Below, piece by piece: positions 1 to 64,000 of a stretch of DNA of 64,000 nucleotides (the first letter of the stretch is position 1; each line of letters starts with the position of its first letter). Made by a program: the position numbers and the translations under genes. The stretch is from Fibrobacter sp. UWB16. Lineage in GTDB: Bacteria; Fibrobacterota; Fibrobacteria; Fibrobacterales; Fibrobacteraceae. The stretch is taken from assembly GCF_900215325.1 (NCBI RefSeq), contig NZ_OCMS01000003.1:186001-250000 (forward strand), given 5' to 3'. Under the pieces are notes generated by a model, which worked only from the letters and a program-made list of their open reading frames with translations, did not search any database and was not told the DNA's origin.

Positions 1-837
1 CGCGACGGCAAGCAGATTGAACAGTTCGAAGTCGATTCCAAGGAAGAACGCTCCATCAAGGTTGAGGACGACGGCTCCTTCCATAAGTATCGCTTTATCA
101 AGATTAGCGAAAGCGGCGTTCCCGAAATCAAGTTCTACGGCATTTCCGTCGATGGCGAATTTGGCGAAGCCCCCAAACCGTCCAGTCGCCGCATCGAGTT
201 CATCGGTGATTCCTTTACTGCGGGCTATGGCTGCGAAGGCTCCTCCGCCGAGGACGCTCCCGAGTTTGACAAGACGAACGCCTCCAAGAGTTACGCCTAC
301 CTCCTTGCGAGCGGTTTCAATGCCGACTACCAGGTAAATGCCTACAGCGGACGCGGTCTTGTGCGCAACTACGACAACATGGTCCCCGAATGGACGTACG
401 AACGCCTCTATGATTACACGGTCATGGGCTCCGTGACCTCGTATCCGAAGCCGGAACGCTGGGATTTGGAAAAGTTCCACCCGCAAGTCATCGTGATTTT
501 TGAAGGAATTAACGATTTTCAGGGCAATCCGCCGTATGCAGATAAAGGAAAATTCAAGAAAGCGTACGCTAAATTGCTTGATAAGCTCCGTAAGGCTCAC
601 CCCGGCGTAAAATTCCTGCTCGTTTCCACGAAAGTATGGCCCAATGATGACCTTGCCCCGACCATAAAGTCAATTTACGACGCTCAAATTGCTGCCGGTC
701 ACAAGGATTTGGAATATAAACACGTCCTCACGTCGAATGTCGGCTTGCATGGTCACCCTGACACCCATTCCCAGGAAGAGCTCGCGAATACCTTGAGACC
801 CATAATAGCTCGGCTTGGACGGTGGCTTTCAAGATAA
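1..837 (+). CDS. CE2-like acetyl (xylan) esterase, SGNH hydrolase, 5' end missing
   Basis: The reading frame is open from base 1, so the gene starts upstream of the window; 278 residues are visible. The first ~60 residues are beta-rich (ending near GEFGEAPKP) and fit the jelly-roll domain found before the SGNH domain in carbohydrate esterase family 2. The SGNH core follows: FIGDSFTAGYG puts the nucleophile Ser at visible residue 71, EGIND near residue 168 supplies the Gly/Asn block, and GHPDTHSQEELA near the C-terminus carries the probable catalytic His. CE2 enzymes remove acetyl groups from xylan or other polysaccharides, which suits a fibre-degrading bacterium. Signal peptide and any extra modules lie outside the window. 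A GTG at 361 could be mistaken for a start but sits after the catalytic Ser. Substrate is inferred from the family. Confidence 0.85.
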   Translation, partial: RDGKQIEQFEVDSKEERSIKVEDDGSFHKYRFIKISESGVPEIKFYGISVDGEFGEAPKPSSRRIEFIGDSFTAGYGCEGSSAEDAPEFDKTNASKSYAYLLASGFNADYQVNAYSGRGLVRNYDNMVPEWTYERLYDYTVMGSVTSYPKPERWDLEKFHPQVIVIFEGINDFQGNPPYADKGKFKKAYAKLLDKLRKAHPGVKFLLVSTKVWPNDDLAPTIKSIYDAQIAAGHKDLEYKHVLTSNVGLHGHPDTHSQEELANTLRPIIARLGRWLSR

Positions 838-905
838 TTTAGGCACGGGAAAAACCCTTTTTTATATATTTAGAAAGCACTGATGCCAAAAATGGATATG
901 TGATT

Positions 906-2237
906 ATGTCTTCAAAAGTTATGAGAAAAGTTTATGCCCTTTTCAGGATGAATTTCCTGATTATTGTGCTTCTGGTGATTACTGCCGTTGCCATGTTTGC
1001 GTATAGGCATTTCTTAGACGACATCATGGACATCAATCTCGGTGAATATCCGTACGTGGTCGCAAGTGCCGACTCCGTGGATGGCGGTACTTCTGCTATT
1101 TCCATGACGCGCACCGACAGCTCGGTCCTCATCGAGTATGAACTCCGTGAAGGCTATGCTTACCCGTATGTGGGCATCAAGGTCTATCTCGGCGATGGCA
1201 AGACCATGGGCCGCGACCTTTCCAACTACGACAGCATCTTCGTGTGGCTCAAGCCGCGTAACGAGGGGTCCGTCCGTCTTTACATGCGCGGTTACGATAG
1301 CGCCCTCTACCGCAAGAACGACGAAACTTCCCTCAAGTTCAACGAAATCGAATTTACTCCGACCAAGGAACCGTACCCGGCCGTGTTTGTCCCGCAGGAA
1401 TTCCGCGTGGCAGGCTGGTGGGTTTCCCAGAACGAAATCAACGTCCACAAGGCTCGCGTAGACCTTTCGAACATCCCGCTTATTGAAATCCAGACTGGTA
1501 CGAACGCTCCGCTCGGTTATGGCGGTTGGGAAATCAAGGGACTTCGCTTCAAGGGCAAGAAGATTTCGCAGGTGGACCTCGTGACGACGCTTGTCGCTCT
1601 CTGGTTTGTCACCTTCCTTATCATCTTAATCATCAGATTCTTTGACTACAGTCGTGAACGCGCTCTGAACAAGAAGAAGCAAGAAGAACTCAAGAAGAAC
1701 CTCATAGCTCTCGAAATCGAAAAGAGTGAATACGAAAAGTCCAGCAAGGAAGACCCGCTCACGGGCTGTCTCAACCGCGCTGGCTTCAGCGGTGTGCTCC
1801 TCCGCGAACAGGAAAAGCTCAACCGCACGGGTTCTCCGGTCTCGTTCATGATTTTCGACATTGACCATTTCAAGAACGTGAACGACACTTACGGACATCT
1901 TGTCGGTGACGAAGTTCTCGTGAATCTCGCAAAGCTCGTGCAGAGCATGATCCGCAATACGGACTCGCTCGTGCGCTGGGGCGGCGAAGAATTTGTAATC
2001 TTGAGTGAAGACACGAGCATCCAGAATGCCGCGTTCCTCGCCGAGAAGTTGCGCAAGGCAATTGAAGCTTCGACGCTTATCACGCAGCAGCAGGTGACTT
2101 GCTCCTTCGGCGTGACCGAGATGGTGCCTGGCGAAGATCCGAAGTCTCTCATTGCCCGTGCGGACAAGGCTCTCTACTCTTCTAAGGAAAATGGCCGCAA
2201 CCGCGTAACGGTCGCAACGTTCAGACGTAACCACTAA
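906..2237 (+). CDS. Membrane diguanylate cyclase with periplasmic sensor domain
   Basis: Makes the second messenger c-di-GMP from two GTP. A membrane segment lies near residues 12-32, then a periplasmic domain of about 185 residues (SNYDSIFVWLKPRNEG and RLYMRGYD resemble the beta-sandwich of carbohydrate-binding domains), a second membrane segment near 220-243 (LVALWFVTFLIILIIRFF), a short charged coil, and a C-terminal GGDEF domain. The active-site signature is RWGGEEF. RNTD lies five residues before GGEEF, so the inhibitory I-site is present. A GTG at 900 is an in-frame alternative start; ATG 906 has GGA about 8 bases upstream. It is followed closely by a lipoprotein gene at 2247. The periplasmic ligand is unknown; a sugar or glycan is a guess from fold resemblance. 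Confidence 0.9.
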   Translation: MSSKVMRKVYALFRMNFLIIVLLVITAVAMFAYRHFLDDIMDINLGEYPYVVASADSVDGGTSAISMTRTDSSVLIEYELREGYAYPYVGIKVYLGDGKTMGRDLSNYDSIFVWLKPRNEGSVRLYMRGYDSALYRKNDETSLKFNEIEFTPTKEPYPAVFVPQEFRVAGWWVSQNEINVHKARVDLSNIPLIEIQTGTNAPLGYGGWEIKGLRFKGKKISQVDLVTTLVALWFVTFLIILIIRFFDYSRERALNKKKQEELKKNLIALEIEKSEYEKSSKEDPLTGCLNRAGFSGVLLREQEKLNRTGSPVSFMIFDIDHFKNVNDTYGHLVGDEVLVNLAKLVQSMIRNTDSLVRWGGEEFVILSEDTSIQNAAFLAEKLRKAIEASTLITQQQVTCSFGVTEMVPGEDPKSLIARADKALYSSKENGRNRVTVATFRRNH

Positions 2238-2246
2238 GGGTTCCCG

Positions 2247-2618
2247 ATGGCTCGCGTTTGGCTTATTCTCGCAGTTTCGGTCTTGTGGCTCGTTTCGTGC
2301 TCCAAGCATCCGGAAGTGGACGACTTTAAGCAAATCCAGCTCCATTGGAATGCCATTGACGAAGCTGCGGAAGCGGTGGAGTTCAAAGACAAATGTGTGA
2401 TTGAAATCACATCGAAGGTGATGGGCGATCCGGTGGTGCTTAAGTCCAAGCTTGTCGAAATCTCTTACGAAGTCTTTTACCAGCTAGATGAAAAGGGCGC
2501 TCTCGTGTTTGAAGGCCGCTGTGGCGACACTCGTTTTAGCGATTTGTTGGAGTGCTCCTGGCAGTCGACTTGCTCTGGCGGTTCGGCGTCTGTTGTAAAA
2601 TTCCACAACGAACGATAA
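2247..2618 (+). CDS. Small lipoprotein, unknown function
   Basis: A 123-residue protein with a signal peptide and lipobox LVSC (mature Cys near residue 18), so it should be lipidated and anchored to a membrane facing the periplasm or surface. The mature part has four Cys, two of them in the last 25 residues (ECSWQSTCSGG), and no domain I recognise. It begins nine bases after the diguanylate cyclase stop, so the two are probably co-transcribed; a role as accessory to the cyclase's periplasmic domain is possible but unproven. Confidence 0.7.
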   Translation: MARVWLILAVSVLWLVSCSKHPEVDDFKQIQLHWNAIDEAAEAVEFKDKCVIEITSKVMGDPVVLKSKLVEISYEVFYQLDEKGALVFEGRCGDTRFSDLLECSWQSTCSGGSASVVKFHNER

Positions 2619-2635
2619 CGGCGTACCCTAACCTA

Positions 2636-2670
2636 TTGAACCATATATAGATATCTTTATAGTGGTTCAA
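2636..2670 (+). promoter_or_regulatory. Inverted repeat upstream of TIGR02147 gene
   Basis: TTGAACCA (2636-2643) and TGGTTCAA (2663-2670) form a perfect 8-bp inverted repeat around an AT-rich 19-base centre. It lies in the gap between the small lipoprotein gene and the regulator gene. There is no T-run after it, so it reads better as an operator or promoter element than as a terminator. It may be the regulator's own binding site. Confidence 0.35.
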
Positions 2671-2716
2671 ACCGCCCGCATTGTCTAGTGTCGGCAGCTC
2701 GCCGTGAGGAATTTCT

Positions 2717-3553
2717 GTGAAACCGATTTTTGAATATACCGATTATCGCGAATGGATTAGGGATGCTTTTGAAGATTTCAAGAAGCGTAAGACCGTCATA
2801 TCCTGGCGATACATGGCAATGAAGCTCGGCGCAGACCCCGGCAACCTCCTCCGTATTTCGCAGGGCAAGATCCACCTCGCTGTAAACTTCATCAAGCCGA
2901 TGGCAGAGTTCTTCGAGCTTGACGAAAAGGAAACTGCCTACTGGTCGGAACTTGTGTACTTCGGCCGTGCGAAAAGCGACCAGGAAGCACTGAACCATTA
3001 TGAGAAGATGCAGGCGCTGAAGGGCATTCCTTTAAAGCGCCTTGCCAAAAAAGAACTTGAATTTTACCGCCATTGGTACTACAACGCTATCCGTTCTGTA
3101 ATCGGTATTTGTAATTTTAAAGATGATTATGAAGGTCTTGCCGAATGCTGCACGCCGGCTATCACGGTGGAGCAGGCGAAGGATGCCATCAAGCTCCTGC
3201 ACGACCTGAACATGATTTCTGAGGGTAAGGACGGGTACTGGAAAGTGAATGATACATTTGTGAGTACAGGTGGTAACTGGAGATCCGAAGCGGTTCGGAC
3301 ATTCCAGAAGGAGACGATTCGCCTCGCGGGTGAATCGCTGGAACGGCATGCGCCTCCTCTGCGCGATATCAGCACGGTGACGATGACGTTCAACATGAAC
3401 GATATCCAGCTCATTCGTGAAAAGATCAAGGAGTTCCGCTCGGACTTGCTGCGCCTTTCGCAGGATGGCACGGGTGACGATACGGTGTTCCAGCTGAACG
3501 TTCAGCTGTTCCCGCTCGCATTTACTAAGAAATTGCAGGAGAAGTCAAAATGA
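2717..3553 (+). CDS. TIGR02147/DUF4423 family putative transcriptional regulator
   Basis: A 278-residue protein of the paralogous family first defined in Fibrobacter. The opening KPIFEYTDYREWIRDAFEDF and SWRYMAMKLG...GNLLRISQGK look like an N-terminal helix-turn-helix of XRE type; the rest is the helical DUF4423-like part (YEKMQALKG, EFYRHWYYNAIR, TMTFNMNDIQLIREKIKEFR). The start is GTG 2717, supported by GAGGAA six bases upstream and by alignment with the paralogue at 46753 (KPITEYKDYREYL). The stop overlaps the ATG of the next gene by four bases, so the lipoprotein is translationally coupled to it. Family members are usually annotated as regulators from the HTH-like region; DNA targets are not known to me. 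Confidence 0.85.
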   Translation: MKPIFEYTDYREWIRDAFEDFKKRKTVISWRYMAMKLGADPGNLLRISQGKIHLAVNFIKPMAEFFELDEKETAYWSELVYFGRAKSDQEALNHYEKMQALKGIPLKRLAKKELEFYRHWYYNAIRSVIGICNFKDDYEGLAECCTPAITVEQAKDAIKLLHDLNMISEGKDGYWKVNDTFVSTGGNWRSEAVRTFQKETIRLAGESLERHAPPLRDISTVTMTFNMNDIQLIREKIKEFRSDLLRLSQDGTGDDTVFQLNVQLFPLAFTKKLQEKSK

Positions 3554-5178
3554 AAAGACTAGCCTGCATACTTTCAGCTCTTATGCTCTGGAGCTGCTCG
3601 GATAAGGTCGCAGGAGGCCCCGGCAGCGAAACGACGAACGGCATTGCCTACTTGGGCAATGGCGCTGTGGCGTCTTATGCACGTGTGGCGGTCAGGAGTG
3701 TCGATCACACTTCTACGGCCGATAGTGCGACCAATGAAATTGTGAACGCGGACTTCTACGCGGATTCCCTCGGTAACTTCTCGTTCGAGGCTCCGGAAGG
3801 CAAGTACCGCTTGACGATTGTGTATGGCGGTTCTGCCTACACTGGACTTTACTCGGGCGATACGACCTTGGGCGATGTAAGTCTTGAACCGACGGCCGCA
3901 CTTGGCGGCTTGGCCGACATGCCTGAAGATTGCGACTTTGTCTGGGTGGGCGTGCGTGGCATGGACGTGCTCGTGCGTTCGGATTCGACCGGCCGCTTTA
4001 TGCTCTCGCAGTTGCCGTCGAACGACTCGTTGCAGGTGTACTTCTTGCGCGGTGACGACAACACGGTCTATGATGACTTGGCTGTAAAGCTCTCGCCGAA
4101 CGAAACGGAAATGGTTGACCTCCAGCCCGAAAAGCCGGACCCGTATGCCGGGAAGGTTAAGTTTGTGGCAGTGGCAGACGGCAAGGTTGTTCCGTATGCA
4201 TCGCTTGCAATCCGCAAGGCTGACGCGCGTGTCGATTCTTTGCACGTGAGTAATGTTATTGCCGAAGCAGATGCTTATGCCGACAAGGATGGTCTATTTG
4301 TCATTGACTCCTTGAAGTCTGGCGATTACCGCCTCACGGTGATGCAGTCGGGCGCCGCTTATTCCAAGGTGCTTTCGGCAAAGCAGATTGCAGCGCTTGA
4401 TACGATTAAGCTCCAGGAAACGGCGAACTACATGAGCCGTGTGACGCTCCATGCCGGCGAAAAGTATGCGTGGGTGGGTGTCTATGGCCTCGATGTCTTG
4501 ACGAAGACGAACGAAGAAGGAACGTTTACACTCCCGACGCTCCCGACGAACGATTCGCTTGATCTCTATGTTGTCACTACTAAAGATAGCTTGTATGTAA
4601 CAAAGCGCATTGCGCCTTCCAAGGGCTCTGCTGATTTCGACTACCCGTATGTCGTGATGCAGGACTTCGAAAACGTGAAGGATACCGGAAACTGGTATTT
4701 TAGCACGGATTCTGTTGGCTCCAAGATTCTGTCCAAGTCGTTCGATACGGATAACGAGCGCAAGTCCAAGGTGTTCCACGGAAAGTACAACCTGGTGGGA
4801 ACGAATAATATTTACGCTTGGGTTTTGACCGGCATGTTCCTCCGCGACGAAGGCTGGAACCTCTCCACGCTAGATTCTATTTCGTTCTATGCCAAGGGCT
4901 CGGGCCAGATTCGCGTGTCTCTTGAAAACTGGACCCGTGAATCCGAAGTCGCTGGGCTCTCGCTCAAGGCCGCCTCGGAATGGAAGGACCTGAATTCGCA
5001 GAAATGGACGCGCTATGTCGTGAAATACGATGACCTGTGCTATACCGCCCAGGATGTAAGCAACTGCTATATCGCATGGAATACGCTCAAGGACGATGTC
5101 CGCCAGCTGCATTTCTTCGTAAGAAATGGAACAGAATTCTATCTGGACGATATAGTGCTCTATGGCGCTCTTTTCTAA
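3550..5178 (+). CDS. Lipoprotein with carboxypeptidase-regulatory-like repeats
   Basis: A 542-residue lipoprotein (lipobox MLWSC, mature Cys at residue 16). At least two beta-sandwich repeats of the carboxypeptidase regulatory-like type are visible: 'ADFYADSLGNFSFEAPEGKY RLTIVYGGSAYTG' near residues 68-100 and 'ADAYADKDGLFVIDSLKSGDY RLTVMQSGAAYSK' near 237-275. Each is followed by a segment of the form AWVGV.G.DVL, then a serine/threonine-bearing stretch with TLPTNDSL. The last ~170 residues (SISFYAKGSGQIRVSLENW, KWTRYVVKYDDL, HFFVRNGTEFYLDDIVLYG) look like a galactose-binding-type carbohydrate-binding domain. ATGA overlap with the regulator gene links their expression. Probably surface-exposed and glycan-binding; this is inference from domain types. 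Confidence 0.8.
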   Translation: MKRLACILSALMLWSCSDKVAGGPGSETTNGIAYLGNGAVASYARVAVRSVDHTSTADSATNEIVNADFYADSLGNFSFEAPEGKYRLTIVYGGSAYTGLYSGDTTLGDVSLEPTAALGGLADMPEDCDFVWVGVRGMDVLVRSDSTGRFMLSQLPSNDSLQVYFLRGDDNTVYDDLAVKLSPNETEMVDLQPEKPDPYAGKVKFVAVADGKVVPYASLAIRKADARVDSLHVSNVIAEADAYADKDGLFVIDSLKSGDYRLTVMQSGAAYSKVLSAKQIAALDTIKLQETANYMSRVTLHAGEKYAWVGVYGLDVLTKTNEEGTFTLPTLPTNDSLDLYVVTTKDSLYVTKRIAPSKGSADFDYPYVVMQDFENVKDTGNWYFSTDSVGSKILSKSFDTDNERKSKVFHGKYNLVGTNNIYAWVLTGMFLRDEGWNLSTLDSISFYAKGSGQIRVSLENWTRESEVAGLSLKAASEWKDLNSQKWTRYVVKYDDLCYTAQDVSNCYIAWNTLKDDVRQLHFFVRNGTEFYLDDIVLYGALF

Positions 5179-5224
5179 AAATTAGACCTTTTAAGTGCGC
5201 CTCGAATTAAGTATCTTTGTGCAC

Positions 5225-6112
5225 ATGCAGTCTATTGAATCAGAAGCAAAAATTGCTCAGGAATATCTCGCCCGCATCGCCAAAGATGCCGAGGCGAAGT
5301 TTGATGAACATCTCCCCCCAGTAAAGGACCGTCCGTGCCGTTTGCACGAGGCTATGCGCTATTCCATGTTCGCAGGCGGTAAGCGCTTGCGTCCGGGACT
5401 TGCTAAGGCCACGTTCGACATGTTTGGTGGCAAGGGAGAAAAGATTTGGCTTGCAACGAGCGCTCTCGAAATGCTCCACACGTTCAGCCTTATCCACGAT
5501 GACCTTCCGTGTGTCGATAACGACGACTACCGCCGTGGAAAGCTCACAAGCCACAAGAAGTTTGGCGAAGCTACTGCCGTGATGGCAGGTGACGCCCTCT
5601 GCATCCACGCCTTCGAGATGATGGGCAAGACCGGTAACGCAAAGGCTATCGAGCTCCTTGCTCACTTGCTTGGCACGTACGGCATGATCGGTGGCGAAAT
5701 GACCGACATCGAATGCGAAGGCAAAACTGTCGATCTCGAAATTGTCGATTACATTCACTACCACAAGACGGCAGCCCTCATCGAAGCTGCTCTCCTCGTG
5801 GGTGCAATGCTTGCAGACGCAAGCGAAAAGGATATGGAAATCATCCGCAACTATGGCCGCTCCATCGGGCTTGCCTTCCAGATTGTGGATGACATTCTGG
5901 ACATTGTCTCTACGACCGAAGAACTTGGCAAGGACGCCGGCTCTGACATCGAAAAGGGCAAGGCTACTTACCCGTCCATCGTTGGACTGGAAAAGTCTAG
6001 GGAACGTGCTAGGGAACTTTACGAGGAATCCATCAAGGCTTTGGATGGCCTCACATGCGATACCTCCATCCTCCGTTCTATAGCGGCATACATCATCACG
6101 CGAGTGAAATAA
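5225..6112 (+). CDS. ispA: Polyprenyl (farnesyl/geranylgeranyl) diphosphate synthase
   Basis: Condenses isopentenyl diphosphate with an allylic diphosphate to build C15-C20 isoprenoid chains in the cytoplasm. The first Asp-rich motif is HDDLPCVDNDDYRRG near residues 90-104, with the two-residue insert typical of bacterial FPP synthases; the second is FQIVDDILD. GGKRLRP is the substrate-binding motif. ATG 5225 is chosen over an upstream in-frame GTG (5195) because homologues begin near here and the extra residues lack similarity. The stop abuts the dxs ATG (TAAATG), so precursor supply and chain elongation form one operon. Exact chain length cannot be read with certainty. Confidence 0.88.
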   Translation: MQSIESEAKIAQEYLARIAKDAEAKFDEHLPPVKDRPCRLHEAMRYSMFAGGKRLRPGLAKATFDMFGGKGEKIWLATSALEMLHTFSLIHDDLPCVDNDDYRRGKLTSHKKFGEATAVMAGDALCIHAFEMMGKTGNAKAIELLAHLLGTYGMIGGEMTDIECEGKTVDLEIVDYIHYHKTAALIEAALLVGAMLADASEKDMEIIRNYGRSIGLAFQIVDDILDIVSTTEELGKDAGSDIEKGKATYPSIVGLEKSRERARELYEESIKALDGLTCDTSILRSIAAYIITRVK

Positions 6113-7981
6113 ATGGAACTGAAAGACGTTAAGTCGCCTCAGGACTTGAAGCACTGTTCCGTCGAGGAACTGAACCACCTTGCTACGCAGATCCGCGAGA
6201 CCATCATTGGTCAAGTGGCTAAGCATGGTGGTCACTTGGCATCGAGCCTTGGCGTTGTTGAACTGACTCTTGCGCTGCACTACGTGTTCAACGCACCCGA
6301 CGATAAGATCGTGTGGGACGTGGGGCACCAGGCGTACGTGCACAAGCTATTGACCGGCCGCTATGACCGATTCGATACCTTGCGCCAGCAGGGAGGCATT
6401 TCCGGCTTCCTCAAGAGGAACGAAAGCGTTTACGACTGCTTCGGGGCGGGCCACGCCACGACGTCTATTTCTGCGGCTCTCGGCTTTGCCGTTGCGCGCG
6501 ACCATTTCAACCGCAACAACAACGTGGTTGCTGTCATTGGAGATGGCTCCATGACGGGCGGTATGGCTTACGAGGCTATCAATAACGTTGGCGCCTCCAA
6601 GCAGAACATGACCATCATCTTGAACGATAACAAGATGAGTATCGCACCGAACATCGGCGGTTTTAGCAAGTACCTGAACCGCGTGATTTCGGACCCGGTT
6701 TACAACAAGATGCGTACCGACCTGGATCGCCTGATGAACCGTTTGCCGGGCATTCTGGGTTCCCGCTTCCGTGACCTTTTCTTGCAGGTCGAGAATGCGG
6801 CGAAGAACGCCGTGAAGCCAGGTCGCTTCTTTGAAGACCTCGGCATCCGCTACTTTGGTCCGATTGATGGTCACGACATCGATGAACTCGTGATGATTCT
6901 TGAACGCGTCAAGCAGCAGCAGGGCCCGTGCCTTGTGCATGTGCTGACCGAAAAGGGCCGCGGTTTTGACGCTGCCGAAAAGAATCCGACGAAGTATCAC
7001 GGTTGCGGTGCATTTGACCCTGAAAGCGGGCTTCCACTTGCTCCGGGCAATCCGAACCCGTCTCTCACGAGCGTGTTTGGCAATACGCTTTTGCAGCTTG
7101 CCCGCAAGGACAAGCGCATCATGGGCATCACGGCTGCAATGCCTACGGGCTGCGGCATGGATATCGTCGCAAAGGAACTCCCGGACCGCGTGATTGACGT
7201 GGGCATTGCCGAAGAGCATGCCGTGACGTTTGCGGCGGGCATGGCTTGCGATGGCGTTGTGCCTGTGGTCGCGATTTACTCGTCGTTCATGCAGCGCGCT
7301 TACGACCAGATTATCCACGATATTGCACTCCAGAACTTGCATGTGGTGCTTGTGCTCGACCGTGCCGGCCTTGTCGGTGCAGACGGTCCGACGCATCATG
7401 GCGCCTTTGACTTGTCGTTCTTGCGGACTGTTCCCGGAATGACCATTTTGGCACCTTCCAACGAAAATGAACTGCGCGACATGTTGACTGCCGCCATCGA
7501 TATGGAAGGTGTCGTGGCTATCCGCTACCCAAGAGGCACTGCACTTGCTGCAGAGCTTGTCCCCTCGGAAGGACCGTTCGACTATAAAAGCCCCAAGATT
7601 CTTGAGAAGGGCTCCGGCATACTCCTTCTGGGCGCCGGCTTCATGACAAATGAACTCAAGAAAACAGCCGCCGTGCTTCGTGAAAACGGATACAACCCGA
7701 CGCTTGTGGATGCCCGTTTTATTAAGCCGCTCGACCAGGAATGCTACCGTTCGCTGTTTGACAGCCACAATGTCATTGTGACGCTCGAAGACAATACGAA
7801 GGTGGGTGGCTATGGTTCAGCCATTGCGGAACTTTTGTCCGATCTCGGCTATACGGACAAGAAACTGTACCGGTTTGGTCTTCCGGACAGATTCGTTGAA
7901 CAGGGAGAAATCAAGGCTCTCTACAAGATCTTAGAAATTGACGGGGAATCCGTCGCCAAACAGTTGATGGAAAAACTATGA
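6113..7981 (+). CDS. dxs: 1-deoxy-D-xylulose-5-phosphate synthase
   Basis: First enzyme of the MEP isoprenoid pathway: joins pyruvate and glyceraldehyde 3-phosphate using thiamine diphosphate. At 622 residues it is full length. Visible signatures are the ThDP-binding block GDGSMTGGMAYEA...NDNKMSIAPN, the histidine-rich VGHQAYVHK, GPIDGHD, and the second-domain GIAEEHAVTFAAGMA containing the catalytic Glu, followed by the transketolase C-terminal domain. It starts directly after ispA and its stop overlaps the next ATG by four bases (ATGA at 7978). Confidence 0.97.
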   Translation: MELKDVKSPQDLKHCSVEELNHLATQIRETIIGQVAKHGGHLASSLGVVELTLALHYVFNAPDDKIVWDVGHQAYVHKLLTGRYDRFDTLRQQGGISGFLKRNESVYDCFGAGHATTSISAALGFAVARDHFNRNNNVVAVIGDGSMTGGMAYEAINNVGASKQNMTIILNDNKMSIAPNIGGFSKYLNRVISDPVYNKMRTDLDRLMNRLPGILGSRFRDLFLQVENAAKNAVKPGRFFEDLGIRYFGPIDGHDIDELVMILERVKQQQGPCLVHVLTEKGRGFDAAEKNPTKYHGCGAFDPESGLPLAPGNPNPSLTSVFGNTLLQLARKDKRIMGITAAMPTGCGMDIVAKELPDRVIDVGIAEEHAVTFAAGMACDGVVPVVAIYSSFMQRAYDQIIHDIALQNLHVVLVLDRAGLVGADGPTHHGAFDLSFLRTVPGMTILAPSNENELRDMLTAAIDMEGVVAIRYPRGTALAAELVPSEGPFDYKSPKILEKGSGILLLGAGFMTNELKKTAAVLRENGYNPTLVDARFIKPLDQECYRSLFDSHNVIVTLEDNTKVGGYGSAIAELLSDLGYTDKKLYRFGLPDRFVEQGEIKALYKILEIDGESVAKQLMEKL

Positions 7982-9222
7982 GTGAAGAAGAAAACAAACC
8001 GAAGCGTACCGTAAGAATCACGCTTGACCGTAAATTTGGAGTCAGCGAAGCTCCTGAACGCCGCCCTCGTCGTGACGATGACCGCGGTTCCTTTGGCGAC
8101 AAGCCCTCGTTCCGTGGGGATCGTGGCGATCGTCGTTTTGACCGTGACCGCGGCGAACGCCGCTTTGATCGTGGTGAACGCCGTTTCGACCGCGACAACC
8201 GCGATGAAAACCGCGAAGGCCGTCCGTTCAACCGTGAAGAACGCCGTGGTGGTGGCCGCTTTGACCGTGACCGCCGTCCGCGCCGCTTTGGCGACAAGCC
8301 GTTTAACCGCGGACCGCGCGGCGCTATGAACGCCCCGGTCTACCGCCAGCGCCCGGAACAGAAGGAAGCCGTTGACGAAAACTTGGACGAAGCCGCACTC
8401 GAAGCACGTGCCGCCCAGATTGAAGCCGTTGAAGATTCCGTGGCTACACCGCCTTGGTTCAAACGCCTCATCGCCTGCACGACCGAAAAGGGTCGCGAAC
8501 GCGAAGGCAAGTTCCTTGGCGAAGGCGTTCACGTTGTTGAAGAACTCGTGAAGCACCACCGCGAACTCGTGATTTCTGTTTACGTTGTCGAAGGCTTTGA
8601 AAACGAAGAACTCATCGAAGCTATTAACGAAGCCGAAATTACGCTCCACACTCTTACCGAAGACCAGATGAAGCGCCTCTCTTCGACGATGACGACGCAG
8701 GGCATCATTGCTTACTGCAACATCGCAAGCAAGAAGCCGGTCTACGAAACAAGCCGCAGCGTGCTTACGCTTGTGGACGCCGTGCAGGATCCGGGTAACC
8801 TCGGCACGCTTTTCCGCACGAGCCTTGGTTTCAATTCTTCGGGCATGATTCTCGGTCGTGGTACAGTGAGCCCGTTCAACCCGAAGGTCGTTCGTGGTTC
8901 CTCGGGTACGTTCCTCCGCGTTCCGTTTGAATTCGACGTGGATCTCGTGGACCAGATCAACTTCCTCCGTAGCAAGGGCTATACCATCATCGCAACGGAT
9001 TTGCATGCTAAGCAGTCCCTCCGCGAAATCCCGGCTCACAAGCTCCGCAAGATGGCTTTCCTCGTGGGTAACGAAGGTGCCGGCACGAACCCGTACTTCA
9101 TCGAACTCGCCGACGAAACGGTGAAGATCCCGATGAGCAGTGAACTTGAATCTCTGAATGTGGCTGTCGCACATGGCATTCTCTCTTACGAAGCCGCCCA
9201 GATTCAGGAGGAATTGAAGTAA
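7978..9222 (+). CDS. SpoU/TrmH-family RNA 2'-O-methyltransferase with Arg/Asp-rich extension
   Basis: A SPOUT (knotted) methyltransferase that would use SAM to methylate ribose 2'-OH of rRNA or tRNA. The three family motifs are clear in the C-terminal half: LVDAVQDPGNLGTLFRTSLGF, AFLVGNEGAGTNP and IPMSSELESLNVAVAHGILSYE. Before them is the SpoU substrate-binding domain (GEGVHVVEELV). The first ~115 residues are unusual: a low-complexity tract of RFDRDRGERRFDRGERRF type, strongly charged and probably disordered, of the kind that binds RNA. Translationally coupled to dxs upstream and to pyrF downstream (1-base overlap). Target nucleotide unknown. Confidence 0.9.
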   Translation: MSEEENKPKRTVRITLDRKFGVSEAPERRPRRDDDRGSFGDKPSFRGDRGDRRFDRDRGERRFDRGERRFDRDNRDENREGRPFNREERRGGGRFDRDRRPRRFGDKPFNRGPRGAMNAPVYRQRPEQKEAVDENLDEAALEARAAQIEAVEDSVATPPWFKRLIACTTEKGREREGKFLGEGVHVVEELVKHHRELVISVYVVEGFENEELIEAINEAEITLHTLTEDQMKRLSSTMTTQGIIAYCNIASKKPVYETSRSVLTLVDAVQDPGNLGTLFRTSLGFNSSGMILGRGTVSPFNPKVVRGSSGTFLRVPFEFDVDLVDQINFLRSKGYTIIATDLHAKQSLREIPAHKLRKMAFLVGNEGAGTNPYFIELADETVKIPMSSELESLNVAVAHGILSYEAAQIQEELK

Positions 9223-10109
9223 TGACGTGCTTTTACGATCGCCTTGAACAGCGTATTGCGAAGTGCGGTAACCCGGTGTGCATGGGCATGGACCCTGTGC
9301 TCAAGCTCATTCCGCTCGAAGGCACTCCCGAAGACCGCATCAAGCGCTTCTATTCCGACATCTTGGAATGCTGCCTCAAGCGTAACGTGCAGCCGGCTGT
9401 CGTAAAGCCGAACAGCGCTTATTACGAATGCGTGAGCGTGCAGTCGATGCTCGTTTTGCAGCAGCTCATTGCCGATTACAGAAGTGCTGGCATCCCGGTT
9501 ATCTTGGATGCAAAGCGCGGTGACATTGGCAAGTCCAGTGCCGCCTACGCCAACGCCGCTTACGATGTTTACCGTGCAGACGCCGTGACCGTCTCTCCGT
9601 GGATGGGTGCCGATTCCGTCGGTCCGTTCATTCGCGAAGATAGCGAAAACGGTGCCTACGTGCTCCTCCGCACAAGCAACAAGGGCGCTCACGACTTCCA
9701 GGATTTGCCTGTTACTCGCAGTGACGATCCGCGCGACGTTGCCGAAGCGTTCTATTCCGTAGCGGACAAGATTATGGAATGGGATGCTGACAAGGGATAC
9801 CTTGGTGCCGTTGTCGGTGCAACCCACCCGGAAGAACTTGAGAAGATTACGGCTTACACCGTTGCTCACAAACACGAAATCCCGTTCCTCATTCCGGGCG
9901 TGTCCATTCCGGGCGTGCCGGGCGGTCAGGGCGGCGATGCAAAGACCGTGCTCAACGCTATCGCAAACGGTGGCGGCAAGCGCAAGTTCCATGTGCTCAA
10001 CTCGAGCAGTGGACTCAACTTTGCATGGCAGCGTAACGATACGCCGGCAAACTATGCGAACGATTGCGTCGATGCACTCGAAAAACTCGCAGAGGCATGC
10101 TTGGTTTAG
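9222..10109 (+). CDS. pyrF: Orotidine 5'-phosphate decarboxylase
   Basis: Last step of UMP synthesis: decarboxylates OMP. The 295-residue length and the motif ILDAKRGDIGKSSAAYANAAYD mark it as the longer subfamily 2 enzyme; DAKRGDIG holds the catalytic Lys/Asp. Other conserved parts are GMDPVLKLIP, VKPNSAYYE and the phosphate-binding IPGVPGGQGGD. The ATG overlaps the preceding stop by one base and has a good ribosome site (CAGGAGG). It ends the isoprenoid/RNA-modification/pyrimidine operon; a palindromic repeat follows. Confidence 0.95.
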   Translation: MTCFYDRLEQRIAKCGNPVCMGMDPVLKLIPLEGTPEDRIKRFYSDILECCLKRNVQPAVVKPNSAYYECVSVQSMLVLQQLIADYRSAGIPVILDAKRGDIGKSSAAYANAAYDVYRADAVTVSPWMGADSVGPFIREDSENGAYVLLRTSNKGAHDFQDLPVTRSDDPRDVAEAFYSVADKIMEWDADKGYLGAVVGATHPEELEKITAYTVAHKHEIPFLIPGVSIPGVPGGQGGDAKTVLNAIANGGGKRKFHVLNSSSGLNFAWQRNDTPANYANDCVDALEKLAEACLV

Positions 10110-10118
10110 TTCTTCTAA

Positions 10119-10220
10119 GACGTCATCCTGACCCTGGAGCGTAGCGATAGGGGAAGGATCCAGGGCTTTACTTGATGGATTCTTCGACTACGTGCTTCGC
10201 ACTTCGCTCAGAATGACGTG
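10119..10220. repeat. Dispersed palindromic intergenic repeat (CGTCATCCTGA family)
   Basis: Begins GACGTCATCCTGA and ends TCAGAATGACGTG, so the two ends are inverted copies of each other. The inside carries GCGTAGCGATAGGGGAAGGATCCAG. It fills the gap between pyrF and the next gene. Further copies or partial copies lie at 11065, 13871, 19733 and 27996. Confidence 0.75.
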
Positions 10221-10225
10221 ATGAA

Positions 10226-11077
10226 ATGAATATGCGTTATATCCTTAGCTTCATAGTTGCCGTTGCGGTGATCGTGGTTGCGTTCCATTACGCAAAGCCG
10301 TTGCCTGGCACGAACTTTGACGAATCTTTCTTGCCGAAGGCTTCGTCTGTTCGCTATGTAGCTGCAGGGCATGACGCCTCGGTAGCGGGGCTCTTCTGGA
10401 TCAAGGGCCTCACCGAACTCGGTGAAAGCTACCTCACCGGCAAGGAATATGCGTATCTCGGTCATGTCGCCGAACTCTCGACGAGCCTGGATTCACTATT
10501 CTTCACGCCGTATTATTTTGTCGGTGGCGTGACACCCGTAGATGCTCCCGATACTTCGGACTTCTCGGTACTCCGCCGTGCGACTCGCGTTTATCCTGAA
10601 AACTGGCGCCTTTCGCTTTACTTTGCACTCCGCCTCGCTCGTGGCCCGTACCCCAACAGGACCGAAGCCGCGAACGTGATGCGCAAGTATTTCGATAGCC
10701 CGGATACAACGATTCCCGATCACATCCGCACGATTTACCGCAGCTTTGAACTCGACTCCATGCAGACCGAGACTGCGCTTGAAACCATCCTGAATGACGT
10801 GATGCAACCGCGTTTCAAGAAGTTCCGTGCAAGCTTTTATGTGAAAATCCTCAAGCTCTTCGGTTACAAGGGCTTGATTAGCGACTACAATAAGGACGAC
10901 AATTATCAGAAAGTCAAGTTCCTTGTCGATGGCATGACCGAAGGCCGCATCCCGCCGGTTGTCGTTTACAACCGCCTCCTTGCCATGAAAAAGGTCGAAG
11001 AACCCGTTGCAGATTCTACTGCCGCCGATACGGCTAAAGTAAGTGTTGCGGATTCTACAGCATCTACGTCACCCTGA
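10226..11077 (+). CDS. Membrane-anchored TPR-like helical protein, unknown function
   Basis: 283 residues. One N-terminal membrane segment (residues 4-20, ILSFIVAVAVIVVAF) then a helical periplasmic part. The segment YVAAGHDASVAGLFWIKGLTELGE resembles the opening of a poorly characterised family of anchored TPR-like proteins with the form 'GYD.LLADLLWL', which I recall from deltaproteobacteria. The C-terminal 35 residues are Ala/Asp/Ser/Thr-rich and low complexity. The stop codon TGA is part of the dispersed repeat (ACG TCA CCC TGA), so the last residues are supplied by that repeat. Start ATG 10226 follows GATGAAATGAAT just outside the preceding repeat. No firm function. Confidence 0.65.
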   Translation: MNMRYILSFIVAVAVIVVAFHYAKPLPGTNFDESFLPKASSVRYVAAGHDASVAGLFWIKGLTELGESYLTGKEYAYLGHVAELSTSLDSLFFTPYYFVGGVTPVDAPDTSDFSVLRRATRVYPENWRLSLYFALRLARGPYPNRTEAANVMRKYFDSPDTTIPDHIRTIYRSFELDSMQTETALETILNDVMQPRFKKFRASFYVKILKLFGYKGLISDYNKDDNYQKVKFLVDGMTEGRIPPVVVYNRLLAMKKVEEPVADSTAADTAKVSVADSTASTSP

Positions 11078-11183
11078 GCAAAGCGAAGGGCCCAGTTAAG
11101 TCTCGTAAAAATGCCTCTGGATCCATCAACCCTTACGGGTTTCTGGATGACGAGTTCATGAATTACCAGTTTTGTGGATGACG
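11065..11183. repeat. Dispersed palindromic repeat, degenerate copy
   Basis: CGTCACCCTGAGCAAAGCGAAGGGCCCAG opens the element and GTGGATGACGTG closes it, with GGATCCATC...GGATGACG inside. It lies between two convergent genes and supplies the stop codon of the plus-strand gene ending at 11077. Confidence 0.65.
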
Positions 11184-11187
11184 TGAA

Positions 11188-11961
11188 TTATTCCGCGCAG
11201 CGTGCGGAATTCTTGGGGAGTCCCATCAGCTCGAATGCTGTTTTGCAGCGGTCGAGGAGTTCTCTGGATTTGGATGGGTTGGACTTGCTTAAATATTTAG
11301 CGCGGTGGTAGAGAATGTTTGCCGTCGTATATGGCATGTTTGCCTTGACGGATTCTTTTTCTGCCTTGAGGTAGATCTCGTTGGCGTCGCCCTGGTTCAG
11401 CAAATCAGCTAGGCGGCCTTCAGTCCAGTAATAAATTCCCGTATCGTCATCAAGACGTTTGTCGACCATCTTGAGGGCTTCCTTTGCCTTCTCGTCTCGA
11501 TGGCTGCCTGCATAGGCTATGGCACATTCCGAATAAAATGCGCCTTGCAGTTCGTCTGCAATACCATCTAGGTCGTCTTTGTTAATGCCTTCGCAAAGCG
11601 ATACGGCTTCGGAGAATTTTTCGGTAGCATTCTTTAGTCCGATTTTCGCCTTGATGAGCATTGTTCTTGTCGTTTTGCCGACATTGTTAGATACGTGACT
11701 GAACAAGGAATCCGCCATGTCGAAATCGAGACTCATGGTGCGGACTTGGCCCATTGCAATAAGGATTCGGCTTTCTGCATTGAGGTCGGCTTCTTTGCGG
11801 CTTGCGACAAGGGCTCGATCGAGCTGTGAGTAGCCTTTAGAAAAGTTCCCTGCCTTAAAGGACTTTTGCGCACGTGCGGCAAGCTTTCCGGATTCCGAGG
11901 CGAATACGGCGGTTCCGCTAAGCGCTACACAAAGGGCAATCTTCAAAGCCTTCGTTACCAT
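11188..11961 (-). CDS. Exported TPR-like helical repeat protein
   Basis: 257 residues with a Sec signal peptide (ALCVALSGTAVFASES, cleavage near residue 23). The remainder is helical with TPR-like spacing (ARAQKSFKAGNFSKGYSQLDRAL; ANILYHRAKYLSKSNPSKSRELLDRC). Its ATG overlaps the end of the MCE-protein gene by seven bases, so the two are one transcript read from the minus strand. It probably acts in the periplasm as a scaffold or partner of the MCE protein; no catalytic motif is visible. Confidence 0.7.
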   Translation of the reverse strand: MVTKALKIALCVALSGTAVFASESGKLAARAQKSFKAGNFSKGYSQLDRALVASRKEADLNAESRILIAMGQVRTMSLDFDMADSLFSHVSNNVGKTTRTMLIKAKIGLKNATEKFSEAVSLCEGINKDDLDGIADELQGAFYSECAIAYAGSHRDEKAKEALKMVDKRLDDDTGIYYWTEGRLADLLNQGDANEIYLKAEKESVKANMPYTTANILYHRAKYLSKSNPSKSRELLDRCKTAFELMGLPKNSARCAE

Positions 11962-12947
11962 AGCGTCTCCACGACAAAGGGTACGGAATCATGCGTGGGG
12001 ACATTGCCTTTTAGGAGCCACATCTTGGACATGCCGTTCATCAGGTCGTCGGCACTCTGCAAGGTGTTTTCCGTCGTATTCATGAAATCTTGTAGGCCGG
12101 TCGTTACAGTACCGAAATCGGTGACGAGGTTATCCACGCGGCCAACGGTAGAATCCATGGAGTTCAAAAGCGACGTGACCTGACCCGGTAGCGGCTTGAA
12201 ATCTTCGAGCAAATTGCCTACGTTGTTGGTGACTTCGTTTGCACGGCTTACAAGTTTCGGCACGTCTGTTTTCATCGTGTCTAGCAAGAAGGAGGTCTTT
12301 TTTAACACGTTCTTGCCGAGGAATGTAATTTCGTCAAGTCGATAAAGCTGACGGTTTAAGTTGTCATAAAGGGCGCGGGAACCAAATAATGCACCCATGG
12401 TCGTGCCTGTGTCAAGAGCCATTGCCACAAGTTCATCGGCGGCGTCGATAAGGTGGTTTACACGGCCCAAAAGTTCATTAGCCGTTTCAATAACGGTTTC
12501 GATATCTTTGGCTGAGCCTGCTTTTAAGGTGTCCCCATTTTCTAGAATGCGTCCTCTGTTTTTGATATCGATGTTGATGACGCGGGCCGAGATGAGGTTC
12601 TGGTCGCGGATGGCGTAAACTTCGGCGCTGTCGGTAATCAAGTCCTTGTATTCTTTGCGGATGGCAAATTCAATGACTACACCGATACCGTCTTTGTTGA
12701 TTTCCGTCTTGGATATCTGCCCGACGTTAACACCGTTAATCTGTACGCGAGTACCCGATGTGAGACCGAGCGCCTTTTCAAATGTACTGTAAAGGTTGTA
12801 GTTCTCTTTGATTTTACCATTGTCCTTGTCAAAAAGGAAGTGGTAAAGTACCAACGAAAAAATCATGATGGCAACAGTGCTAACAACGCCGACCAAAAGG
12901 CCGGACATTTCCATCCAGTTAACCTGTTTTATCTTTTGAAATGCCAT
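11955..12947 (-). CDS. MCE/MlaD-family lipid-transport protein
   Basis: 330 residues. One N-terminal membrane anchor near residues 13-35 (LLVGVVSTVAIMIFSLVLYHF), then the MCE domain at about 45-125 (GLTSGTRVQINGVNVGQISKTEI ... AEVYAIRDQNLISARVINID), then long helices. MCE proteins form rings that carry phospholipids or sterols between inner and outer membrane. The usual partner genes for the ATPase and permease (MlaE/MlaF type) are not beside it, so it is an orphan here; the downstream TPR-like protein is its only obvious neighbour. Confidence 0.85.
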   Translation of the reverse strand: MAFQKIKQVNWMEMSGLLVGVVSTVAIMIFSLVLYHFLFDKDNGKIKENYNLYSTFEKALGLTSGTRVQINGVNVGQISKTEINKDGIGVVIEFAIRKEYKDLITDSAEVYAIRDQNLISARVINIDIKNRGRILENGDTLKAGSAKDIETVIETANELLGRVNHLIDAADELVAMALDTGTTMGALFGSRALYDNLNRQLYRLDEITFLGKNVLKKTSFLLDTMKTDVPKLVSRANEVTNNVGNLLEDFKPLPGQVTSLLNSMDSTVGRVDNLVTDFGTVTTGLQDFMNTTENTLQSADDLMNGMSKMWLLKGNVPTHDSVPFVVETLW

Positions 12948-13013
12948 TGCTTTCGTGAAATATAAATAGATTATATTGTCAAATTGAATTTAATTGATTT
13001 TTTTCGAGGAAAT

Positions 13014-14330
13014 ATGGATTTTTTTGAATTTTTGAATACCGCAGTGACGCCTTACCATACTGTAGACGCTTTGAAGTCTTTTTTCAAGGCAAATTCCTTT
13101 ACTGAAATTGAGCTAGGTGCCAATCTTGAGCCTGCAAAAGCCTATTTCGTGTGCCGCGAAGCTTCGATCATTGCGTTCCGTACACCCCAAAAGTGGAGTG
13201 ACGAGTCGAGGTTCAAGATCGCTCTTGCGCATACGGACTTCCCGACGCTCAAGATTTCCCCGAATCCGGATGTCGTAAATGCAGGCGTATGCACGCTCCA
13301 TACGGAGGTCTACGGTTCTCCGCTTTACACGAGCTGGCTCGATCGTGACCTTGGGTATGCAGGGATGCTTGCTTACGTGGATGCCGGTAGCTCGACTCTC
13401 AAGACGAAACTGTTCCGTGGCGAAAAACTTTTCAGGATTCCGCAGTTGGCGGTCCACCTGAACCGTGGCGTGAATCAGGATGGTCTCAAGGTCAATCCGC
13501 AGATTGATTTCAATGCGCTGTGGGCGGGCGCTCCGGAAAGTAACTCTTCTGAAAAACGCAAGAACTTGTTTGTAGCATCGCTTGAAAAGGAACTCCCGGA
13601 AGGATCGCGCCTGATTGATTTTGACGTACAGCTTTTTGATGCCCAGTCTGCAAATCGCGGCGGCTTTAATGATGAATGGATTTATTCGGGCAGGCTCGAT
13701 AACTTGAGCAGCTGCCACGCCATTGCCGAAGCGATGGTGTCTGCGAAGTCGGCTGAAAGCGATTGCCTTGTGGCTTGCTTCTTCAATAACGAAGAAGTCG
13801 GTTCCAACACGCGTGAAGGAGCTGCCGGTAACTTTTTAAAGAGTGTCTTGGATTCTATCGCTTCGCTCCAAAATGACTGTCACCCTGGAGTGCGCGAGCA
13901 CGATAGGGCCCAAGCGCCTCTCTCGTCTCTCGCCTCTCGTCTCTCGTCTAGTATCGCCCTCTCTATCGACATGGCCCATGCCGAGCATCCGAACCACACG
14001 GAAAAGCACGAACTGAATCACGCTCCTCTGTTGGGAAAAGGTATTGTACTTAAGACAAACTCACAAAAGCGCTATGCAAGTGACTTGATGAGTTCCGCTC
14101 AACTTCGATTGCTTTGCGAAAAGGCCGAAATTCCACTTCAAGTTTTCATCATGCGAAACGACATGCCATGTGGTTCAACGGTAGGCCCGACGGTCTCTGC
14201 AAATCTAGGAATCCCGACGGTCGATATCGGCGAGCCCATGCTCAGCATGCATAGCATTCGCGAGATGATGGCCGCAAGCGACCATGAAGATATGATAAAG
14301 CTCGTCAAAGCGCTTTATTGCTACAGCTAA
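13014..14330 (+). CDS. M18-family aminopeptidase with repeat-derived insertion
   Basis: A cytoplasmic metallo-aminopeptidase that removes N-terminal residues. Probable metal ligands and catalytic residues: LAHTDFPTLK (His), GRLDNLSSCHA (Asp), FFNNEEVGS (Glu-Glu), SIDMAHAEHPN (Asp) and SMHSIREM (His near the C-terminus). ATG 13014 is chosen because CGAGGAA lies just upstream; the in-frame TTG at 12984 adds residues unlike the family. Between the Glu-Glu block and SIDMAHA, bases 13871-13951 encode about 27 residues (NDCHPGVREHDRAQAPL..., then Ser/Leu/Arg repeats) that are plainly a translated copy of the dispersed repeat plus a CTCTCGTCT microsatellite. The frame is kept, so the enzyme may still fold with a loop there. 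Confidence 0.9.
   Translation: MDFFEFLNTAVTPYHTVDALKSFFKANSFTEIELGANLEPAKAYFVCREASIIAFRTPQKWSDESRFKIALAHTDFPTLKISPNPDVVNAGVCTLHTEVYGSPLYTSWLDRDLGYAGMLAYVDAGSSTLKTKLFRGEKLFRIPQLAVHLNRGVNQDGLKVNPQIDFNALWAGAPESNSSEKRKNLFVASLEKELPEGSRLIDFDVQLFDAQSANRGGFNDEWIYSGRLDNLSSCHAIAEAMVSAKSAESDCLVACFFNNEEVGSNTREGAAGNFLKSVLDSIASLQNDCHPGVREHDRAQAPLSSLASRLSSSIALSIDMAHAEHPNHTEKHELNHAPLLGKGIVLKTNSQKRYASDLMSSAQLRLLCEKAEIPLQVFIMRNDMPCGSTVGPTVSANLGIPTVDIGEPMLSMHSIREMMAASDHEDMIKLVKALYCYS
13871..13951. repeat. Dispersed repeat plus CTCTCGTCT microsatellite inside the M18 gene
   Basis: AATGACTGTCACCCTGGAG...GATAGGGCCCAAG matches the dispersed repeat ends, followed by several imperfect CTCTCGTCT/CTCTCGCCT units. It lies wholly inside coding sequence and its length keeps the frame open. 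Confidence 0.7.
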
Positions 14331-14414
14331 ATTCATGCTGAAACGGCGAGCCTTGCGCAGAACCTGTGAAAAGATTTCTATAATTTTCGAATCAATTCAC
14401 AATAAAGATGGAAT

Positions 14415-15581
14415 ATGCAAAAAGGCTCGAACGAGATTGATAATTTTCTGACGCCCGATGATACAAAAGTGATGAAGGGGATTGCAATTGTCTGCATGCT
14501 CCTGCATCATCTTTGGTTTTTCCCGAACCGTATTCCGGGTGGGGGCGTTGTTGGCATTTTTACGATGTTCAATATGCCATTGACTATTTATTTGGGAATC
14601 TTTGGCAAAATATGCGTCCCGATGTTTTTCTTCTTTGGCGGTTATGGAGTCTATAAGAGCTCCTACGGAAAACCCTACGATATCGTTGGGCGCCTTAAAA
14701 AACTTTATTTTGCGTACTGGAAAGTCTTTCTTGTTTTCGTTCCGATTGGTTTCCTGTTCTTTTCTGCACAGGTCCCGTATTGCGCTGATCCTTTTATTTA
14801 TTCGCGCTTTGAAATTTTCTCGTTAAGGGAATTAGTTTCGAACTTCCTTGGGTTTGCATCGACATATAACAGGGAATGGTGGTTCCTCATAAGTTACGCA
14901 TTCGCCTTGGTGACATTCCCGCTTGTCAGGGCCGTTATTGACCGCTATTCGGCAAGAATCAATTTGTTCATTATCGTTATTGTGTCGCTTTTGTTTGCGC
15001 ATGTTTTTCCTGGACTTAAATCGGTGCCTTCGCTTGGCGTTCTCGGAAATAGCCACATGTACCTCCGCTTTTTCTGCCAGATTGCGCCGTATGCGGCTTG
15101 TTTCTGGATGGGTGCAATCGTCGCACGTAATGGGCTCTTTGACCGTTTGCACAATTCTGCCAAGCAGCATGGACTTTTGAACCCTCTGGCCGATATTGCC
15201 ATCTGGTGCATGATTATCGTCATGCGTCAAAATGAAATTGGCGATATTTTTGATGTGTTCTTCATCCCGGTTTTAACCGTTGTTGCTATGGACTTCTTGA
15301 GCCATGTCAGGCTCTTGAAAAAAGGATTTTGGTATCTCGGACGCCAGAGTACATTTATGTGGCTTATCCACCCGTTCTTCTGTTATTACTTTGGTGTCCC
15401 GGCGATGATTGTCGCATATCCGCGATATGCAATCCCGTCGCTGCTCGTGCTTATTGTAATGACGTACTTTGCGTCGGTGCTTTTGGAATATTTCTGGAAG
15501 GGTTTTGGTTTTGTTTATCGGAAAGCGAATTCCGTGAATATTCATTTTAAACATTTTGGAGCTTCTGGTGAAAAACGATAA
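14415..15581 (+). CDS. Acyltransferase 3 family membrane protein
   Basis: 388 residues with about ten membrane segments. The N-terminal KVMKGIAIVCMLLHHLWFF matches the acyltransferase-3 opening with its conserved His, and FFFFGGYGVYKS follows. The family transfers acetyl or other acyl groups onto surface sugars, O-antigen, peptidoglycan or antibiotics. The end overlaps the start of the next gene by 14 bases. With the two glycosyltransferases downstream it forms an envelope-glycan modification operon; the acceptor is unknown. Confidence 0.85.
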   Translation: MQKGSNEIDNFLTPDDTKVMKGIAIVCMLLHHLWFFPNRIPGGGVVGIFTMFNMPLTIYLGIFGKICVPMFFFFGGYGVYKSSYGKPYDIVGRLKKLYFAYWKVFLVFVPIGFLFFSAQVPYCADPFIYSRFEIFSLRELVSNFLGFASTYNREWWFLISYAFALVTFPLVRAVIDRYSARINLFIIVIVSLLFAHVFPGLKSVPSLGVLGNSHMYLRFFCQIAPYAACFWMGAIVARNGLFDRLHNSAKQHGLLNPLADIAIWCMIIVMRQNEIGDIFDVFFIPVLTVVAMDFLSHVRLLKKGFWYLGRQSTFMWLIHPFFCYYFGVPAMIVAYPRYAIPSLLVLIVMTYFASVLLEYFWKGFGFVYRKANSVNIHFKHFGASGEKR

Positions 15582-17304
15582 GTCTATCCAGTATTTTTTG
15601 ATTTGGGGCGTCATCTGCCTGCTTGCAAACTTGTTCTGTACAAATGCTGCTGCATTTGGTGGAGATCAAAATTATTGGGCGGATTGGGTCAAGCAATTGG
15701 CGAATAATGGATTTGAACGTTTTAATGGCAACTATCCTCCGCTTTATGTTTTTTGGCTTTGGATTGTGGCGCAAGTCCATAATCTTGCGAATATCCCGAT
15801 AGAAAAGGGGACGCTCCTCAAGTTCTTCTGCTTGTGGCCGGTTTACTTTGGCCATGTGGCGCTTGTCGATTTTGCAAGCCGCCTGGTGGCGCGCTTCAAG
15901 TTGCCGAAGTATTCTGCTCATTTTGTGCTTGCGTTTGTGGCCTTGAACCCGGCGCTTTTGCTCGATGGTCCGATTTGGGGGCAGGTCGATTTGTTCCCCT
16001 GCATCTTTGGCATTGCTGCACTTTACTGCATTAACTTCCCTGGAAAAATCAAGTACGCTTCGATGTTCTTTGCGCTTGCGCTTTTGGCGAAGTTCCAGAT
16101 GATTTTGCTTTTGCCAATTTTCGGTGGCATCTTCCTCCGTCGCTATAAGCAGTCCTGGCGCGGGCTCCCGCTCATGGCGGTTGCAATTGTGCTTGTATTC
16201 TTGCCGTTCATGGTTGCAGGGAACCTCTCGGGACTCCTCACTCATGCTTACCTCAACACGACGGAACAGTACCCGTTCTCGACTTACAATGCTGCGAACA
16301 CCTGGATGTTCTTTGTGGGCAATACGAGCCGTGACGTGAATCCGCTTTTCGGGCTTTCGCCGGATGGCATTGGATTCTTGCTTTCTCCGTCTTGGCTTGG
16401 TAAGATTCTGTTCGTGATTATCTCTGCTTACATTTTGAAGTGCGCTCTCTTTGCCAAAACACTCCGCCGCACGTTTGAACTTGCGACTTGGGAAGCTTTT
16501 GCGTTCTTCCTTGTATTGCCGGGCATGCATGAACGTTATTTGATTTACGCCGTTCCGTTTGCTTGCGTGTGGATGGTGCTTGAAACGAAGAAGGCCTGGA
16601 TTTGGTCGCTTCTGGTGACGGCCATTTGCGCCATGAACATTTCAATGGTGAATGGCTTCAAGGGTGCCGACTTATGGGTTCCGGTTTCTGGACTTGCGCT
16701 CCTCATCTTCATTGCAGGCGTTGTGAACAACTTTGCCCCGCGTGCGTTCCCTGCGCTGATTGAAAAACTTGCACGTATCCCGTTCCCGCGCTTTACGCCG
16801 TATGTGGTGCTTGCCTTGTTCCTTTTCCCGATGCTCATCACCGAAATTATCGGGCTCATGCCGGTGAATGTAGAACTCCAGTCGAACCAGTTCTATCTCA
16901 CGGATTTGGCGATCGATCATTACACGCAACAATACGGTAGACCTCGTGTAAACCGTGCGGTCGATGGAGCAACGCTTACGGTTCGTGGACAGCAGTATAA
17001 GAATGGTATTGGTACGCATGCCGCTTCTGAAATCTTTTTCAAAATGCCTGCCGATGCTGATTCGCTTGAATTTGTCGTGGGCATTGATGATGAAACGGGT
17101 GGCGGTGGTTCTGTGCGCTTTATCGTGGCGACTCCCGAAGAAACACTTTGGAAAAGCGATGTCGTTTTTGGCAACAAAAAGCCGCAAGTCGGTAAAGTCT
17201 ATATCGGTGGTCAGCAGACGATTATCCTCAAGGCAGATGCCGATGGCGACAACGCTTACGACCATGCCGACTGGCTGAACGTCATCGTGACCAAGAGGAA
17301 GTAA
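15568..17304 (+). CDS. GT-C type glycosyltransferase with C-terminal NPCBM domain
   Basis: About 578 residues. The first ~430 are a multi-pass integral membrane region of the polyprenol-phosphate-sugar-dependent GT-C kind, with FGGDQNYWADWV in the first large loop (acidic catalytic residues expected there) and GPIWGQVDLFP, LLAKFQMILLLP and LPGMHERYLIYAVPF further on. The last ~120 residues (NRAVDGATLTVRGQQYKNGIGTHA..., VVGIDDETGGGGSVRFIV, DHADWLNVIV) are an NPCBM carbohydrate-binding module. GTG 15568 is preferred over TTG 15556 because TTGGAG lies just before it. Ends one base into the next ATG. Attachment of a binding module to the transferase itself suggests recognition of the acceptor glycan; this is inference. 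Confidence 0.8.
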   Translation: MKNDKSIQYFLIWGVICLLANLFCTNAAAFGGDQNYWADWVKQLANNGFERFNGNYPPLYVFWLWIVAQVHNLANIPIEKGTLLKFFCLWPVYFGHVALVDFASRLVARFKLPKYSAHFVLAFVALNPALLLDGPIWGQVDLFPCIFGIAALYCINFPGKIKYASMFFALALLAKFQMILLLPIFGGIFLRRYKQSWRGLPLMAVAIVLVFLPFMVAGNLSGLLTHAYLNTTEQYPFSTYNAANTWMFFVGNTSRDVNPLFGLSPDGIGFLLSPSWLGKILFVIISAYILKCALFAKTLRRTFELATWEAFAFFLVLPGMHERYLIYAVPFACVWMVLETKKAWIWSLLVTAICAMNISMVNGFKGADLWVPVSGLALLIFIAGVVNNFAPRAFPALIEKLARIPFPRFTPYVVLALFLFPMLITEIIGLMPVNVELQSNQFYLTDLAIDHYTQQYGRPRVNRAVDGATLTVRGQQYKNGIGTHAASEIFFKMPADADSLEFVVGIDDETGGGGSVRFIVATPEETLWKSDVVFGNKKPQVGKVYIGGQQTIILKADADGDNAYDHADWLNVIVTKRK

Positions 17305-18878
17305 TGGACAAGGTTTTTGCTTGGCTGAAATCGCGAACGGCTGCGCAATTTGTCTTTGCGGTAATTATGCTGTTGGGGACGTTTGCTCGTGTCTACATGT
17401 TCGGCTCTGTGCCGGGCGATATCAACCAGGACGAAGCTTTTGCTGGATATAACGCCTACACGCTTTTGCACCACGCTGCAGATTCTTACGGCTACCGCTT
17501 GCCGGTTTACTTGACTGCCTGGGGTTCCGGCATGAACGCTCTCGAATCGTATTTGATGATTCCGTTTGTAGCGCTCTTCGGGATGCATGTCTGGGTAATC
17601 CGCTTGCCGATGCTTCTGGTGGGGCTTTTGTCGCTTGCGGCGGTTTATTTCTTGGTGCGCCGATTCTCTAGTGAACGCATTGCCTTGGGTGCAACGCTTC
17701 TGCTTGCGATTTCTCCGTGGCATGTGATGCTTTCGCGCTGGGCTCTTGAATCGAACTTGGCGCCGGGATTTGTGCTGTTCGGACTTTTCTTCTTTGTAAA
17801 AGGTCTTGAAAAGCCGAAGTTCTTGATTGCCTCGGCTGCATTTTACGGACTCTCGCTTTATGCATATGCGACCATCTGGGTGGCTGTCCCGTTCATCATC
17901 TTGTTGAACGTACTTTATGCTCTTTGGACAAAGTCTATCCACAATAATCGTTACACTTGGATTTCGCTTGGCGTACTTGCTGCACTTGCGCTCCCGCTTA
18001 TGCTCTTTATGCTCGTGAACAAGGGCGTTATCAATGAAATCCGCTTGCCGTTTATCAGCATTCCGAAGCTTGTTTATTTCAGGGCGAGTGAAATTTCGTT
18101 CCAGGAGATTCCCGAAAATTTCATGAACCTCTGGAATATTTTGAAGCGTCAGTCTGATGGGCTCCCGTGGAATTGCATTCGCAATTTTGGGCTTTTCTAC
18201 CCGGTGACGCTTGCGTTTTTCTTTGTCGGCCTTGTCGAAAACATTTGGCAGACGGTGCGTGATGTAAAGTCGCGCAAGCTTGGGCTCCCGTTCTTTATGC
18301 TTGCCTGGCTGCTCGCCGCTTTTACGATTGGAATTTTAATCAGCGTCAATGTCAATCGCGTGAACTTGATTTTTATCCCGATTATAATTATGGCGGCGCA
18401 AGGGATTATTCTCGCGTTTAGCTATATCCACCCGAAGTTGATTTACGTTCCGCTGGTGGCGTACCTCTTGAGCTTTGCCAATTTTGAACGTGAATATTTT
18501 ACGGTATATAAGGACCAGATTGCAAATCCGTTCTGCGAAGGCATTGGCGATGCTATGGAATTTGCACAGTCGCAGTCGAAATCGGGCGGTAAAATTTATG
18601 TGGACCCGAACGTGAGCTACCCGCGAGTGCTTTTTTATGGCAAGGTGGACTTGAATTCTTACCTTTCGACGGTTCGCTACACGAATTTCCCGAGCGCATT
18701 CCTCTATGTGCACGAATTTGACCGCTATGTTTTCACATTTAATTTGGATAATGCCGATACGCAAGCGGTTTATCTTATGGAAAACAAGGATTCTAGACTT
18801 TCTTGGTTTGAACAGCGTGGCTTTTCGGTCCGTAATTTTGGAAAATATATTGTAGCATACCCCGCAAAATTACTCTGA
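17304..18878 (+). CDS. GT39/PMT-like membrane glycosyltransferase
   Basis: 524 residues, about 11-13 membrane segments. The N-terminal loop PGDINQDEAFAGYNAYTLL contains the acidic pair expected in the first periplasmic loop of GT39/ArnT-like enzymes, which move a sugar from a polyprenol carrier to protein or lipid. ATG overlaps the upstream stop by one base, so it is co-translated with the NPCBM-bearing transferase and the acyltransferase. The C-terminal ~130 residues form a soluble periplasmic part (YVDPNVSYPRVLFYGKVDLNSYLSTVRY). Donor and acceptor cannot be told. Confidence 0.8.
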   Translation: MDKVFAWLKSRTAAQFVFAVIMLLGTFARVYMFGSVPGDINQDEAFAGYNAYTLLHHAADSYGYRLPVYLTAWGSGMNALESYLMIPFVALFGMHVWVIRLPMLLVGLLSLAAVYFLVRRFSSERIALGATLLLAISPWHVMLSRWALESNLAPGFVLFGLFFFVKGLEKPKFLIASAAFYGLSLYAYATIWVAVPFIILLNVLYALWTKSIHNNRYTWISLGVLAALALPLMLFMLVNKGVINEIRLPFISIPKLVYFRASEISFQEIPENFMNLWNILKRQSDGLPWNCIRNFGLFYPVTLAFFFVGLVENIWQTVRDVKSRKLGLPFFMLAWLLAAFTIGILISVNVNRVNLIFIPIIIMAAQGIILAFSYIHPKLIYVPLVAYLLSFANFEREYFTVYKDQIANPFCEGIGDAMEFAQSQSKSGGKIYVDPNVSYPRVLFYGKVDLNSYLSTVRYTNFPSAFLYVHEFDRYVFTFNLDNADTQAVYLMENKDSRLSWFEQRGFSVRNFGKYIVAYPAKLL

Positions 18879-18929
18879 GAAGTCGAAATTTGATATATTG
18901 GTGTTCGAAAAAGAATAAGAAGTGTGAAT

Positions 18930-19679
18930 ATGCGAATTTCTACTGTATTTAAGATTTGTTCTTTGACGATGCTTATGGCTGTGGCGACGTTTGCCCGGCC
19001 GATTAACGATGGCAATAAGCTATTTGCCGCTGGCGATTATGCCGGTGCGCTTGAAAAGTACATGAAGGCCCGCGAAGCGGAGCCTGCAAATCCGCTTTTG
19101 TTCTACAATATTGGAACGTGCCAGTACAAGCTCGGCAATTTTGAAGAAGCCAAGAAGGAACTCGAAAGTGCTGTGCGCATGCCGGATAAGAATATGGCGG
19201 CAAAGGCGGCGTACAATTTGGCGAATACGCATTTCCGCGTGGGCGAAAAGGCTCAAGAACCGAGTGCCCGCATTGCGGCTTGGCGTGAATCGGTCGCTTA
19301 TCTGAAAAAGGCAATTGACCTCGATAACGATTTTGAAAACGCGAAGAAGAACGTCGAAATCGTCCAGCGTAAGCTCAAGGAAGAACTCGACAAGCAAAAA
19401 GAAAACAAGGATCAAAACCAGAATCAGAACGACCAGAAACAACCTCCGCTGAGTGATAATGCAAAGCAGGTCTTGGCTCGTGCACTCCAGCTTTGCAAGG
19501 ATGGCAAGTATGCCGAAGGCAAGCAGATGCTCGAGAACCTGATTGCCGAAGACGAGACCGCAAGCCAGTTGAGCGGCCACGTGCAGCGCATTGACGACGT
19601 CATCGAAATCAAGGCCGGTCGCAAGCCCAAGACTAAGATTGACGCCAGCAACACCGACAACGACCTGGAGGTGATCTAA
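18930..19679 (+). CDS. Exported TPR protein, Bat (aerotolerance) operon type
   Basis: About 249 residues. Signal peptide (CSLTMLMAVATFA, cleavage near 21), then TPR repeats (GNKLFAAGDYAGALEKYMKAREAEPANPLLFYNIGTCQYKLGNFEEAKKELE...), then an Asn/Gln/Lys tract (KENKDQNQNQNDQKQ), then a last helical pair. This order resembles the TPR proteins of Bacteroidetes Bat operons. ATG 18930 is chosen because AAGAAG lies seven bases upstream; GTG 18924 is the alternative. Its end overlaps the next gene and includes the strong ribosome site GGAGGTGATC for it. The usual BatA/BatB (von Willebrand A) genes are not in the window, so the name is by resemblance. Confidence 0.7.
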   Translation: MRISTVFKICSLTMLMAVATFARPINDGNKLFAAGDYAGALEKYMKAREAEPANPLLFYNIGTCQYKLGNFEEAKKELESAVRMPDKNMAAKAAYNLANTHFRVGEKAQEPSARIAAWRESVAYLKKAIDLDNDFENAKKNVEIVQRKLKEELDKQKENKDQNQNQNDQKQPPLSDNAKQVLARALQLCKDGKYAEGKQMLENLIAEDETASQLSGHVQRIDDVIEIKAGRKPKTKIDASNTDNDLEVI

Positions 19680-20473
19680 TGTTTTTAATTCGGAATTCGG
19701 AAATCGGAATTAGGAATTGCGATTCTCTCTCTCGTCATCCTGATGCTCCAATGCGTCATCCTGAGCGTAGCGAAGGATCCAGTTACGTTGTAGCGTTGGG
19801 CTTTGTATTGCTTTTTGCGGTGGTTGCTTTCGCGGCTCCGAAGTCGGCGTCTGCCTACTATGGCGATGCGGCGTTCCAGTACATTGAAAACCGCTTGCCC
19901 ACTGCAGAAATTACTTGCAACGAAGGCTTGCAATACTACCCGAACGATCAGAAATTACAGATGCTCCTCGACCGCATTCACGAAGCGAAGGACGAGCAAA
20001 AGAACGAAAATAAGAAGAACGATCCTAAAAACGACCAGAATCAAGACCAGAATAATCAGGATCAAAACCAGGATCAGAATCAGGACAAGCAAAACCAAGA
20101 CCAGAATAAAGATCAGCAGAACCAGGATCAGCAAAATCAGAACCAGAATGGCGACCAGAGTTCTTCTAGCGCCCAGAATGACCAGAATCAGGATCAACAG
20201 AATCAAGGTCAGAACGGTCAGTCTAGCAGCAGCCAGGGTGGCGATAGTTCCGACAGCAATGGTGGTGCCGGAGAGCAACCGCAACAGCCAGAACAGTCCG
20301 AGGGCAATTCCAGCGACAGTAACGGCGGTGAACCGGAACAGCAGCCGCTTCAACCTGGTGAAATGACTCCTGAAGAAGCTGCCCAGCTCCTCAAGGACTT
20401 TGACGAACAGAACGGCGAACGCAAGCCCTGGAAACCCGTCCGCGGCCAAGTCCGTCCGGCTAAGGACTGGTAG
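19679..20473 (+). CDS. BatC-like Gln/Asn/Asp-rich protein with repeat-encoded N-terminus
   Basis: 264 residues. The end, EMTPEEAAQLLKDFDEQNGE...AKDW, matches the C-terminal pattern of BatC-like proteins. The middle (~residues 105-225) is an extreme NQDQNQDQ/SSSS low-complexity tract. A hydrophobic export signal (ALGFVLLFAVVAFAAPKSASA) lies at about residues 39-59, but it is preceded by residues that are simply the translated dispersed repeat (RHPDAPMRHPERSEGSS). The ATG at 19679 is well supported by a perfect-looking Shine-Dalgarno in the end of the previous gene, so the repeat appears to have landed just inside the start of an older gene and lengthened its signal sequence. Whether export still works is open. 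Confidence 0.65.
   Translation: MFLIRNSEIGIRNCDSLSRHPDAPMRHPERSEGSSYVVALGFVLLFAVVAFAAPKSASAYYGDAAFQYIENRLPTAEITCNEGLQYYPNDQKLQMLLDRIHEAKDEQKNENKKNDPKNDQNQDQNNQDQNQDQNQDKQNQDQNKDQQNQDQQNQNQNGDQSSSSAQNDQNQDQQNQGQNGQSSSSQGGDSSDSNGGAGEQPQQPEQSEGNSSDSNGGEPEQQPLQPGEMTPEEAAQLLKDFDEQNGERKPWKPVRGQVRPAKDW
19733..19782. repeat. Dispersed palindromic repeat within the BatC-like gene
   Basis: Two tandem heads, CGTCATCCTGATG and CGTCATCCTGAGCGTAGCG, followed by AAGGATCCAG. Flanked 5' by a stretch of repeated CGGAATT units (19691-19720). All of it is inside the reading frame. Confidence 0.75.
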
Positions 20474-20524
20474 ATTAATCCAACCAACTTTGCATCATCT
20501 TGTCATGTCCGCCGCAAACATGTC

Positions 20525-20555
20525 ATGCCCGCCTTGCGCGGGCATCTCCTTTTTT
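20525..20555 (+). terminator. Rho-independent terminator
   Basis: ATGCCCGC (20525-20532) pairs with GCGGGCAT (20538-20545) around CTTGC, followed by CTCCTTTTTT. It ends the Bat-like pair. The stem sequence belongs to a second dispersed repeat type (CATGCCCGC...GCGGGCATG), also seen near 29944. The rest of the 20474-20677 gap holds no gene that I can see. Confidence 0.8.
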
Positions 20556-20677
20556 AAACAACCTTTATTAGCGATTTTACAACTCAATTAAATAAATCTT
20601 CACTTTGTACATGTTTTTCTTGTGTAATGCTTAAAAAAATTGTACATTAGTGAAGACAATTTAATAAAGAGGATCTT

Positions 20678-21571
20678 ATGAAAAAGGTTTTGACCGTTCT
20701 TCCTTTGGCCGCCCTTGCTTTGGTTGGCTGTCAGTCGTCATCAGGTGATAGCGTAACTGCTCCAGATGTACAGCCGCTGCCCCAGAATTATCCGACCGAC
20801 TATATAATCTCCGAATTGGGCACGTATAACTATGCTGCTGACGGTACCTTGGAAATCACTAAAGGTACTTGCACGGACAGGGCTAATGAATACGTCTGGG
20901 AAAAGGTGACTAAAACCGGTTCATTGAAGGATGCTGGTAATAATTCCGCTGAAATGGATTTGGGCGATGGTGCTGGCAAGAATACTTATGCTTTTGTGGC
21001 CGCTTATGGAGAGCCGTTCCCAAGTGGCTCGTACTACATGACGTCAACACTTAATCAGAAACTCATTAGAGGCGTCATTCTTGATGATTCGTATTACGAT
21101 GATGTCGTGTTCGTTAATACGGATTGCCTTTTTGAGAATTTTGGCGAAATGCAAGAAACGCTTGCTCTGATTGCCGGTGTAGAAAAGTCTGAAATCAATA
21201 TGAGCTGCAAAGTGCTCAGCATTCAAGGTCTTGAGATGGAGTACAAATCCCATAGGTCAATGGGCGTTGAATATACGCTTTCTTATGCAGGCAAGGTTTG
21301 CAATGTCAAGCATGATTTCCGTTATGCTAATGTTGAAACGGATTGCGAAAGAGCGTTTAAAGATTATCAGAAAGATTATGAAAGTGGAGAAACAACTGAA
21401 TTCTTCAACTTCGATTTTTATGATCAGGATATTAACACAGATGCTTGCGACGAAGTTCTCGAAGATTTCCACAATGCAACGGGTCTCGCAAAGTCTGCTC
21501 CTGGTGTTAGCAAAAAGCAAGTTAAGGATATTCTCCGCGCAATTGGCAAGCGCCTCCGCCACGGCAAGTAA
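20678..21571 (+). CDS. Lipoprotein, unknown function
   Basis: 297 residues with lipobox ALVGC (mature Cys at residue 18) and a short Ser/Pro linker. Eight Cys lie in the mature part, probably forming disulfides. I recognise no domain. Preceded by an AT-rich gap and ribosome site AGAGGA; followed directly by a clear terminator, so it is likely monocistronic. Confidence 0.75.
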   Translation: MKKVLTVLPLAALALVGCQSSSGDSVTAPDVQPLPQNYPTDYIISELGTYNYAADGTLEITKGTCTDRANEYVWEKVTKTGSLKDAGNNSAEMDLGDGAGKNTYAFVAAYGEPFPSGSYYMTSTLNQKLIRGVILDDSYYDDVVFVNTDCLFENFGEMQETLALIAGVEKSEINMSCKVLSIQGLEMEYKSHRSMGVEYTLSYAGKVCNVKHDFRYANVETDCERAFKDYQKDYESGETTEFFNFDFYDQDINTDACDEVLEDFHNATGLAKSAPGVSKKQVKDILRAIGKRLRHGK

Positions 21572-21598
21572 TTAACGGTATTCATAATAGGTACAGTG

Positions 21599-21625
21599 CA
21601 CCCTGCAAATGCGGGGTGTTTTTTT
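21599..21625 (+). terminator. Rho-independent terminator
   Basis: CACCCTGC (21599-21606) pairs with GCGGGGTG (21611-21618), with one G-T wobble, followed by TTTTTTT. It ends the lipoprotein gene at 20678. Confidence 0.8.
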
Positions 21626-21708
21626 GTGCAGTGCATCCCGGCTTTGGGCGATCGCCTTCCCTTTGAAATTTTATTGCATTACGCTTATAATTTTGATATC
21701 TTAATATT

Positions 21709-24700
21709 ATGATTATGCGGAAGGTTATCTTTATTTCTCTTTTGGTTCTGTCGTTTGTCTCATTTGCGGTGGCGACTCCTGTTGCGCGTCCATCGACGAA
21801 CGGTAAACTTCATGTCGTGGGTACGGAGCTTCACGACGAGCATGGGAATGTCGTCGTTCTCAAGGGCGCAAGCACCCACGGTCTCACATGGTTTCCGCAG
21901 TTCGTGAACAACGGATTGTTCAAACAGCTCAGCACAGAGTGGAATACGAACCTTATTCGCCTTGCCATGTATTCCAAGGATTATGTAGAGGGCAATCGCA
22001 AAAAGAATTTGGAAATTTTGCGCAAGGGTATTGAATATGCCATTGCAAACGATATGTACGTCTTGGTGGACTGGCATGTTCTAGAAGATCAGAATCCTAA
22101 TGTGTATCTTGCCGAGGCGATTTCTTTCTTTAACGAAATGGCTAGGGAATATGCAAACGTCCCGAACGTGATTTTTGAAATTTGCAATGAGCCCAATGGC
22201 GACTGCACTTGGGAGGATATCAAGGAATATGCGCATGTCGTTATCCCGGTGATTCGCAGGCACAAACCCGATGCCTTGATTGTCATTGGTACGCCAAACT
22301 ATGCTCGTGAAATCCAGTACCCGGCAGAGGATCCGGTTCCGTTTGAAAACGTGATGTATTCGTTCCATTTTTATGCAACTTCGCATACTTATGTCTTTCG
22401 TGCAAAACTTCGTAATGTCGTGAAACAAGGAACGCCGATATTTATTACGGAAAGTGGTCTTTGCGAAGAATCGGGTGATGGAAAAATTGATTTTGAAAAT
22501 GTAAGGATTTGGTATAGCTTGATTGACTCCTTGCATATAAGCTATACCATTTGGAATCTTTCGAATAAAGAAGAAGAATCCTCGATGATCCGTGATGATT
22601 CCCGTGCTGTGGAATATTTGACGGATGGTGATTTGACAATTTCGGGACGTTTTGCAAAGGCGCTGTTCCAAGGGACGCCGATTGATAAGATTACGCTTGA
22701 ATATAGTACGATTGAAAATTTCAAGATTCTTGCGCGTTCTAAGCCTCACAAAGTATGGCTTATGTTTGCGGGGCCTCTGTTTATTTTCCTCATTCTGTGT
22801 CTTGCTGTGGAAAAGTATAGAAAACGTTCTAAAAACAAAGTAATACGCTCTTACGATGATTTGCTGAAGTACAGTACGGACGAAGCTGCGAAAAAGTTTA
22901 ATAAGAGTCCGCTCAAGGTGATTCTTGGCGATATGTTTCTCTTGTTTAGTTCGCTTTGCACGCTCGTTTATCTTTGTTGGCGTGTAACGTGCTCGATTCC
23001 GTATGCTTATGGCTGGATAGCTGTGGTGGGGAGTTTTCTCCTGCTCGTTGTAGAGGTTCTCGGCTTTTTTGAATCATTTGTCCATTACGGTGGTTTGCTC
23101 AAGTTGCGCGATCATCCGCTCCCGAAAATTGCGGATGAAGAATTCCCGGATGTCGATATTTTCATTTCGACGTACAACGAGCCTGTGGAACTTTTGCGCA
23201 AGACGATTATCGGCTGCAAGTACATGGAATATCCGGACAAGTCCAAAGTTCATATTTGCCTGTGTGATGACAACCGTCGCCCAGAAATGCGCGCGCTTGC
23301 CGAAGAACTCGGCGTGATTTATTTTGATCGCCCGAATAACGAGGGCGCGAAAGCAGGGAACTTGAATGCAGCTCTTGCTCGGACGCGTTCGCCGTATGTA
23401 GTGACGTTCGATGCCGACATGGTTCCGCAGCGTAAGTTCTTGCTCAAGACGATCCCGTACTTTGTCGATGCCGATCGCATCAATGCGAGATTGCCAGAAG
23501 AACGCCGCCGTTCGTTAGGTTTTATCCAGACGCCGCAAAGCTTTTATACGCCTGACGTGTTTCAGCACAATCTTTATGCCGAACGCGTTGTGCCAAATGA
23601 ACAGGATTATTTCTATGATGTGATTGAGGCTGCAAAAACTTCGACGAACAGCGTAATTTACGGCGGCTCGAATACGGTTATATCTCGCAAGGCGCTCGAA
23701 GATATTGGTGGATTCTATACAAAGTCTATTACGGAAGACTTTGCGACGGGCATGCTGATTGAATCGGCGGGTTATGTGAGCCTTGGACTTTCTGAACCGC
23801 TTGCGTCGGGCGTTGCGCCATCGACGTTCCAGGACCATGTGCAGCAGCGCACCCGCTGGGGGCGCGGCGTGATTGCCACTGCAAAGCAGCTCAAGTTCTT
23901 GCGCAACCGCAAATTGGATGTGTCGCAAAAGATGAGCTACTTGAACTCTGTGCTTTACTGGTTCTCGCCACTCAAGAACTTGATTTACCTGATTTCGCCG
24001 TTGATGTTTGCTGTGTTCTGCATTCCGATTTTCAAGTGTACGCTTGTGGACCTTGCTCTATTCTGGTTGCCGATGCACATCTTGCAAATTCTGGCGCTCC
24101 GTGTCACGAGCCAAGGCAAAATTTCGGCGCAGTGGAGCGGTATTTACGAGACTTCTGTGATGCCGTTCCTTTTGATGCCTGTCGTGAAGGAGGTGTTTGG
24201 CATAACGCTTTCCAAGTTTAAGGTGACGAAAAAAGAAAAGGCAAGTTTCCGTAGAGTTGTTGACAAGCGAAGCCTTGTGCCGTTTGTTGTTCTTTTGGTG
24301 CTTACGTTTGCGGGAATTGTTCGCATGACTTACATGATGGTGGCGTTTAAATACATCGGAATTTTGGCGGTGCTGTTCTGGCTTGTGCGCAATTCGTATT
24401 ACCTCACGATGTGCTTGTTCCTTGGCTTTGGCCGCGATTCCGATGGTGAAAATGTGAAGGTTTTTGCCGCTGAACTTGTTACGCTTCACAAATGCGATGG
24501 GATGGATGTTGATGGCGTGACGACCAGGCTTACTGAGCATTCGGTGGATGTCTTTACCGATGAAGTGGATGTGCTTTATTTAGGCGAGCAAGTGGAACTT
24601 GGAATTTCTACGAATGGCTATGACTTGAATGTCAAGGGGACTGTTGTTTCAATTCGTCATTCGTGCAACCCGGATGTGCCGAGCGTCTATACCGTTGAAA

Positions 24701-24843
24701 TCCTCGATTTCGCAGGCCAGAAAGATGCGTATGTGCAAATGCTCTATGACCTCACCCCGACTTTGCCGCAGCGATTGCGCTTTGGCGACGAGTACATTCG
24801 CAACCTGTGGAAAAATCTGGGACATCGAATCGTCAGAGTTTAA
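21709..24843 (+). CDS. GH5 cellulase - GT2 cellulose-synthase-like - PilZ-like fusion
   Basis: One 1,044-residue chain. Residues 1-23 are a signal/anchor. Residues ~30-325 are a GH5 glycosidase: LKGASTHGLTWFPQF, VDWHVL, VIFEICNEPNG (acid/base Glu) and IFITESGLCEESG (nucleophile Glu). A membrane segment near 345-365 leads to further segments near 405-450. Residues ~475-740 are a family-2 processive glycosyltransferase of BcsA type: IFISTYNEPVE, CLCDDNRRPEM, TFDADMVPQ (DxD), SITEDFATGM (TED) and QQRTRWGRG (QxxRW). More membrane segments follow (~750-910), and the last ~120 residues resemble a PilZ-type barrel (EQVELGISTNGYDLNVKGTVVSIRH) but lack RxxxR. So polymer synthase and hydrolase are joined; the GH5 part should face the periplasm. 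The product is likely a beta-1,4-glucan but this is inferred. A GGDEF gene follows. Confidence 0.88.
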   Translation: MIMRKVIFISLLVLSFVSFAVATPVARPSTNGKLHVVGTELHDEHGNVVVLKGASTHGLTWFPQFVNNGLFKQLSTEWNTNLIRLAMYSKDYVEGNRKKNLEILRKGIEYAIANDMYVLVDWHVLEDQNPNVYLAEAISFFNEMAREYANVPNVIFEICNEPNGDCTWEDIKEYAHVVIPVIRRHKPDALIVIGTPNYAREIQYPAEDPVPFENVMYSFHFYATSHTYVFRAKLRNVVKQGTPIFITESGLCEESGDGKIDFENVRIWYSLIDSLHISYTIWNLSNKEEESSMIRDDSRAVEYLTDGDLTISGRFAKALFQGTPIDKITLEYSTIENFKILARSKPHKVWLMFAGPLFIFLILCLAVEKYRKRSKNKVIRSYDDLLKYSTDEAAKKFNKSPLKVILGDMFLLFSSLCTLVYLCWRVTCSIPYAYGWIAVVGSFLLLVVEVLGFFESFVHYGGLLKLRDHPLPKIADEEFPDVDIFISTYNEPVELLRKTIIGCKYMEYPDKSKVHICLCDDNRRPEMRALAEELGVIYFDRPNNEGAKAGNLNAALARTRSPYVVTFDADMVPQRKFLLKTIPYFVDADRINARLPEERRRSLGFIQTPQSFYTPDVFQHNLYAERVVPNEQDYFYDVIEAAKTSTNSVIYGGSNTVISRKALEDIGGFYTKSITEDFATGMLIESAGYVSLGLSEPLASGVAPSTFQDHVQQRTRWGRGVIATAKQLKFLRNRKLDVSQKMSYLNSVLYWFSPLKNLIYLISPLMFAVFCIPIFKCTLVDLALFWLPMHILQILALRVTSQGKISAQWSGIYETSVMPFLLMPVVKEVFGITLSKFKVTKKEKASFRRVVDKRSLVPFVVLLVLTFAGIVRMTYMMVAFKYIGILAVLFWLVRNSYYLTMCLFLGFGRDSDGENVKVFAAELVTLHKCDGMDVDGVTTRLTEHSVDVFTDEVDVLYLGEQVELGISTNGYDLNVKGTVVSIRHSCNPDVPSVYTVEILDFAGQKDAYVQMLYDLTPTLPQRLRFGDEYIRNLWKNLGHRIVRV

Positions 24844-24968
24844 AAATACCGAAATTGTGACCAAAATTGCGTTTTTTTGGGGCTTTTACCCCCCGATGAG
24901 GCTGTATATTCTATTTAAAAAGATATATATTAATAAGACCTGCCTAAAAAATCGTGGGGAGTTGAAGT

Positions 24969-26342
24969 ATGAATTTTGATGTTCTGTTGTCGCACTATAG
25001 AGCGAAGGCCTGCGTTGTTTCCGTCGAATTTTTCCCAGACGGAACGTATGGGAATATCCGTGTCGTTGCGGGCAACAAGGCGCACTGTGACGACATGGCG
25101 GCGCTGAACCACCCGTTTGAGCCCGGCTGCCCTTACGAAGCCTGCTTCCCCAAGAACCCGAATTTCGAAGATCATTGCTTCCGTTGCATTCGCGATGGCA
25201 AGCCTCTCCATGCATACGTGGACCTTTACATGATGGGTCTTTGGCTTAACATGTTCCTGATGCCGTTGGATTCGGACCAGGAAAATATCGGTTATTGCAT
25301 TTATTGCTACGATGTAGCGCCTAAGGCGGATTCTTCGGCGATGGCGGACCTTTCTGCAGATACCGCTGCCGATGTTCTCAAGGCATGCATTAAGTTGCGC
25401 GGGTCGCAAAATATTAGACAGGCGTTTCAGGAAGTCGTTGAAGATATCGGTGCTATTTGTGGATCGGACCATTGCTGTGTCTTGCTGACGGATGACGAAA
25501 AACATGACTGCACGACTTTTGCAGAATTTCTCCGCGAAGGTTCGGGCCTGTATCCGATGTCTCGTTACATCCAGGGTTTTTATGAGATTGCCCAAACATG
25601 GCCAGATACGCTTGCCGGTAGCACCTGCATTATTATAAAAGATGAACACGACATGGAAAAGCTGCAGGAGCAAAATCCGGTTTGGAAGGCGTCTCTGGAC
25701 CAGGCTGGGATAAAGACTGTTGTGTTATATCCGCTTCGCCATGGCGGTGAACTTCTCGGTTACATGTGGGCATTGAACTTCAATGTCGAAAACGTTTTGA
25801 AGATTAAGGAAACGCTTGAACTCACAACGTTCTTCCTCGCTTCTGAAATTTCGAACTATCTGCTCTTGGATAAATTAAAAGTCCTTAGCACGATTGATAC
25901 GCTTACGAGTGTTAGAAACCGTAACGAGATGAACAACCGCGTGGACCGAATTGTTGCTGGAAACGAACCTGTGCCGCAGGGTGTGCTTTTTGCGGACTTG
26001 AACGGCTTAAAGCGCGTTAATGACGAACAAGGTCATGCTGCGGGCGATAAGATGTTGTGTGCCGCTGCTTCAATTTTGCAGAGCGTATTCCAAGATGGTG
26101 TGGTGTACCGTGCTGGCGGTGATGAATTCATGATTCTCGTGAACGAGATTAGTGAAGATGAAGTGCAGGACCGTGTGGCCCGTGTGCACTTCTTGTCGGG
26201 CAAGACGGAAAATGTCCGCTTCTCGATTGGCGTGTGCTATGGCAAGAAGGATATTCGCAAGGCCATGCGCCTCGCCGATGAACGCATGTATGCCTTCAAG
26301 AACGGCTACTACGAAGCTCATCCGGAATTGAAATATCGATAG
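24969..26342 (+). CDS. GGDEF-domain protein with PAS-like and GAF-like N-terminus
   Basis: 457 residues, no membrane segment, so cytoplasmic. An N-terminal PAS-like region (~1-115) contains four to five Cys (CPYEACFPKNPNFEDHCFRCIRDGK), which could bind metal or sense redox. Residues ~135-300 resemble a GAF domain, and the GGDEF domain ends the protein: LFADLNGLKRVNDEQGHAAGD, YRAGGDEFMIL. The catalytic GGDEF is intact; the RxxD inhibitory I-site before it is absent (the residues there are FQDG). Ribosome site GGGGAG upstream of ATG 24969. Directly downstream of the cellulose-synthase-like fusion, so it probably supplies a c-di-GMP signal for it. Confidence 0.88.
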   Translation: MNFDVLLSHYRAKACVVSVEFFPDGTYGNIRVVAGNKAHCDDMAALNHPFEPGCPYEACFPKNPNFEDHCFRCIRDGKPLHAYVDLYMMGLWLNMFLMPLDSDQENIGYCIYCYDVAPKADSSAMADLSADTAADVLKACIKLRGSQNIRQAFQEVVEDIGAICGSDHCCVLLTDDEKHDCTTFAEFLREGSGLYPMSRYIQGFYEIAQTWPDTLAGSTCIIIKDEHDMEKLQEQNPVWKASLDQAGIKTVVLYPLRHGGELLGYMWALNFNVENVLKIKETLELTTFFLASEISNYLLLDKLKVLSTIDTLTSVRNRNEMNNRVDRIVAGNEPVPQGVLFADLNGLKRVNDEQGHAAGDKMLCAAASILQSVFQDGVVYRAGGDEFMILVNEISEDEVQDRVARVHFLSGKTENVRFSIGVCYGKKDIRKAMRLADERMYAFKNGYYEAHPELKYR

Positions 26343-26378
26343 AGTGATTTTTTGTGCAGTAATTTCTATATTTGACGT

Positions 26379-27779
26379 ATGAGATTGCCGCGCGAAACAC
26401 GTACTTATGTTGCTATCGACTTAAAGTCGTTTTTTGCGTCTGTGGAGTGCGTGCTCCGCGGACTTGATCCGCTCACGACGAATCTTGTGGTGGCGGATGC
26501 GAGCCGTACCGAAAAGACGATTTGCCTTGCAGTGAGCCCAAGTCTCAAAGCTTATGGGATTCCTGGGCGTGCACGTTTGTTTGAAGTTATCCAGAAGGTG
26601 CGCGAAGTCAAACGCCAAACGGGCAAGGATGTTGAGTATATTGTAGCTCCTCCGCAAATGGCAAAGTACGTGGAATATTCTACCCGTGTTTTTAACGTTT
26701 ATCTGAAATACGTGAGCGCAGACGATATTCATGTTTATTCTATTGACGAATGCTTTATCGACTTGACGCATTACCTCTCGATGTACAAGAAGTCGGCGCG
26801 GGAACTTGCAAAAGACATGATCCGCGATGTACTTGAAACGACGGGCATCACGGCAACGGCGGGCATCGGGACGAACCTTTACCTTTGCAAAATTGCAATG
26901 GACGTGATGGCAAAGCACGTGGCTCCTGATGCGGATGGCGTTCGCATTGCTGAACTCGACGAGATGACGTATCGCAAGGAACTTTGGGGCCATCGGCCGA
27001 TTACGAGTTTTTGGCAATTGGGGCGCGGCATTGCGGAGCGCCTTGCACATTGCTACTTGAATAACGGGCGTGGCATTTTTACGATGGGCGACCTTGCGCG
27101 TGCAAGCGTCAAGCATCCCGATGCGCTTTACAAGATGTTTGGCGTGAATGCTGAAATTCTGATTGACCATGCGTGGGGCTATGAACCGTGTGGCATCGCC
27201 GAAATCAAGCAGTACAAATCCAAGACGCATAGCATTGGTGGTGGGCAAGTTTTAAGTTGTGCATACGACTGTGCCAAGGCTAAAATCGTCATCCGCGAAA
27301 TGGTAGATACGCTCGCACTCGACCTTGTCGAGAAAGGCCTGGTTACGAACGGCCTTACGCTCCATGTGGGTTATGACCGCGAAAATGTGGACAAGGGAAT
27401 TTATCACGGCGAAACGGTTATCGATAATTATGGGCGTGAAATCCCGAAACCAGCACATGGGACGGCTCCGCTCTTGAACTACACTTCGTCGGCATCGACA
27501 ATTGCAGAAGCGGTAATGAAACTTGCGGACCGCATCATGAATCCGTCACTTACGGTGAAGCGCTTGAACCTCACGGCGAATAATGTTTTGGAAGCAACGC
27601 AAGAGAGTTACGATCTCTTCACGGACGTGAAAAAGATTGAACGTGAAAAGAAGATGATGCAGGCGCAAATCGCCATCAAAAAGCGCTTTGGCAAGAACGC
27701 CATTTTCAAGGGAATGGATATGCAAGAGGGCGCAACAACGCGAGAGCGCAACCAGCAAATTGGAGGGCATAAGGCATGA
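26379..27779 (+). CDS. Y-family DNA polymerase (UvrX/ImpB-MucB-SamB type)
   Basis: 466 residues. Translesion polymerase signatures: AIDLKSFFASVECVLRG (first catalytic Asp and steric-gate region), YSIDECFIDLT (Asp-Glu pair) and TATAGIGTNLYLCKIAMD (helix-hairpin region). The form with LVVADASRTEKTICLAVSPSLK is the UvrX-like branch common in Firmicutes rather than DinB. The last four bases overlap the start of a YolD-like gene, the arrangement known for UvrX/YolD-type pairs. Probably part of a DNA-damage response; no LexA-type site was recognised in the 36-base gap upstream. Confidence 0.9.
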   Translation: MRLPRETRTYVAIDLKSFFASVECVLRGLDPLTTNLVVADASRTEKTICLAVSPSLKAYGIPGRARLFEVIQKVREVKRQTGKDVEYIVAPPQMAKYVEYSTRVFNVYLKYVSADDIHVYSIDECFIDLTHYLSMYKKSARELAKDMIRDVLETTGITATAGIGTNLYLCKIAMDVMAKHVAPDADGVRIAELDEMTYRKELWGHRPITSFWQLGRGIAERLAHCYLNNGRGIFTMGDLARASVKHPDALYKMFGVNAEILIDHAWGYEPCGIAEIKQYKSKTHSIGGGQVLSCAYDCAKAKIVIREMVDTLALDLVEKGLVTNGLTLHVGYDRENVDKGIYHGETVIDNYGREIPKPAHGTAPLLNYTSSASTIAEAVMKLADRIMNPSLTVKRLNLTANNVLEATQESYDLFTDVKKIEREKKMMQAQIAIKKRFGKNAIFKGMDMQEGATTRERNQQIGGHKA

Positions 27780-28006
27780 TTGACGATTACAAAGACATCA
27801 TCGACTTGCCGTATCCGCGGAATGACTGGAATTTCTTGATGAAACACCCGAGAATGTCTGTGGCGAATCGTGCAAAGATTTTCAGCCCGTTTGCAGCACT
27901 TCGCGGCCACAATGAAAAAATTGCCGAGACTGCGGAACAACATCTGGATGCTACCCGCGATGAAAACATGTGGGAAGATGTAGATGGTGTTCTTTCGTCA
28001 TCCTGA
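27776..28006 (+). CDS. YolD-like protein, C-terminus supplied by repeat
   Basis: 76 residues. DDYKDIIDLPYPRN and KHPRMSVANRAKIFSPFAALRGH match the YolD-like family, which usually accompanies UvrX-like polymerases. ATG overlaps the polymerase stop (ATGA-type coupling). The final residues and stop (TCG TCA TCC TGA) are the head of the dispersed repeat, so the native C-terminus may be shortened or altered; YolD-like proteins are usually somewhat longer. Confidence 0.8.
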   Translation: MIDDYKDIIDLPYPRNDWNFLMKHPRMSVANRAKIFSPFAALRGHNEKIAETAEQHLDATRDENMWEDVDGVLSSS

Positions 28007-28214
28007 ACGAAGTGAAGGATCCAGTCATTTTTTAGTTTGACGCTTTGCGTCCGAGGCTTCGGTTCAGAAAACATCGAAAAACGAATGAAGCAGTCAAATT
28101 TATTTGACTATTTCTGAGTTCAAGATGTGACGCAAAGCGTCAAATAGGTTTGCAAGCAACCTGCTTCATTCGCCTTGCTCTCGTATCTTCGGGGCAGGCC
28201 CCTCAGAATGACGT
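27996..28214. repeat. Long composite dispersed repeat with interleaved inverted repeats
   Basis: Opens CGTCATCCTGAACG...AAGGATCCAG and closes CCTCAGAATGACG. Inside, TTTGACGCTTTGCGTC (28036-28051) is the exact inverse of 28129-28144, and CGAATGAAGCAG (28082-28093) is the inverse of 28161-28172, so the arms interleave A-B-A'-B'. A small palindrome (GTCAAATTTATTTGAC) lies at 28093-28108. No gene is seen in 28007-28262. Confidence 0.7.
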
Positions 28215-28262
28215 GAAAAGACAAATGCAATTGATTATGAATCGTTTGTAAAAACAGAAAGT

Positions 28263-28282
28263 CTCCGGTCGGGTGACCGGAG
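28263..28282 (-). terminator. Terminator of the CpxP-like operon
   Basis: CTCCGGTC-GGGT-GACCGGAG is a perfect 8-bp hairpin. Read on the minus strand it is followed by ACTTTCTGTTTTT, so it terminates the sigma/anti-sigma/CpxP-like operon; on the plus strand a weaker GCTTGTTT follows. Confidence 0.75.
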
Positions 28283-28315
28283 GCTTGTTTATTAAGGAAT
28301 CATGAAAATTAAATT

Positions 28316-28996
28316 CTAGTGATTGTTGCGGTGATCCTTATGGAAGCTCTTGAATTTTTCGAGCTGTTCCTTGGTGAGGATCTTGTTGAAATTCCTTACG
28401 CCGTTGATTCTGTGGTCGAGCAATGCTTCCTGAGCCTTGATGATGCCTGCCTTGGCTGCGATGATTTGCTTTTCATCATTGCTGTCGAGCGCTTCGTGCA
28501 AAGCCTTTTCGGCGTCCATCTTTTGCTTGCGGAGGGCTTTGAATGTAGAGTCCATTACGATGCGCTGCTGGTCGAGGGCGGCTCTTTGTTCGTGCGTGAC
28601 TTGAAGAATGGAATCCATGAATTCCGGGCCCGGGCCTTTCTTGAAGTCGAACTTCTTGTCGAAATGCTTGCCTTCCTTGAAGTGTTCGCGCGGACCTTCA
28701 GGGCGGCCATCGCGAAAGTCCTTGCCGTGGAAGCGTTCGCCATGGAATTCGCCGTGGTGCTTGCCATGATGCATTCCGCCGCGCTTGCAGCAGTTGCAAG
28801 AACAGTCGTTCTTGGCACAGTCATGATTTTCGCAACCGCAGGCGCATTGATTATGCGAGGGCGTGCATGTGGACTGCTTGGAGCAGCAAGATGCGCCGAA
28901 GCCGCGGTCTGCAAAGCAGAAGGCGCCAATGGCAAATCCGAGAGAGCAAGCAAGGATGATGATGCTTGCGAAGAATGTCTTGGTGGAAGCGTTCAT
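28316..28996 (-). CDS. CpxP/Spy/CnrX-like periplasmic protein with Cys/His-rich region
   Basis: 226 residues. An N-terminal membrane or signal segment (FFASIIILACSLGFAIGAFCF) is followed by about 45 residues packed with Cys (SCCSKQSTC, CACGCENHDCAKNDCSCNCC) and then a His-rich stretch (MHHGKHHGEFHGERFHGK). The C-terminal ~110 residues are the helical LTxxQ-type fold (THEQRAALDQQRIVMDSTFKALRKQK, ILTKEQLEKFKSFHK). That fold includes Spy, CpxP, ZraP and the metal sensor CnrX. The gene is last in an operon with an ECF sigma factor and a probable anti-sigma, the setting of CnrX. Metal sensing is a strong inference; which metal cannot be read. Confidence 0.8.
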   Translation of the reverse strand: MNASTKTFFASIIILACSLGFAIGAFCFADRGFGASCCSKQSTCTPSHNQCACGCENHDCAKNDCSCNCCKRGGMHHGKHHGEFHGERFHGKDFRDGRPEGPREHFKEGKHFDKKFDFKKGPGPEFMDSILQVTHEQRAALDQQRIVMDSTFKALRKQKMDAEKALHEALDSNDEKQIIAAKAGIIKAQEALLDHRINGVRNFNKILTKEQLEKFKSFHKDHRNNH

Positions 28997-29343
28997 TATT
29001 TAGTCTCCTGTAATAAATAGCTGATGGAGTTGTAGGTATCCAAATTTTCGAGCTCGTCATCGCTCTTTTCGCCGAGATTCCCGTACCAAGAAACGAGTTC
29101 GTCAGAGGCGACGTTCTTGATGAGGACATCTTCAGAATCCATGGAGTTAATCGTAAACGTCATGAATGTCGTGAAAAATGCAATGATGGTAAAACTTGCG
29201 GCAAGCACGTACTTGGTGCGTGTCTGGATGAAGTTCAAAATCTTTCTTTTTTCAGAAGAATCGAGTCTAGCGCAGACGGTTTCCCAAGAGCCTTTCCTGG
29301 GTTCGATTCTTTCGAGTCTTGAAAAATCGATTTTATCATGCAT
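28996..29343 (-). CDS. Probable membrane anti-sigma factor
   Basis: 115 residues with a short cytoplasmic N-terminus, one membrane segment near residues 46-66 (KYVLAASFTIIAFFTTFMTF) and a short periplasmic tail. It lies between, and overlaps by a few bases with, an ECF sigma factor gene upstream and the CpxP-like gene downstream. Position and topology suit an anti-sigma factor that holds the sigma factor at the membrane; I see no zinc-binding HxxxCxxC, so it is not of the ZAS class. Function is by context. Confidence 0.7.
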   Translation of the reverse strand: MHDKIDFSRLERIEPRKGSWETVCARLDSSEKRKILNFIQTRTKYVLAASFTIIAFFTTFMTFTINSMDSEDVLIKNVASDELVSWYGNLGEKSDDELENLDTYNSISYLLQETK

Positions 29344-29881
29344 AGTTCAGGTTCTCCTGTAAAAAGTTCTTGACGACTGTTCTTGCTCGGCTAAGCCTTG
29401 CCTTGATGGTGCCTTCGGGCATGTTGTAGATCTCGGATAAGTCCTTGATGCCAAGATCTTCGGCGTCCTTGAGCCAGAGCATGCTTCGCGTTTCGGCGGA
29501 GAGCTTTGACAGTCCAATTTCAAGCAGTTCCGGGTCGTAATCCTTTTGTTCCTCGTGCTTGCTCCCGAGAGCGGAATCCGTCACGATCTCGATATGTTCT
29601 TCTTCGAGTTCGGCGTGGCGCTTCTTGGACCTGAGCCTCATCAAACACTCGTTGACGGTGAGGCGGTACAGCCAGGTGTTGAGAGCGCTATCGCCGCGGA
29701 ACTTTTGGATTTTCCCTGGAACTGAGACGAAAATGTCCATCAAGACGTCTTCAGCCTCGTCGCGATTCTTGAGCATTCTGAACGCAAGGTTCAGAACGTT
29801 CGTGCTATGGGACTTCCACAGCACGCCAAGGGCTTCACGACTTCCTTGTTGAATCTTCTTTATGATGACTTTTTCGTCCAT
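29336..29881 (-). CDS. ECF-family RNA polymerase sigma factor
   Basis: 181 residues. Region 2 is at about 20-90 (LNLAFRMLKNRDEAEDVLMDIFVSV, FRGDSALNTWLYRLTVNECL) and region 4 at 125-180 (LSAETRSMLWLKDAEDLGIKDLSEIYNMPEGTIKARLSRARTVVKNFL). First gene of a three-gene minus-strand operon; its end overlaps the anti-sigma start by eight bases. Probably drives its own operon in response to the envelope signal sensed by the two downstream products. Confidence 0.93.
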   Translation of the reverse strand: MDEKVIIKKIQQGSREALGVLWKSHSTNVLNLAFRMLKNRDEAEDVLMDIFVSVPGKIQKFRGDSALNTWLYRLTVNECLMRLRSKKRHAELEEEHIEIVTDSALGSKHEEQKDYDPELLEIGLSKLSAETRSMLWLKDAEDLGIKDLSEIYNMPEGTIKARLSRARTVVKNFLQENLNYA

Positions 29882-29943
29882 TTCGTTAATTTTGATGCGT
29901 GGGGTTTACGGGCGGTTGCATGGATGCTGAAATTTTTTTAAAA

Positions 29944-29972
29944 GGAGGTGCCCGCTCGGAGGCGGGCATGAC
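29944..29972. repeat. CATGCCCGC-type palindromic repeat
   Basis: GTGCCCGCTCGGAGGCGGGCATGAC, a hairpin of the same kind as the stem at 20525. It sits in the divergent gap between the sigma factor and the DUF1538 gene; translated forward it gives the common artefact GGARSEAGMT. Confidence 0.65.
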
Positions 29973-30006
29973 AAGAAGAGTAAGAAATAAAATATATTTT
30001 ATAGCG

Positions 30007-31539
30007 ATGCAAAAAATTCTTTTTGAAAAATTGAAAGAGGCTTTTGCCTCCGTTTTGCCCATTACGCTTATTGTGCTGGTGGTGTCGCATACCCCGCTTG
30101 TGACTTTTTCGCTGAAAGAGCAAATTGTTTTTACGGTTAGCGCCATTTTTTTGATTATTGGAATAGGGCTTTTTAATCTGGGGGCAGACCTTGCGATGAC
30201 GCCGATGGGGGCGTATGTGGGGTCGGGCTTAACCAAGTCACGCAGACTTTTGTTGCTTGTTTCGGTGTGCTTTGTGATGGGGGTTCTCATTACGGTTGCA
30301 GAACCGGATTTGTCCGTGCTTGCGGAACAGGTGAAAAATGCCGTGCGGCCGATTCTTTTGATTTCGACGATTGGCGTGGGTGTCGGGATTTTTTTGCTGC
30401 TTGCGATTCTGAAGATCGTATTCAAGAAAGACCTTTCGTTGATTATCATTTTCTTTTACATGGTGCTGTTTATGCTCGGGATGCTCATGGTGTCCGTCGG
30501 GCGGAATGCGTTTGTGCCGCTCGCATTTGACTCGGGTGGCGTGACGACGGGACCGATTACGGTGCCGTTCATCATGGCGCTTGGCGTTGGCGTTGCGGGT
30601 GCGATTGGCGGTAAGAATGCCTCGGAAAATAGCTTTGGCCTGATTGCGCTTTGCTCAGTCGGCCCGATTTTGGCCTTGATGGGCTTGGTCGTATTTTCGA
30701 AGGGCGACTTGACGTATGAACTTTCGACGGCGGCATACTCGGTGGATGCGAGCCTTGGCGACAACTTTTTGCCTGCGGTGATGGTGATTGCCCGTGAAGT
30801 GCTTGTGGCGCTTGGGCTGATTGTCGTGTTTTTCTGCGCGTTGCAGTGGACGGTGCTCAAGCTCCCGATGGTGAAACTTGTGCAAGTAGGCGTCGGAATC
30901 CTTTACACGTTTTTCGGGCTTGTGATTTTCTTGACGGCGGTGACTGTCGGGTTCTTGCCGATTGGTTTTGAAATTGGGTGTGAACTTGCGAAACGCCCGC
31001 ATGCGCTTGTGGCGGCTGGCTTTATCATTGGCATGGTGGTGGTGCTTGCAGAACCGGCAGTGCATGTGCTCAACAAGCAGGTTGAGGAAGTGACCGGTGG
31101 CCTTGTGACCAAGCGCTCGATGCTGATTGCGCTCTCGGTGGGCGTGGGTATTTCGATTGGCCTTTCGATGCTTCGCATTATTATCGGGTTCCCGATTATT
31201 TATTACCTCTTGCCGGGTTACTTTATTTCGCTGGGGCTTTCGTTCTTTGTGCCGAAACTTTATACGGCGATTGCATTTGACTCCGGTGGTGTAGCGAGCG
31301 GTCCTCTGACTTCGAGCTTTATTCTGCCTTTGGCGATTGGCGCTTGCTCCGTGATTCACGATGGCGGCGATTCAATTTTGAATTATGCGTTTGGCATTGT
31401 GGCAATGGTTGCGATGACTCCGCTCATTACAATCCAGGTGCTTGGTTTCAAGGCGATTGTGGCAAGGCTTTGGCGTAACAGAATTATGATGCGTCGCTTG
31501 CAGGATGCCGATGACGAACAGATTATTGACTTTGTGTAG
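30007..31539 (+). CDS. DUF1538 family membrane protein
   Basis: About 510 residues, with 12 or more membrane segments in two homologous halves. Each half carries the same motif: FDSGGVTTGPITVPFIMALG in the first and FDSGGVASGPLTSSFILPLA in the second, and each also has an AEP motif (VAEPDLSVLAEQV; LAEPAVHVLNKQV). This duplication is characteristic of DUF1538 proteins, which are probable transporters. The start is ATG 30007; an open frame reaching back to 29899 only translates a palindromic repeat. Two PII-like genes follow at short spacing, as expected for a transporter gated by nucleotide-sensing PII-like proteins. Substrate unknown. Confidence 0.85.
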   Translation: MQKILFEKLKEAFASVLPITLIVLVVSHTPLVTFSLKEQIVFTVSAIFLIIGIGLFNLGADLAMTPMGAYVGSGLTKSRRLLLLVSVCFVMGVLITVAEPDLSVLAEQVKNAVRPILLISTIGVGVGIFLLLAILKIVFKKDLSLIIIFFYMVLFMLGMLMVSVGRNAFVPLAFDSGGVTTGPITVPFIMALGVGVAGAIGGKNASENSFGLIALCSVGPILALMGLVVFSKGDLTYELSTAAYSVDASLGDNFLPAVMVIAREVLVALGLIVVFFCALQWTVLKLPMVKLVQVGVGILYTFFGLVIFLTAVTVGFLPIGFEIGCELAKRPHALVAAGFIIGMVVVLAEPAVHVLNKQVEEVTGGLVTKRSMLIALSVGVGISIGLSMLRIIIGFPIIYYLLPGYFISLGLSFFVPKLYTAIAFDSGGVASGPLTSSFILPLAIGACSVIHDGGDSILNYAFGIVAMVAMTPLITIQVLGFKAIVARLWRNRIMMRRLQDADDEQIIDFV

Positions 31540-31547
31540 AGGCTACG

Positions 31548-31961
31548 ATGGTTGAAACAGTAAAGAATGTTTTGAAACGGGCGGTGCCTCAAAAGGTTCA
31601 TTCCAAAGTCTCGATGAATCGTCTCAAGATTCTGGTGACGACGGTGAACCGTTCAAAGGCGGACTTCTACATGGATTACATCCAGTCGTTTGGTGCGAAT
31701 ATGCAGTTCGTGTTTTACGGCCACGGCACTGCTCCGCGCGAAATCATGGCGGCGCTTGGGCTTGCGGACTCTGAACGCGCGGTGATTATCAGCATCATTG
31801 GCGAAGACCATGTGCCTGCCGTCTTGGAATGTCTGGAAGAAAAATTCAGGACGATTGTGAACGGCAAGGGCATTGCTTACACGATTCCGATGTCAAGCGT
31901 CATTGGCAAGTCGGTATTTAACTTTTTGAGCGACAACCGATCTCAGGTAGGGAGAGGGTAA
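31548..31961 (+). CDS. PII-like signalling protein (first of two)
   Basis: 137 residues. The first ~25 are an extension; the core (LKILVTTVNRSKADFYMDYIQSFGANMQFVFYGHGTAPREIMAALGL, VLECLEEKF, GKGIAYTIPMSSVIG) has the beta-alpha-beta ferredoxin-like pattern and the GKGIAYTIP segment typical of PII-like proteins paired with DUF1538. The classical uridylylated T-loop Tyr motif is absent. Begins eight bases after the DUF1538 stop. Probably a sensor that controls the transporter. Confidence 0.75.
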   Translation: MVETVKNVLKRAVPQKVHSKVSMNRLKILVTTVNRSKADFYMDYIQSFGANMQFVFYGHGTAPREIMAALGLADSERAVIISIIGEDHVPAVLECLEEKFRTIVNGKGIAYTIPMSSVIGKSVFNFLSDNRSQVGRG

Positions 31962-31963
31962 TT

Positions 31964-32299
31964 ATGAAACCGAATACACATGAATTAATTATCTGCATTG
32001 TGAATAACGGATTCTCCGATACTGTGATGGAAGCCGCTAAAGAGGCGGGTGCCCGTGGTGGCACGGTCTTGAACGCCCGTGGTACGGCAAATAAAGAAGC
32101 TGAAGCATTTTTCCATATCGCGATTCAGCCCGAAAAGGAAGTCGTGATGATTCTTGTGCCGCTGAACGTGAAGGATGCGGTGCTCCATTCGCTATATGAA
32201 AAAGCGGGCCTCAATACAATGGGGCAGGGGATTGCATTTGCGCTCCCAGTCGATAATGTCGTTGGGCTAACGCCGTGGAAGGTTGAAGCTAAAACGTAA
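31964..32299 (+). CDS. P-II family nitrogen-regulator-like protein (second of two)
   Basis: 111 residues. ELIICIVNNGFSDTVMEAAKEAGARGGTVLNARGT is close to the core of P-II-like proteins, with GARGGTVLNARGT where the T-loop begins; GQGIAFALPVDNVVGL is the C-terminal part. It starts two bases after the first PII-like gene. The pair may form a hetero-oligomer that gates the DUF1538 protein; the ligand is not known. Confidence 0.8.
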   Translation: MKPNTHELIICIVNNGFSDTVMEAAKEAGARGGTVLNARGTANKEAEAFFHIAIQPEKEVVMILVPLNVKDAVLHSLYEKAGLNTMGQGIAFALPVDNVVGLTPWKVEAKT

Positions 32300-32440
32300 G
32301 GCGCATTTCGAGCTTGTCTTTACAAGTTAAAACAACGCCTTTGCGGCCTTGTGCCTTGGAATCGTCAATGAGCTTTTGGATAAGTTCTCCGAACATCAGC
32401 CAAAAGTGGTTGCGGTTCTGATTTGCATTATAACTTTACC
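32289..32440 (-). pseudogene. Remnant of a GNAT acetyltransferase gene
   Basis: Read on the minus strand, the gap between the PII-like gene and metH translates to GELIQKLIDDSKAQGRKGVVLTCKDKL followed at once by EMRLTF and a stop. The first part is the acetyl-CoA-binding helix and following strand of a GNAT N-acetyltransferase. In intact proteins of this type the part after CKDKL continues through a 'HYYEKFGF' segment and ends in 'MRLTF'; here that middle is deleted, and no start codon or N-terminal half is present. It overlaps the 3' ends of both neighbours. Confidence 0.6.
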
Positions 32441-35400
32441 TGGAAGTAATCGATTTCGGGGTGGCTGATATAGAGGCCGCTCACGGAGGCTTGCGGGTAC
32501 ATGGCGCCGTTTTCGGTGAGGCTGATGCCTACGCTCTTGAAGTCGATGAGCTTCGCGACGTTGAAGATTTCCTTGATATTCGGGAGCACGGGGTAGCCGA
32601 CGGCCGGGCGGATGCCCTTCCAGCCGCTTGTGCGTTCGAGTTCTTGGCTCAAGTATTCAGCGCCTGCTTCGGCGAGGCGGTCGGCGACAGTCTGCATGAG
32701 GAGAACGTCGTAATCGCTGCCGCCCTGTTCTGCTTTGAGCTTTTCCAAGCGCTTGACGAACGTGTCGCTCATGGTCACTGCGAATGCACCGACGATGTCG
32801 CGGAAAACGTCCTTGCCTGCGGGAGAGGCGAAAACGCTTGCGGTATTGGCGTTTGCCGGAGCGACGTAGTCGCAGAGGGAAAGGCAAGTACCTTCGGGAT
32901 TCTGCTGACGTGCGGTCGAAACTTCAACGAAGTCTTCGTCTGTGCCTGTGCGGCCCGTGTTGAAGATGACGGACTTTTCAGTACCGGCAGCAGGGTAGAA
33001 TGCTTGAACGGCGCGGAGGGCGTATTCGGGCTTTGTGAGCGACTTGATGAGCGCTTCAGCATCGGCCTTGAGCTTCTTGGCTTCTTCTTCGTCCGGCTTG
33101 ATTTTCCAAGTGAAGAAGAAGTATTCCCAGCTGATGAGCGGGATAATCTTTTCGATAGGAATCGGCGGAAGCTTGCTTTCGCCCATGAACGGCGGCTGTA
33201 CCGGCTGGTATTTGCTCCAGTCGTACTGGAAGCGGCGTTCTTCCGGCGTGGAGGCGGCTGCGGCCATGGCGTTTGCGGCTTCGGTCTTGATGCCGTTTTG
33301 CTTGTCGCGGATGCGCTGCTGCTCTTCGCGGTTTTCTTGAATCGTTTGTTCGCGGGTGGCGGGGTCGAGCAATTTCTGGGCGAGGCCCGGATTGCTGGCG
33401 GCGTCGCGCACGTGGAAAACAGGACCGTCATAGCACGGAGCGATTTTCACGGCGGTATGCGTAGGCGAGGTGGTGGCACCACCGACGATAATCGGGATGC
33501 GCTGACCTGCGGCCTGCATGGCCTTTGCGACCGTACACATTTCTTCAAGAGACGGCGTAATAAGACCGGAAAGGCTCAAGATATCTGCTTTGTTCTCAAT
33601 CGCAGCCTTGACAATCACGTCTTCGGGAACCATCACGCCGAGGTCCACCATGTCGTAGCCGTTACAGGCCATAATCACGGAGACAATGTTCTTGCCGATA
33701 TCATGCACGTCGCCCTTGACGGTCGCGATGACGATTTTACCGCGGCTCGAGGCGTTTGCGTCTTTGCCGGCTTCGATGTAAGGCTGCAAAATTTCCACAG
33801 CTTTTTTCATCGTACGTGCGGTTTTCACGACTTGCGGGAGGAACATCTTGCCTTCACCGAAACGACGGCCGACTTCGTTCATGCCGTCCATCAGCGGGCC
33901 AGAAATGATGCCGACCGGGCTATCGCCGCGGTTGATGAGTTCCATCAAGTCGGGCTGCAATGTTGTAGAAGTTCCCTTGAGGAGAGCTTCTTGCAAACGT
34001 TCTTCGGGCGTGGTGGGCTTGGCGTCAGCAGCTGCGTTGCCTTCGTCAGAAGATGTGCTTGCGCCTGTGCTTACGGCGAAAATTGCTTTCGGGTCGTACT
34101 TGGCGCCAGTTTCCTTTGCCTTGGCTTGGGCGGCCGTCATGCGGCTTGCAATTTCGATGAGTTCTTCGCTTGCTTCCGGTTCCGTGTTGAAGATGACTTC
34201 AGTAATGGCCATGCGGAGTTCAAGCGGAATTGTCTTGTACTTGATAATTGCACTCGGGTTCATGATCGCCATGCCCATGCCGTTCGGGATGGCGTAATGC
34301 AAGAACGTGGTGTGCATCGCTTCGCGCAAGTAGTTGTTGCCACGGAATGCGAACGAGAGGTTCGAAAGACCGCCCGAGATGCGGACGCCGGGGAGGTTGT
34401 CCATAATCCAGCGGACAGCGCGGATAAAGTCAATGGCGTAGGCATTGTGTTCTGCCATGCCGGTTGCGACTGTCAAAACGTTCGGGTCGTAAATGATATC
34501 GGATGGATCAAAGTGAAGCTGCTTCACCATGATATCGTAAGCACGGGACGCAATTTGTACGCGGCGTTCGTAGTTTGTGGCCTGGCCTTCTTCGTCGAAG
34601 AGCATCACAATCACGGCGGCACCGAGGCGCTTCACGGTGAGTGCGTGTTCGATAAACGCCTTTTCGCCCATCTTGAGCGAGATGGAGTTCACGATGCTCT
34701 TGCCCTGAATGCACTTGAGGCCTTCTTCGATAACTTCGAAGCGGGAGCTATCGACCATGATAGGCACGCGGCTTACAGCAGGGTCGGATGCAATCAAGTT
34801 CAAGAATGTGCGCATTTCGGCGGTGGCATCGAGGAGACCGTCGTCCATGTTGACGTCAATGACGTCGGCGCCGTCATCGACCTGCTTGCGGGCGATGTCG
34901 AGCGCTTCTTCGTAATTCTTCTCGTTGATGAGACGCAGGAACTTCTTGGAGCCCGCGACGTTGCAACGTTCGCCGACCTTCACGAAATCATCGGCATTGC
35001 AACTGTCGGCGCCGTTGCTCGGGCGAACCTGTTCTCTGAACAACGGTTCGAGCCCCGCAAGGCGGAGGCGCGGGCAAGTGACGTATTTGGGCGCGGGTTC
35101 ACGGCGCTTGTAATCGGCCGGGAGTTCGTCCAGCATTTTGCGCATCGCGGCGATATGTTCTGGAGTCGTACCGCAGCAACCGCCAATCATGTTCACGAGC
35201 TTGTCGTCCAGATAAACGCGCATCAGGCGCACCATATCTTCGGGCGTGTCGTCATAACCGCCGAACTGGTTCGGAAGACCTGCGTTCGGGTGGCAGCTGA
35301 GGTAGCACGGAGCGATAGCGCCCATGCGGCGGAGATACGGCACCATGCCATCAGCGCCGAGACCGCAGTTAAGGCCAATGGAAAGCGGGTGCATGTGCAT

Positions 35401-36078
35401 CACGCTCACGGCGAAAGCTTCAACGGTCTGGCCGGAAAGTGTACGCCCGGAAGCGTCGCTCACGGTCATCGAGAGCATGACTTCGATCGACTTGATATCT
35501 GCTTCGGGAGTGCCTGCTGCTTTTGCGGCTTCAATGCGCGCATCGTTTGCCTTGCTGTAAGCGCTGAGTGCTGCCTTTGCGTTCAACGTGTCGAAAATCG
35601 TTTCGATGAGAATGGCGTCAACGCCTTCTTCCATGAGCACGGAAATTTGTTCCAAATACGCATCTTCGAGTTCGTCAAATGTGATGGCGCGGCTTGCCGG
35701 GTCGTTCACGTCTTCGCTCATGGAGAGCATCTTGCTCGTCGGGCCGACGTCGCCCAGAATATAGACCTTGCGGCCATACTTCTTGAAGCCTTCTTCGGCG
35801 GCCTGCTTCGCGATTTTCACGGAAGCGCGGTTCATCTCGGCGATGCGATGTTCCTGGTGGTATTCGTGTTGGCTCACGCGCTGGCTCGAGAACGTGTTCG
35901 TGGTGAGGCAATCCACGCCTGCATCCACGTAACGACGCTGGATGTCGAGAATTATCTCGGGCTTTTCGATGGAGAGCATGTCGTTGTTGGCGCCCTTGAT
36001 CCCGTAAGTCTGGATAACGGAGCCCATGCCGCCATCGAGCAGCATCATCTTTGATTCAAACGCTTCGCGAAGAGTCAT
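32428..36078 (-). CDS. metH: Cobalamin-dependent methionine synthase
   Basis: 1,216 residues, the full four-module enzyme that moves a methyl group from methyl-tetrahydrofolate to homocysteine through B12. Homocysteine domain ~1-330 with the zinc ligands in LNCG and GGCCGTTPEHI; pterin-binding domain ~365-640 (GERCNVAGSKKF, DVNMDDG); B12 cap and binding domains ~680-930 with KGDVHDIGKNIV (the cobalt-ligating His) and VGGATTSPTHTA; SAM-dependent activation domain at the C-terminus with GIRPAVGYP. Upstream (36079-36246) I see no cobalamin or SAM riboswitch, only a small hairpin. The opposite strand holds a long open frame that is only a codon-bias shadow. Confidence 0.97.
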   Translation of the reverse strand: MTLREAFESKMMLLDGGMGSVIQTYGIKGANNDMLSIEKPEIILDIQRRYVDAGVDCLTTNTFSSQRVSQHEYHQEHRIAEMNRASVKIAKQAAEEGFKKYGRKVYILGDVGPTSKMLSMSEDVNDPASRAITFDELEDAYLEQISVLMEEGVDAILIETIFDTLNAKAALSAYSKANDARIEAAKAAGTPEADIKSIEVMLSMTVSDASGRTLSGQTVEAFAVSVMHMHPLSIGLNCGLGADGMVPYLRRMGAIAPCYLSCHPNAGLPNQFGGYDDTPEDMVRLMRVYLDDKLVNMIGGCCGTTPEHIAAMRKMLDELPADYKRREPAPKYVTCPRLRLAGLEPLFREQVRPSNGADSCNADDFVKVGERCNVAGSKKFLRLINEKNYEEALDIARKQVDDGADVIDVNMDDGLLDATAEMRTFLNLIASDPAVSRVPIMVDSSRFEVIEEGLKCIQGKSIVNSISLKMGEKAFIEHALTVKRLGAAVIVMLFDEEGQATNYERRVQIASRAYDIMVKQLHFDPSDIIYDPNVLTVATGMAEHNAYAIDFIRAVRWIMDNLPGVRISGGLSNLSFAFRGNNYLREAMHTTFLHYAIPNGMGMAIMNPSAIIKYKTIPLELRMAITEVIFNTEPEASEELIEIASRMTAAQAKAKETGAKYDPKAIFAVSTGASTSSDEGNAAADAKPTTPEERLQEALLKGTSTTLQPDLMELINRGDSPVGIISGPLMDGMNEVGRRFGEGKMFLPQVVKTARTMKKAVEILQPYIEAGKDANASSRGKIVIATVKGDVHDIGKNIVSVIMACNGYDMVDLGVMVPEDVIVKAAIENKADILSLSGLITPSLEEMCTVAKAMQAAGQRIPIIVGGATTSPTHTAVKIAPCYDGPVFHVRDAASNPGLAQKLLDPATREQTIQENREEQQRIRDKQNGIKTEAANAMAAAASTPEERRFQYDWSKYQPVQPPFMGESKLPPIPIEKIIPLISWEYFFFTWKIKPDEEEAKKLKADAEALIKSLTKPEYALRAVQAFYPAAGTEKSVIFNTGRTGTDEDFVEVSTARQQNPEGTCLSLCDYVAPANANTASVFASPAGKDVFRDIVGAFAVTMSDTFVKRLEKLKAEQGGSDYDVLLMQTVADRLAEAGAEYLSQELERTSGWKGIRPAVGYPVLPNIKEIFNVAKLIDFKSVGISLTENGAMYPQASVSGLYISHPEIDYFQVKL

Positions 36079-36130
36079 TTTGATTTCCGTGTTTAAAATT
36101 TAAATTTATGCGTATATTTGTTTTTATGCA

Positions 36131-36166
36131 TAAAAATAGAAAAATGCTCGGCGTGCTGTCACGAGC
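36131..36166 (-). terminator. Probable terminator between the nuclease gene and metH
   Basis: On the minus strand GCTCG (36162-36166 complement) pairs with CGAGC (36145-36150 region) around an 11-base loop and is followed by ATTTTTCTATTTTT. A short stem but a good T-tract; it would end the DUF1016-type gene. Confidence 0.5.
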
Positions 36167-36246
36167 CATGAACCCATAATACCCTAAATTACATATTCCT
36201 AGTGAAATGGCAGGAATAATTGGGGCTGGTGTGGATTCCATAGAGA

Positions 36247-37425
36247 TCAAATCCTTCCTTTTTTAGTTTTTTCATGCTGTTCAATAAACAGCTCCTTTTG
36301 CATTTCAATTTCGCGAGCTAGAATTTCCTTAGATGGAATGTAAGTCAAGTATTTGGCCGCATACATACGTTTGTTTGTCGCAAGAGTTGAAAAACGAGCA
36401 ACATCGGCGTTAGTGTCGGAGCAGAGAATTATGCCAATTGTCGGGTTGTCTCCTTCGGTCTTTTTGTAGGTGTCGTAGAGCTTGAGATACATGTCCATTT
36501 GCCCTACATCTTCGTACGATATTTTTCTTGTTTTCAAGTCTATCAAGACAAAACATTTCAGCATATAATTATAAAACACCAAGTCGATATAATAGTCATC
36601 ATCTTCTGTATGGATATGTTGCTGACGACCGACAAAAGCATAGCCTTTCCCCATTTCCATCAGGAATTTTTGTAAGTGATTCAAAATTGCATTTTCCAAT
36701 GTCGACTCAGTCACCGCGGCTTCCTGATTTACTCCAAGAAACTCTGCAATTAAAGGATTTTTGATAAATTCCGAGCGATCCTTCTGATAATTGGCTGTCA
36801 GGTTTTTCATTTCCTTGACAACGGCTGCCTTTTGGGCCTTGGGCGTCTGCATTAACCGATAGTAATATTGAGATGCAATATTCCGCTTTAAGGTGCGATA
36901 ATCCCATTGTTGCGAAGAGGCTTCTTGCATATACCACGTTCGAGCTTCGAGGTCGGCAACACGCATAAGGCATTCGTAATGACTCCATGATAATTGAGGT
37001 AACAACGGTTGTTCTACTTGTTGTTGAATAAGCGCATCAGACTGTCGCTTTGGCGATTGTATTGATTTAGCAGACAATGTCTGCTGAATCTTGAGAATCT
37101 CATTTTTGAATTCAGCAGGCAATGCCTGCTGAATTTGCAGAAAACCGAACATTTGATAAAATTTTCTGAAATTTCTAAGTTGAGTCTCGGAAAAACCGTT
37201 ACCGAAATTTTCGGTCAAAACTTTGGAAGCCTCCTCAATGATACGCTTCCCATAATCAGCTCTCGCCTTTCCCTGCTGTTCCTGTTCCACAATTCGCCAG
37301 CCTAGCAACCAATTACAGGCAACCTGCATCAGATTTGCTGCGCGAAAGCTCATGTTCCGTGCCGTAGAAACGATGTTTCTCAAATCCGTTATAAAGTCGG
37401 CGTTTAGGTTCGCATTACTCTTCAA
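36247..37425 (-). CDS. DUF1016/YhcG-type PDDEXK nuclease, 5' end displaced by duplication
   Basis: 392 residues. N-terminal helical DUF1016 part (LRNIVSTARNMSFRAANLMQVACNWLLGWRIVEQEQQGKARADYGKRIIEEAS) and a C-terminal PDDEXK-type domain (FVGRQQHIHTEDDDYYIDLVFYNYMLKCFVLIDLKTRKISYEDVGQMDMYLKLYD), where Asp of YIDLVFY and the Asp-Leu-Lys of IDLK are the likely catalytic residues. Family members are nuclease-like and often found near restriction or defence genes. The frame opens at a TTG (37425) because a 113-bp tandem duplication separates it from the original start at 37562. The TTG overlaps the stop of the upstream fragment (TTGA), so restart of translation is possible. The stretch ~110-160 contains two palindrome-encoded inserts. 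Confidence 0.75.
   Translation of the reverse strand: MKSNANLNADFITDLRNIVSTARNMSFRAANLMQVACNWLLGWRIVEQEQQGKARADYGKRIIEEASKVLTENFGNGFSETQLRNFRKFYQMFGFLQIQQALPAEFKNEILKIQQTLSAKSIQSPKRQSDALIQQQVEQPLLPQLSWSHYECLMRVADLEARTWYMQEASSQQWDYRTLKRNIASQYYYRLMQTPKAQKAAVVKEMKNLTANYQKDRSEFIKNPLIAEFLGVNQEAAVTESTLENAILNHLQKFLMEMGKGYAFVGRQQHIHTEDDDYYIDLVFYNYMLKCFVLIDLKTRKISYEDVGQMDMYLKLYDTYKKTEGDNPTIGIILCSDTNADVARFSTLATNKRMYAAKYLTYIPSKEILAREIEMQKELFIEQHEKTKKGRI
37069..37133. repeat. Two short perfect palindromes inside the nuclease gene
   Basis: AGCAGACA-A-TGTCTGCT at 37069-37085, and arms TTCAGCAGGCA / TGCCTGCTGAA around a single A at 37111-37133. The two share AGCAGRCAATGYCTGCT. They encode the similar peptide pieces QQTLSAKS and QQALPAEF. 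Confidence 0.7.
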
Positions 37426-37535
37426 TTACAGGCAACCTGCATCAGATTTGCTGCGCGAAAGCTCATGTTCCGTGCCGTAGAAACGATGTTTCTCAAATCC
37501 GTTATAAAGTCGGCGTTTAGGTTCGCATTACTCTT
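37310..37535. repeat. 113-bp direct tandem duplication
   Basis: Unit 1 is 37310-37422 and unit 2 is 37423-37535; by eye they are identical over the full 113 bases (CAATTACAGGCAACCTGCAT...CATTACTCTT). As 113 is not a multiple of three, the duplication shifts the frame of the minus-strand nuclease gene. Confidence 0.9.
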
Positions 37536-37562
37536 TGACGGAACGGGTTTCTTTTTAGACAT
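37422..37562 (-). pseudogene. 5' fragment of the DUF1016-type nuclease gene
   Basis: ATG 37562 has an excellent ribosome site (AAAGGAG, five bases spacing) and begins MSKKKPVPSKSNANLNADF, continuing through the same residues that open the downstream frame (ITDLRNIVSTARNMSFRAANLMQVACN) and then stopping at a TGA created by the duplication. This is the original start of the gene; removal of one 113-bp unit would restore one continuous reading frame from here to 36247. Confidence 0.8.
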
Positions 37563-37768
37563 AGAGACTCCTTTGAAAAAAGAAAAACATTTGATAATCA
37601 TCAAATGCCTTTCGGAGCCTACACTATTAGGAACCGCAGCAGAAATGTAGCATATGTGCCAAAGTTGGCAAGGGGCCTAAGGAAATTTTACAATTTGGTT
37701 AGTTTATTCGAGTTGTTTTGATTGTGCCAATAAGTTTTATCCTATCATCTAACCTATTACCCAATCGC

Positions 37769-37801
37769 GGTTGTCGCAAATTTTGAGACAACCACTTTTT
37801 T
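37769..37801 (+). terminator. Orphan terminator-like hairpin
   Basis: GGTTGTC (37769-37775) pairs with GACAACC (37787-37793), followed by ACTTTTTTT. No plus-strand gene ends here: the nearest upstream coding sequence is on the other strand. The 37605-38123 gap otherwise holds AT-rich sequence, the C tract and a short repeat. Confidence 0.5.
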
Positions 37802-37971
37802 TCCGTGTTTTGTGGTGAGTGCAAAAATGCACATACCAATTTGGACTTTGGATGGCTTGTTTTTTTCTACTTGTGTAAAATATTATATATATATTACAAG
37901 TATGGAAACCTTTATGCACATATCTTCCGAGTGCCCCGTAGCTGTTTGCGGACGGGTTTCTAATTCGTTTA

Positions 37972-37986
37972 CCCCCCCCCCCCCCC
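37972..37986. repeat. Homopolymer tract of 15 C
   Basis: Fifteen consecutive C between TTCGTTTA and ATGTAAATT, about 140 bases upstream of the lipoprotein start at 38124. No other homopolymer of this kind was noticed in the window. Confidence 0.9.
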
Positions 37987-38085
37987 ATGTAAATTTTTAC
38001 AAACAAGACTGCTGGGCGCAGTCCTTCTTGTGTGTCATTCTAAAGCTGAATGCAATAGGATTCTTACACTATTTCAATTTAAAAT

Positions 38086-38104
38086 CCCTGAGCTTGTCGA
38101 AGGG
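38086..38104. repeat. Short palindromic repeat CCCTGAGCTTGTCGAAGGG
   Basis: An imperfect palindrome of the widely dispersed CCCTGAG...GAAGGG kind, immediately upstream of the ribosome site of the lipoprotein gene at 38124. Confidence 0.6.
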
Positions 38105-38123
38105 ATAATCAGAGGATAACCTT

Positions 38124-39740
38124 ATGAATAAAATATCCCTTTTAACTTCGCTTATCCTTGCTTTGTTTTTCATTGCCTGTGGCGGTGATAGCGGCAATAG
38201 TTCTTCTGCAAAGATTGATGCTGAAGAACATAAAATCGAGGACAAATCTATTAGCGGTGTGTCACAAAAAGGTCCTTTTGTAAAGGGCTCTACGGTGACT
38301 GCTTATGAACTTGATGGAAGCAAATCGTTGTTACAGACGGGGCGTTCTTTTAGTGGAACGATTTCTCAGGATGATGGTCGTTTCAACATGAGCAATGTTT
38401 CGCTTCAGTCAAGTTTTGTGCGTCTGTCAGTAAATGGCTATTATCGTAACGAAGTGACCGGTGAACGTTCTGCCTCTCCGATAACCTTGAATGCGGTGAC
38501 GGACCTTTATGCTCGTAATACGGTAAATGTGAACTTGTTGACACACTTGGAATATGACCGAGTTGCTCAATTGTTGCGCGAAGGCGGTGGAACACTTGAT
38601 ATTAAGAAAGTTAAAAAACAAGCTGAAAAGGAAATATTCAATGCGTTCCATTTCGATGTTTCTGATTTTGGTTACTCTGAAGACTTAGATGTATTTGGCA
38701 AGACTGAGGCTGATGCGGCTTTGCTCGGTATTTCGATTCTATTGCAGGGCAACCGCAGCGAAGCTGAACTTACGGAACTCTTGGCAGAATTAAGTTCTGA
38801 TTTTGAGGATGGTAAGTGGGATGATGCTGAGAAAAAGGCAGAAATTGCGGATTGGGCGTTTGAAAATGAATTCCAAAGGAAACTTGCTGATTATCGTAGC
38901 AATGTTGAAGGGTGGGGACTTTCAACAACTGTGCCTGATTTTGAAAAATATATTCATAATTTCTGGACGACGGAAAAATTGGGCTTGTGCACTGTAGATA
39001 ATGAGGGCAAAATTGGTAAGTTGTCTTCTCAGAATTTTGATGGTGTTGTGATTACATGTTCGAATGGTGAATGGGTTTGGAGCATTCAGGGAGAACTTGT
39101 GGACAATCGCGATGGACAACATTATCGTACTGTGAAAATTGGTAGTCAAACGTGGATGGCTGAAAATCTGAACTATAAAGTGGAATCAAGTGTCTGTTCC
39201 GACAATCAGGATAGCAATTGTACCAAGTATGGTCGTCTTTACACATGGGGTGCTGCGGTTGGTAAGTCAGAAAGTGATTGTTCCCCAAAGGAAAAATGTT
39301 CATTACCATCTGGAAATATTCAAGGTGTATGTCCGAGTGGTTGGCATCTGCCGACTAAAGCAGAATGGGATGCTTTAATTAGTTCGGTTGGAGGGAAAAT
39401 TGCAAATGTCCTCGATGCACTCACGATTGTCAGCAATGCACTCAAGTCTGCAAATGGTTGGCCTTATGTTGGTGTTGGTTGGGTTTCTAATGGTTGGGAT
39501 GTTTACTCGTTTTCGGCGTTACCTGCAGGCGATAACTTCAATTATGCGGGGAGGAACGCATTCTTCTGGAGCTCTACAGAGTGTGAGTACAATGCATTGT
39601 GGGATGGCGCGTATAGATTATTTTTGAGCGTCTATGATAGTTTGGCACCGGCATACTCCTCAATCTCTAATGGTCGGGAAATTGGCCTAGGCAAAGATTC
39701 TAAACTCTATGGATATTCTATTCGTTGTCTTCAAGATTAG
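38124..39740 (+). CDS. FISUMP-domain lipoprotein with N-terminal GVSQKGPF module
   Basis: 538 residues. Lipobox FFIAC (mature Cys at residue 19). Residues ~44-215 are a module shared with three genes further on (47632, 48695, 51018): SGVSQKGPFVKGSTVTAYELDG, LSVNGYYRNEVTG, NVNLLTHLEYDRV, GKTEADAALLGISILL. Residues ~330-538 are a FISUMP domain: YRTVKIGSQTWMAENLNY, KYGRLYTWGAA, CPSGWHLPTKAEWDAL, FSALPAG, FFWSSTE, YSIRCLQD. Both parts are typical of Fibrobacter surface lipoproteins of unknown function. Preceded by a 15-C tract that could alter expression. A short hairpin (TTAGAG-GCG-CTCTAA, 39747-39761) lies after the stop. Confidence 0.88.
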   Translation: MNKISLLTSLILALFFIACGGDSGNSSSAKIDAEEHKIEDKSISGVSQKGPFVKGSTVTAYELDGSKSLLQTGRSFSGTISQDDGRFNMSNVSLQSSFVRLSVNGYYRNEVTGERSASPITLNAVTDLYARNTVNVNLLTHLEYDRVAQLLREGGGTLDIKKVKKQAEKEIFNAFHFDVSDFGYSEDLDVFGKTEADAALLGISILLQGNRSEAELTELLAELSSDFEDGKWDDAEKKAEIADWAFENEFQRKLADYRSNVEGWGLSTTVPDFEKYIHNFWTTEKLGLCTVDNEGKIGKLSSQNFDGVVITCSNGEWVWSIQGELVDNRDGQHYRTVKIGSQTWMAENLNYKVESSVCSDNQDSNCTKYGRLYTWGAAVGKSESDCSPKEKCSLPSGNIQGVCPSGWHLPTKAEWDALISSVGGKIANVLDALTIVSNALKSANGWPYVGVGWVSNGWDVYSFSALPAGDNFNYAGRNAFFWSSTECEYNALWDGAYRLFLSVYDSLAPAYSSISNGREIGLGKDSKLYGYSIRCLQD

Positions 39741-39796
39741 ACGAACTTAGAGGCGCTCTAATCAAAAAAAGTAAAAATTAAACAAAGGAATAAAAG

Positions 39797-40687
39797 ATGA
39801 TTTTACCTGAATGCTTGAACCAAGAAACGGAACATACGAATTACAAATTTTTGAAGCACGACCAGAAAAATCTTACAATTACTGGTGTATGTAAGGGATA
39901 TATTAAATTCTCAAAAATTCCTGACTTAAATGATTCTTCGGAAGAATATGCGTATGCAAATTTTGATGAATTCAGTAAATCTGTGATGAATTTTTTTGGT
40001 TCTACGAGTTCTCCAGAAGTTTTTGAAAACCTAGAAAAGCAGTTTAATTTAATGAATAAGCTTTTCCCCGAAAAAAATTTTGGCCAAATGAAAGATTTAT
40101 TTATGTCATTTGCGAAAAATAAGTGCGGAAGTAATCCTATGCTCGGAATTCTTTTAGGCCAAAATAAAGAATTGTTTAAAGGGTTAGAAGACAAATTTAA
40201 ACAGATCCATAAAGATATTTTAGATAAAGTTGGAATTTTTTGCGTGACAGATAGGCTGAGTCATTTTCCGATGTGGGCTCATTATGCGGATGAAGCTAGG
40301 GGATTTGCGGTTGAATTTAAAAATCTTCATCAGTGTTTTAATGGTGATGAAACGGGTGTTTTGCATCAGATTGATCCTGTTGAGTATAAAGAACAAAGAG
40401 GTCAAATTTCTACAAAACCATCAGATTTATCCGAAATATTCCGTACAAAACTAAAAGATTGGGAAGAAGAACATGAATATCGTGTATCGGAGCTTCTGAC
40501 TCAGTGTGAGACTGACGGAAATTGCTATTTGTATCACATTGATCGTAAATATATCAGCCGTATCATTGTTGGTTGGAAATGCCCAGATAATCGATTCGAA
40601 GTGATTAAGAGAGAGGCAGACGATGCTGGTATTGAAGTTGTACGATTGAAAATGGATGAATATGGAAATGTTGCCATTTACCAATAG
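39797..40687 (+). CDS. DUF2971 family protein
   Basis: 296 residues, no signal peptide. The C-terminal half carries the DUF2971 pattern: FCVTDRLSHFPMWAHYADEARGFAVEFK, then FRTKLKDWEEEHEYRV and YISRIIVGWKCPD. The 'MWAHYADEARGFAVEF' and 'W..E.EYR' signatures are diagnostic. The gene is visibly richer in A+T than housekeeping genes here and lies between two FISUMP lipoproteins, which suggests acquisition. Members are often found in variable or defence-rich regions, but the biochemical role is unknown. Confidence 0.8.
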   Translation: MILPECLNQETEHTNYKFLKHDQKNLTITGVCKGYIKFSKIPDLNDSSEEYAYANFDEFSKSVMNFFGSTSSPEVFENLEKQFNLMNKLFPEKNFGQMKDLFMSFAKNKCGSNPMLGILLGQNKELFKGLEDKFKQIHKDILDKVGIFCVTDRLSHFPMWAHYADEARGFAVEFKNLHQCFNGDETGVLHQIDPVEYKEQRGQISTKPSDLSEIFRTKLKDWEEEHEYRVSELLTQCETDGNCYLYHIDRKYISRIIVGWKCPDNRFEVIKREADDAGIEVVRLKMDEYGNVAIYQ

Positions 40688-40696
40688 GAATGCTTT

Positions 40697-41425
40697 ATGA
40701 AAAAGATCTTCTTATTTTCTGCTATTTCCTTCCTAGCTTTATCTGGTTGTAGCTCCGTTGATGTTGATCAGGTGCAAAATGCCGATGTCAGCGTGAATAG
40801 CTCGTCGGTGGAAGTTGTGTCATCGAGTAGCGTGAATCCTGAATCTTCGGATATGAAGACTGAGATATCCTCAAGTTCGCAAACTTCGGCTTTCAAATGC
40901 GGAACGAATTTTGAAGATTCCAAAAGCGGAACGTCGTATGCTACGGTTCGTATCAAAACTCAATGTTGGTTTGCTGAAAATCTGAAAATAAATACAGAAA
41001 ATTCTGTTTGCAATCAAGACGATTCTGAAAATTGTGAAAAATTCGGTCGCCTTTATCCATGGCGTGATGCTAATATTGCATGCCCTGAAGGTAGCCGGTT
41101 GCCTGAATTAAGTGATTGGGAAACTCTTGAAGCGAATCTAGGAAATGCCGCCTATGCGGGCTTTTACTTGAAGGCCGAAGATACTAGTTGGAAAAACGCC
41201 AATAACGATGCCGGATTCTCTGCTCTCCCTGCGGGTTATTATGATGCAGAAGGGGGTGATTATGTAGAACCTGGTTTTGCGACATTTTTTTGGAGTGCTA
41301 CAGAAAAAGATGGGACGCTTGTCAAATTTGTCGGCTTGAGAAATATGTCGGATAATATGGAATATGGCGAATATGCTAAATCGTATAAACTTTCCGTTCG
41401 CTGTATGATTGATGATTTCAAGTAG
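40697..41425 (+). CDS. Short FISUMP-domain lipoprotein
   Basis: 242 residues. Lipobox ALSGC (mature Cys at 18), a Ser/Val/Glu linker (VNSSSVEVVSSSSVNPESS) to about residue 65, then a compact FISUMP domain: YATVRIKTQCWFAENLKI, KFGRLYPWRDA, CPEGSRLPELSDWETL, FSALPAGYYD, FFWSATE, YKLSVRCM. It lacks the GVSQKGPF module. Begins ten bases after the DUF2971 gene, so probably co-transcribed with it. Confidence 0.85.
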   Translation: MKKIFLFSAISFLALSGCSSVDVDQVQNADVSVNSSSVEVVSSSSVNPESSDMKTEISSSSQTSAFKCGTNFEDSKSGTSYATVRIKTQCWFAENLKINTENSVCNQDDSENCEKFGRLYPWRDANIACPEGSRLPELSDWETLEANLGNAAYAGFYLKAEDTSWKNANNDAGFSALPAGYYDAEGGDYVEPGFATFFWSATEKDGTLVKFVGLRNMSDNMEYGEYAKSYKLSVRCMIDDFK

Positions 41426-41507
41426 AAAAGCGTACATCTCCAAAAAATTACAGGGAAATGAGGTGCAAGCGAAGTTATAACTACTTAATTAGTATAGATT
41501 TGCACTC

Positions 41508-44500
41508 ATGAATATCGTTATTTACGCGCTTTTTGCTCTCTCTGGTTTTGCGGGTCTCATTTACGAGGGGTCGTGGGCCAGGTACCTTAAACTTTTCCTC
41601 GGACATTCGAGCTATGGTCAGGTGCTTACGCTCTGCATTTACATGGGCGGGCTTGCGATCGGTAGTTTTGTCGCGGGTAAGCTTGTGGAGCGCGTGAAGC
41701 GACCGCTGCTCGGGTATGCGGCGGTGGAGCTTGCGATTGGCATTGGCGGGCTGATTTACCACCCGATGTACATCTGGATTACGGATTACTTTTACGATTC
41801 GAATTTTGTGGCGGGGTTGAGTTCGCGCGGAGCGGAAATTCTGAAGGTCGTTTTGGCGACGGGGTCAACGCTCCCGATTGCGATTGCGGTGGGCATGACG
41901 TTCCCATTCATCGCGGCGGGTCTTATGCGCAAGAGCGGTGCCGAAGTCTCGCTTCCGATGCTTTACTTTACGAATAGCCTCGGTAGTGCAATTGGTATTT
42001 TGTTCACAAGCTACATCTTGATTCCGGAACTCGGAAACCACATCACGCTTTGTGTCGCGGCTTCAATCAACTTCTTGCTTGCTGCGGTGTTCTGCTTTAT
42101 CGGCTATACGACGCCTTCGACGTACGAGGAAGAACTTGAAGAAGAAGGGGCTGGGGCGCTGGCGACTGCTGACGGGGATGCGGCGAGTGTTCGCGAAATG
42201 CGCGCGGAACCGCTCAACGAAGATTATGTGGCGGAACACAAGCTCGCCATGCCTCCGAAAAACATGTGGTTCTGGATTGCGGGGATTACGGGACTTACTT
42301 CGTTTGTCTATGAAATTGTTTGGATTCGTTTGCTCTCGCTGTTGATGGGTTCTTCGAGCCATAGCTTTGACCAAATGCTTTCGGCGTTCATTTTAGGACT
42401 TGCCATTGGCAGTGCCGTGAGCGGAAAGCTGTTGAAGAAGGACTCGCTCGTGGTGCTTTCGCTTGCGCAGATTTTCATGGGATTCTTTGCGCTTTGCACT
42501 CTGTATTTTTACAAGCCGTTCTGGGAAGGCATGAATATTGCGAACCAGATCTTCAATACGACGAACGACGGTTACGTTTGCTGGAGCATTTTCAAGTATG
42601 CGCTTTCGATTTTGTGGATGGTGCCGACGAGCTTCTTTGCGGGCATGACGCTCCCGCTGATTACGTTGATTCTCACTCGTGCGTTTAAGAGCGAAGCCCC
42701 GATAGGGAAGGTCTACGGCTGGAATACGGTAGGATCGATTCTTGGTTCGGCAGGCGGTGGGCTTTTGCTGTTGCCGTTGATGCAGCTCAAGGGTTCGCTT
42801 GTGCTCGCGGCTGTGCTTGACTTTATGATTGGCTTTATCTTGCTCGTCATTTATCGCAAAAAGTTCCGCTATAGCGTGCTTTTTTACGTGATGACTGCGG
42901 TGATGATTTTGCCTTCGTTCTTTGTGAATTTTGATCCGCACATGATTACGTCGGGCGCCTTCCGCGCTTACAAGAATTTGCATCCGGATGAAAAGATTGT
43001 GGTGCGCGATGGCAAAACGGCGACGATCAGCTTTCACGAATCCGACGTGCATTATTACGTGAAGACGAACGGCAAGGCTGATGCGAGCATGAGCAAGAAT
43101 CGTGAACGCCCGATTGAAGGCGACGAACTCACGCAAGCGGCGACCGCGTTTATGCCGATGGCGATGAAGGACAAACCGTACGATGCTGCCATGGTTGGAT
43201 TTGGCAGTGGCATGGGCGCACATTACTTGTTGGCGGATCCGCTGGTGCGCGATTTTGACTGCGTGGAAATCGAAGAAGAAATGATGAACCTCGCTCGCGG
43301 ATTTTATCCGTGGAACGCTCGCGGTTATGATGACCCGCGCATCCACATTTTCATTGATGACGCGCAGACGTTCTTTCTCACGAACCGTCGCAAGTACGAC
43401 TTGATGATTAGTGTGCCGAGTAACCCGTGGGTGAGCGGTGTCGCAAGCTTGTTCAGCCATGAATTTTATACCAAGATGCGCCGCTATATGAAACCGGGCG
43501 GACTTTGGGTGCAGTGGATTCAAACATACGAATTTAACGACTTGCTGTTCCTCAACATCTTGAAGGCGCTCGACGTGACGTTCCCGTACGTGAGTTTGTA
43601 CAAGGCTCCTGAGGAGCCGGACATTATCATTGTCGCTAGTGACGAACCGGTGATGCAACGCGCGATTGGCCGCTTCAGCACAGATCCGACGCTCGTGAAG
43701 GAATTCAAGCGCATCCACCGCGAACCGGATTTCTTTGGCGAACAGAATTTCCTCTTTACGTCGAAGATGATTACATCGCTTTTGGATGGCGTAGAACCGA
43801 ACAGCACGTTTATCCCGATTGTCGACAACAAGGCTGAAGAAGCTCGCTTCGTGCATTCGAACGCGCGCATTGTGCAGGTGTTTGACAGCTGCGAAATTTG
43901 CTGGCCGGAATATTTGGACTCGGCAGATTATGCGTTGCGTCGTCCGATAAAGGTTCAGTCCATGCTCAAGGCGGGTACGGACAAGTACCGCGAACGTGCG
44001 CTCTTGGCGTATATTAAAGAAGTGAAAAAGCGCAAGAAAGTTTTCGATGGTATTTCGGCAATGCTCGAACCCAATGCGGATGATTCTGAAAAGGGCTCGG
44101 ATTCCGCGGCTGTTTCTTCTGCAAAAGTTGCGGCAGTTTCGGAAAATTCTGTCGATTCAGCGACGGCAGTGGATAGCCTCGTGCGTCCAAAATTCAAGGT
44201 GGACGAAACCTCTCCGGATTGGAAAAAGTTCCGCGAAGAATATGTGGAATGGATGCGAGGCATCCCGATGGAAGCTCGTGACACGAACAAGGTTTATGTC
44301 AAGGTTCGCAATCTCGTGAATGCAAACGTGCTTCCGGAATCGTTCGTGGATGAGTTCAATATCATGGAAGCTGCCCGTGCCAAGGATTACAGGCTCGCTG
44401 CGGAATATGTTGCGAATTTCTACGAGAAGTACGAAGTCGCTGCGATGGATGAATTCTTCTTGCGCAACGCGATTCTGATTGCTTTCCTCGCGCACAACCC

Positions 44501-44609
44501 GACGCTCGCCGACGTGCTCTACAAGGAAGCCATCAAGCCGCACGAAGAATTTGCCCCGATCGAGAAACTCCTCATCCAGAAGGAAATCCCGAGAATCCGC
44601 AGAAGGTAA
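41508..44609 (+). CDS. Membrane protein fused to spermidine-synthase-like domain
   Basis: 1,033 residues. Two sets of membrane segments (residues ~1-205 and ~248-475) in the pattern LSGFAGLIYEGSWARYLKLFLG ... ITGLTSFVYEIVWIRLLSLLMG, typical of the MFS-like fused spermidine synthases. Residues ~490-760 are a Rossmann methyltransferase-like spermidine synthase domain: DAAMVGFGSGMGAHYLL, DCVEIEEEMMNLARGF, IDDAQTFFLTNRRKYDLMISVPSNPWVSG and FSHEFYTKMRRYMKPGGLWVQW. The last ~250 residues are helical and Ser/Lys-rich in part. Whether it makes a polyamine is not known; the family often has lost that activity. Confidence 0.82.
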   Translation: MNIVIYALFALSGFAGLIYEGSWARYLKLFLGHSSYGQVLTLCIYMGGLAIGSFVAGKLVERVKRPLLGYAAVELAIGIGGLIYHPMYIWITDYFYDSNFVAGLSSRGAEILKVVLATGSTLPIAIAVGMTFPFIAAGLMRKSGAEVSLPMLYFTNSLGSAIGILFTSYILIPELGNHITLCVAASINFLLAAVFCFIGYTTPSTYEEELEEEGAGALATADGDAASVREMRAEPLNEDYVAEHKLAMPPKNMWFWIAGITGLTSFVYEIVWIRLLSLLMGSSSHSFDQMLSAFILGLAIGSAVSGKLLKKDSLVVLSLAQIFMGFFALCTLYFYKPFWEGMNIANQIFNTTNDGYVCWSIFKYALSILWMVPTSFFAGMTLPLITLILTRAFKSEAPIGKVYGWNTVGSILGSAGGGLLLLPLMQLKGSLVLAAVLDFMIGFILLVIYRKKFRYSVLFYVMTAVMILPSFFVNFDPHMITSGAFRAYKNLHPDEKIVVRDGKTATISFHESDVHYYVKTNGKADASMSKNRERPIEGDELTQAATAFMPMAMKDKPYDAAMVGFGSGMGAHYLLADPLVRDFDCVEIEEEMMNLARGFYPWNARGYDDPRIHIFIDDAQTFFLTNRRKYDLMISVPSNPWVSGVASLFSHEFYTKMRRYMKPGGLWVQWIQTYEFNDLLFLNILKALDVTFPYVSLYKAPEEPDIIIVASDEPVMQRAIGRFSTDPTLVKEFKRIHREPDFFGEQNFLFTSKMITSLLDGVEPNSTFIPIVDNKAEEARFVHSNARIVQVFDSCEICWPEYLDSADYALRRPIKVQSMLKAGTDKYRERALLAYIKEVKKRKKVFDGISAMLEPNADDSEKGSDSAAVSSAKVAAVSENSVDSATAVDSLVRPKFKVDETSPDWKKFREEYVEWMRGIPMEARDTNKVYVKVRNLVNANVLPESFVDEFNIMEAARAKDYRLAAEYVANFYEKYEVAAMDEFFLRNAILIAFLAHNPTLADVLYKEAIKPHEEFAPIEKLLIQKEIPRIRRR

Positions 44610-44644
44610 TCGGTTTATCGCGGAAATTTGAAAAAACATCGTTT

Positions 44645-44887
44645 TTTACGTGAAAAAAGATTAAGATTAATCGATTTTCACGTAAATTTCTGCACAAATT
44701 AAGCGAAAATAGATTTGAAGTCCTCGTGTTGAGGACTTTTTCCATTATTTGTGCTACAAAAAATGACTTTTAGGCGGTTTTGTAGCATACCTGATGGTGA
44801 AAAATTCCTTGATTGCTGAAAAATATTACGTACAACGTTGAAAAAAATACGTGAATAACTACGAAGAAAAATAGGTTTTCACGTAAA
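44645..44887. repeat. Repeated TTTTCACGTAAA motifs
   Basis: TTTACGTGAAAA at 44645-44656, its inverse TTTTCACGTAAA at 44675-44686 and again at 44876-44887; related AATACGTGAATA near 44848. They lie in the 410-base gap between the convergent genes ending at 44609 and 45020. Confidence 0.55.
44719..44743 (+). terminator. Rho-independent terminator
   Basis: AGTCCTC-GTGTT-GAGGACT is a perfect 7-bp hairpin followed by TTTTTCC. It lies 110 bases after the spermidine-synthase-like gene and probably ends its transcript or a small RNA from this gap. Confidence 0.8.
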
Positions 44888-44928
44888 ATCAGGGCTTTTT
44901 CAAAAATTTCATTTTTCAAAACAAAAAT

Positions 44929-44947
44929 CGCGGCAGTTCATGCCGCG
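44929..44947 (-). terminator. Terminator of the outer-membrane protein gene
   Basis: CGCGGCA-GTTCA-TGCCGCG hairpin. On the minus strand it is followed by ATTTTTGTTTT, so it ends the gene at 45020-45868. Confidence 0.7.
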
Positions 44948-45019
44948 TTGAAATTTCACTGGATGTTTCGCCCAGTGGGCTCAACATGACGAAATGGCTG
45001 GGGCTTAACATGACGGTCT

Positions 45020-45868
45020 CTAGAACAGGAACGATACACCGACGTTGGTGTAGAAGGTGAGGAGTGTGGAGTTCGTGAAAGACGGTTCCACAGTCAAGCC
45101 CTGGTTCAAAAGGTTTGTGAAGCATTGAACAACGCGAAGATTCAGGTGGATGTTGCGTGTCAGCATGTAACCGCCTTCGATAGCCATACCAACTTCCATG
45201 TTCGTCGAAACGAATGTGTTGGTGCTCTTGTCGGCGTTTCCAGTCACTACGCCGCCGTTGGCTTCGGAACTGAATTCGGTATCGCCCATCAGCTTAAGTC
45301 CGAGGTGCAAACCTGCTGCGGCGAAAAAGTCATATTGCTCGAACGTGTAACGGAACATGATTGGAAGTTCAAACAACATAATGTTGAGCTTGGCCTTGTT
45401 CGTGTAAACGTCCATGTCTTTTTCGTAATTGTATTGGCGGTAGTTGAACGTGAGTTCCGGGACAAGGCTAAAGTTCTTGGTGAACATCGAAATCTTGATG
45501 ATAAGGCCTGCGCCTACGTTCCAGCCTGCGCCCCATCCGTCGGAATTTGAACCGAGGAACGTGTTGAAACCGCCCTGGACACGTGCGCCAAGGAACACGG
45601 ACTGTGAGAACCCTTCACTACGCTGCTTGCTAATTTCGGAACGCGATGTAGTCTGCGTCTTGTATCTAGCGTATGCGCTTGCGTATTCTTCGTCATTTGC
45701 AAATTCGCTGTCGTTTGTTCCGTCGTAAGAGCTGGAGTTATTTTCGCTGGTTGCGGGTCTGGGTGAATCGACAGAAACCCATTCATCATCATCGGAACTT
45801 TGAGCGAATGCACTTGTGGAAAGTGCTAAAACCATGGACGCGAGAATGCAAGAATTTTTTAAAAGCAT
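45020..45868 (-). CDS. Outer-membrane beta-barrel protein
   Basis: 282 residues. Signal peptide ILASMVLALSTSAFAQ (cleavage near 22-23), an acidic Ser/Asn-rich linker of about 60 residues, then alternating strands with aromatic ends (VFLGARVQGGFNTFLG, GWNVGAGLIIKIS, FSLVPELTFNYRQYNY, FRYTFEQYDFFAAAGLHLGLKL, FYTNVGVSFLF) as in porin-like barrels of the OmpA/PorT-type eight-strand kind; the last residue is Phe. Monocistronic on the minus strand with its own terminator. No specific substrate can be named. Confidence 0.78.
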   Translation of the reverse strand: MLLKNSCILASMVLALSTSAFAQSSDDDEWVSVDSPRPATSENNSSSYDGTNDSEFANDEEYASAYARYKTQTTSRSEISKQRSEGFSQSVFLGARVQGGFNTFLGSNSDGWGAGWNVGAGLIIKISMFTKNFSLVPELTFNYRQYNYEKDMDVYTNKAKLNIMLFELPIMFRYTFEQYDFFAAAGLHLGLKLMGDTEFSSEANGGVVTGNADKSTNTFVSTNMEVGMAIEGGYMLTRNIHLNLRVVQCFTNLLNQGLTVEPSFTNSTLLTFYTNVGVSFLF

Positions 45869-46072
45869 GGCGAAATAATAACAAATCGTGGAGGTTCAAC
45901 GACTTAAAAATATTTTAATAAGGGTTAAATAAATAGAAAAAGAAAGTTTACAGAAAGGGCGCGTGCGCCTATTGCTCGGCATGGCTAATGAAAACGGGAT
46001 GAATAGTCTCTATTCTAATTTAAACTAGGGTTTTTGTGGTCTGTGTAAACTTTACTTTGTAATTTGAAAAGT

Positions 46073-46104
46073 GGGTGGATGTCCCACCCTAATAAATAAG
46101 GAGG
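46073..46104 (+). promoter_or_regulatory. Leader hairpin and strong ribosome site
   Basis: GGGTGG (46073-46078) pairs with CCACCC (46084-46089) just before AAGGAGG (46098-46104), the ribosome site of the gene at 46111. The hairpin is close enough to affect initiation or mRNA stability. The rest of 45869-46110 shows no gene. Confidence 0.45.
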
Positions 46105-46110
46105 TCAATC

Positions 46111-46554
46111 ATGAAAACCGCAAAGTTGATGATGTTCCTTGCTTTGTCTGTTCTGGTCTCGTCTTCTTTTGCGGCGAGGCAAGTAAAGTCTAAGCTGGGT
46201 GATATCAATGTTACTTCAGAAAAAGGTGGTGGCAAGGTCGTGTGCACGGCAGGCTTTAACGATGCTCTTACGATTGTCAGGGACACTGACACGGAAGTTC
46301 TCGTAAAAGGAAGCTGCGGACAGGGCTGGGTCGAAAAGTCCAAGATTGAATATATAGCCAGTGCTCCGGGCAATAAGTCCATGACGTTTAACGCTGTCAA
46401 TGTGCTTGGCTGGACGGACAATCGAGAACTTATTGATGTTTTCGGCGGTTATGTTAACGAAGCCCCTGAAGTGGAAATCGAACGTGACTTTAGAGAATAT
46501 CTGACCTACACCATGGACCGTGAGCAGGTCGAAATGCGAAACGGTGAAAACTAA
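46111..46554 (+). CDS. Small exported protein, unknown function
   Basis: 147 residues. Signal peptide MMFLALSVLVSSSFA (cleavage near residue 22). The mature part is beta-rich with two Cys (VVCTAGF, GSCGQGWVEKSKIEYI), the second region resembling an SH3-like strand pattern, and ends in an acidic Arg/Glu tail. Ribosome site AAGGAGG is very strong and a good terminator follows directly, so it is probably a well-expressed single gene. No family recognised. Confidence 0.65.
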   Translation: MKTAKLMMFLALSVLVSSSFAARQVKSKLGDINVTSEKGGGKVVCTAGFNDALTIVRDTDTEVLVKGSCGQGWVEKSKIEYIASAPGNKSMTFNAVNVLGWTDNRELIDVFGGYVNEAPEVEIERDFREYLTYTMDREQVEMRNGEN

Positions 46555-46560
46555 CAGCGT

Positions 46561-46752
46561 AGACTTCTAATTTTAGCTCTGGATGGGTGGCCGCCTTCCA
46601 GGGCTTCTTTGTTTTATAAAAACTTATTTTTGTTTTAAATTTTTAAAATTTTTTAGATTGAATTTTGAAATTGCCGAAATTTGCTTAAAAACGCCATTTT
46701 TGTTTTTGAAGTGCTATTGTGTTGTTCGGTACAAATTTTTATTTTTACTATC
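46561..46752 (+). repeat. Terminator-plus-promoter block, copy 1 (also at 55497)
   Basis: Begins AGACTTCTAATTTTAGCTCTGG and runs to the ATG of the TIGR02147 gene at 46753. The terminator stem is AGCTCTGGA (46575-46583) with TCCAGGGCT (46597-46605), followed by TCTTTGTTTT. The AT-rich remainder presumably holds the regulator promoter. A diverged copy lies at 55497-55684. Confidence 0.75.
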
Positions 46753-47604
46753 ATGAAGCCTATTACCGAATACAAAGATTATCGCGAATATTTGTTGGAT
46801 TATTACCACGAACGGAAGCGCTGTTCTGCGTTTACATGGCGTGAATTTGCGAAATTGGCGGGGTTTGCTTCTGGTTCGCACTTGAAGCTCGTTTGCGATG
46901 GCAAGACAAGGCTTCGCGAAGATGGGGCGAAAAGAACCGCGCAAGCTATGAACTTGTCCGATTTTGAACGTGATTATTTTGTCTTGATGGTGCGCTATGA
47001 ACGTGCGAAAACGGATCTTGAAAAGAAAAAATGCTTTGAAGAAATGCAAGCGCTCTGTGAAGCTAGCCGTGTGAAAATTCTTGGAAGTGAGCTTTACACC
47101 TTCTATGAAACGTGGAAACATTCTGTTGTCCGTGAACTTGCTGTAGCGATGCCGGGGGCGAAACCGAACGAGATTGCCAAAATGTGCAAGCCTCCGATTT
47201 CTGCAGCGGATGTCAGTGAAAGTTTAAGTTTTTTGGTGAAGTCTGGACTTTTGACGCGTGATGTCAAGGGACGTTACCACCAGGCGAATCAATCGCTCTC
47301 GACGGGACGCTTGAACGTCGTTGCTGTGGCCGTTCATTCGTTGTTGCGCCAGATGGGTGAATTTGCTTTGGAGGCTTTGGACAAATTGCCTATTTCGGAA
47401 CGAAACTTTAGCGGTATTACCATGGGCGTGACAGCAGAAAGTTATGCGAAAGTTGTTGAAGAGCTTGTCCAGTGCCGTAAACGTATTGTGTCGATTGTCT
47501 CTGAAGATAAGAATGTGGAAAAAGTTTGCCGTTTGAACATGCAACTTTTCCCGCTGACGGAAAATATTTGCAATGGCACTTCTGTAAGAGTGAATCAAAA
47601 ATAA
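46753..47604 (+). CDS. TIGR02147/DUF4423 family putative regulator, heads the lipoprotein array
   Basis: 283 residues from ATG 46753, matching the start of the paralogue at 2717 (KPITEYKDYREYL versus KPIFEYTDYREW). An upstream in-frame start at 46681 would add 24 hydrophobic residues that lie in the duplicated promoter block, so it is rejected. N-terminal HTH-like region (FTWREFAKLAGFASGSHLKLVCDGKTRL), then DUF4423 helices (VRYERAKTDLEKKKCFEEMQAL, LYTFYETWKHSVVREL, SFLVKSGLLTRDVKGRYHQ). The lipoprotein genes start 27 bases downstream. Likely a DNA-binding regulator of the array, by analogy with the coupled pair at 2717/3550. Confidence 0.85.
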   Translation: MKPITEYKDYREYLLDYYHERKRCSAFTWREFAKLAGFASGSHLKLVCDGKTRLREDGAKRTAQAMNLSDFERDYFVLMVRYERAKTDLEKKKCFEEMQALCEASRVKILGSELYTFYETWKHSVVRELAVAMPGAKPNEIAKMCKPPISAADVSESLSFLVKSGLLTRDVKGRYHQANQSLSTGRLNVVAVAVHSLLRQMGEFALEALDKLPISERNFSGITMGVTAESYAKVVEELVQCRKRIVSIVSEDKNVEKVCRLNMQLFPLTENICNGTSVRVNQK

Positions 47605-47631
47605 ATTGAATTTAAACGAGTGAGAGTGAGT

Positions 47632-48657
47632 ATGAAGTATTGGTATTTAGTTGCATTTGCAACTTTGTTTTGGGCTTGCTCCGAAAGCAATATGGCGGGC
47701 GGCACGAGCGAAGAAGCCGAAGGCATTGTTGCGATTAAGGATCGTGAAGTTGCTGGTGTTACGCAGAAGGGCCCTTTCTTGGTGGGTTCCTCGGTGACGA
47801 TTCAGGAACTCGATGGAAAAACTTTAATTCAAACAGGTCGGAGTTTCAAGACAAGCGTAAAAACTAATTTGGGAGATTTTGCTGTCAAGAATGTGAATCT
47901 TGCTTCGCAGTATGCTTTGCTTGAAGTAAATGGCTATTTTCGTAATGAAGTTACCGGAAAAAATTCTGAAGGCATGATTTCTTTAAATGCCCTTACGGAT
48001 TTGACGAACCGTAACAATGTAAATGTGAATGTTCTTACGCATCTAGAGACGGATCGTGTTCTTAATCTTGTTCAGAAACAGGGCATGTCTTTTGCAGATG
48101 CTAAAAAACAAGCTGAGTCAGAAATTTTTTCGTCATTCGGCTTTACAAAAGATTGGCAATCTCCGGAAGATATGAATATTTTATCAGGGGAGAATAGCGA
48201 TGTTTTATTTGCTTTAAGCGTACTGATGCTGGGGAATGACTCTGTTGCGGACTTTTCTGAACGCCTCGCTTTGGCTGCTCGTTCTTTTGCAGAAAATGGT
48301 GAGTGGCACGGCCCAGAAAAGGGCGAAGTTGCGGATTGGGCTTATCAACTTGAAAGTGAAGAATATAAGAAAGATGTAGAGCATACAATATTGTCAAAAA
48401 TCTGGGATAATGTGGAGTCGTGGAATCTACGTGATGGATCCCCGTTGTTTTTTGCTCCTTATATAGACGGCCTTCTTTATGTGTTTTGGATAAATGAGTA
48501 TAATCTTGGACTGTGTGATAAAAATCATTCTGGGGAAATGAGAAAAAATACTAATCCTTATAGCAAATATTATGATAAAGAGTTTGTGTGCTACTACAAC
48601 AATGAATCCAGATGTACTGATGATGGTATTGGATGCCGGTGGTTGTTAGCCGAGTAA
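47632..48657 (+). CDS. Lipoprotein with GVTQKGPF module (array gene 1)
   Basis: 341 residues from ATG 47632. Lipobox LFWAC (mature Cys at 15). The shared module spans residues ~40-215: VAGVTQKGPFLVGSSVTIQELDG, LLEVNGYFRNEVTGKNSEG, NVNVLTHLETDRVL, AKKQAESEIFSSFGF, ENSDVLFALSVLMLGND. The C-terminal ~125 residues are specific and end with four Cys (LCDKN, FVCYYNNESRC, GCRWLL). It lacks the Cys-rich repeat modules of the following genes. Directly behind the regulator, so likely its nearest target or partner. Confidence 0.8.
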   Translation: MKYWYLVAFATLFWACSESNMAGGTSEEAEGIVAIKDREVAGVTQKGPFLVGSSVTIQELDGKTLIQTGRSFKTSVKTNLGDFAVKNVNLASQYALLEVNGYFRNEVTGKNSEGMISLNALTDLTNRNNVNVNVLTHLETDRVLNLVQKQGMSFADAKKQAESEIFSSFGFTKDWQSPEDMNILSGENSDVLFALSVLMLGNDSVADFSERLALAARSFAENGEWHGPEKGEVADWAYQLESEEYKKDVEHTILSKIWDNVESWNLRDGSPLFFAPYIDGLLYVFWINEYNLGLCDKNHSGEMRKNTNPYSKYYDKEFVCYYNNESRCTDDGIGCRWLLAE

Positions 48658-48694
48658 TCCGTTTATGGAATTGAATAAACATAGGAACTTACTT

Positions 48695-50989
48695 ATGAAA
48701 TTTGCTAAGACTTCAATTTTGTTTACGATTGGAACGTTCTTTTGGGCGTGCTCGTCAGAAAATGTTTCTGGTGGCAATGAAGCCCTTGATGGAATGATTA
48801 ACGGCGTCTCTCAGAAGGGACCTTTCTTGGAAGGTTCTTCGGTTACGATGCAAGAACTTGACGAAAACTCGCTTGCGCAAACAGGCAAAAGCTTTAAAGG
48901 AAAAGTGGTAAATGATAGGGGCGATTTTTCTATCGAAAATGTGGCCTTGGATCATCCGTATGTTTTGCTTGAAGTGAACGGGTATTACCGCAATGAGGTT
49001 ACCGGTAAAAAGTCAAACGGTTCCATATTCATGAAGGCTCTCGCTGATGTCAGTAAACAGCCGAAAGTGAATATAAACTTGCTTACACATCTTGAATATG
49101 AACGAGTTCAGACTTTGATGGAACAAAATAATATGTCCATCGAAGAGGCTAAGCGACAAGCGGATCGTGAAATTTTTGCAGCTTTTTATGCCGATGTCGA
49201 TTATGACAAGGTTGAATATCTGAACATCTTTGGAAATGGCGAAGGTGATGCGGCGCTCCTAGCAATCAACGTTCTTTTACTTGGTGAAGAATCGGATGCT
49301 AGTTTCATGGAGCGTTTTGCCTTGATGGGCCAAGATTTTGCAGCGGATGGCGTTTGGAATGATTCCTTGCTCAAGATGAAGATTGCAGATTTCGCGTGCA
49401 AAGCGAACCGTTCGGGAAAGCTTGCGGAAATTCGTAAAAATATCGAATCGTGGAAAATTGCCGATGTTCCGGCATTTGAGACTTACGTGAATCGCTTTTG
49501 GACAAATCAGTATGGTCTCGGCAAATGCGATGCTTCGAATCTTGGAATGAGGAAATTATTTATTGATGACAGTAGAAGTTCAGTTTTTCGTGATTCTGCG
49601 TTTAAATGTACTGAAAATGGATGGTTCCCTGATTCGAGTGGCGTTTCTTTTTCTACTTCGATTACAGAGGAGTGTTCTCTTGAAAATGAAGGTAAGGTCA
49701 AATCTGTATGGGTGAAAAATCCCAAGTATGGATACGTGAACTATTATAGATGTGAAGGTGGGTTATGGGTTAGTGGGAGTATAAGCCTTACTTGCGATAC
49801 CGCTGGTGTGCAGGTGGGGGACCTTTGTCGAAGAACTGGAGTTGTGGGCTCATATGCTGCTGGGATGGGCATTAAATCAGGTGTGGGGTTTTATGTTTAT
49901 GCGGGTAACGGAACATGGGAAGATTATGATCCTAGAACAGAGATTACCAAGGAGTGTACCGAGAGTTATGAAGGAAATTTCGCTTGGCTTATTTTTGATG
50001 TGATTCCTGGTAGAAAGGATACGATATGGTATGAGGATAGACCTTATAACATTTTTGATGAGACTCCTGGCAGAACGGATACAGTATCGTATGAATGTCA
50101 TAATGGTGAATGGACTATCAGAAAAATTACCGGCTATAATTTGAGTAACATAACTCCTAGTTGTTTATCGGAAAATCTGGTTGAAGGTGATACGTGTTCG
50201 TTCAACGATGAGTATCAGCAACGTGATTATCGATACAAAGATGGCAAATGGGTGGAAAGAAATGGCTTCAAAGATAACTGTGCTACGGAAGGAGCTGTAG
50301 AAGGTGATACCTGTTCGTTTGAATGGCACGGAGAACGGGAAGCTTATATATATATAGATGGTAAGTGGTGTCCAAGTAAAGCCGATCCGAAATTGGGTTA
50401 TTGTCCTGTTTTGTCTAGCTTTCTTTTTGATTTACCGCGTTTATATAGTGAATTGGATGGCAGCTATTACTATTGCCAAGAAGGAGATTGGATCTTGTTA
50501 AACCTTGTGCCGCGACAATATACGGATTCCCGAAAAGAAGGCTTGACGGATGAAGAATTCGATGTTCTCGACCTGCCTAAAGATGCTAAGGTGGGCGATC
50601 GAGTTGGTGGCTTGTTGGAAGATTGCTGGAGTGATGTTGAATTTTATGTGAGTGATCCTAATGGGGAAGGACGTGATGAAATATACGATTACTGTATGCC
50701 TCGCCATTACTACCTTTATCGTGAAAATGGATCTTGGACTTTGGAGACTCCTGAAGAATTAGCAGCTTATAAGCGTATTCCCTATTATGATGATAGAATC
50801 TGCTCGCCGGAATTGTTGGGTACAAGGGTTTTATCTTATGGGAAGAGATTTGATGATCCTGATGAGATTTACGAGTGCGTTTATGATACCTTAAAAATTT
50901 ATCCCTATCCAGAATCGAATTACGAATCTTTGAAATATCGTTATTGGCGTGTTGGTTTAGTTTTTGAACGTTCTGTTAAAAAGAATTAA
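48695..50989 (+). CDS. Large modular Cys-rich lipoprotein (array gene 2)
   Basis: 764 residues from ATG 48695 (ATAGGAAC upstream). Lipobox FFWAC. Residues ~30-300 are the GVSQKGPF module, nearly identical to the next gene. Then come Cys-rich modules: CSLENEGKVKSVWVKNPKYGYVNYYRCEGGLWVSGSI..LTCDTAGVQVGDLC; a TKECTESYEG segment with the near-duplicate DVIPGRKDTI / DETPGRTDTV; two 'EGDTCSF' segments; and PRQYTDSRKEGLTDEEFDVLDLPKDAKVGDRVGGLLEDCW with YRENGSWTLETPEEL. Paired Cys suggest disulfide-stapled modules outside the inner membrane. Function unknown. Confidence 0.82.
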   Translation: MKFAKTSILFTIGTFFWACSSENVSGGNEALDGMINGVSQKGPFLEGSSVTMQELDENSLAQTGKSFKGKVVNDRGDFSIENVALDHPYVLLEVNGYYRNEVTGKKSNGSIFMKALADVSKQPKVNINLLTHLEYERVQTLMEQNNMSIEEAKRQADREIFAAFYADVDYDKVEYLNIFGNGEGDAALLAINVLLLGEESDASFMERFALMGQDFAADGVWNDSLLKMKIADFACKANRSGKLAEIRKNIESWKIADVPAFETYVNRFWTNQYGLGKCDASNLGMRKLFIDDSRSSVFRDSAFKCTENGWFPDSSGVSFSTSITEECSLENEGKVKSVWVKNPKYGYVNYYRCEGGLWVSGSISLTCDTAGVQVGDLCRRTGVVGSYAAGMGIKSGVGFYVYAGNGTWEDYDPRTEITKECTESYEGNFAWLIFDVIPGRKDTIWYEDRPYNIFDETPGRTDTVSYECHNGEWTIRKITGYNLSNITPSCLSENLVEGDTCSFNDEYQQRDYRYKDGKWVERNGFKDNCATEGAVEGDTCSFEWHGEREAYIYIDGKWCPSKADPKLGYCPVLSSFLFDLPRLYSELDGSYYYCQEGDWILLNLVPRQYTDSRKEGLTDEEFDVLDLPKDAKVGDRVGGLLEDCWSDVEFYVSDPNGEGRDEIYDYCMPRHYYLYRENGSWTLETPEELAAYKRIPYYDDRICSPELLGTRVLSYGKRFDDPDEIYECVYDTLKIYPYPESNYESLKYRYWRVGLVFERSVKKN
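48731..49624. repeat. 894-bp direct repeat, copy 1
   Basis: Aligns without gaps to 51066-51959. The encoded ~297 residues differ at nine positions that I counted. Boundaries: GGAACGTTCTTTTGGGCGTG at the left, CTGAAAATGGATGG at the right; the genes diverge sharply on the right. Confidence 0.85.
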
Positions 50990-51017
50990 TTGTTTTCTTA
51001 TAAAAAGGTGTTTTAAG

Positions 51018-53060
51018 ATGATGTGCTGTAAAAAATTTATTGTATCTAGATTGATTCTTCTTGTTGGAACGTTCTTTTGGGCGTGCTCGTCAGAAAATGT
51101 TTCTGTCGGCAACGATGCTCTTGACGTAACAATTAACGGCGTCTCTCAGAAGGGACCTTTCTTGGAAGGTTCTTCGGTTACGATGCAAGAACTTGACGAA
51201 AACTCGCTTGCGCAAACAGGCAAAAGCTTTAAAGGAAAAGTGGTAAATGATAGGGGCGATTTTTCTATCGAAAATGTGGCCTTGGATCATCCGTATGTTT
51301 TGCTTGAAGTGAACGGGTATTACCGTAATGAGGTTACCGGCAAAAAGTCAAACGGTTCAATATTCATGAAGGCTCTCGCTGATGTCAGTAAACAGCCGAA
51401 AGTGAATATAAACTTGCTTACGCATCTTGAATATGAACGAGTTCAGACTTTGATGGAACAAAATAATGTGTCCATTGAAGAGGCGAAACAACAAGCGGAT
51501 AGTGAAATTTTTGCAGCTTTTTATGCCGATGTCGATTATGACAAGGTTGAATATCTGAACATATTTGGAAATAGCGAAGGCGATGCGGCGCTCCTAGCAA
51601 TCAACGTTCTTTTACTTGGTGAAGAATCGGATGCTAGTTTTATGGAGCGTTTTGCCTTGATGGGCCAGGATTTTGCTGCAGATGGCGTTTGGAATGATTC
51701 CTTGCTTAAGATGAAAATTGCAGATTTTGCTTGCAAAGCGAATCGTTCGGGAAAGCTTGCGGAAATTCGTAAAAATATCGAATCGTGGAAAATTGCCGAT
51801 GTTCCGGCATTTGAGACTTACGTGAATCGCTTTTGGACAAATCAGTATGGTCTCGGCAAATGCGATGCTTCGAATCTTGGAATGCGAAAATTATTGATTG
51901 ATGACAGTAGAAGTTCAGTTTTTCGTGATTCTGCGTTTAAATGTACTGAAAACGGATGGGCTCCTTATTCAAGTAATGAAGTCTATTCTAAATCAGTTGA
52001 TGTGGAATGTACTGCGAAAAATGAAGGTGAGGTCAACGTTGTATGGGAAGGAAACGCAAAATATGGAGGCTATACTTATAGTAGGTGTGAAAAAGGCTTG
52101 TGGGTTCGTGGCGATATTCGCCTTACCTGTGATACCGCGGGTGTGCAGGTGGGTGACTTGTGCCACAAAACTGGAACGATGAATATATTCCGGGCATCCA
52201 TGCCAAATTCCGGACCACCTGAATATGTGTTTGTATATGCTGGCGATGGCGTTTGGATGGAAGTTCAAGACTATTTCGAAATGACCAAGAAATGTACGGC
52301 GGAGAATGAGGGTGATAAAGAAAAATTCGTTGTTGGCAAAGGGGCTGATGTAATTACATCATATTATGCCTGTTCCAATGGCGAGTGGACTAAAATCTAT
52401 GAGAAAGATTATCATTGCACTACGGAAAAAACGGTTGTTGGAGATACATGCTCTTTTGAATCGGAAAATGGCATGCAGTATTATTTGTTTATGCATTCAG
52501 ATCTGCAAGATATAGATCTCTGGGAGGAATCAAAAGTAGATCCCGAATTGGGCTACTGCACGATGCATTATTATAGTCCCTTTCATGAGGATTGGATTTA
52601 CCGTAAGAAAGGTGATAAATATTATTTGTGCATGTATGGTGAATGGCTGCAAAAGAGTCTTATACCTCGCCAATATACGGACTCTCGAAAAGAGGGCCTG
52701 ACGGATGAGGAATTTGATATGCTTGACTTGCCCAAGGATGCTAAGGTGGGCGACCGTGTTGGAGGACTTCTTGAAAGCTGTTGGTATAATGATGAATTAT
52801 CTATAGGTGGCAATTATGTAAAATACAGTTATTGCATGCCTCGAAATTATTACCGCTATCGTGGAAATGGTTTCTGGACTGCTGAAACGGGAGTTGATCT
52901 GCACAATGATCCGCGGCCTAGTCTAGCTGTGCCTTGTACTGCGGAAAGAGAAGGTGTTTTGACGGTGTTCCCTCCTGCGCCGCATGATCCTGGTGAAGTT
53001 TATAGATGTACATCTGGTGAATATGTTCTCGAGGAATATATTTTTGGCCGGACTGAATAA
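51018..53060 (+). CDS. Large modular Cys-rich lipoprotein (array gene 3)
   Basis: 680 residues from ATG 51018 (AAAAAGG upstream). Lipobox FFWAC. Its GVSQKGPF module is a near copy of the previous gene's; after residue ~315 the modules differ: CTAKNEGEVNVVWEGNAKYGGYTYSRCEKGLWVRGDIRLTCDTAGVQVGDLCHKTG, VYAGDGVWMEV, KCTAENEGDKEKF, VVGDTCSFES, then PRQYTDSRKEGLTDEEFDMLDLPKDAKVGDRVGGLLESCW and a C-terminal PCTAEREGVL...YRCTSGEYVLEEYIFGRTE. The final RTE ending recurs in array gene 8 (58599). A terminator-like inverted repeat follows. Confidence 0.82.
   Translation: MMCCKKFIVSRLILLVGTFFWACSSENVSVGNDALDVTINGVSQKGPFLEGSSVTMQELDENSLAQTGKSFKGKVVNDRGDFSIENVALDHPYVLLEVNGYYRNEVTGKKSNGSIFMKALADVSKQPKVNINLLTHLEYERVQTLMEQNNVSIEEAKQQADSEIFAAFYADVDYDKVEYLNIFGNSEGDAALLAINVLLLGEESDASFMERFALMGQDFAADGVWNDSLLKMKIADFACKANRSGKLAEIRKNIESWKIADVPAFETYVNRFWTNQYGLGKCDASNLGMRKLLIDDSRSSVFRDSAFKCTENGWAPYSSNEVYSKSVDVECTAKNEGEVNVVWEGNAKYGGYTYSRCEKGLWVRGDIRLTCDTAGVQVGDLCHKTGTMNIFRASMPNSGPPEYVFVYAGDGVWMEVQDYFEMTKKCTAENEGDKEKFVVGKGADVITSYYACSNGEWTKIYEKDYHCTTEKTVVGDTCSFESENGMQYYLFMHSDLQDIDLWEESKVDPELGYCTMHYYSPFHEDWIYRKKGDKYYLCMYGEWLQKSLIPRQYTDSRKEGLTDEEFDMLDLPKDAKVGDRVGGLLESCWYNDELSIGGNYVKYSYCMPRNYYRYRGNGFWTAETGVDLHNDPRPSLAVPCTAEREGVLTVFPPAPHDPGEVYRCTSGEYVLEEYIFGRTE
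51066..51959. repeat. 894-bp direct repeat, copy 2
   Basis: Second copy of 48731-49624, offset by 2,335 bases with no insertion or deletion seen. It covers the lipobox and the whole GVSQKGPF module of array gene 3. Confidence 0.85.
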
Positions 53061-53080
53061 TACGTTTATGATAAGTTGCA

Positions 53081-53112
53081 ATATGTAAGAAAATACTTTT
53101 TTTCTTACATAT
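53081..53112. terminator. Perfect 13-bp inverted repeat after array gene 3
   Basis: ATATGTAAGAAAA (53081-53093) and TTTTCTTACATAT (53100-53112) around TACTTT. The T-rich right arm makes it a plausible bidirectional terminator; it also lies just before the conserved leader of array gene 4. Only the right arm (TTTTCTTACA) survives at the equivalent place near 55710. Confidence 0.55.
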
Positions 53113-53118
53113 AAAATT

Positions 53119-53191
53119 GAATGTGTTTTTACACATGTAATTGAGTATTTTGTCGTAAAATATTTTTTGACGTTGCACTGGAGATGTGTTT
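53119..53191 (+). promoter_or_regulatory. Conserved promoter-leader block, copy 1
   Basis: GAATGTG...ACATGTAATTGAGTATTTT..TAAAATA.TTTTTGAC.TT.CACTGGAGATGTGTTT, nearly the same as 55728-55801. It ends with the ribosome site CTGGAG of array gene 4. It probably contains a promoter for the downstream pair, with TTGTAC/TTACAC-like and TATAAA-like elements, but spacing is not certain. Confidence 0.5.
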
Positions 53192-54397
53192 ATGTTCAAT
53201 AGGAATCATGTTTGTGCGATTGCGGCAATGGCTACAATCTCGATGATGTCTTTCACTGCCTGCAGTGACGAAAATCCAGATATCACCAATGTTCCGGAAG
53301 AATCCGAACTTTCGGGCAGCTCCACGCCTTCGGTTGAGCCGGAGTCGTCTTCTTCGAGTGAACGGGAGCTGTCTAGCAGCTCTGTGCATTCGATTGTTCC
53401 GAAATCGTCGTCAAGTGAAACAGAACAGTCTAGTAGCTCTGCGCCCTCAATCGAATCTTCGTCGTCATCGGAAAAATCTTCATCCTCGTCAGAGAAATCT
53501 CCCGATAGTGATTTGATTGAAACCGATGTAAAATGCAACGCTATTAAGCCGAATCCTGTTGATGGTGATGAATGCTCGTATAAAAACGATGGCGGTTATT
53601 TAAGTGAATTTGTGTATGTTGATGGTCGTTGGAGGAAATTAAGCGATGTTTCAACATCTGATCGGTGTTCTACAAATGCTATTAATAGTAAACTGTATAA
53701 AAAATTGGGTGAGGATTATTATTACTGTGCTTGGGGTGAATGGTTCCCTGCCGTTATGGTTCCTCAACAATTTACGGATCCCCGAAAAGAGGGCTTGAGT
53801 GATGAAGAATATGATGTTTTGGATTTGCCCAAAAATGCCTCGGTAGGTGACCGTGCTGAAGGATTGTTGGAAAATTGCCATAATGGTGTTACCTTAATGC
53901 TTCATAATGGAATGTATGGCTATGGTACTGCAAAAACCTCAGCTTACTGTGTGGCCGAAAATCATTATCGATATCGTTCGAATGGTACCTGGACTTTGGA
54001 GACGGATGAAGATTTACAAAATGATAGCAGGTTCCAAGAAATTGAGTGTACTGAAGGAAATCTTGGCGCTGAATATGAACTAGGAGATGGTAAAATTTAT
54101 AGGTGCGAGAATGTGCGAACTACCGATTTTTGCAATAAAAACACATGCAAGTATAGTTGGAAACCAGGTGCTGTCGAGGTTGATGCTCATTATAAAAGGT
54201 CAATTTTGATAGGCCCTACGGAAGCTTGCAATGAATCGAATGATGGGGAAGAAGTTACTATTGATGCTGGTCCTATAGTTGGCGGATATTTTCCTTGTCA
54301 CAAACGTCTGCTTGACTATCAATGCAAATATGATTCCGAAAACTCGTCGGGTAAATGGGAAGTAGTGGGTGAAAATAGCGTTAGCTTTTACGACTAA
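53192..54397 (+). CDS. Ser-rich modular lipoprotein (array gene 4)
   Basis: About 401 residues from ATG 53192; GTG 53186 lies too close to the ribosome site GGAG. Lipobox SFTAC. A long Ser/Glu linker (residues ~30-105) of three PSVEPESSSSS-like units leads to Cys-rich modules: VDGDECSYKNDG, LYKKLGEDYYYCAWGEWFPAVMVPQQFTDPRKEGLSDEEYDVLDLPKNASVGDRAEGLLENC, YRYRSNGTWTLETDEDLQNDSRFQEIECTEGNLG. The last ~100 residues are shared with array gene 6. Surface tethering by the Ser linker is likely; ligand unknown. Confidence 0.8.
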   Translation: MFNRNHVCAIAAMATISMMSFTACSDENPDITNVPEESELSGSSTPSVEPESSSSSERELSSSSVHSIVPKSSSSETEQSSSSAPSIESSSSSEKSSSSSEKSPDSDLIETDVKCNAIKPNPVDGDECSYKNDGGYLSEFVYVDGRWRKLSDVSTSDRCSTNAINSKLYKKLGEDYYYCAWGEWFPAVMVPQQFTDPRKEGLSDEEYDVLDLPKNASVGDRAEGLLENCHNGVTLMLHNGMYGYGTAKTSAYCVAENHYRYRSNGTWTLETDEDLQNDSRFQEIECTEGNLGAEYELGDGKIYRCENVRTTDFCNKNTCKYSWKPGAVEVDAHYKRSILIGPTEACNESNDGEEVTIDAGPIVGGYFPCHKRLLDYQCKYDSENSSGKWEVVGENSVSFYD

Positions 54398-54409
54398 AAA
54401 AAAGGAGCC

Positions 54410-55483
54410 ATGAAAATGTTTAATAAAATTTCTTTTTCTGCGATTGCAGCGATGGCTGCGTTCTCGATGGTTTCGCTCACAGCCTGTGGTGACGAAAATT
54501 CAGATATTACCGGAGCTTCGGGAGAATCTGCTCTTTCAAGTAGCTCTGCTCCTTTGATTGAACTGTCGTCGTCATCGGGTGAATCTGGTGATAGTGTACA
54601 AGTTTATATTGAAGGCATTGCCTATTCATTCCCGGCCTGTAATGCGGAACGCGAAGGAACGGTCGAAAAACTGTTTGTTGGGAATCCGAAGTATGGCTCT
54701 GATCAATACTTTAAATGCGAACAAGGTTCCTGGAATGCAAAAAGTGCAATCGATATTGAGTGTAATCAAACCGATGCGAAAATTGGCGATATATGCTCAA
54801 TTGACTATGTCGGATATCTCTCATTGGGTGGCCCAATTCGTTTGAGTTGCTATGTCTATACCGAAAAGGGGTGGACATATAAGGGATATGACGACTGGTA
54901 TGATCCTGCATACGCAGGTACTTGTGAAGAAGTCCTGAATGCGCCTAAGATTGAAACGGAATGTATTGATGGTGAAAGTACTGAAAGAAAGGTCGATGAT
55001 AAGGTATATCATTATGCCTGTTCTTCGGGTGAATGGCAAATACATGATGTTGAACGCTCTGAAAATAATTTGAAGTGTGATTATGAGACCAAAGGTGCCA
55101 AAACGCGTTTTTTGGTGGAACAATCAGGTGAAGTGCTGAAGGATGTTTGCAGTGAACCGATTCCTGTTATTGGCGATGAAGTTTATGCGGAAGATTGCAA
55201 TGTTGAGAATGATGGTCGTGTTTTATCGCTGTGGAGCGGAAATTCCAAGTATGGGCATATGTCGTATTATAAGTGTCAAAAAGACTTTTGGGTTGAAGGC
55301 GATATTAGCCTCACTTGTGATACTGCTGGCGTGGCTGTGGGTGACACTTGTGTTAAGCAGAATTCGATAAACATATTCCAGGCCGGCATGAATCCTACGG
55401 GTGAGATTGTGTCTTTTGTGTATCAGGGCGATGGTGTCTGGACTAAGATTGAAACGGAAGAAATGGCAAGAATTGATAAGTGA
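54410..55483 (+). CDS. Modular Cys-rich lipoprotein (array gene 5)
   Basis: 357 residues, ATG preceded by AAAAGGAG. Lipobox SLTAC. Modules: CNAEREGTVEKLFVGNPKYGSDQYFKCEQGSWN..SAIDIECN; AKIGDICSIDYVGYLSLGGPIRLSCYVYTEKGWTYKG; TCEEVLNAP; a YHYACSSGEWQIHDVER segment; and CNVENDGRVLSLWSGNSKYGHMSYYKCQKDFWVEGDISLTCDTAGVAVGDTC near the end. Its first ~220 residues match array gene 7 closely. Followed by a terminator in the duplicated block at 55497. Confidence 0.8.
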   Translation: MKMFNKISFSAIAAMAAFSMVSLTACGDENSDITGASGESALSSSSAPLIELSSSSGESGDSVQVYIEGIAYSFPACNAEREGTVEKLFVGNPKYGSDQYFKCEQGSWNAKSAIDIECNQTDAKIGDICSIDYVGYLSLGGPIRLSCYVYTEKGWTYKGYDDWYDPAYAGTCEEVLNAPKIETECIDGESTERKVDDKVYHYACSSGEWQIHDVERSENNLKCDYETKGAKTRFLVEQSGEVLKDVCSEPIPVIGDEVYAEDCNVENDGRVLSLWSGNSKYGHMSYYKCQKDFWVEGDISLTCDTAGVAVGDTCVKQNSINIFQAGMNPTGEIVSFVYQGDGVWTKIETEEMARIDK

Positions 55484-55496
55484 AAATTAAAAGTGC

Positions 55497-55684
55497 AGAC
55501 TTGTAATTTTAGCTCTGGATGGGTGAATCCTTTCCAGGGCTTCTTTGTTTTATAGAAACTAGTTTTTGTTTTATATTTTGAAACTTTTTTTATTTGAATT
55601 TTAAAATTGCTTAAATTTGTTCAAAAACGCCATTTTTGTTTTTAAAATAATGTTGCGTTGTTTGATGTAGATTTTTATTTTATA
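55497..55684 (+). repeat. Terminator-plus-promoter block, copy 2, with regulator gene lost
   Basis: Diverged copy of 46561-46752. The terminator is kept: AGCTCTGGA (55511-55519) with TCCAGGGCT (55533-55541) and TTCTTTGTTTT. The AT-rich part, including AACGCCATTTTTGTTTTT, is also kept. Where copy 1 reaches the ATG of the regulator, copy 2 reads TATAATGAGTAGGG and no regulator gene follows. Confidence 0.75.
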
Positions 55685-55727
55685 ATGAGTAGGGACATGT
55701 ATGAATTTTTTTCTTACAAAAAAGTTC

Positions 55728-55801
55728 GAATGTGTCTTTTGTACATGTAATTGAGTATTTTATTATAAAATAATTTTTGACATTACACTGGAGATGTGTT
55801 T
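55728..55801 (+). promoter_or_regulatory. Conserved promoter-leader block, copy 2
   Basis: Near copy of 53119-53191, including TTGTACATGTAATTGAG, TTATTATAAAAT and the ribosome site CACTGGAG. TTGTAC and TTATAA are separated by 18 bases and could be -35 and -10 elements. Confidence 0.5.
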
Positions 55802-56956
55802 ATGTTCAATAGGAATCATGTTTGTGCGATTGCAGCTGTGGCTGCATTTTCAATGTTATCGCTTACTGCCTGCAGTGACGAGAACTCAGATATCACTAAC
55901 GTCCCGGATGAATCCGAACTTTCGAGCAGCTCAACGCCTTCGGTAGAGTCGGAGTCGTCTTCGAGTGGATTGGAACTTTCAAGCAGCTCCGCACCTTCGA
56001 TAGAATCTTCGTCGTCATCAGAAGAATCGTCTTCTTCGGAGAAATCCCCCGATAGAGAACTGACCGAAGCAGATGTAAAATGCAGTGTTACTAAGCCTTA
56101 TCCTGTTGATGGTGATGAATGCTCGTATAAAACCGATGACGGTGATTTAAGGAATGTTGTATATGCTGGTAATCGTTGGAGAGAATTTAACGCTGATTCA
56201 ACAATTAATCTGTGTTCTGAAAGCTATAATTCTCATAAACTGTATAAAAAATCGGGTGCGGATTATTATTACTGTGTATGGGGTAAATGGCTGCCTGCCG
56301 TTATGGTTCCTCAGCAGTATATGGACTCTCGAAAAGAGGGCTTGAGTGATGAGGAATATGATGTTTTGGATTTGCCCCAAAACGCCTCGATGGGTGACCG
56401 TGCCGAAGGAACGCTGGAACGTTGCGTTAATGGAGTCACTTTGGTCTATGACACTTTGTTGAACTGGGTGACCAAAACTTCAGCTTACTGTGTGGCTGAA
56501 AATCATTATCGATATCGCTCGAATGGTACTTGGACTTTGGAGACGGATGAAGATTTGCAAAATGATAGCAGGTTCCAAGAAATTGAGTGTACTGAAGGAA
56601 ATCTTGGCACTGTGTATGAACGAGATGGATTGACTTATAAGTGCGTTAATGTGCAGAAAGCTGTTTCTTGGAGTAAATACACAATCGCATATGATTGGAG
56701 ACCTGGTGCTATCGTGATTGATGCTAGTTTTAAAAGGTCGACCTTGGCAAGCCCTACGGAAGTTTGCAATGAATTGAATGATGGGGAAAAGGTAGTTGTT
56801 GATGCGGGTATAGAGGTTTCTTATCTTGGAGAATCTGTAACACCTGCCTGGCCGGTGCCTCTTGGAAGAAAACGAGAGCTTGATTACCAATGCAAATATG
56901 ATTCTGAAAAAAACTTGGGTAAATGGGAATTAGTGGGTGATCGACGCATTGAATGA
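55802..56956 (+). CDS. Ser-rich modular lipoprotein (array gene 6), paralogue of gene 4
   Basis: About 384 residues from ATG 55802. The first residues (FNRNHVCAIAA) are the same as in array gene 4 and the lipobox is SLTAC. A shorter Ser linker (ESSSSGLELSSSSAPSIESSSSSEESSSSEKS) is followed by VDGDECSYKTDDG, YYYCVWGKWLPAVMVPQQYMDSRKEGLSDEEYDVLDLPQNASMGDRAEGTLERC, and a stretch from YRYRSNGTWTLETDEDLQN onward that is nearly identical to gene 4. It then diverges, with an extra segment (VSYLGESVTPAWPVPLG). A clear tandem duplicate of array gene 4. Confidence 0.8.
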   Translation: MFNRNHVCAIAAVAAFSMLSLTACSDENSDITNVPDESELSSSSTPSVESESSSSGLELSSSSAPSIESSSSSEESSSSEKSPDRELTEADVKCSVTKPYPVDGDECSYKTDDGDLRNVVYAGNRWREFNADSTINLCSESYNSHKLYKKSGADYYYCVWGKWLPAVMVPQQYMDSRKEGLSDEEYDVLDLPQNASMGDRAEGTLERCVNGVTLVYDTLLNWVTKTSAYCVAENHYRYRSNGTWTLETDEDLQNDSRFQEIECTEGNLGTVYERDGLTYKCVNVQKAVSWSKYTIAYDWRPGAIVIDASFKRSTLASPTEVCNELNDGEKVVVDAGIEVSYLGESVTPAWPVPLGRKRELDYQCKYDSEKNLGKWELVGDRRIE

Positions 56957-56980
56957 TAAGACTAAAGAAGGGGCGTGAAT

Positions 56981-58612
56981 ATGCTTAATAAAATTTCTTT
57001 TTCTGCGATTGCAGCGATGGCTGTAATCTCAATGATATCGCTCACTGCCTGTAGTGACGAGAATGTTACTTCGCCTTCGGGTGAATCTGGTTTGTCATCG
57101 GGTGAATCTGGTGATAGTGTACAAGTTTATATTGAAGGCGTTGCCTATTCATTCCCGGCTTGTAATGCGGAGCGCGAAGGGACGGTCGAAAAACTGTTTG
57201 TTGGGAATCCGAAGTATGGCTCTGATCAATACTTTAAATGCGAACAAGGTTCCTGGAATATGAAGAGTGCGATTGATATTGAATGCAATCAAGCCAATGC
57301 GAAAATTGGCGATGTTTGCCCGGTTGAATATCTCGGATATGTCTCTATGGGAGGCCCAATTCGTTTGAGCTGCTATGTCTATACTGAAAATGGTTGGACA
57401 AAAAAAGGTGCTGACGATTTTTATGACGAAAATCAAAAAAGTTCTTGTGAAGAAGTCTTGAATGCGCCAGACCTCGAAAAGGAATGTACTGATGGTGAAA
57501 GTGCTGAACGGACGGTCGATGACAAGGTATACCATTATACCTGTTCTTCGGGTGAATGGCAAATACATGATATTGAACGCCCTGTAATTGCAGACACCGC
57601 GGAAGTGAGTGCATGTCCTGCCGAAAGCGAGGGAATGTACGAGACGGTATTAGATACGATTGCCGTGTATGACGATGGGAAGGTAATGGAATGGACTTCC
57701 TATTATCACTGCGAATCGGGAAAGTGGGTAAAGTCTGATTGCCGAGACCCGCTCGACGCGTGTACTGCGGACAATGAAGGCGAAATGAAGAATGTCGTAT
57801 GCTCGCAGCAACCGGGTAATCCTAAGGCTCCAAGGACAGAATGGGACTTTGTATGCAAGAATAAGAAATGGGAAAAATTGTCTGCTGAGGAATCTAAGGT
57901 GGCACAGATTAATGCGCGTTGCACCAAGGACGATACGAAAATAGGAGATATTTGCAGTATCGTTTCTGGCGGAAATGTGGCTTTCGGAATAATGCCGAAT
58001 GTTCTAAATTGCTATGTCTATACCGAAGAGGGGTGGGTCTTGAAGGCTAACGGCCGCGTTAACTCGACTTGCGAGGAACTTGTGAACGCTCCTGCGGATT
58101 CTGCTGTGGCGATGTCTTCTGTTGCATCGTCGTCTTCGTCGATGGTTGAATCCTCGTCGTCGAGTTCTGAAAAAAAAATTAAATGTTACGAGACTGATGG
58201 TAAGATTGGTGATGTTTGTGCTGATGCCTACCCTTCTTATGTCTCACAAGGAGCGCGTTGGATAAATGTTGGTCCGATTATTATTGATTGCTATATCTAT
58301 ACTGAAAAAGGTTGGAATAAAATGGGCGGAACTCTGAAGGATTGGTGGGAAAAAATGGGTTATTCGAGAGATTCGCTCGAGGGTGATCTGCTCGAGGGAT
58401 ATCTGCACATTTGTAAGGAGTATGCTGCTGTTTATGAAAAATGCGCAATAGAGGAGCCAATCACTGGTGATACATGTTCGTATGAAGTTGATGGGGAAGT
58501 GTACTATTACTTTTTTATGTATGATGTGTGGTCAAAGAATGATGTGTGGTCAAAGAATGATGCGTGGTCAAAGAATGATGCGTGGTTAAAGAATGGTGAT
58601 GATGAATTTTAA
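56981..58612 (+). CDS. Modular Cys-rich lipoprotein (array gene 7) with minisatellite end
   Basis: About 543 residues from ATG 56981 (GAAGGGG seven bases upstream). Lipobox SLTAC. The first ~200 residues parallel array gene 5 (CNAEREGTVEKLFVGNPKYGSDQYFKCEQGSWN; CEEVLNAP). Next is a CPAESEGMYETVLDTIAVYDDGKVMEW...SGKWVKSDCRDPLDACTADNEGE segment shared with array gene 9, a second KIGDIC module, a poly-Ser linker (SSVASSSSSMVESSSSSS), and a third KIGDVC module. The C-terminus is four DxWSKN units from an 18-bp tandem repeat. Its stop overlaps the start of the next gene by 14 bases. Confidence 0.8.
   Translation: MLNKISFSAIAAMAVISMISLTACSDENVTSPSGESGLSSGESGDSVQVYIEGVAYSFPACNAEREGTVEKLFVGNPKYGSDQYFKCEQGSWNMKSAIDIECNQANAKIGDVCPVEYLGYVSMGGPIRLSCYVYTENGWTKKGADDFYDENQKSSCEEVLNAPDLEKECTDGESAERTVDDKVYHYTCSSGEWQIHDIERPVIADTAEVSACPAESEGMYETVLDTIAVYDDGKVMEWTSYYHCESGKWVKSDCRDPLDACTADNEGEMKNVVCSQQPGNPKAPRTEWDFVCKNKKWEKLSAEESKVAQINARCTKDDTKIGDICSIVSGGNVAFGIMPNVLNCYVYTEEGWVLKANGRVNSTCEELVNAPADSAVAMSSVASSSSSMVESSSSSSEKKIKCYETDGKIGDVCADAYPSYVSQGARWINVGPIIIDCYIYTEKGWNKMGGTLKDWWEKMGYSRDSLEGDLLEGYLHICKEYAAVYEKCAIEEPITGDTCSYEVDGEVYYYFFMYDVWSKNDVWSKNDAWSKNDAWLKNGDDEF
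58523..58594 (+). repeat. 18-bp minisatellite, four units
   Basis: GATGTGTGGTCAAAGAAT repeated four times with single-base changes (58523-58540, 58541-58558, 58559-58576, 58577-58594). Each unit encodes D-(V/A)-W-(S/L)-K-N, in frame, so unit number can change without a frameshift. It lies directly before the next gene's start. Confidence 0.9.
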
Positions 58613-59906
58613 TCGTATTTCCGCCGTTGCGGCGACGGCTTTTGCTGTGACTTTGCCGTTTTCGCTGTTGGCTTGTAGCGAGTCGAACCCTACAAATTTT
58701 GACGAACCTGTTGCGTATTCTGAACCTGCGCTGGAAACTTCGTCGTCTGTTACGGATTCTTCGGAATTGCCTGCAACTCCATGTACCGCCGAAAATGAAG
58801 GCCAAGTTGAAACGAAATATTATCAAGAAGGAACATCGATGATGGATACTCGTGGGTATCATGAGTATTTTCGGTGCGAACAAGGAACTTGGATTAGACG
58901 AGGCGAATGGGTGAAATGCGGTACTGACGGAGTACAGGTGGGCGATTTATGTGATTTAACATCACATGATGGTGTTAGTATTAGGTCTCCGTATAGTTAT
59001 TCTACTTTGTATGAGTATGTAGGTGGTGGTATTTGGAATAAATTTAAACCCTGCGATGGCGATAGCTTTGGTGAGTGTAATTCGGTGAAAAAAATTGATG
59101 TGGTGACGGAAAATGGCCGAGTGACAAAGTATTATAAATTTGAAACAGAGTCTTGGAGTGAAATTAGTGATTTCGATTACAACTGCGCTACGAGTAGTAC
59201 TGTTCACAGTGAAGATACTTGCGTATTTGAACGAGATGGTGAAATTCAAGCTTATATATTGAATTGGGAAAATTATCTATCTGGTCCGCACGAATGGGAG
59301 AAGATTGATTATGATCCTGAACTTGGTTATTGCTCGCGTTTTGATTATCAAAAATATGGGGTGCGGGATGAAAAACTTTATTATTGCGGAGATGACAAAT
59401 GGGTTGAAACAGACTTGATTCCTCGTCAGTATACAGACGCACGAAAAGAGGGTTTGTCTGATGATGAGTTTGACGTCTTGGATTTGCCCAAGGAAGCTTC
59501 TGTCGGAGATATTGCAGGAGGCTTATTGGAAGTTTGTTATTCCAAGGATGTTCGAGTTTGTGTGCCTCAACGTTATTACCGATATGATGAAAATGGATCA
59601 TGGAATTTGTATGTTTCTTATCGACTTGTTGAAGATGGTGGATGGAAGTTGTATGCTTATTATCGGCATGATGAAAGTGGGTTATGGTTGCTGAACGCAT
59701 CCGATGATGAAAATAGTCCGTGTACACCAGAAAACGAAGGTGCGGAAATAGTTGTTTTGCCTAAGGTGTATATATATCCAACGCGTAATCTCCCATGCTG
59801 GGGTCTCTGTATGGATTCACGGTCACGGTTTGAACGTGGCGCTATTTATCAGTGTACTTCTGGCAAGAAGGTGTTTAAGGATTATGCCTTTGAACGGACA
59901 GAATAA
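58599..59906 (+). CDS. Modular Cys-rich lipoprotein (array gene 8)
   Basis: About 435 residues from ATG 58599, chosen by analogy with array gene 9 (MMNF). Lipobox LLAC. The signal and linker (TAFAVTLPFSLLACSESNPTNFDEPVAYSEPALE) are the same as in array gene 9. Modules: CTAENEGQVETKYYQEG, KCGTDGVQVGDLC, EDTCVFERDGE, DPELGYCS, PRQYTDARKEGLSDDEFDVLDLPKEASVGDIAGGLLEVC. Then three diverged units of YRxDExGxWxLY type near residues 335-380 and the terminal YQCTSGKKVFKDYAFERTE. No clear ribosome site; translation may depend on the overlapping upstream gene. Confidence 0.8.
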   Translation: MMNFNRISAVAATAFAVTLPFSLLACSESNPTNFDEPVAYSEPALETSSSVTDSSELPATPCTAENEGQVETKYYQEGTSMMDTRGYHEYFRCEQGTWIRRGEWVKCGTDGVQVGDLCDLTSHDGVSIRSPYSYSTLYEYVGGGIWNKFKPCDGDSFGECNSVKKIDVVTENGRVTKYYKFETESWSEISDFDYNCATSSTVHSEDTCVFERDGEIQAYILNWENYLSGPHEWEKIDYDPELGYCSRFDYQKYGVRDEKLYYCGDDKWVETDLIPRQYTDARKEGLSDDEFDVLDLPKEASVGDIAGGLLEVCYSKDVRVCVPQRYYRYDENGSWNLYVSYRLVEDGGWKLYAYYRHDESGLWLLNASDDENSPCTPENEGAEIVVLPKVYIYPTRNLPCWGLCMDSRSRFERGAIYQCTSGKKVFKDYAFERTE

Positions 59907-59932
59907 AAAAGTTTAGAAAAAAGGAGTTGGTG

Positions 59933-61507
59933 ATGATGAACTTTAGAAGTGTTGCTGTCAATACGGCAACGGCTTTTGCCGTGACTTTGCCGTTTTCGCT
60001 GTTGGCTTGTAGCGAGTCGAACCCTACAAATTTTGACGAACCTGTTGCGTATTCTGAACCTGCGCTGGAATTGTCTTCAGGATCGGAATGTCAGGGAATA
60101 AGTATTCCTGAAGGTTTTTTATGTCTGCAAGAGAATTGTAATGCTGAAAATGAGGGACAAGTTATAGCTGCAGAACATGGTAATTCAAAGTATGGATATC
60201 AGGTGCTTTATGCTCGGTGCAAACAGGGCTCTTGGACAAATGTCGAACCGTGGGCTGCTTGTGATACTGCTGGGGTAGCTGTTGGTGACACTTGTTCAGA
60301 AGCGACTTTCAAGGGTGGATTCCAATTTGGTGGTAGTACCCATGCTTATTACATCTATGCGGGCGATGGAGTCTGGAAAGAAATAGAACTTGTCCCTGTT
60401 GATTCTAGCGAATCAATAAACCTGAAATTAGGAAAATGTTTCTCTGAAAATGAAGGAAAGGTCGAGGTGATTACGGAATATAAAGCGGGTCATGCCACTG
60501 CATCCGACAGATACGGTAGTCCGGCGTATTATCGATGCGAAAGTGGTTCGTGGGTAAAAGGTGATATTACACTTACTTGCGATACCGCTAATGTACAAGT
60601 CGGTGACGCTTGTATAAAAACTGTGTCTCGTCCTCCGAATCCTATGGGCATTACTGCTATCTATACTTATGCTGGCGATGGAAATTGGACTCCTGATGAA
60701 TGTAATAGTGCTGGTGGTGAATATGCTAAAAAATTGACGGTTGGTGCCGATAGAAAAACGGAGTATTTCCAATGTACAAGTTGGTACGGATGGCGAGAAA
60801 TAGATGATGTCCAATACGCTTGTTTTGCGGAATTTGTTGATAAAGACACCTGTGTGATTGAAGCTGGCGACGAAAAAAGTTATTATAAAAAAGAACCTGA
60901 GCCGATTACATATACCTCATTTTGGAAGAAAATCGATGGTGAAAATACGTCATCTGCGACTGAATTGCCCTCGATAGAGTGTAATTTGCAGAATGAGGGC
61001 TTGTATGAAACTGTAATCGACACGGTTACCGTGTATCCTGATGGAAAGGTTTGGGATCGGGATGTGTATTATCATTGCGAATCGGGCGAATGGGTGGAAA
61101 CGGAGTGCCGCGACCCGCTGGAAGCGTGCGCTGGCAATAACGAAGGAGAATATCAGGATGTTGTTTGTAGCAGCAATCCTGGGAATCCCAAGGCGTCAAA
61201 AACAACATGGACCTTTAAGTGCGCGAATAATAAATGGGAAAAACTTTCTGACGAGGAAAAGAGACAGCTTGAATTTGAAAGGGAGATGGTAAAAGCTGAC
61301 GCTACTTGCAACGAGCAGTATCAGCCGGAACCTAAGTTGGGCGATGTCTGTGGCATTACTAAACAAGGCGGGAATGTCTCGTTCGGAATAGTGATTTACA
61401 CATTGGTTTGTTATGTCTATACCGAAGAAGGCTGGGTCGCTAAGGGGTCGGCTGTTATGTCTGAAAATACCAGTTGCGAAGACATTCTTAATCCTCCCGC
61501 CGAATAA
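59933..61507 (+). CDS. Modular Cys-rich lipoprotein (array gene 9)
   Basis: About 524 residues from ATG 59933 (AAAGGAG, good spacing). Signal, lipobox and first mature residues copy array gene 8. Modules: CNAENEGQVIAAEHGNSKYGYQVLYARCKQGSWT...AACDTAGVAVGDTC; CFSENEGKVEVI...YYRCESGSWVKGDITLTCDTANVQVGDAC; IECNLQNEGLYETVIDTVTVYPDGKVW...YHCESGEWVETECRDPLEACAGNNEGE (shared with gene 7); and PKLGDVCGITKQGGNVSFGIVIYTLVCYVYTEEGWVAKG ending CEDILNPPAE. Four to five modules in a row on one anchor. Confidence 0.8.
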   Translation: MMNFRSVAVNTATAFAVTLPFSLLACSESNPTNFDEPVAYSEPALELSSGSECQGISIPEGFLCLQENCNAENEGQVIAAEHGNSKYGYQVLYARCKQGSWTNVEPWAACDTAGVAVGDTCSEATFKGGFQFGGSTHAYYIYAGDGVWKEIELVPVDSSESINLKLGKCFSENEGKVEVITEYKAGHATASDRYGSPAYYRCESGSWVKGDITLTCDTANVQVGDACIKTVSRPPNPMGITAIYTYAGDGNWTPDECNSAGGEYAKKLTVGADRKTEYFQCTSWYGWREIDDVQYACFAEFVDKDTCVIEAGDEKSYYKKEPEPITYTSFWKKIDGENTSSATELPSIECNLQNEGLYETVIDTVTVYPDGKVWDRDVYYHCESGEWVETECRDPLEACAGNNEGEYQDVVCSSNPGNPKASKTTWTFKCANNKWEKLSDEEKRQLEFEREMVKADATCNEQYQPEPKLGDVCGITKQGGNVSFGIVIYTLVCYVYTEEGWVAKGSAVMSENTSCEDILNPPAE

Positions 61508-61555
61508 AAAATTGTATATTATGAAAGTGAGATGATTGCCATAGGGGAGCATGTT

Positions 61556-62677
61556 ATGAACAATTTTCGTCAAAATTTCTTTTCGAATACGGCAATAGCT
61601 TTGTCCGCATTTTTGTCGTTTACGCTGCTGGCTTGTAACGAATCGAATCCTGTAAGTTTCGATGTGCCGGTTGCATATTCTGAGCCTGCGCCAGGGGCTT
61701 CGAGTGCGCTAGAATCTTCGTCATCTGTTGTGGCGATGTCTTCTCCTGCGCCGGAGTCTTCTAGTATTGCGTCGTCTTCTTCTGAAAAAAATTCGGTTTC
61801 GTCTATAGAAGACATGTACAGTCGCTGTAACACAACGCTCGGCATAATTACCGATGATTGCTTTTCTTCTAAGTGCGATGCTGAGAACGAGGGAAAGGTA
61901 GAAACGAAATGGATCGGGAATGCAAAGTATGGAGGCAATTCCTACTTTAGGTGCGAAAAGGGCTCTTGGGTTGAAGGCGATATTCGCCTTACTTGCGATA
62001 CCGCAGGTGTGCAAGTGGGGGACATATGTACAAAAGGTCCTAAACTTGGAATCTTTGCAGCAATGAACTCCATACCTGGATCAAATACTCTGAGATTTAT
62101 CTATAAGGGTGATGGAGTCTGGAAAGAGTTTGACCCTGAAAAGAACATGGTTGCTGATATTGAAAAGTTGGGCAAGCAATGCACTGCAGAAACAAAGGGC
62201 GATAAAGGGATTCTTGAGTACGGTCATGGTGAAAATAGTGTAGTTGTATTTTATAGATGTGATGGAGTTGCATGGAGGTCTATCAATCCGGATGCATATT
62301 ATTGTACCAATGCAAATAGTGTTGAAGGTGATACTTGTGCGTTCGAACTGTATGGAAACGTTTTACATTATGTTTTCATAAAGGGCGTATGGAGGTATAT
62401 GTCGGAACAGGAGGTTCAATGTGGATTGAAGAATCATGTTGTAGGCGATACTTGTTCTTTTGAATCTGATGGTGAAATGAATCACTATATCTATAAGGGC
62501 TATGATAGTTATTACACTCCTATATGGGTGGAATGTAATTTAGATCCTGTGCTGGGGTGTTGCCCGATTAATTATAATTTCGATTTGCATCGGGAATCTG
62601 ATGGGAAAAAATACTATTGCAAAGAAGGTGAATGGTTAGAAGAATTGGAAGACGCTGATACGACTCCCGCCGAATAA
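61556..62677 (+). CDS. Modular Cys-rich lipoprotein (array gene 10, last)
   Basis: About 373 residues from ATG 61556 (AGGGGAG upstream; ATG 61532 is in frame but lacks a ribosome site). Lipobox LLAC, then NESNPVSFDVPVAYSEPAPG like genes 8 and 9 and a Ser-rich linker. Modules: CDAENEGKVETKWIGNAKYGGNSYFRCEKGSWVEGDIRLTCDTAGVQVGDIC, IYKGDGVWKEF, QCTAETKGDKG, VEGDTCAFELYGN, VVGDTCSFESDGE, KKYYCKEGEWLEEL. Ends just before a strong terminator that closes the array. Confidence 0.8.
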   Translation: MNNFRQNFFSNTAIALSAFLSFTLLACNESNPVSFDVPVAYSEPAPGASSALESSSSVVAMSSPAPESSSIASSSSEKNSVSSIEDMYSRCNTTLGIITDDCFSSKCDAENEGKVETKWIGNAKYGGNSYFRCEKGSWVEGDIRLTCDTAGVQVGDICTKGPKLGIFAAMNSIPGSNTLRFIYKGDGVWKEFDPEKNMVADIEKLGKQCTAETKGDKGILEYGHGENSVVVFYRCDGVAWRSINPDAYYCTNANSVEGDTCAFELYGNVLHYVFIKGVWRYMSEQEVQCGLKNHVVGDTCSFESDGEMNHYIYKGYDSYYTPIWVECNLDPVLGCCPINYNFDLHRESDGKKYYCKEGEWLEELEDADTTPAE

Positions 62678-62702
62678 TCCTCTCTTTTTCGACTGACTCT
62701 TT

Positions 62703-62728
62703 GGGATTGCATGCCGCAATCCCTTTTT
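62703..62728 (+). terminator. Rho-independent terminator closing the lipoprotein array
   Basis: GGGATTGC-ATGCC-GCAATCCC, a perfect 8-bp stem with five-base loop, followed by TTTTTCTTT. Separates the array from leuS. Confidence 0.9.
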
Positions 62729-62793
62729 CTTTGGTGCTCGCCTTACGCAAAAGTTCTATATTTTAGCCCGAAAAAAATTAAAGGACAATTACA

Positions 62794-64000
62794 ATGGCAA
62801 AGTATAATCCGCAAGAAATCGAAACCAAGTGGCAAGCCTACTGGGAAGAACATCAGACGTTTAAGACTGGCGAAGACAAGTCCAAGCCGAAGTATTACTG
62901 CTTGGATATGTTCCCGTACCCGAGTGGTGCTGGCCTCCATGTGGGCCATCCGGAAGGTTACACTGCAACGGATATCATTTGCCGCTACAAGCGTAGCCGC
63001 GGTTTCAATGTGCTCCACCCGATGGGTTGGGACGCTTTCGGTCTCCCTGCTGAACAGTACGCCATCCAGACTGGTACGCACCCGGCCATTACGACCAAGA
63101 AAAACTGCGACAATTTCCGCCGCCAGATCAAGCGCCTCGGTCTCTCTTACGACTGGAACAAGGAAGTCAACACTACCGATCCGAAGTATTACAAGTGGAC
63201 GCAGTGGATTTTCAAGCGCCTTTATGGCACCTGGTTCGATGAAGACCAGCAGAAGGGCCGCCCGATTGAAGAACTCCCGATCCCGGCCGATGTAGAAGCC
63301 AAGGGTGCAGCCGAAGTCCGCAAGTACAAGGATTCTAAGCGCCTCGCTTACTACGCCGACGCTCAGGTGTGGTGGTGCAAGCACTGCAAGATTGTCTGCG
63401 CTAACGAAGAAGTTTTGAACGACGGCTCTCACGAAAAGTGCGGCACCAAGGAAGTGGAACGCCGTAACCTCAAGCAGTGGCTCATGCGCATCCCGCTGTA
63501 TGGCGACCGCCTCTTGAAGGGCCTCGACAAGCTCGACTGGCCGCAGGGCGTGAAGGACATGCAGAAGAACTGGATTGGCAAGAGCTACGGTGCCGAAGTT
63601 GATTTTGCTATCGCCGATGCTGAAGGCAAGCCGACCGAAAAGAAGCTCCGCGTCTACACGACCCGTTGCGATACGCTGTTTGGTGCGACCTACATGGTTG
63701 TTGCTCCGGAACACGCTATGGTGCCGGAACTCACGACTGCCGAACAGAAGGCCGCCGTGGAAGAATACGTGCACGCCGCCGCTCTTAAGAGCGACCTCGA
63801 CCGCACCGAACTTGCCAAGGAAAAGACCGGTGTGTTCACTGGTTCTTACGCTGTGAACCCGCTCACTGGCACGAAGATTCCGGTGTGGGTTGCTGACTAC
63901 GTTTTGACGGGCTATGGCACCGGCGCTATCATGGCTGTGCCTGCTCACGATACTCGCGACTTTGACTTTGCAAAGAAGTTCAACCTCCCGGTTATCTGCA
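62794..64000 (+). CDS. leuS: Leucyl-tRNA synthetase, 3' end beyond the window
   Basis: Charges tRNA-Leu. 402 residues are visible. [21 protein letters not shown] is the class I HIGH-type motif; [14 protein letters not shown] follows. The zinc-ribbon-like segment [15 protein letters not shown]...[19 protein letters not shown] is present, then the start of the editing domain ([38 protein letters not shown]). ATG 62794 has AAAGGA eight bases upstream. The frame is open to base 64000. The codon usage is typical of strongly expressed genes here and makes a long antisense open frame. Confidence 0.97.

Follow-up and report, generated by a model that had tools for sequence, protein, structure and literature searches.

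A GH5-GT2 fusion protein found in Fibrobacter and three other phyla, a candidate beta-1,4-glucan synthase-hydrolase

It is still not clear why systems that make cellulose require a cellulase. BcsZ, CcsZ and plant KORRIGAN are thought to release or edit the polymer. Hydrolases of family GH5 or GH8 are encoded by separate genes in cellulose operons (PMC7710045, PMC5070118), and CcsZ, the hydrolase of the ccs system, belongs to GH5_25 (PMC9693552). The fusion of a hydrolase to a GT2 synthase has a clear architectural precedent in the BcsA-like 'Orphan' GH17-GT2 proteins of pseudomonads, which are proposed to cleave and cyclise glucan (PMC10237404). A further BcsA-like protein, RiGT2 of Romboutsia ilealis, is a (1,3;1,4)-beta-glucan synthase (PMC10374906).

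Here we describe a protein that joins a GH5 domain to a BcsA-type GT2, encoded in a 64,000-nucleotide stretch of the genome of Fibrobacter sp. UWB16 (contig NZ_OCMS01000003.1, positions 186,001 to 250,000; hereafter the window). A preliminary description of this DNA had set the fusion apart from known cellulose systems on the ground that their hydrolase is a separate protein. This holds for the closest unfused relatives, in which a separate GH5 gene lies within a ccs-type operon (PMC7710045); joining a hydrolase to a GT2 is nevertheless not new in itself, given the GH17-GT2 proteins (PMC10237404). Our literature search, thin on subscription papers and database annotation and thus weak evidence of novelty, returned no published GH5-GT2 fusion and no account of such fusions as common. 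Along the 1044-residue chain, a signal peptide is followed by the GH5 domain, a transmembrane helix, a BcsA-type GT2 with its channel and a PilZ-fold tail, as listed here by window position:

21709..24843, + strand: GH5-GT2 fusion protein, 1044 residues, from the ATG at 21709 to the stop codon ending at 24843
21709..21780, + strand: signal peptide, residues 1-24, with a hydrophobic segment at 6-24
21784..22683, + strand: GH5 endoglucanase domain of GH5_2 type, residues 26-325, predicted to lie outside the cytoplasmic membrane (Pfam Cellulase; Z 46, rmsd 1.1 to 3pzu)
22189..22191, + strand: E161, GH5 acid/base of the NEP motif (80/80 fusions)
22450..22452, + strand: E248, GH5 nucleophile (80/80)
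22744..22821, + strand: transmembrane helix 346-371 joining the GH5 domain to the synthase, with a positively charged loop after it (hydropathy, AlphaFold2 model)
22918..23082, + strand: transmembrane helices 404-428 and 436-458 ahead of the GT domain (hydropathy, AlphaFold2 model)
23083..23973, + strand: predicted cytoplasmic GT2 catalytic domain, residues 459-755 (Pfam, NCBIfam, structure match)
23269..23271, + strand: D521, UDP-coordinating Asp (80/80)
23410..23418, + strand: DAD 568-570, the DxD motif (both Asp 80/80)
23731..23739, + strand: TED 675-677, catalytic base motif (80/80)
23845..23859, + strand: QRTRW 713-717, the QxxRW motif (80/80)
23977..24099, + strand: transmembrane helices 757-797 (hydropathy, AlphaFold2 model)
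24217..24234, + strand: FKVTKK 837-842, the cellulose synthase gating loop FxVTxK (F, V, T, K 80/80)
24274..24417, + strand: transmembrane helices 856-903 (hydropathy, AlphaFold2 model)
24427..24840, + strand: PilZ-fold C-terminal domain without c-di-GMP motifs, carrying conserved GRDxDxE and TEH motifs (alignment, fold comparison)

Hydropathy resolved the signal peptide (residues 6-24), a single helix after the GH5 domain (346-371), one pair of helices ahead of the GT domain and two further pairs behind it, while positive charge falls on the loops of the predicted inner side. By hydropathy, the GH5 domain should thus lie outside the cytoplasmic membrane, and the GT2 domain and tail inside. 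In an AlphaFold2 model (mean pLDDT 87.8, pTM 0.78) that drew on 71 fusion sequences, residues 27-322 match a B. subtilis endoglucanase (Z 46, rmsd 1.1), and residues ~341-1044 match E. coli and R. sphaeroides BcsA, with Z 30-35 and 573-643 residues aligned. The signal peptide, the linker of ~20 residues that ties the GH5 domain to the outer face and the charge pattern together place the hydrolase on the side where the chain would exit. The predicted topology agrees with the original proposal in so far as a single polypeptide provides one hydrolase per synthase, on the exit side.

Both catalytic domains were recovered much as first described. Pfam Cellulase covers residues 43-287 (2.7e-55), and GH5 is the sole glycoside hydrolase family reported in the fusion at E 0.001, GH17 (PF00332) being absent at that threshold. 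In an alignment of 80 fusions the two catalytic glutamates, E161 and E248, are invariant (80/80), as are H123, H220, Y222 and W282, and R84 is present in 79/80, the one remaining row being gapped. The best PDB matches of the domain, by sequence and by structure, are GH5_2-type endoglucanases (rmsd 1.1-1.6). GH5_2-type cellulases cleave beta-1,4-glucan, and on these PDB matches, as opposed to a CAZy assignment, we class the domain as a GH5_2-type cellulase and predicted beta-1,4-glucan hydrolase.

Pfam GT2 models fall between residues 480 and 770 of the window protein. The best NCBIfam model is CelA (TIGR03030, residues 410-948), which scores 357 bits and so falls below its curated cut-off of 699. 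The DxD, TED and QxxRW motifs reported for this BcsA-like domain are all invariant across the 80 fusions. Between the window fusion and its close relatives, dN/dS is ~0.07-0.10 in the GH5 and GT2 domains alike; given this low ratio and the invariant catalytic residues of both domains, both activities look selected.

The tail had been called PilZ-like, a label that its fold bears out and its sequence qualifies. Pfam PilZ has no match in the tail of the window protein and only weak matches in 13 of 71 fusion relatives, whereas all of the unfused relatives tested (6/6) exceed the PilZ cut-off. Searching PDB sequences with a profile of the tail likewise gave nothing convincing, and PilZ was recognised by fold comparison only: folded alone, the tail forms a PilZ barrel whose top Foldseek match is the PilZ domain of CesA (4i86), and nearly all of the first ~30 rows from a second structure aligner were PilZ proteins. 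RxxxR and [DN]xSxxG, the two motifs for c-di-GMP, are found in register in 8/8 unfused relatives but 0/80 fusions, in whose tails the GRDxDxE and TEH motifs stand in their place. The natural inference from this alignment is that the tail has lost c-di-GMP binding, and ordinary c-di-GMP control would not be expected for the fusion.

To place the protein among its relatives, we used a scan of ~85,000 genomes, one per species, which yielded 308 relatives. The 80 loci analysed throughout are the best 80 of these 308, gathered with one shared search pattern that under-samples distant forms. All 80 are fusions and nearly all are full length, L049 being cut by a contig end. They are distributed among Bacillota (62), Fibrobacterota (12), Actinomycetota (4) and Spirochaetota (2), and by the titles of their records the hosts come mostly from rumen or other gut collections. 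Within Fibrobacter, 23 of 80 genomes carry the fusion, 21 at full length and two split over contigs or frames; no fusion was found outside this genus among the genomes of the phylum Fibrobacterota that were searched. These 21 copies, together with full-length copies in three other phyla, rule out an assembly join of two genes or a chimeric contig. Nor is the protein peculiar to this bacterium, since it belongs to a family of single origin in Bacillota, Actinomycetota, Spirochaetota and Fibrobacterota.

In evenly drawn samples the fusion was present in ~4 of the 397 genomes from the Butyrivibrio family and in 3 of the 245 from the Treponema family, and among 391 genomes of the class around Butyrivibrio it was found in the centre genome only. 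GH5-GT2 fusions are common in unannotated genomes, though rare in evenly drawn samples. Each of 14 host genomes has one copy, and a search of them at E 1e-25 gave no further BcsA-like gene. No relative is encoded on viral contigs, and no plasmid record matches the fusion at 80% cover.

The fusion gene occupies a variable position in Fibrobacter genomes. The relevant features around it in the window are:

21598..21619, + strand: terminator-like hairpin and T run between the upstream lipoprotein gene and the fusion, common to G067, which is without the fusion; suggestive only, as shuffles have terminator-like sites at least as often as the region does
21624..24861, + strand: segment absent from Fibrobacter genome G067, a single-gene insertion (or loss) unit (blastn)
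21663..21691, + strand: promoter-like TTGAAA-N17-TATAAT directly upstream of the fusion ORF, 11/12 consensus positions
24969..26342, + strand: GAF-GGDEF diguanylate cyclase gene, a neighbour outside the system, which adjoins the lipoprotein gene without the fusion in four genomes

The window has a single exact match to TTGAAA-N17-TATAAT, and none of the shuffles has any. Window segments 18829-21623 and 24862-27578 both align to G067 by blastn, where they are 88 bases apart. In G060 the flanks are ~93% identical to the window and 20473-24841 is missing, with a 67%-identical fusion at another site. The lipoprotein and GGDEF genes lie ~160-260 bases apart with no fusion between them in G067, G128, G111 and G077, and the fusion is found at other sites in G102, G116, G120 and G131, so that its site differs among Fibrobacter genomes. 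An operon of the fusion with the GGDEF gene is thereby ruled out, the adjacency of the GGDEF and lipoprotein genes being ancestral. Across the 80 fusion loci we found no conserved neighbour at a fixed place and no ccs operon partners; the recurring neighbour families are ordinary transporter, STAS and cyclase genes. BcsB (PF03170) and BcsC (PF05420) had no match in the host genome, in a search for which the E. coli control was positive for both.

We examined the origin of each domain using FastTree trees, some of whose branches are weak, with 25 fusions in each. In the GT2 tree the 25 fusions form one clade (100) adjoining the unfused clostridial synthases L176, L177 and L187, with the unfused synthase L178 one step farther out. 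The same fusions form one clade (99) in the GH5 tree, among stand-alone clostridial enzymes and away from the host's own GH5 genes. As both domains form single clades, we conclude that the fusion arose once. The gene orders MBOAT - AlgX-like - GT2 - GH5 around L176 and GH5 - GT2 - MBOAT around L178 mark these operons as ccs type by gene content (cf. PMC7710045). Compared with the GH5 of the fusion, the ccs GH5 of L178 is 26% identical over part of its length and that of L176 gives no match. Since the ccs GH5 is so distant and the fusion GH5 is of GH5_2 type, a GT2 of ccs descent seems to have been joined to an unrelated GH5. The GH5 tree, which the ccs GH5 of L176 is too distant to enter, does not support descent of the fusion GH5 from a ccs GH5 or from the cellulases of the host itself. 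The fusions of Fibrobacter and rumen Treponema are 69-70% identical and make up a single clade, with which four Bacillota fusions group, a pattern that points to transfer of the gene between phyla.

From these data we infer the activity, linkage, product length and purpose of the protein as follows. The cytoplasmic GT2 domain would use UDP-glucose to build a glucan whose linkages are beta-1,4, or mainly so, and this chain would pass through a channel made by the fusion's own helices. On the outer side, the tethered GH5 would cut the emerging chain into short chains or cello-oligosaccharides in place of a long fibre. In Fibrobacter and Treponema the products would enter the periplasm; hosts in Bacillota and Actinomycetota would release them outside the cell. 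Although the PilZ-derived tail probably continues to support the gating loop, it would no longer act as a canonical c-di-GMP switch, in which case output would follow expression and the supply of UDP-glucose. Trimming during synthesis is plausible, and short products are more likely than fibres in the diderm host because no known outer-membrane exporter was found there, although an unrecognised one could exist. Also counted against this model are the TIGR03030 score of 357 of 699 bits and the mixed-linkage product of RiGT2, a synthase of similar type (PMC10374906). On balance, we give an even chance to a self-contained beta-1,4-glucan synthase-hydrolase that cuts its own chain at the membrane exit to give short glucans.

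A possible alternative, to which we assign a clearly smaller probability, is an exopolysaccharide cellulose synthase for biofilm or adhesion, whose fused GH5 merely releases or edits the polymer and whose product is a long secreted glucan. This would be in keeping with the separate GH5 and GH8 hydrolases of cellulose operons (PMC7710045, PMC5070118), with the ccs-type operons and O-acetylation genes that surround the nearest unfused GT2s, and with exopolysaccharide production by the host genus Butyrivibrio (PMC2914790). The ccs partners are, however, all missing around the fusions, BcsC and BcsB were not found in the diderm host, and the c-di-GMP motifs usual in biofilm synthases have been lost.

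The product might instead be a mixed-linkage (1,3;1,4)-beta-glucan, which GH5_2 enzymes could also cleave. The case for this rests on the likeness of RiGT2, a Gram-positive BcsA-like GT2 with PilZ and FxVTxK that is c-di-GMP-independent in assay (PMC10374906). We consider it improbable, as in the GT2 tree, built without RiGT2, the fusions have ccs-type synthases for neighbours. Enzymes of GH5 are retaining, and the domain in the fusion could act as a transglycosylase, closing or rearranging the chain into a cyclic or branched periplasmic glucan. Although the layout equals that of the pseudomonad 'Orphan' GH17-GT2 proteins, for which cyclisation was proposed (PMC10237404), this appears very unlikely, as both the sequence and the fold of the GH5 domain are those of an ordinary GH5_2 cellulase. 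Moreover, a periplasm bounded by an outer membrane is lacking in many of the hosts, which are Gram-positive. Finally, a membrane-anchored cellulase for fibre breakdown with a vestigial GT2 serving as its anchor would suit gut hosts, many of them fibre degraders, and the degradative GH5_2 family, but it is scarcely credible and in effect ruled out by GT2 motifs and a gating loop that are invariant in 80/80 fusions and by a GT2 dN/dS as low as that of GH5.

Returning to the synthase-hydrolase, its presence in a fibre degrader is not as unexpected as had been supposed: a glucan-making Fibrobacter is not wholly without precedent, since F. succinogenes makes and releases cellodextrins (PMC3079729, PMC4432691), an activity so far ascribed to cellodextrin phosphorylase. 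We regard the fusion as a candidate second route to this release. More speculatively, and with the same reserve as for the exopolysaccharide synthase, it may be a one-protein exporter of cello-oligosaccharides, fed by UDP-glucose and free of c-di-GMP, that has spread among gut phyla because releasing or storing such sugars outside the membrane pays. If so, Fibrobacter would release cellodextrins by a route other than reversed phosphorolysis. The family offers a candidate gene for the release of glucan or cellodextrins by fibre degraders of the rumen, and a synthase seemingly rid of its c-di-GMP switch that nevertheless keeps a PilZ fold. As a natural 1:1 fusion, intact in four phyla, it also makes the question of why synthesis needs a cellulase testable within a single protein.

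Among described systems, the ccs system (CcsA GT2-PilZ, CcsZ GH5_25 and O-acetylation genes) houses the nearest unfused GT2 relatives, L176 and L177, at 46% identity by blastp. Both of their operons contain MBOAT and AlgX-like genes, as in ccs, and a GH5 gene is also found with L176 and with the more distant L178 (40%). In ccs the GH5 is a separate gene of the operon, whereas in the fusion it is part of the chain and of another subfamily, there is no operon, and the c-di-GMP motifs are lost. BcsA shares with the fusion its GT2 motifs, helices, FxVTxK gating loop and PilZ fold, but is only ~24% identical; the fusion is without RxxxR and [DN]xSxxG, BcsB and BcsC were not found in its host, and its hydrolase is a fused GH5 where that of Bcs is a GH8. 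The 'Orphan' GH17-GT2 proteins resemble it in having a signal peptide, an outer hydrolase, transmembrane helices, a cytoplasmic GT2 and further transmembrane helices, and in having no RxxxR (PMC10237404). They differ in carrying GH17 and in their product, proposed to be a cyclic beta-1,3-glucan, where the fusion has a GH5_2-type cellulase and probably makes a beta-1,4-glucan. RiGT2 is likewise BcsA-like, with a PilZ domain, the FxVTxK loop and apparent c-di-GMP independence in assay, in a Gram-positive host (PMC10374906); no GH domain has been reported for it and both PilZ motifs are kept, in contrast to the fusion, which has a GH5 and has lost them. The GH5_2 endoglucanases of B. subtilis (3pzt/3pzu) and B. 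agaradhaerens (Cel5A) are ~40% identical to the GH5 domain and superpose on it at rmsd 1.1-1.4 over ~295 residues, with identical catalytic residues; these are free secreted enzymes, whereas the GH5 of the fusion is tethered to a synthase.

When the fusion gene (window 21709-24843), which encodes the cellulase joined to a cellulose-synthase-like enzyme, was compared with its relatives at two other loci, L007 and L008, synonymous divergence varied along the gene. By this measure, the linker and tail are closest to L007 and the GH5 part is closer to L008, a pattern that looks, from sequence comparison, as if parts of the fusion gene had been exchanged between species.

One Fibrobacter genome, G060, carries an additional, broken copy of the fusion at locus L136 (G060:C2:92000-102000), along with an intact copy at a different site. 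The two pieces at L136 do not follow the order of the intact protein:
4397-5623, - strand, fusion residues 634-1042
2724-2861, - strand, fusion residues 590-635

The relative in Treponema JC4 is split, and the frame change responsible may stem from either sequencing error or decay:
8001-11134 in locus L046, fusion with a frame change near residue 98

Pfam searches gave nothing for two proteins encoded upstream of the fusion, namely one of 264 aa (window 19679-20473), in which an extended low-complexity region consists largely of Asp, Gln and Asn residues (DQNQDQ), and a lipoprotein-like protein of 297 aa (window 20678-21571), relatives of which occur in 17 of the 80 genomes of the genus. Further upstream, window 15556-17304 encodes a membrane protein with multiple helices whose C-terminus is an NPCBM carbohydrate-binding domain (Pfam), an unusual combination. 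Downstream of the fusion, the GAF-GGDEF protein (window 24969-26342) retains an intact GGDEF motif and belongs to a family found repeatedly in the genus, frequently as tandem genes.
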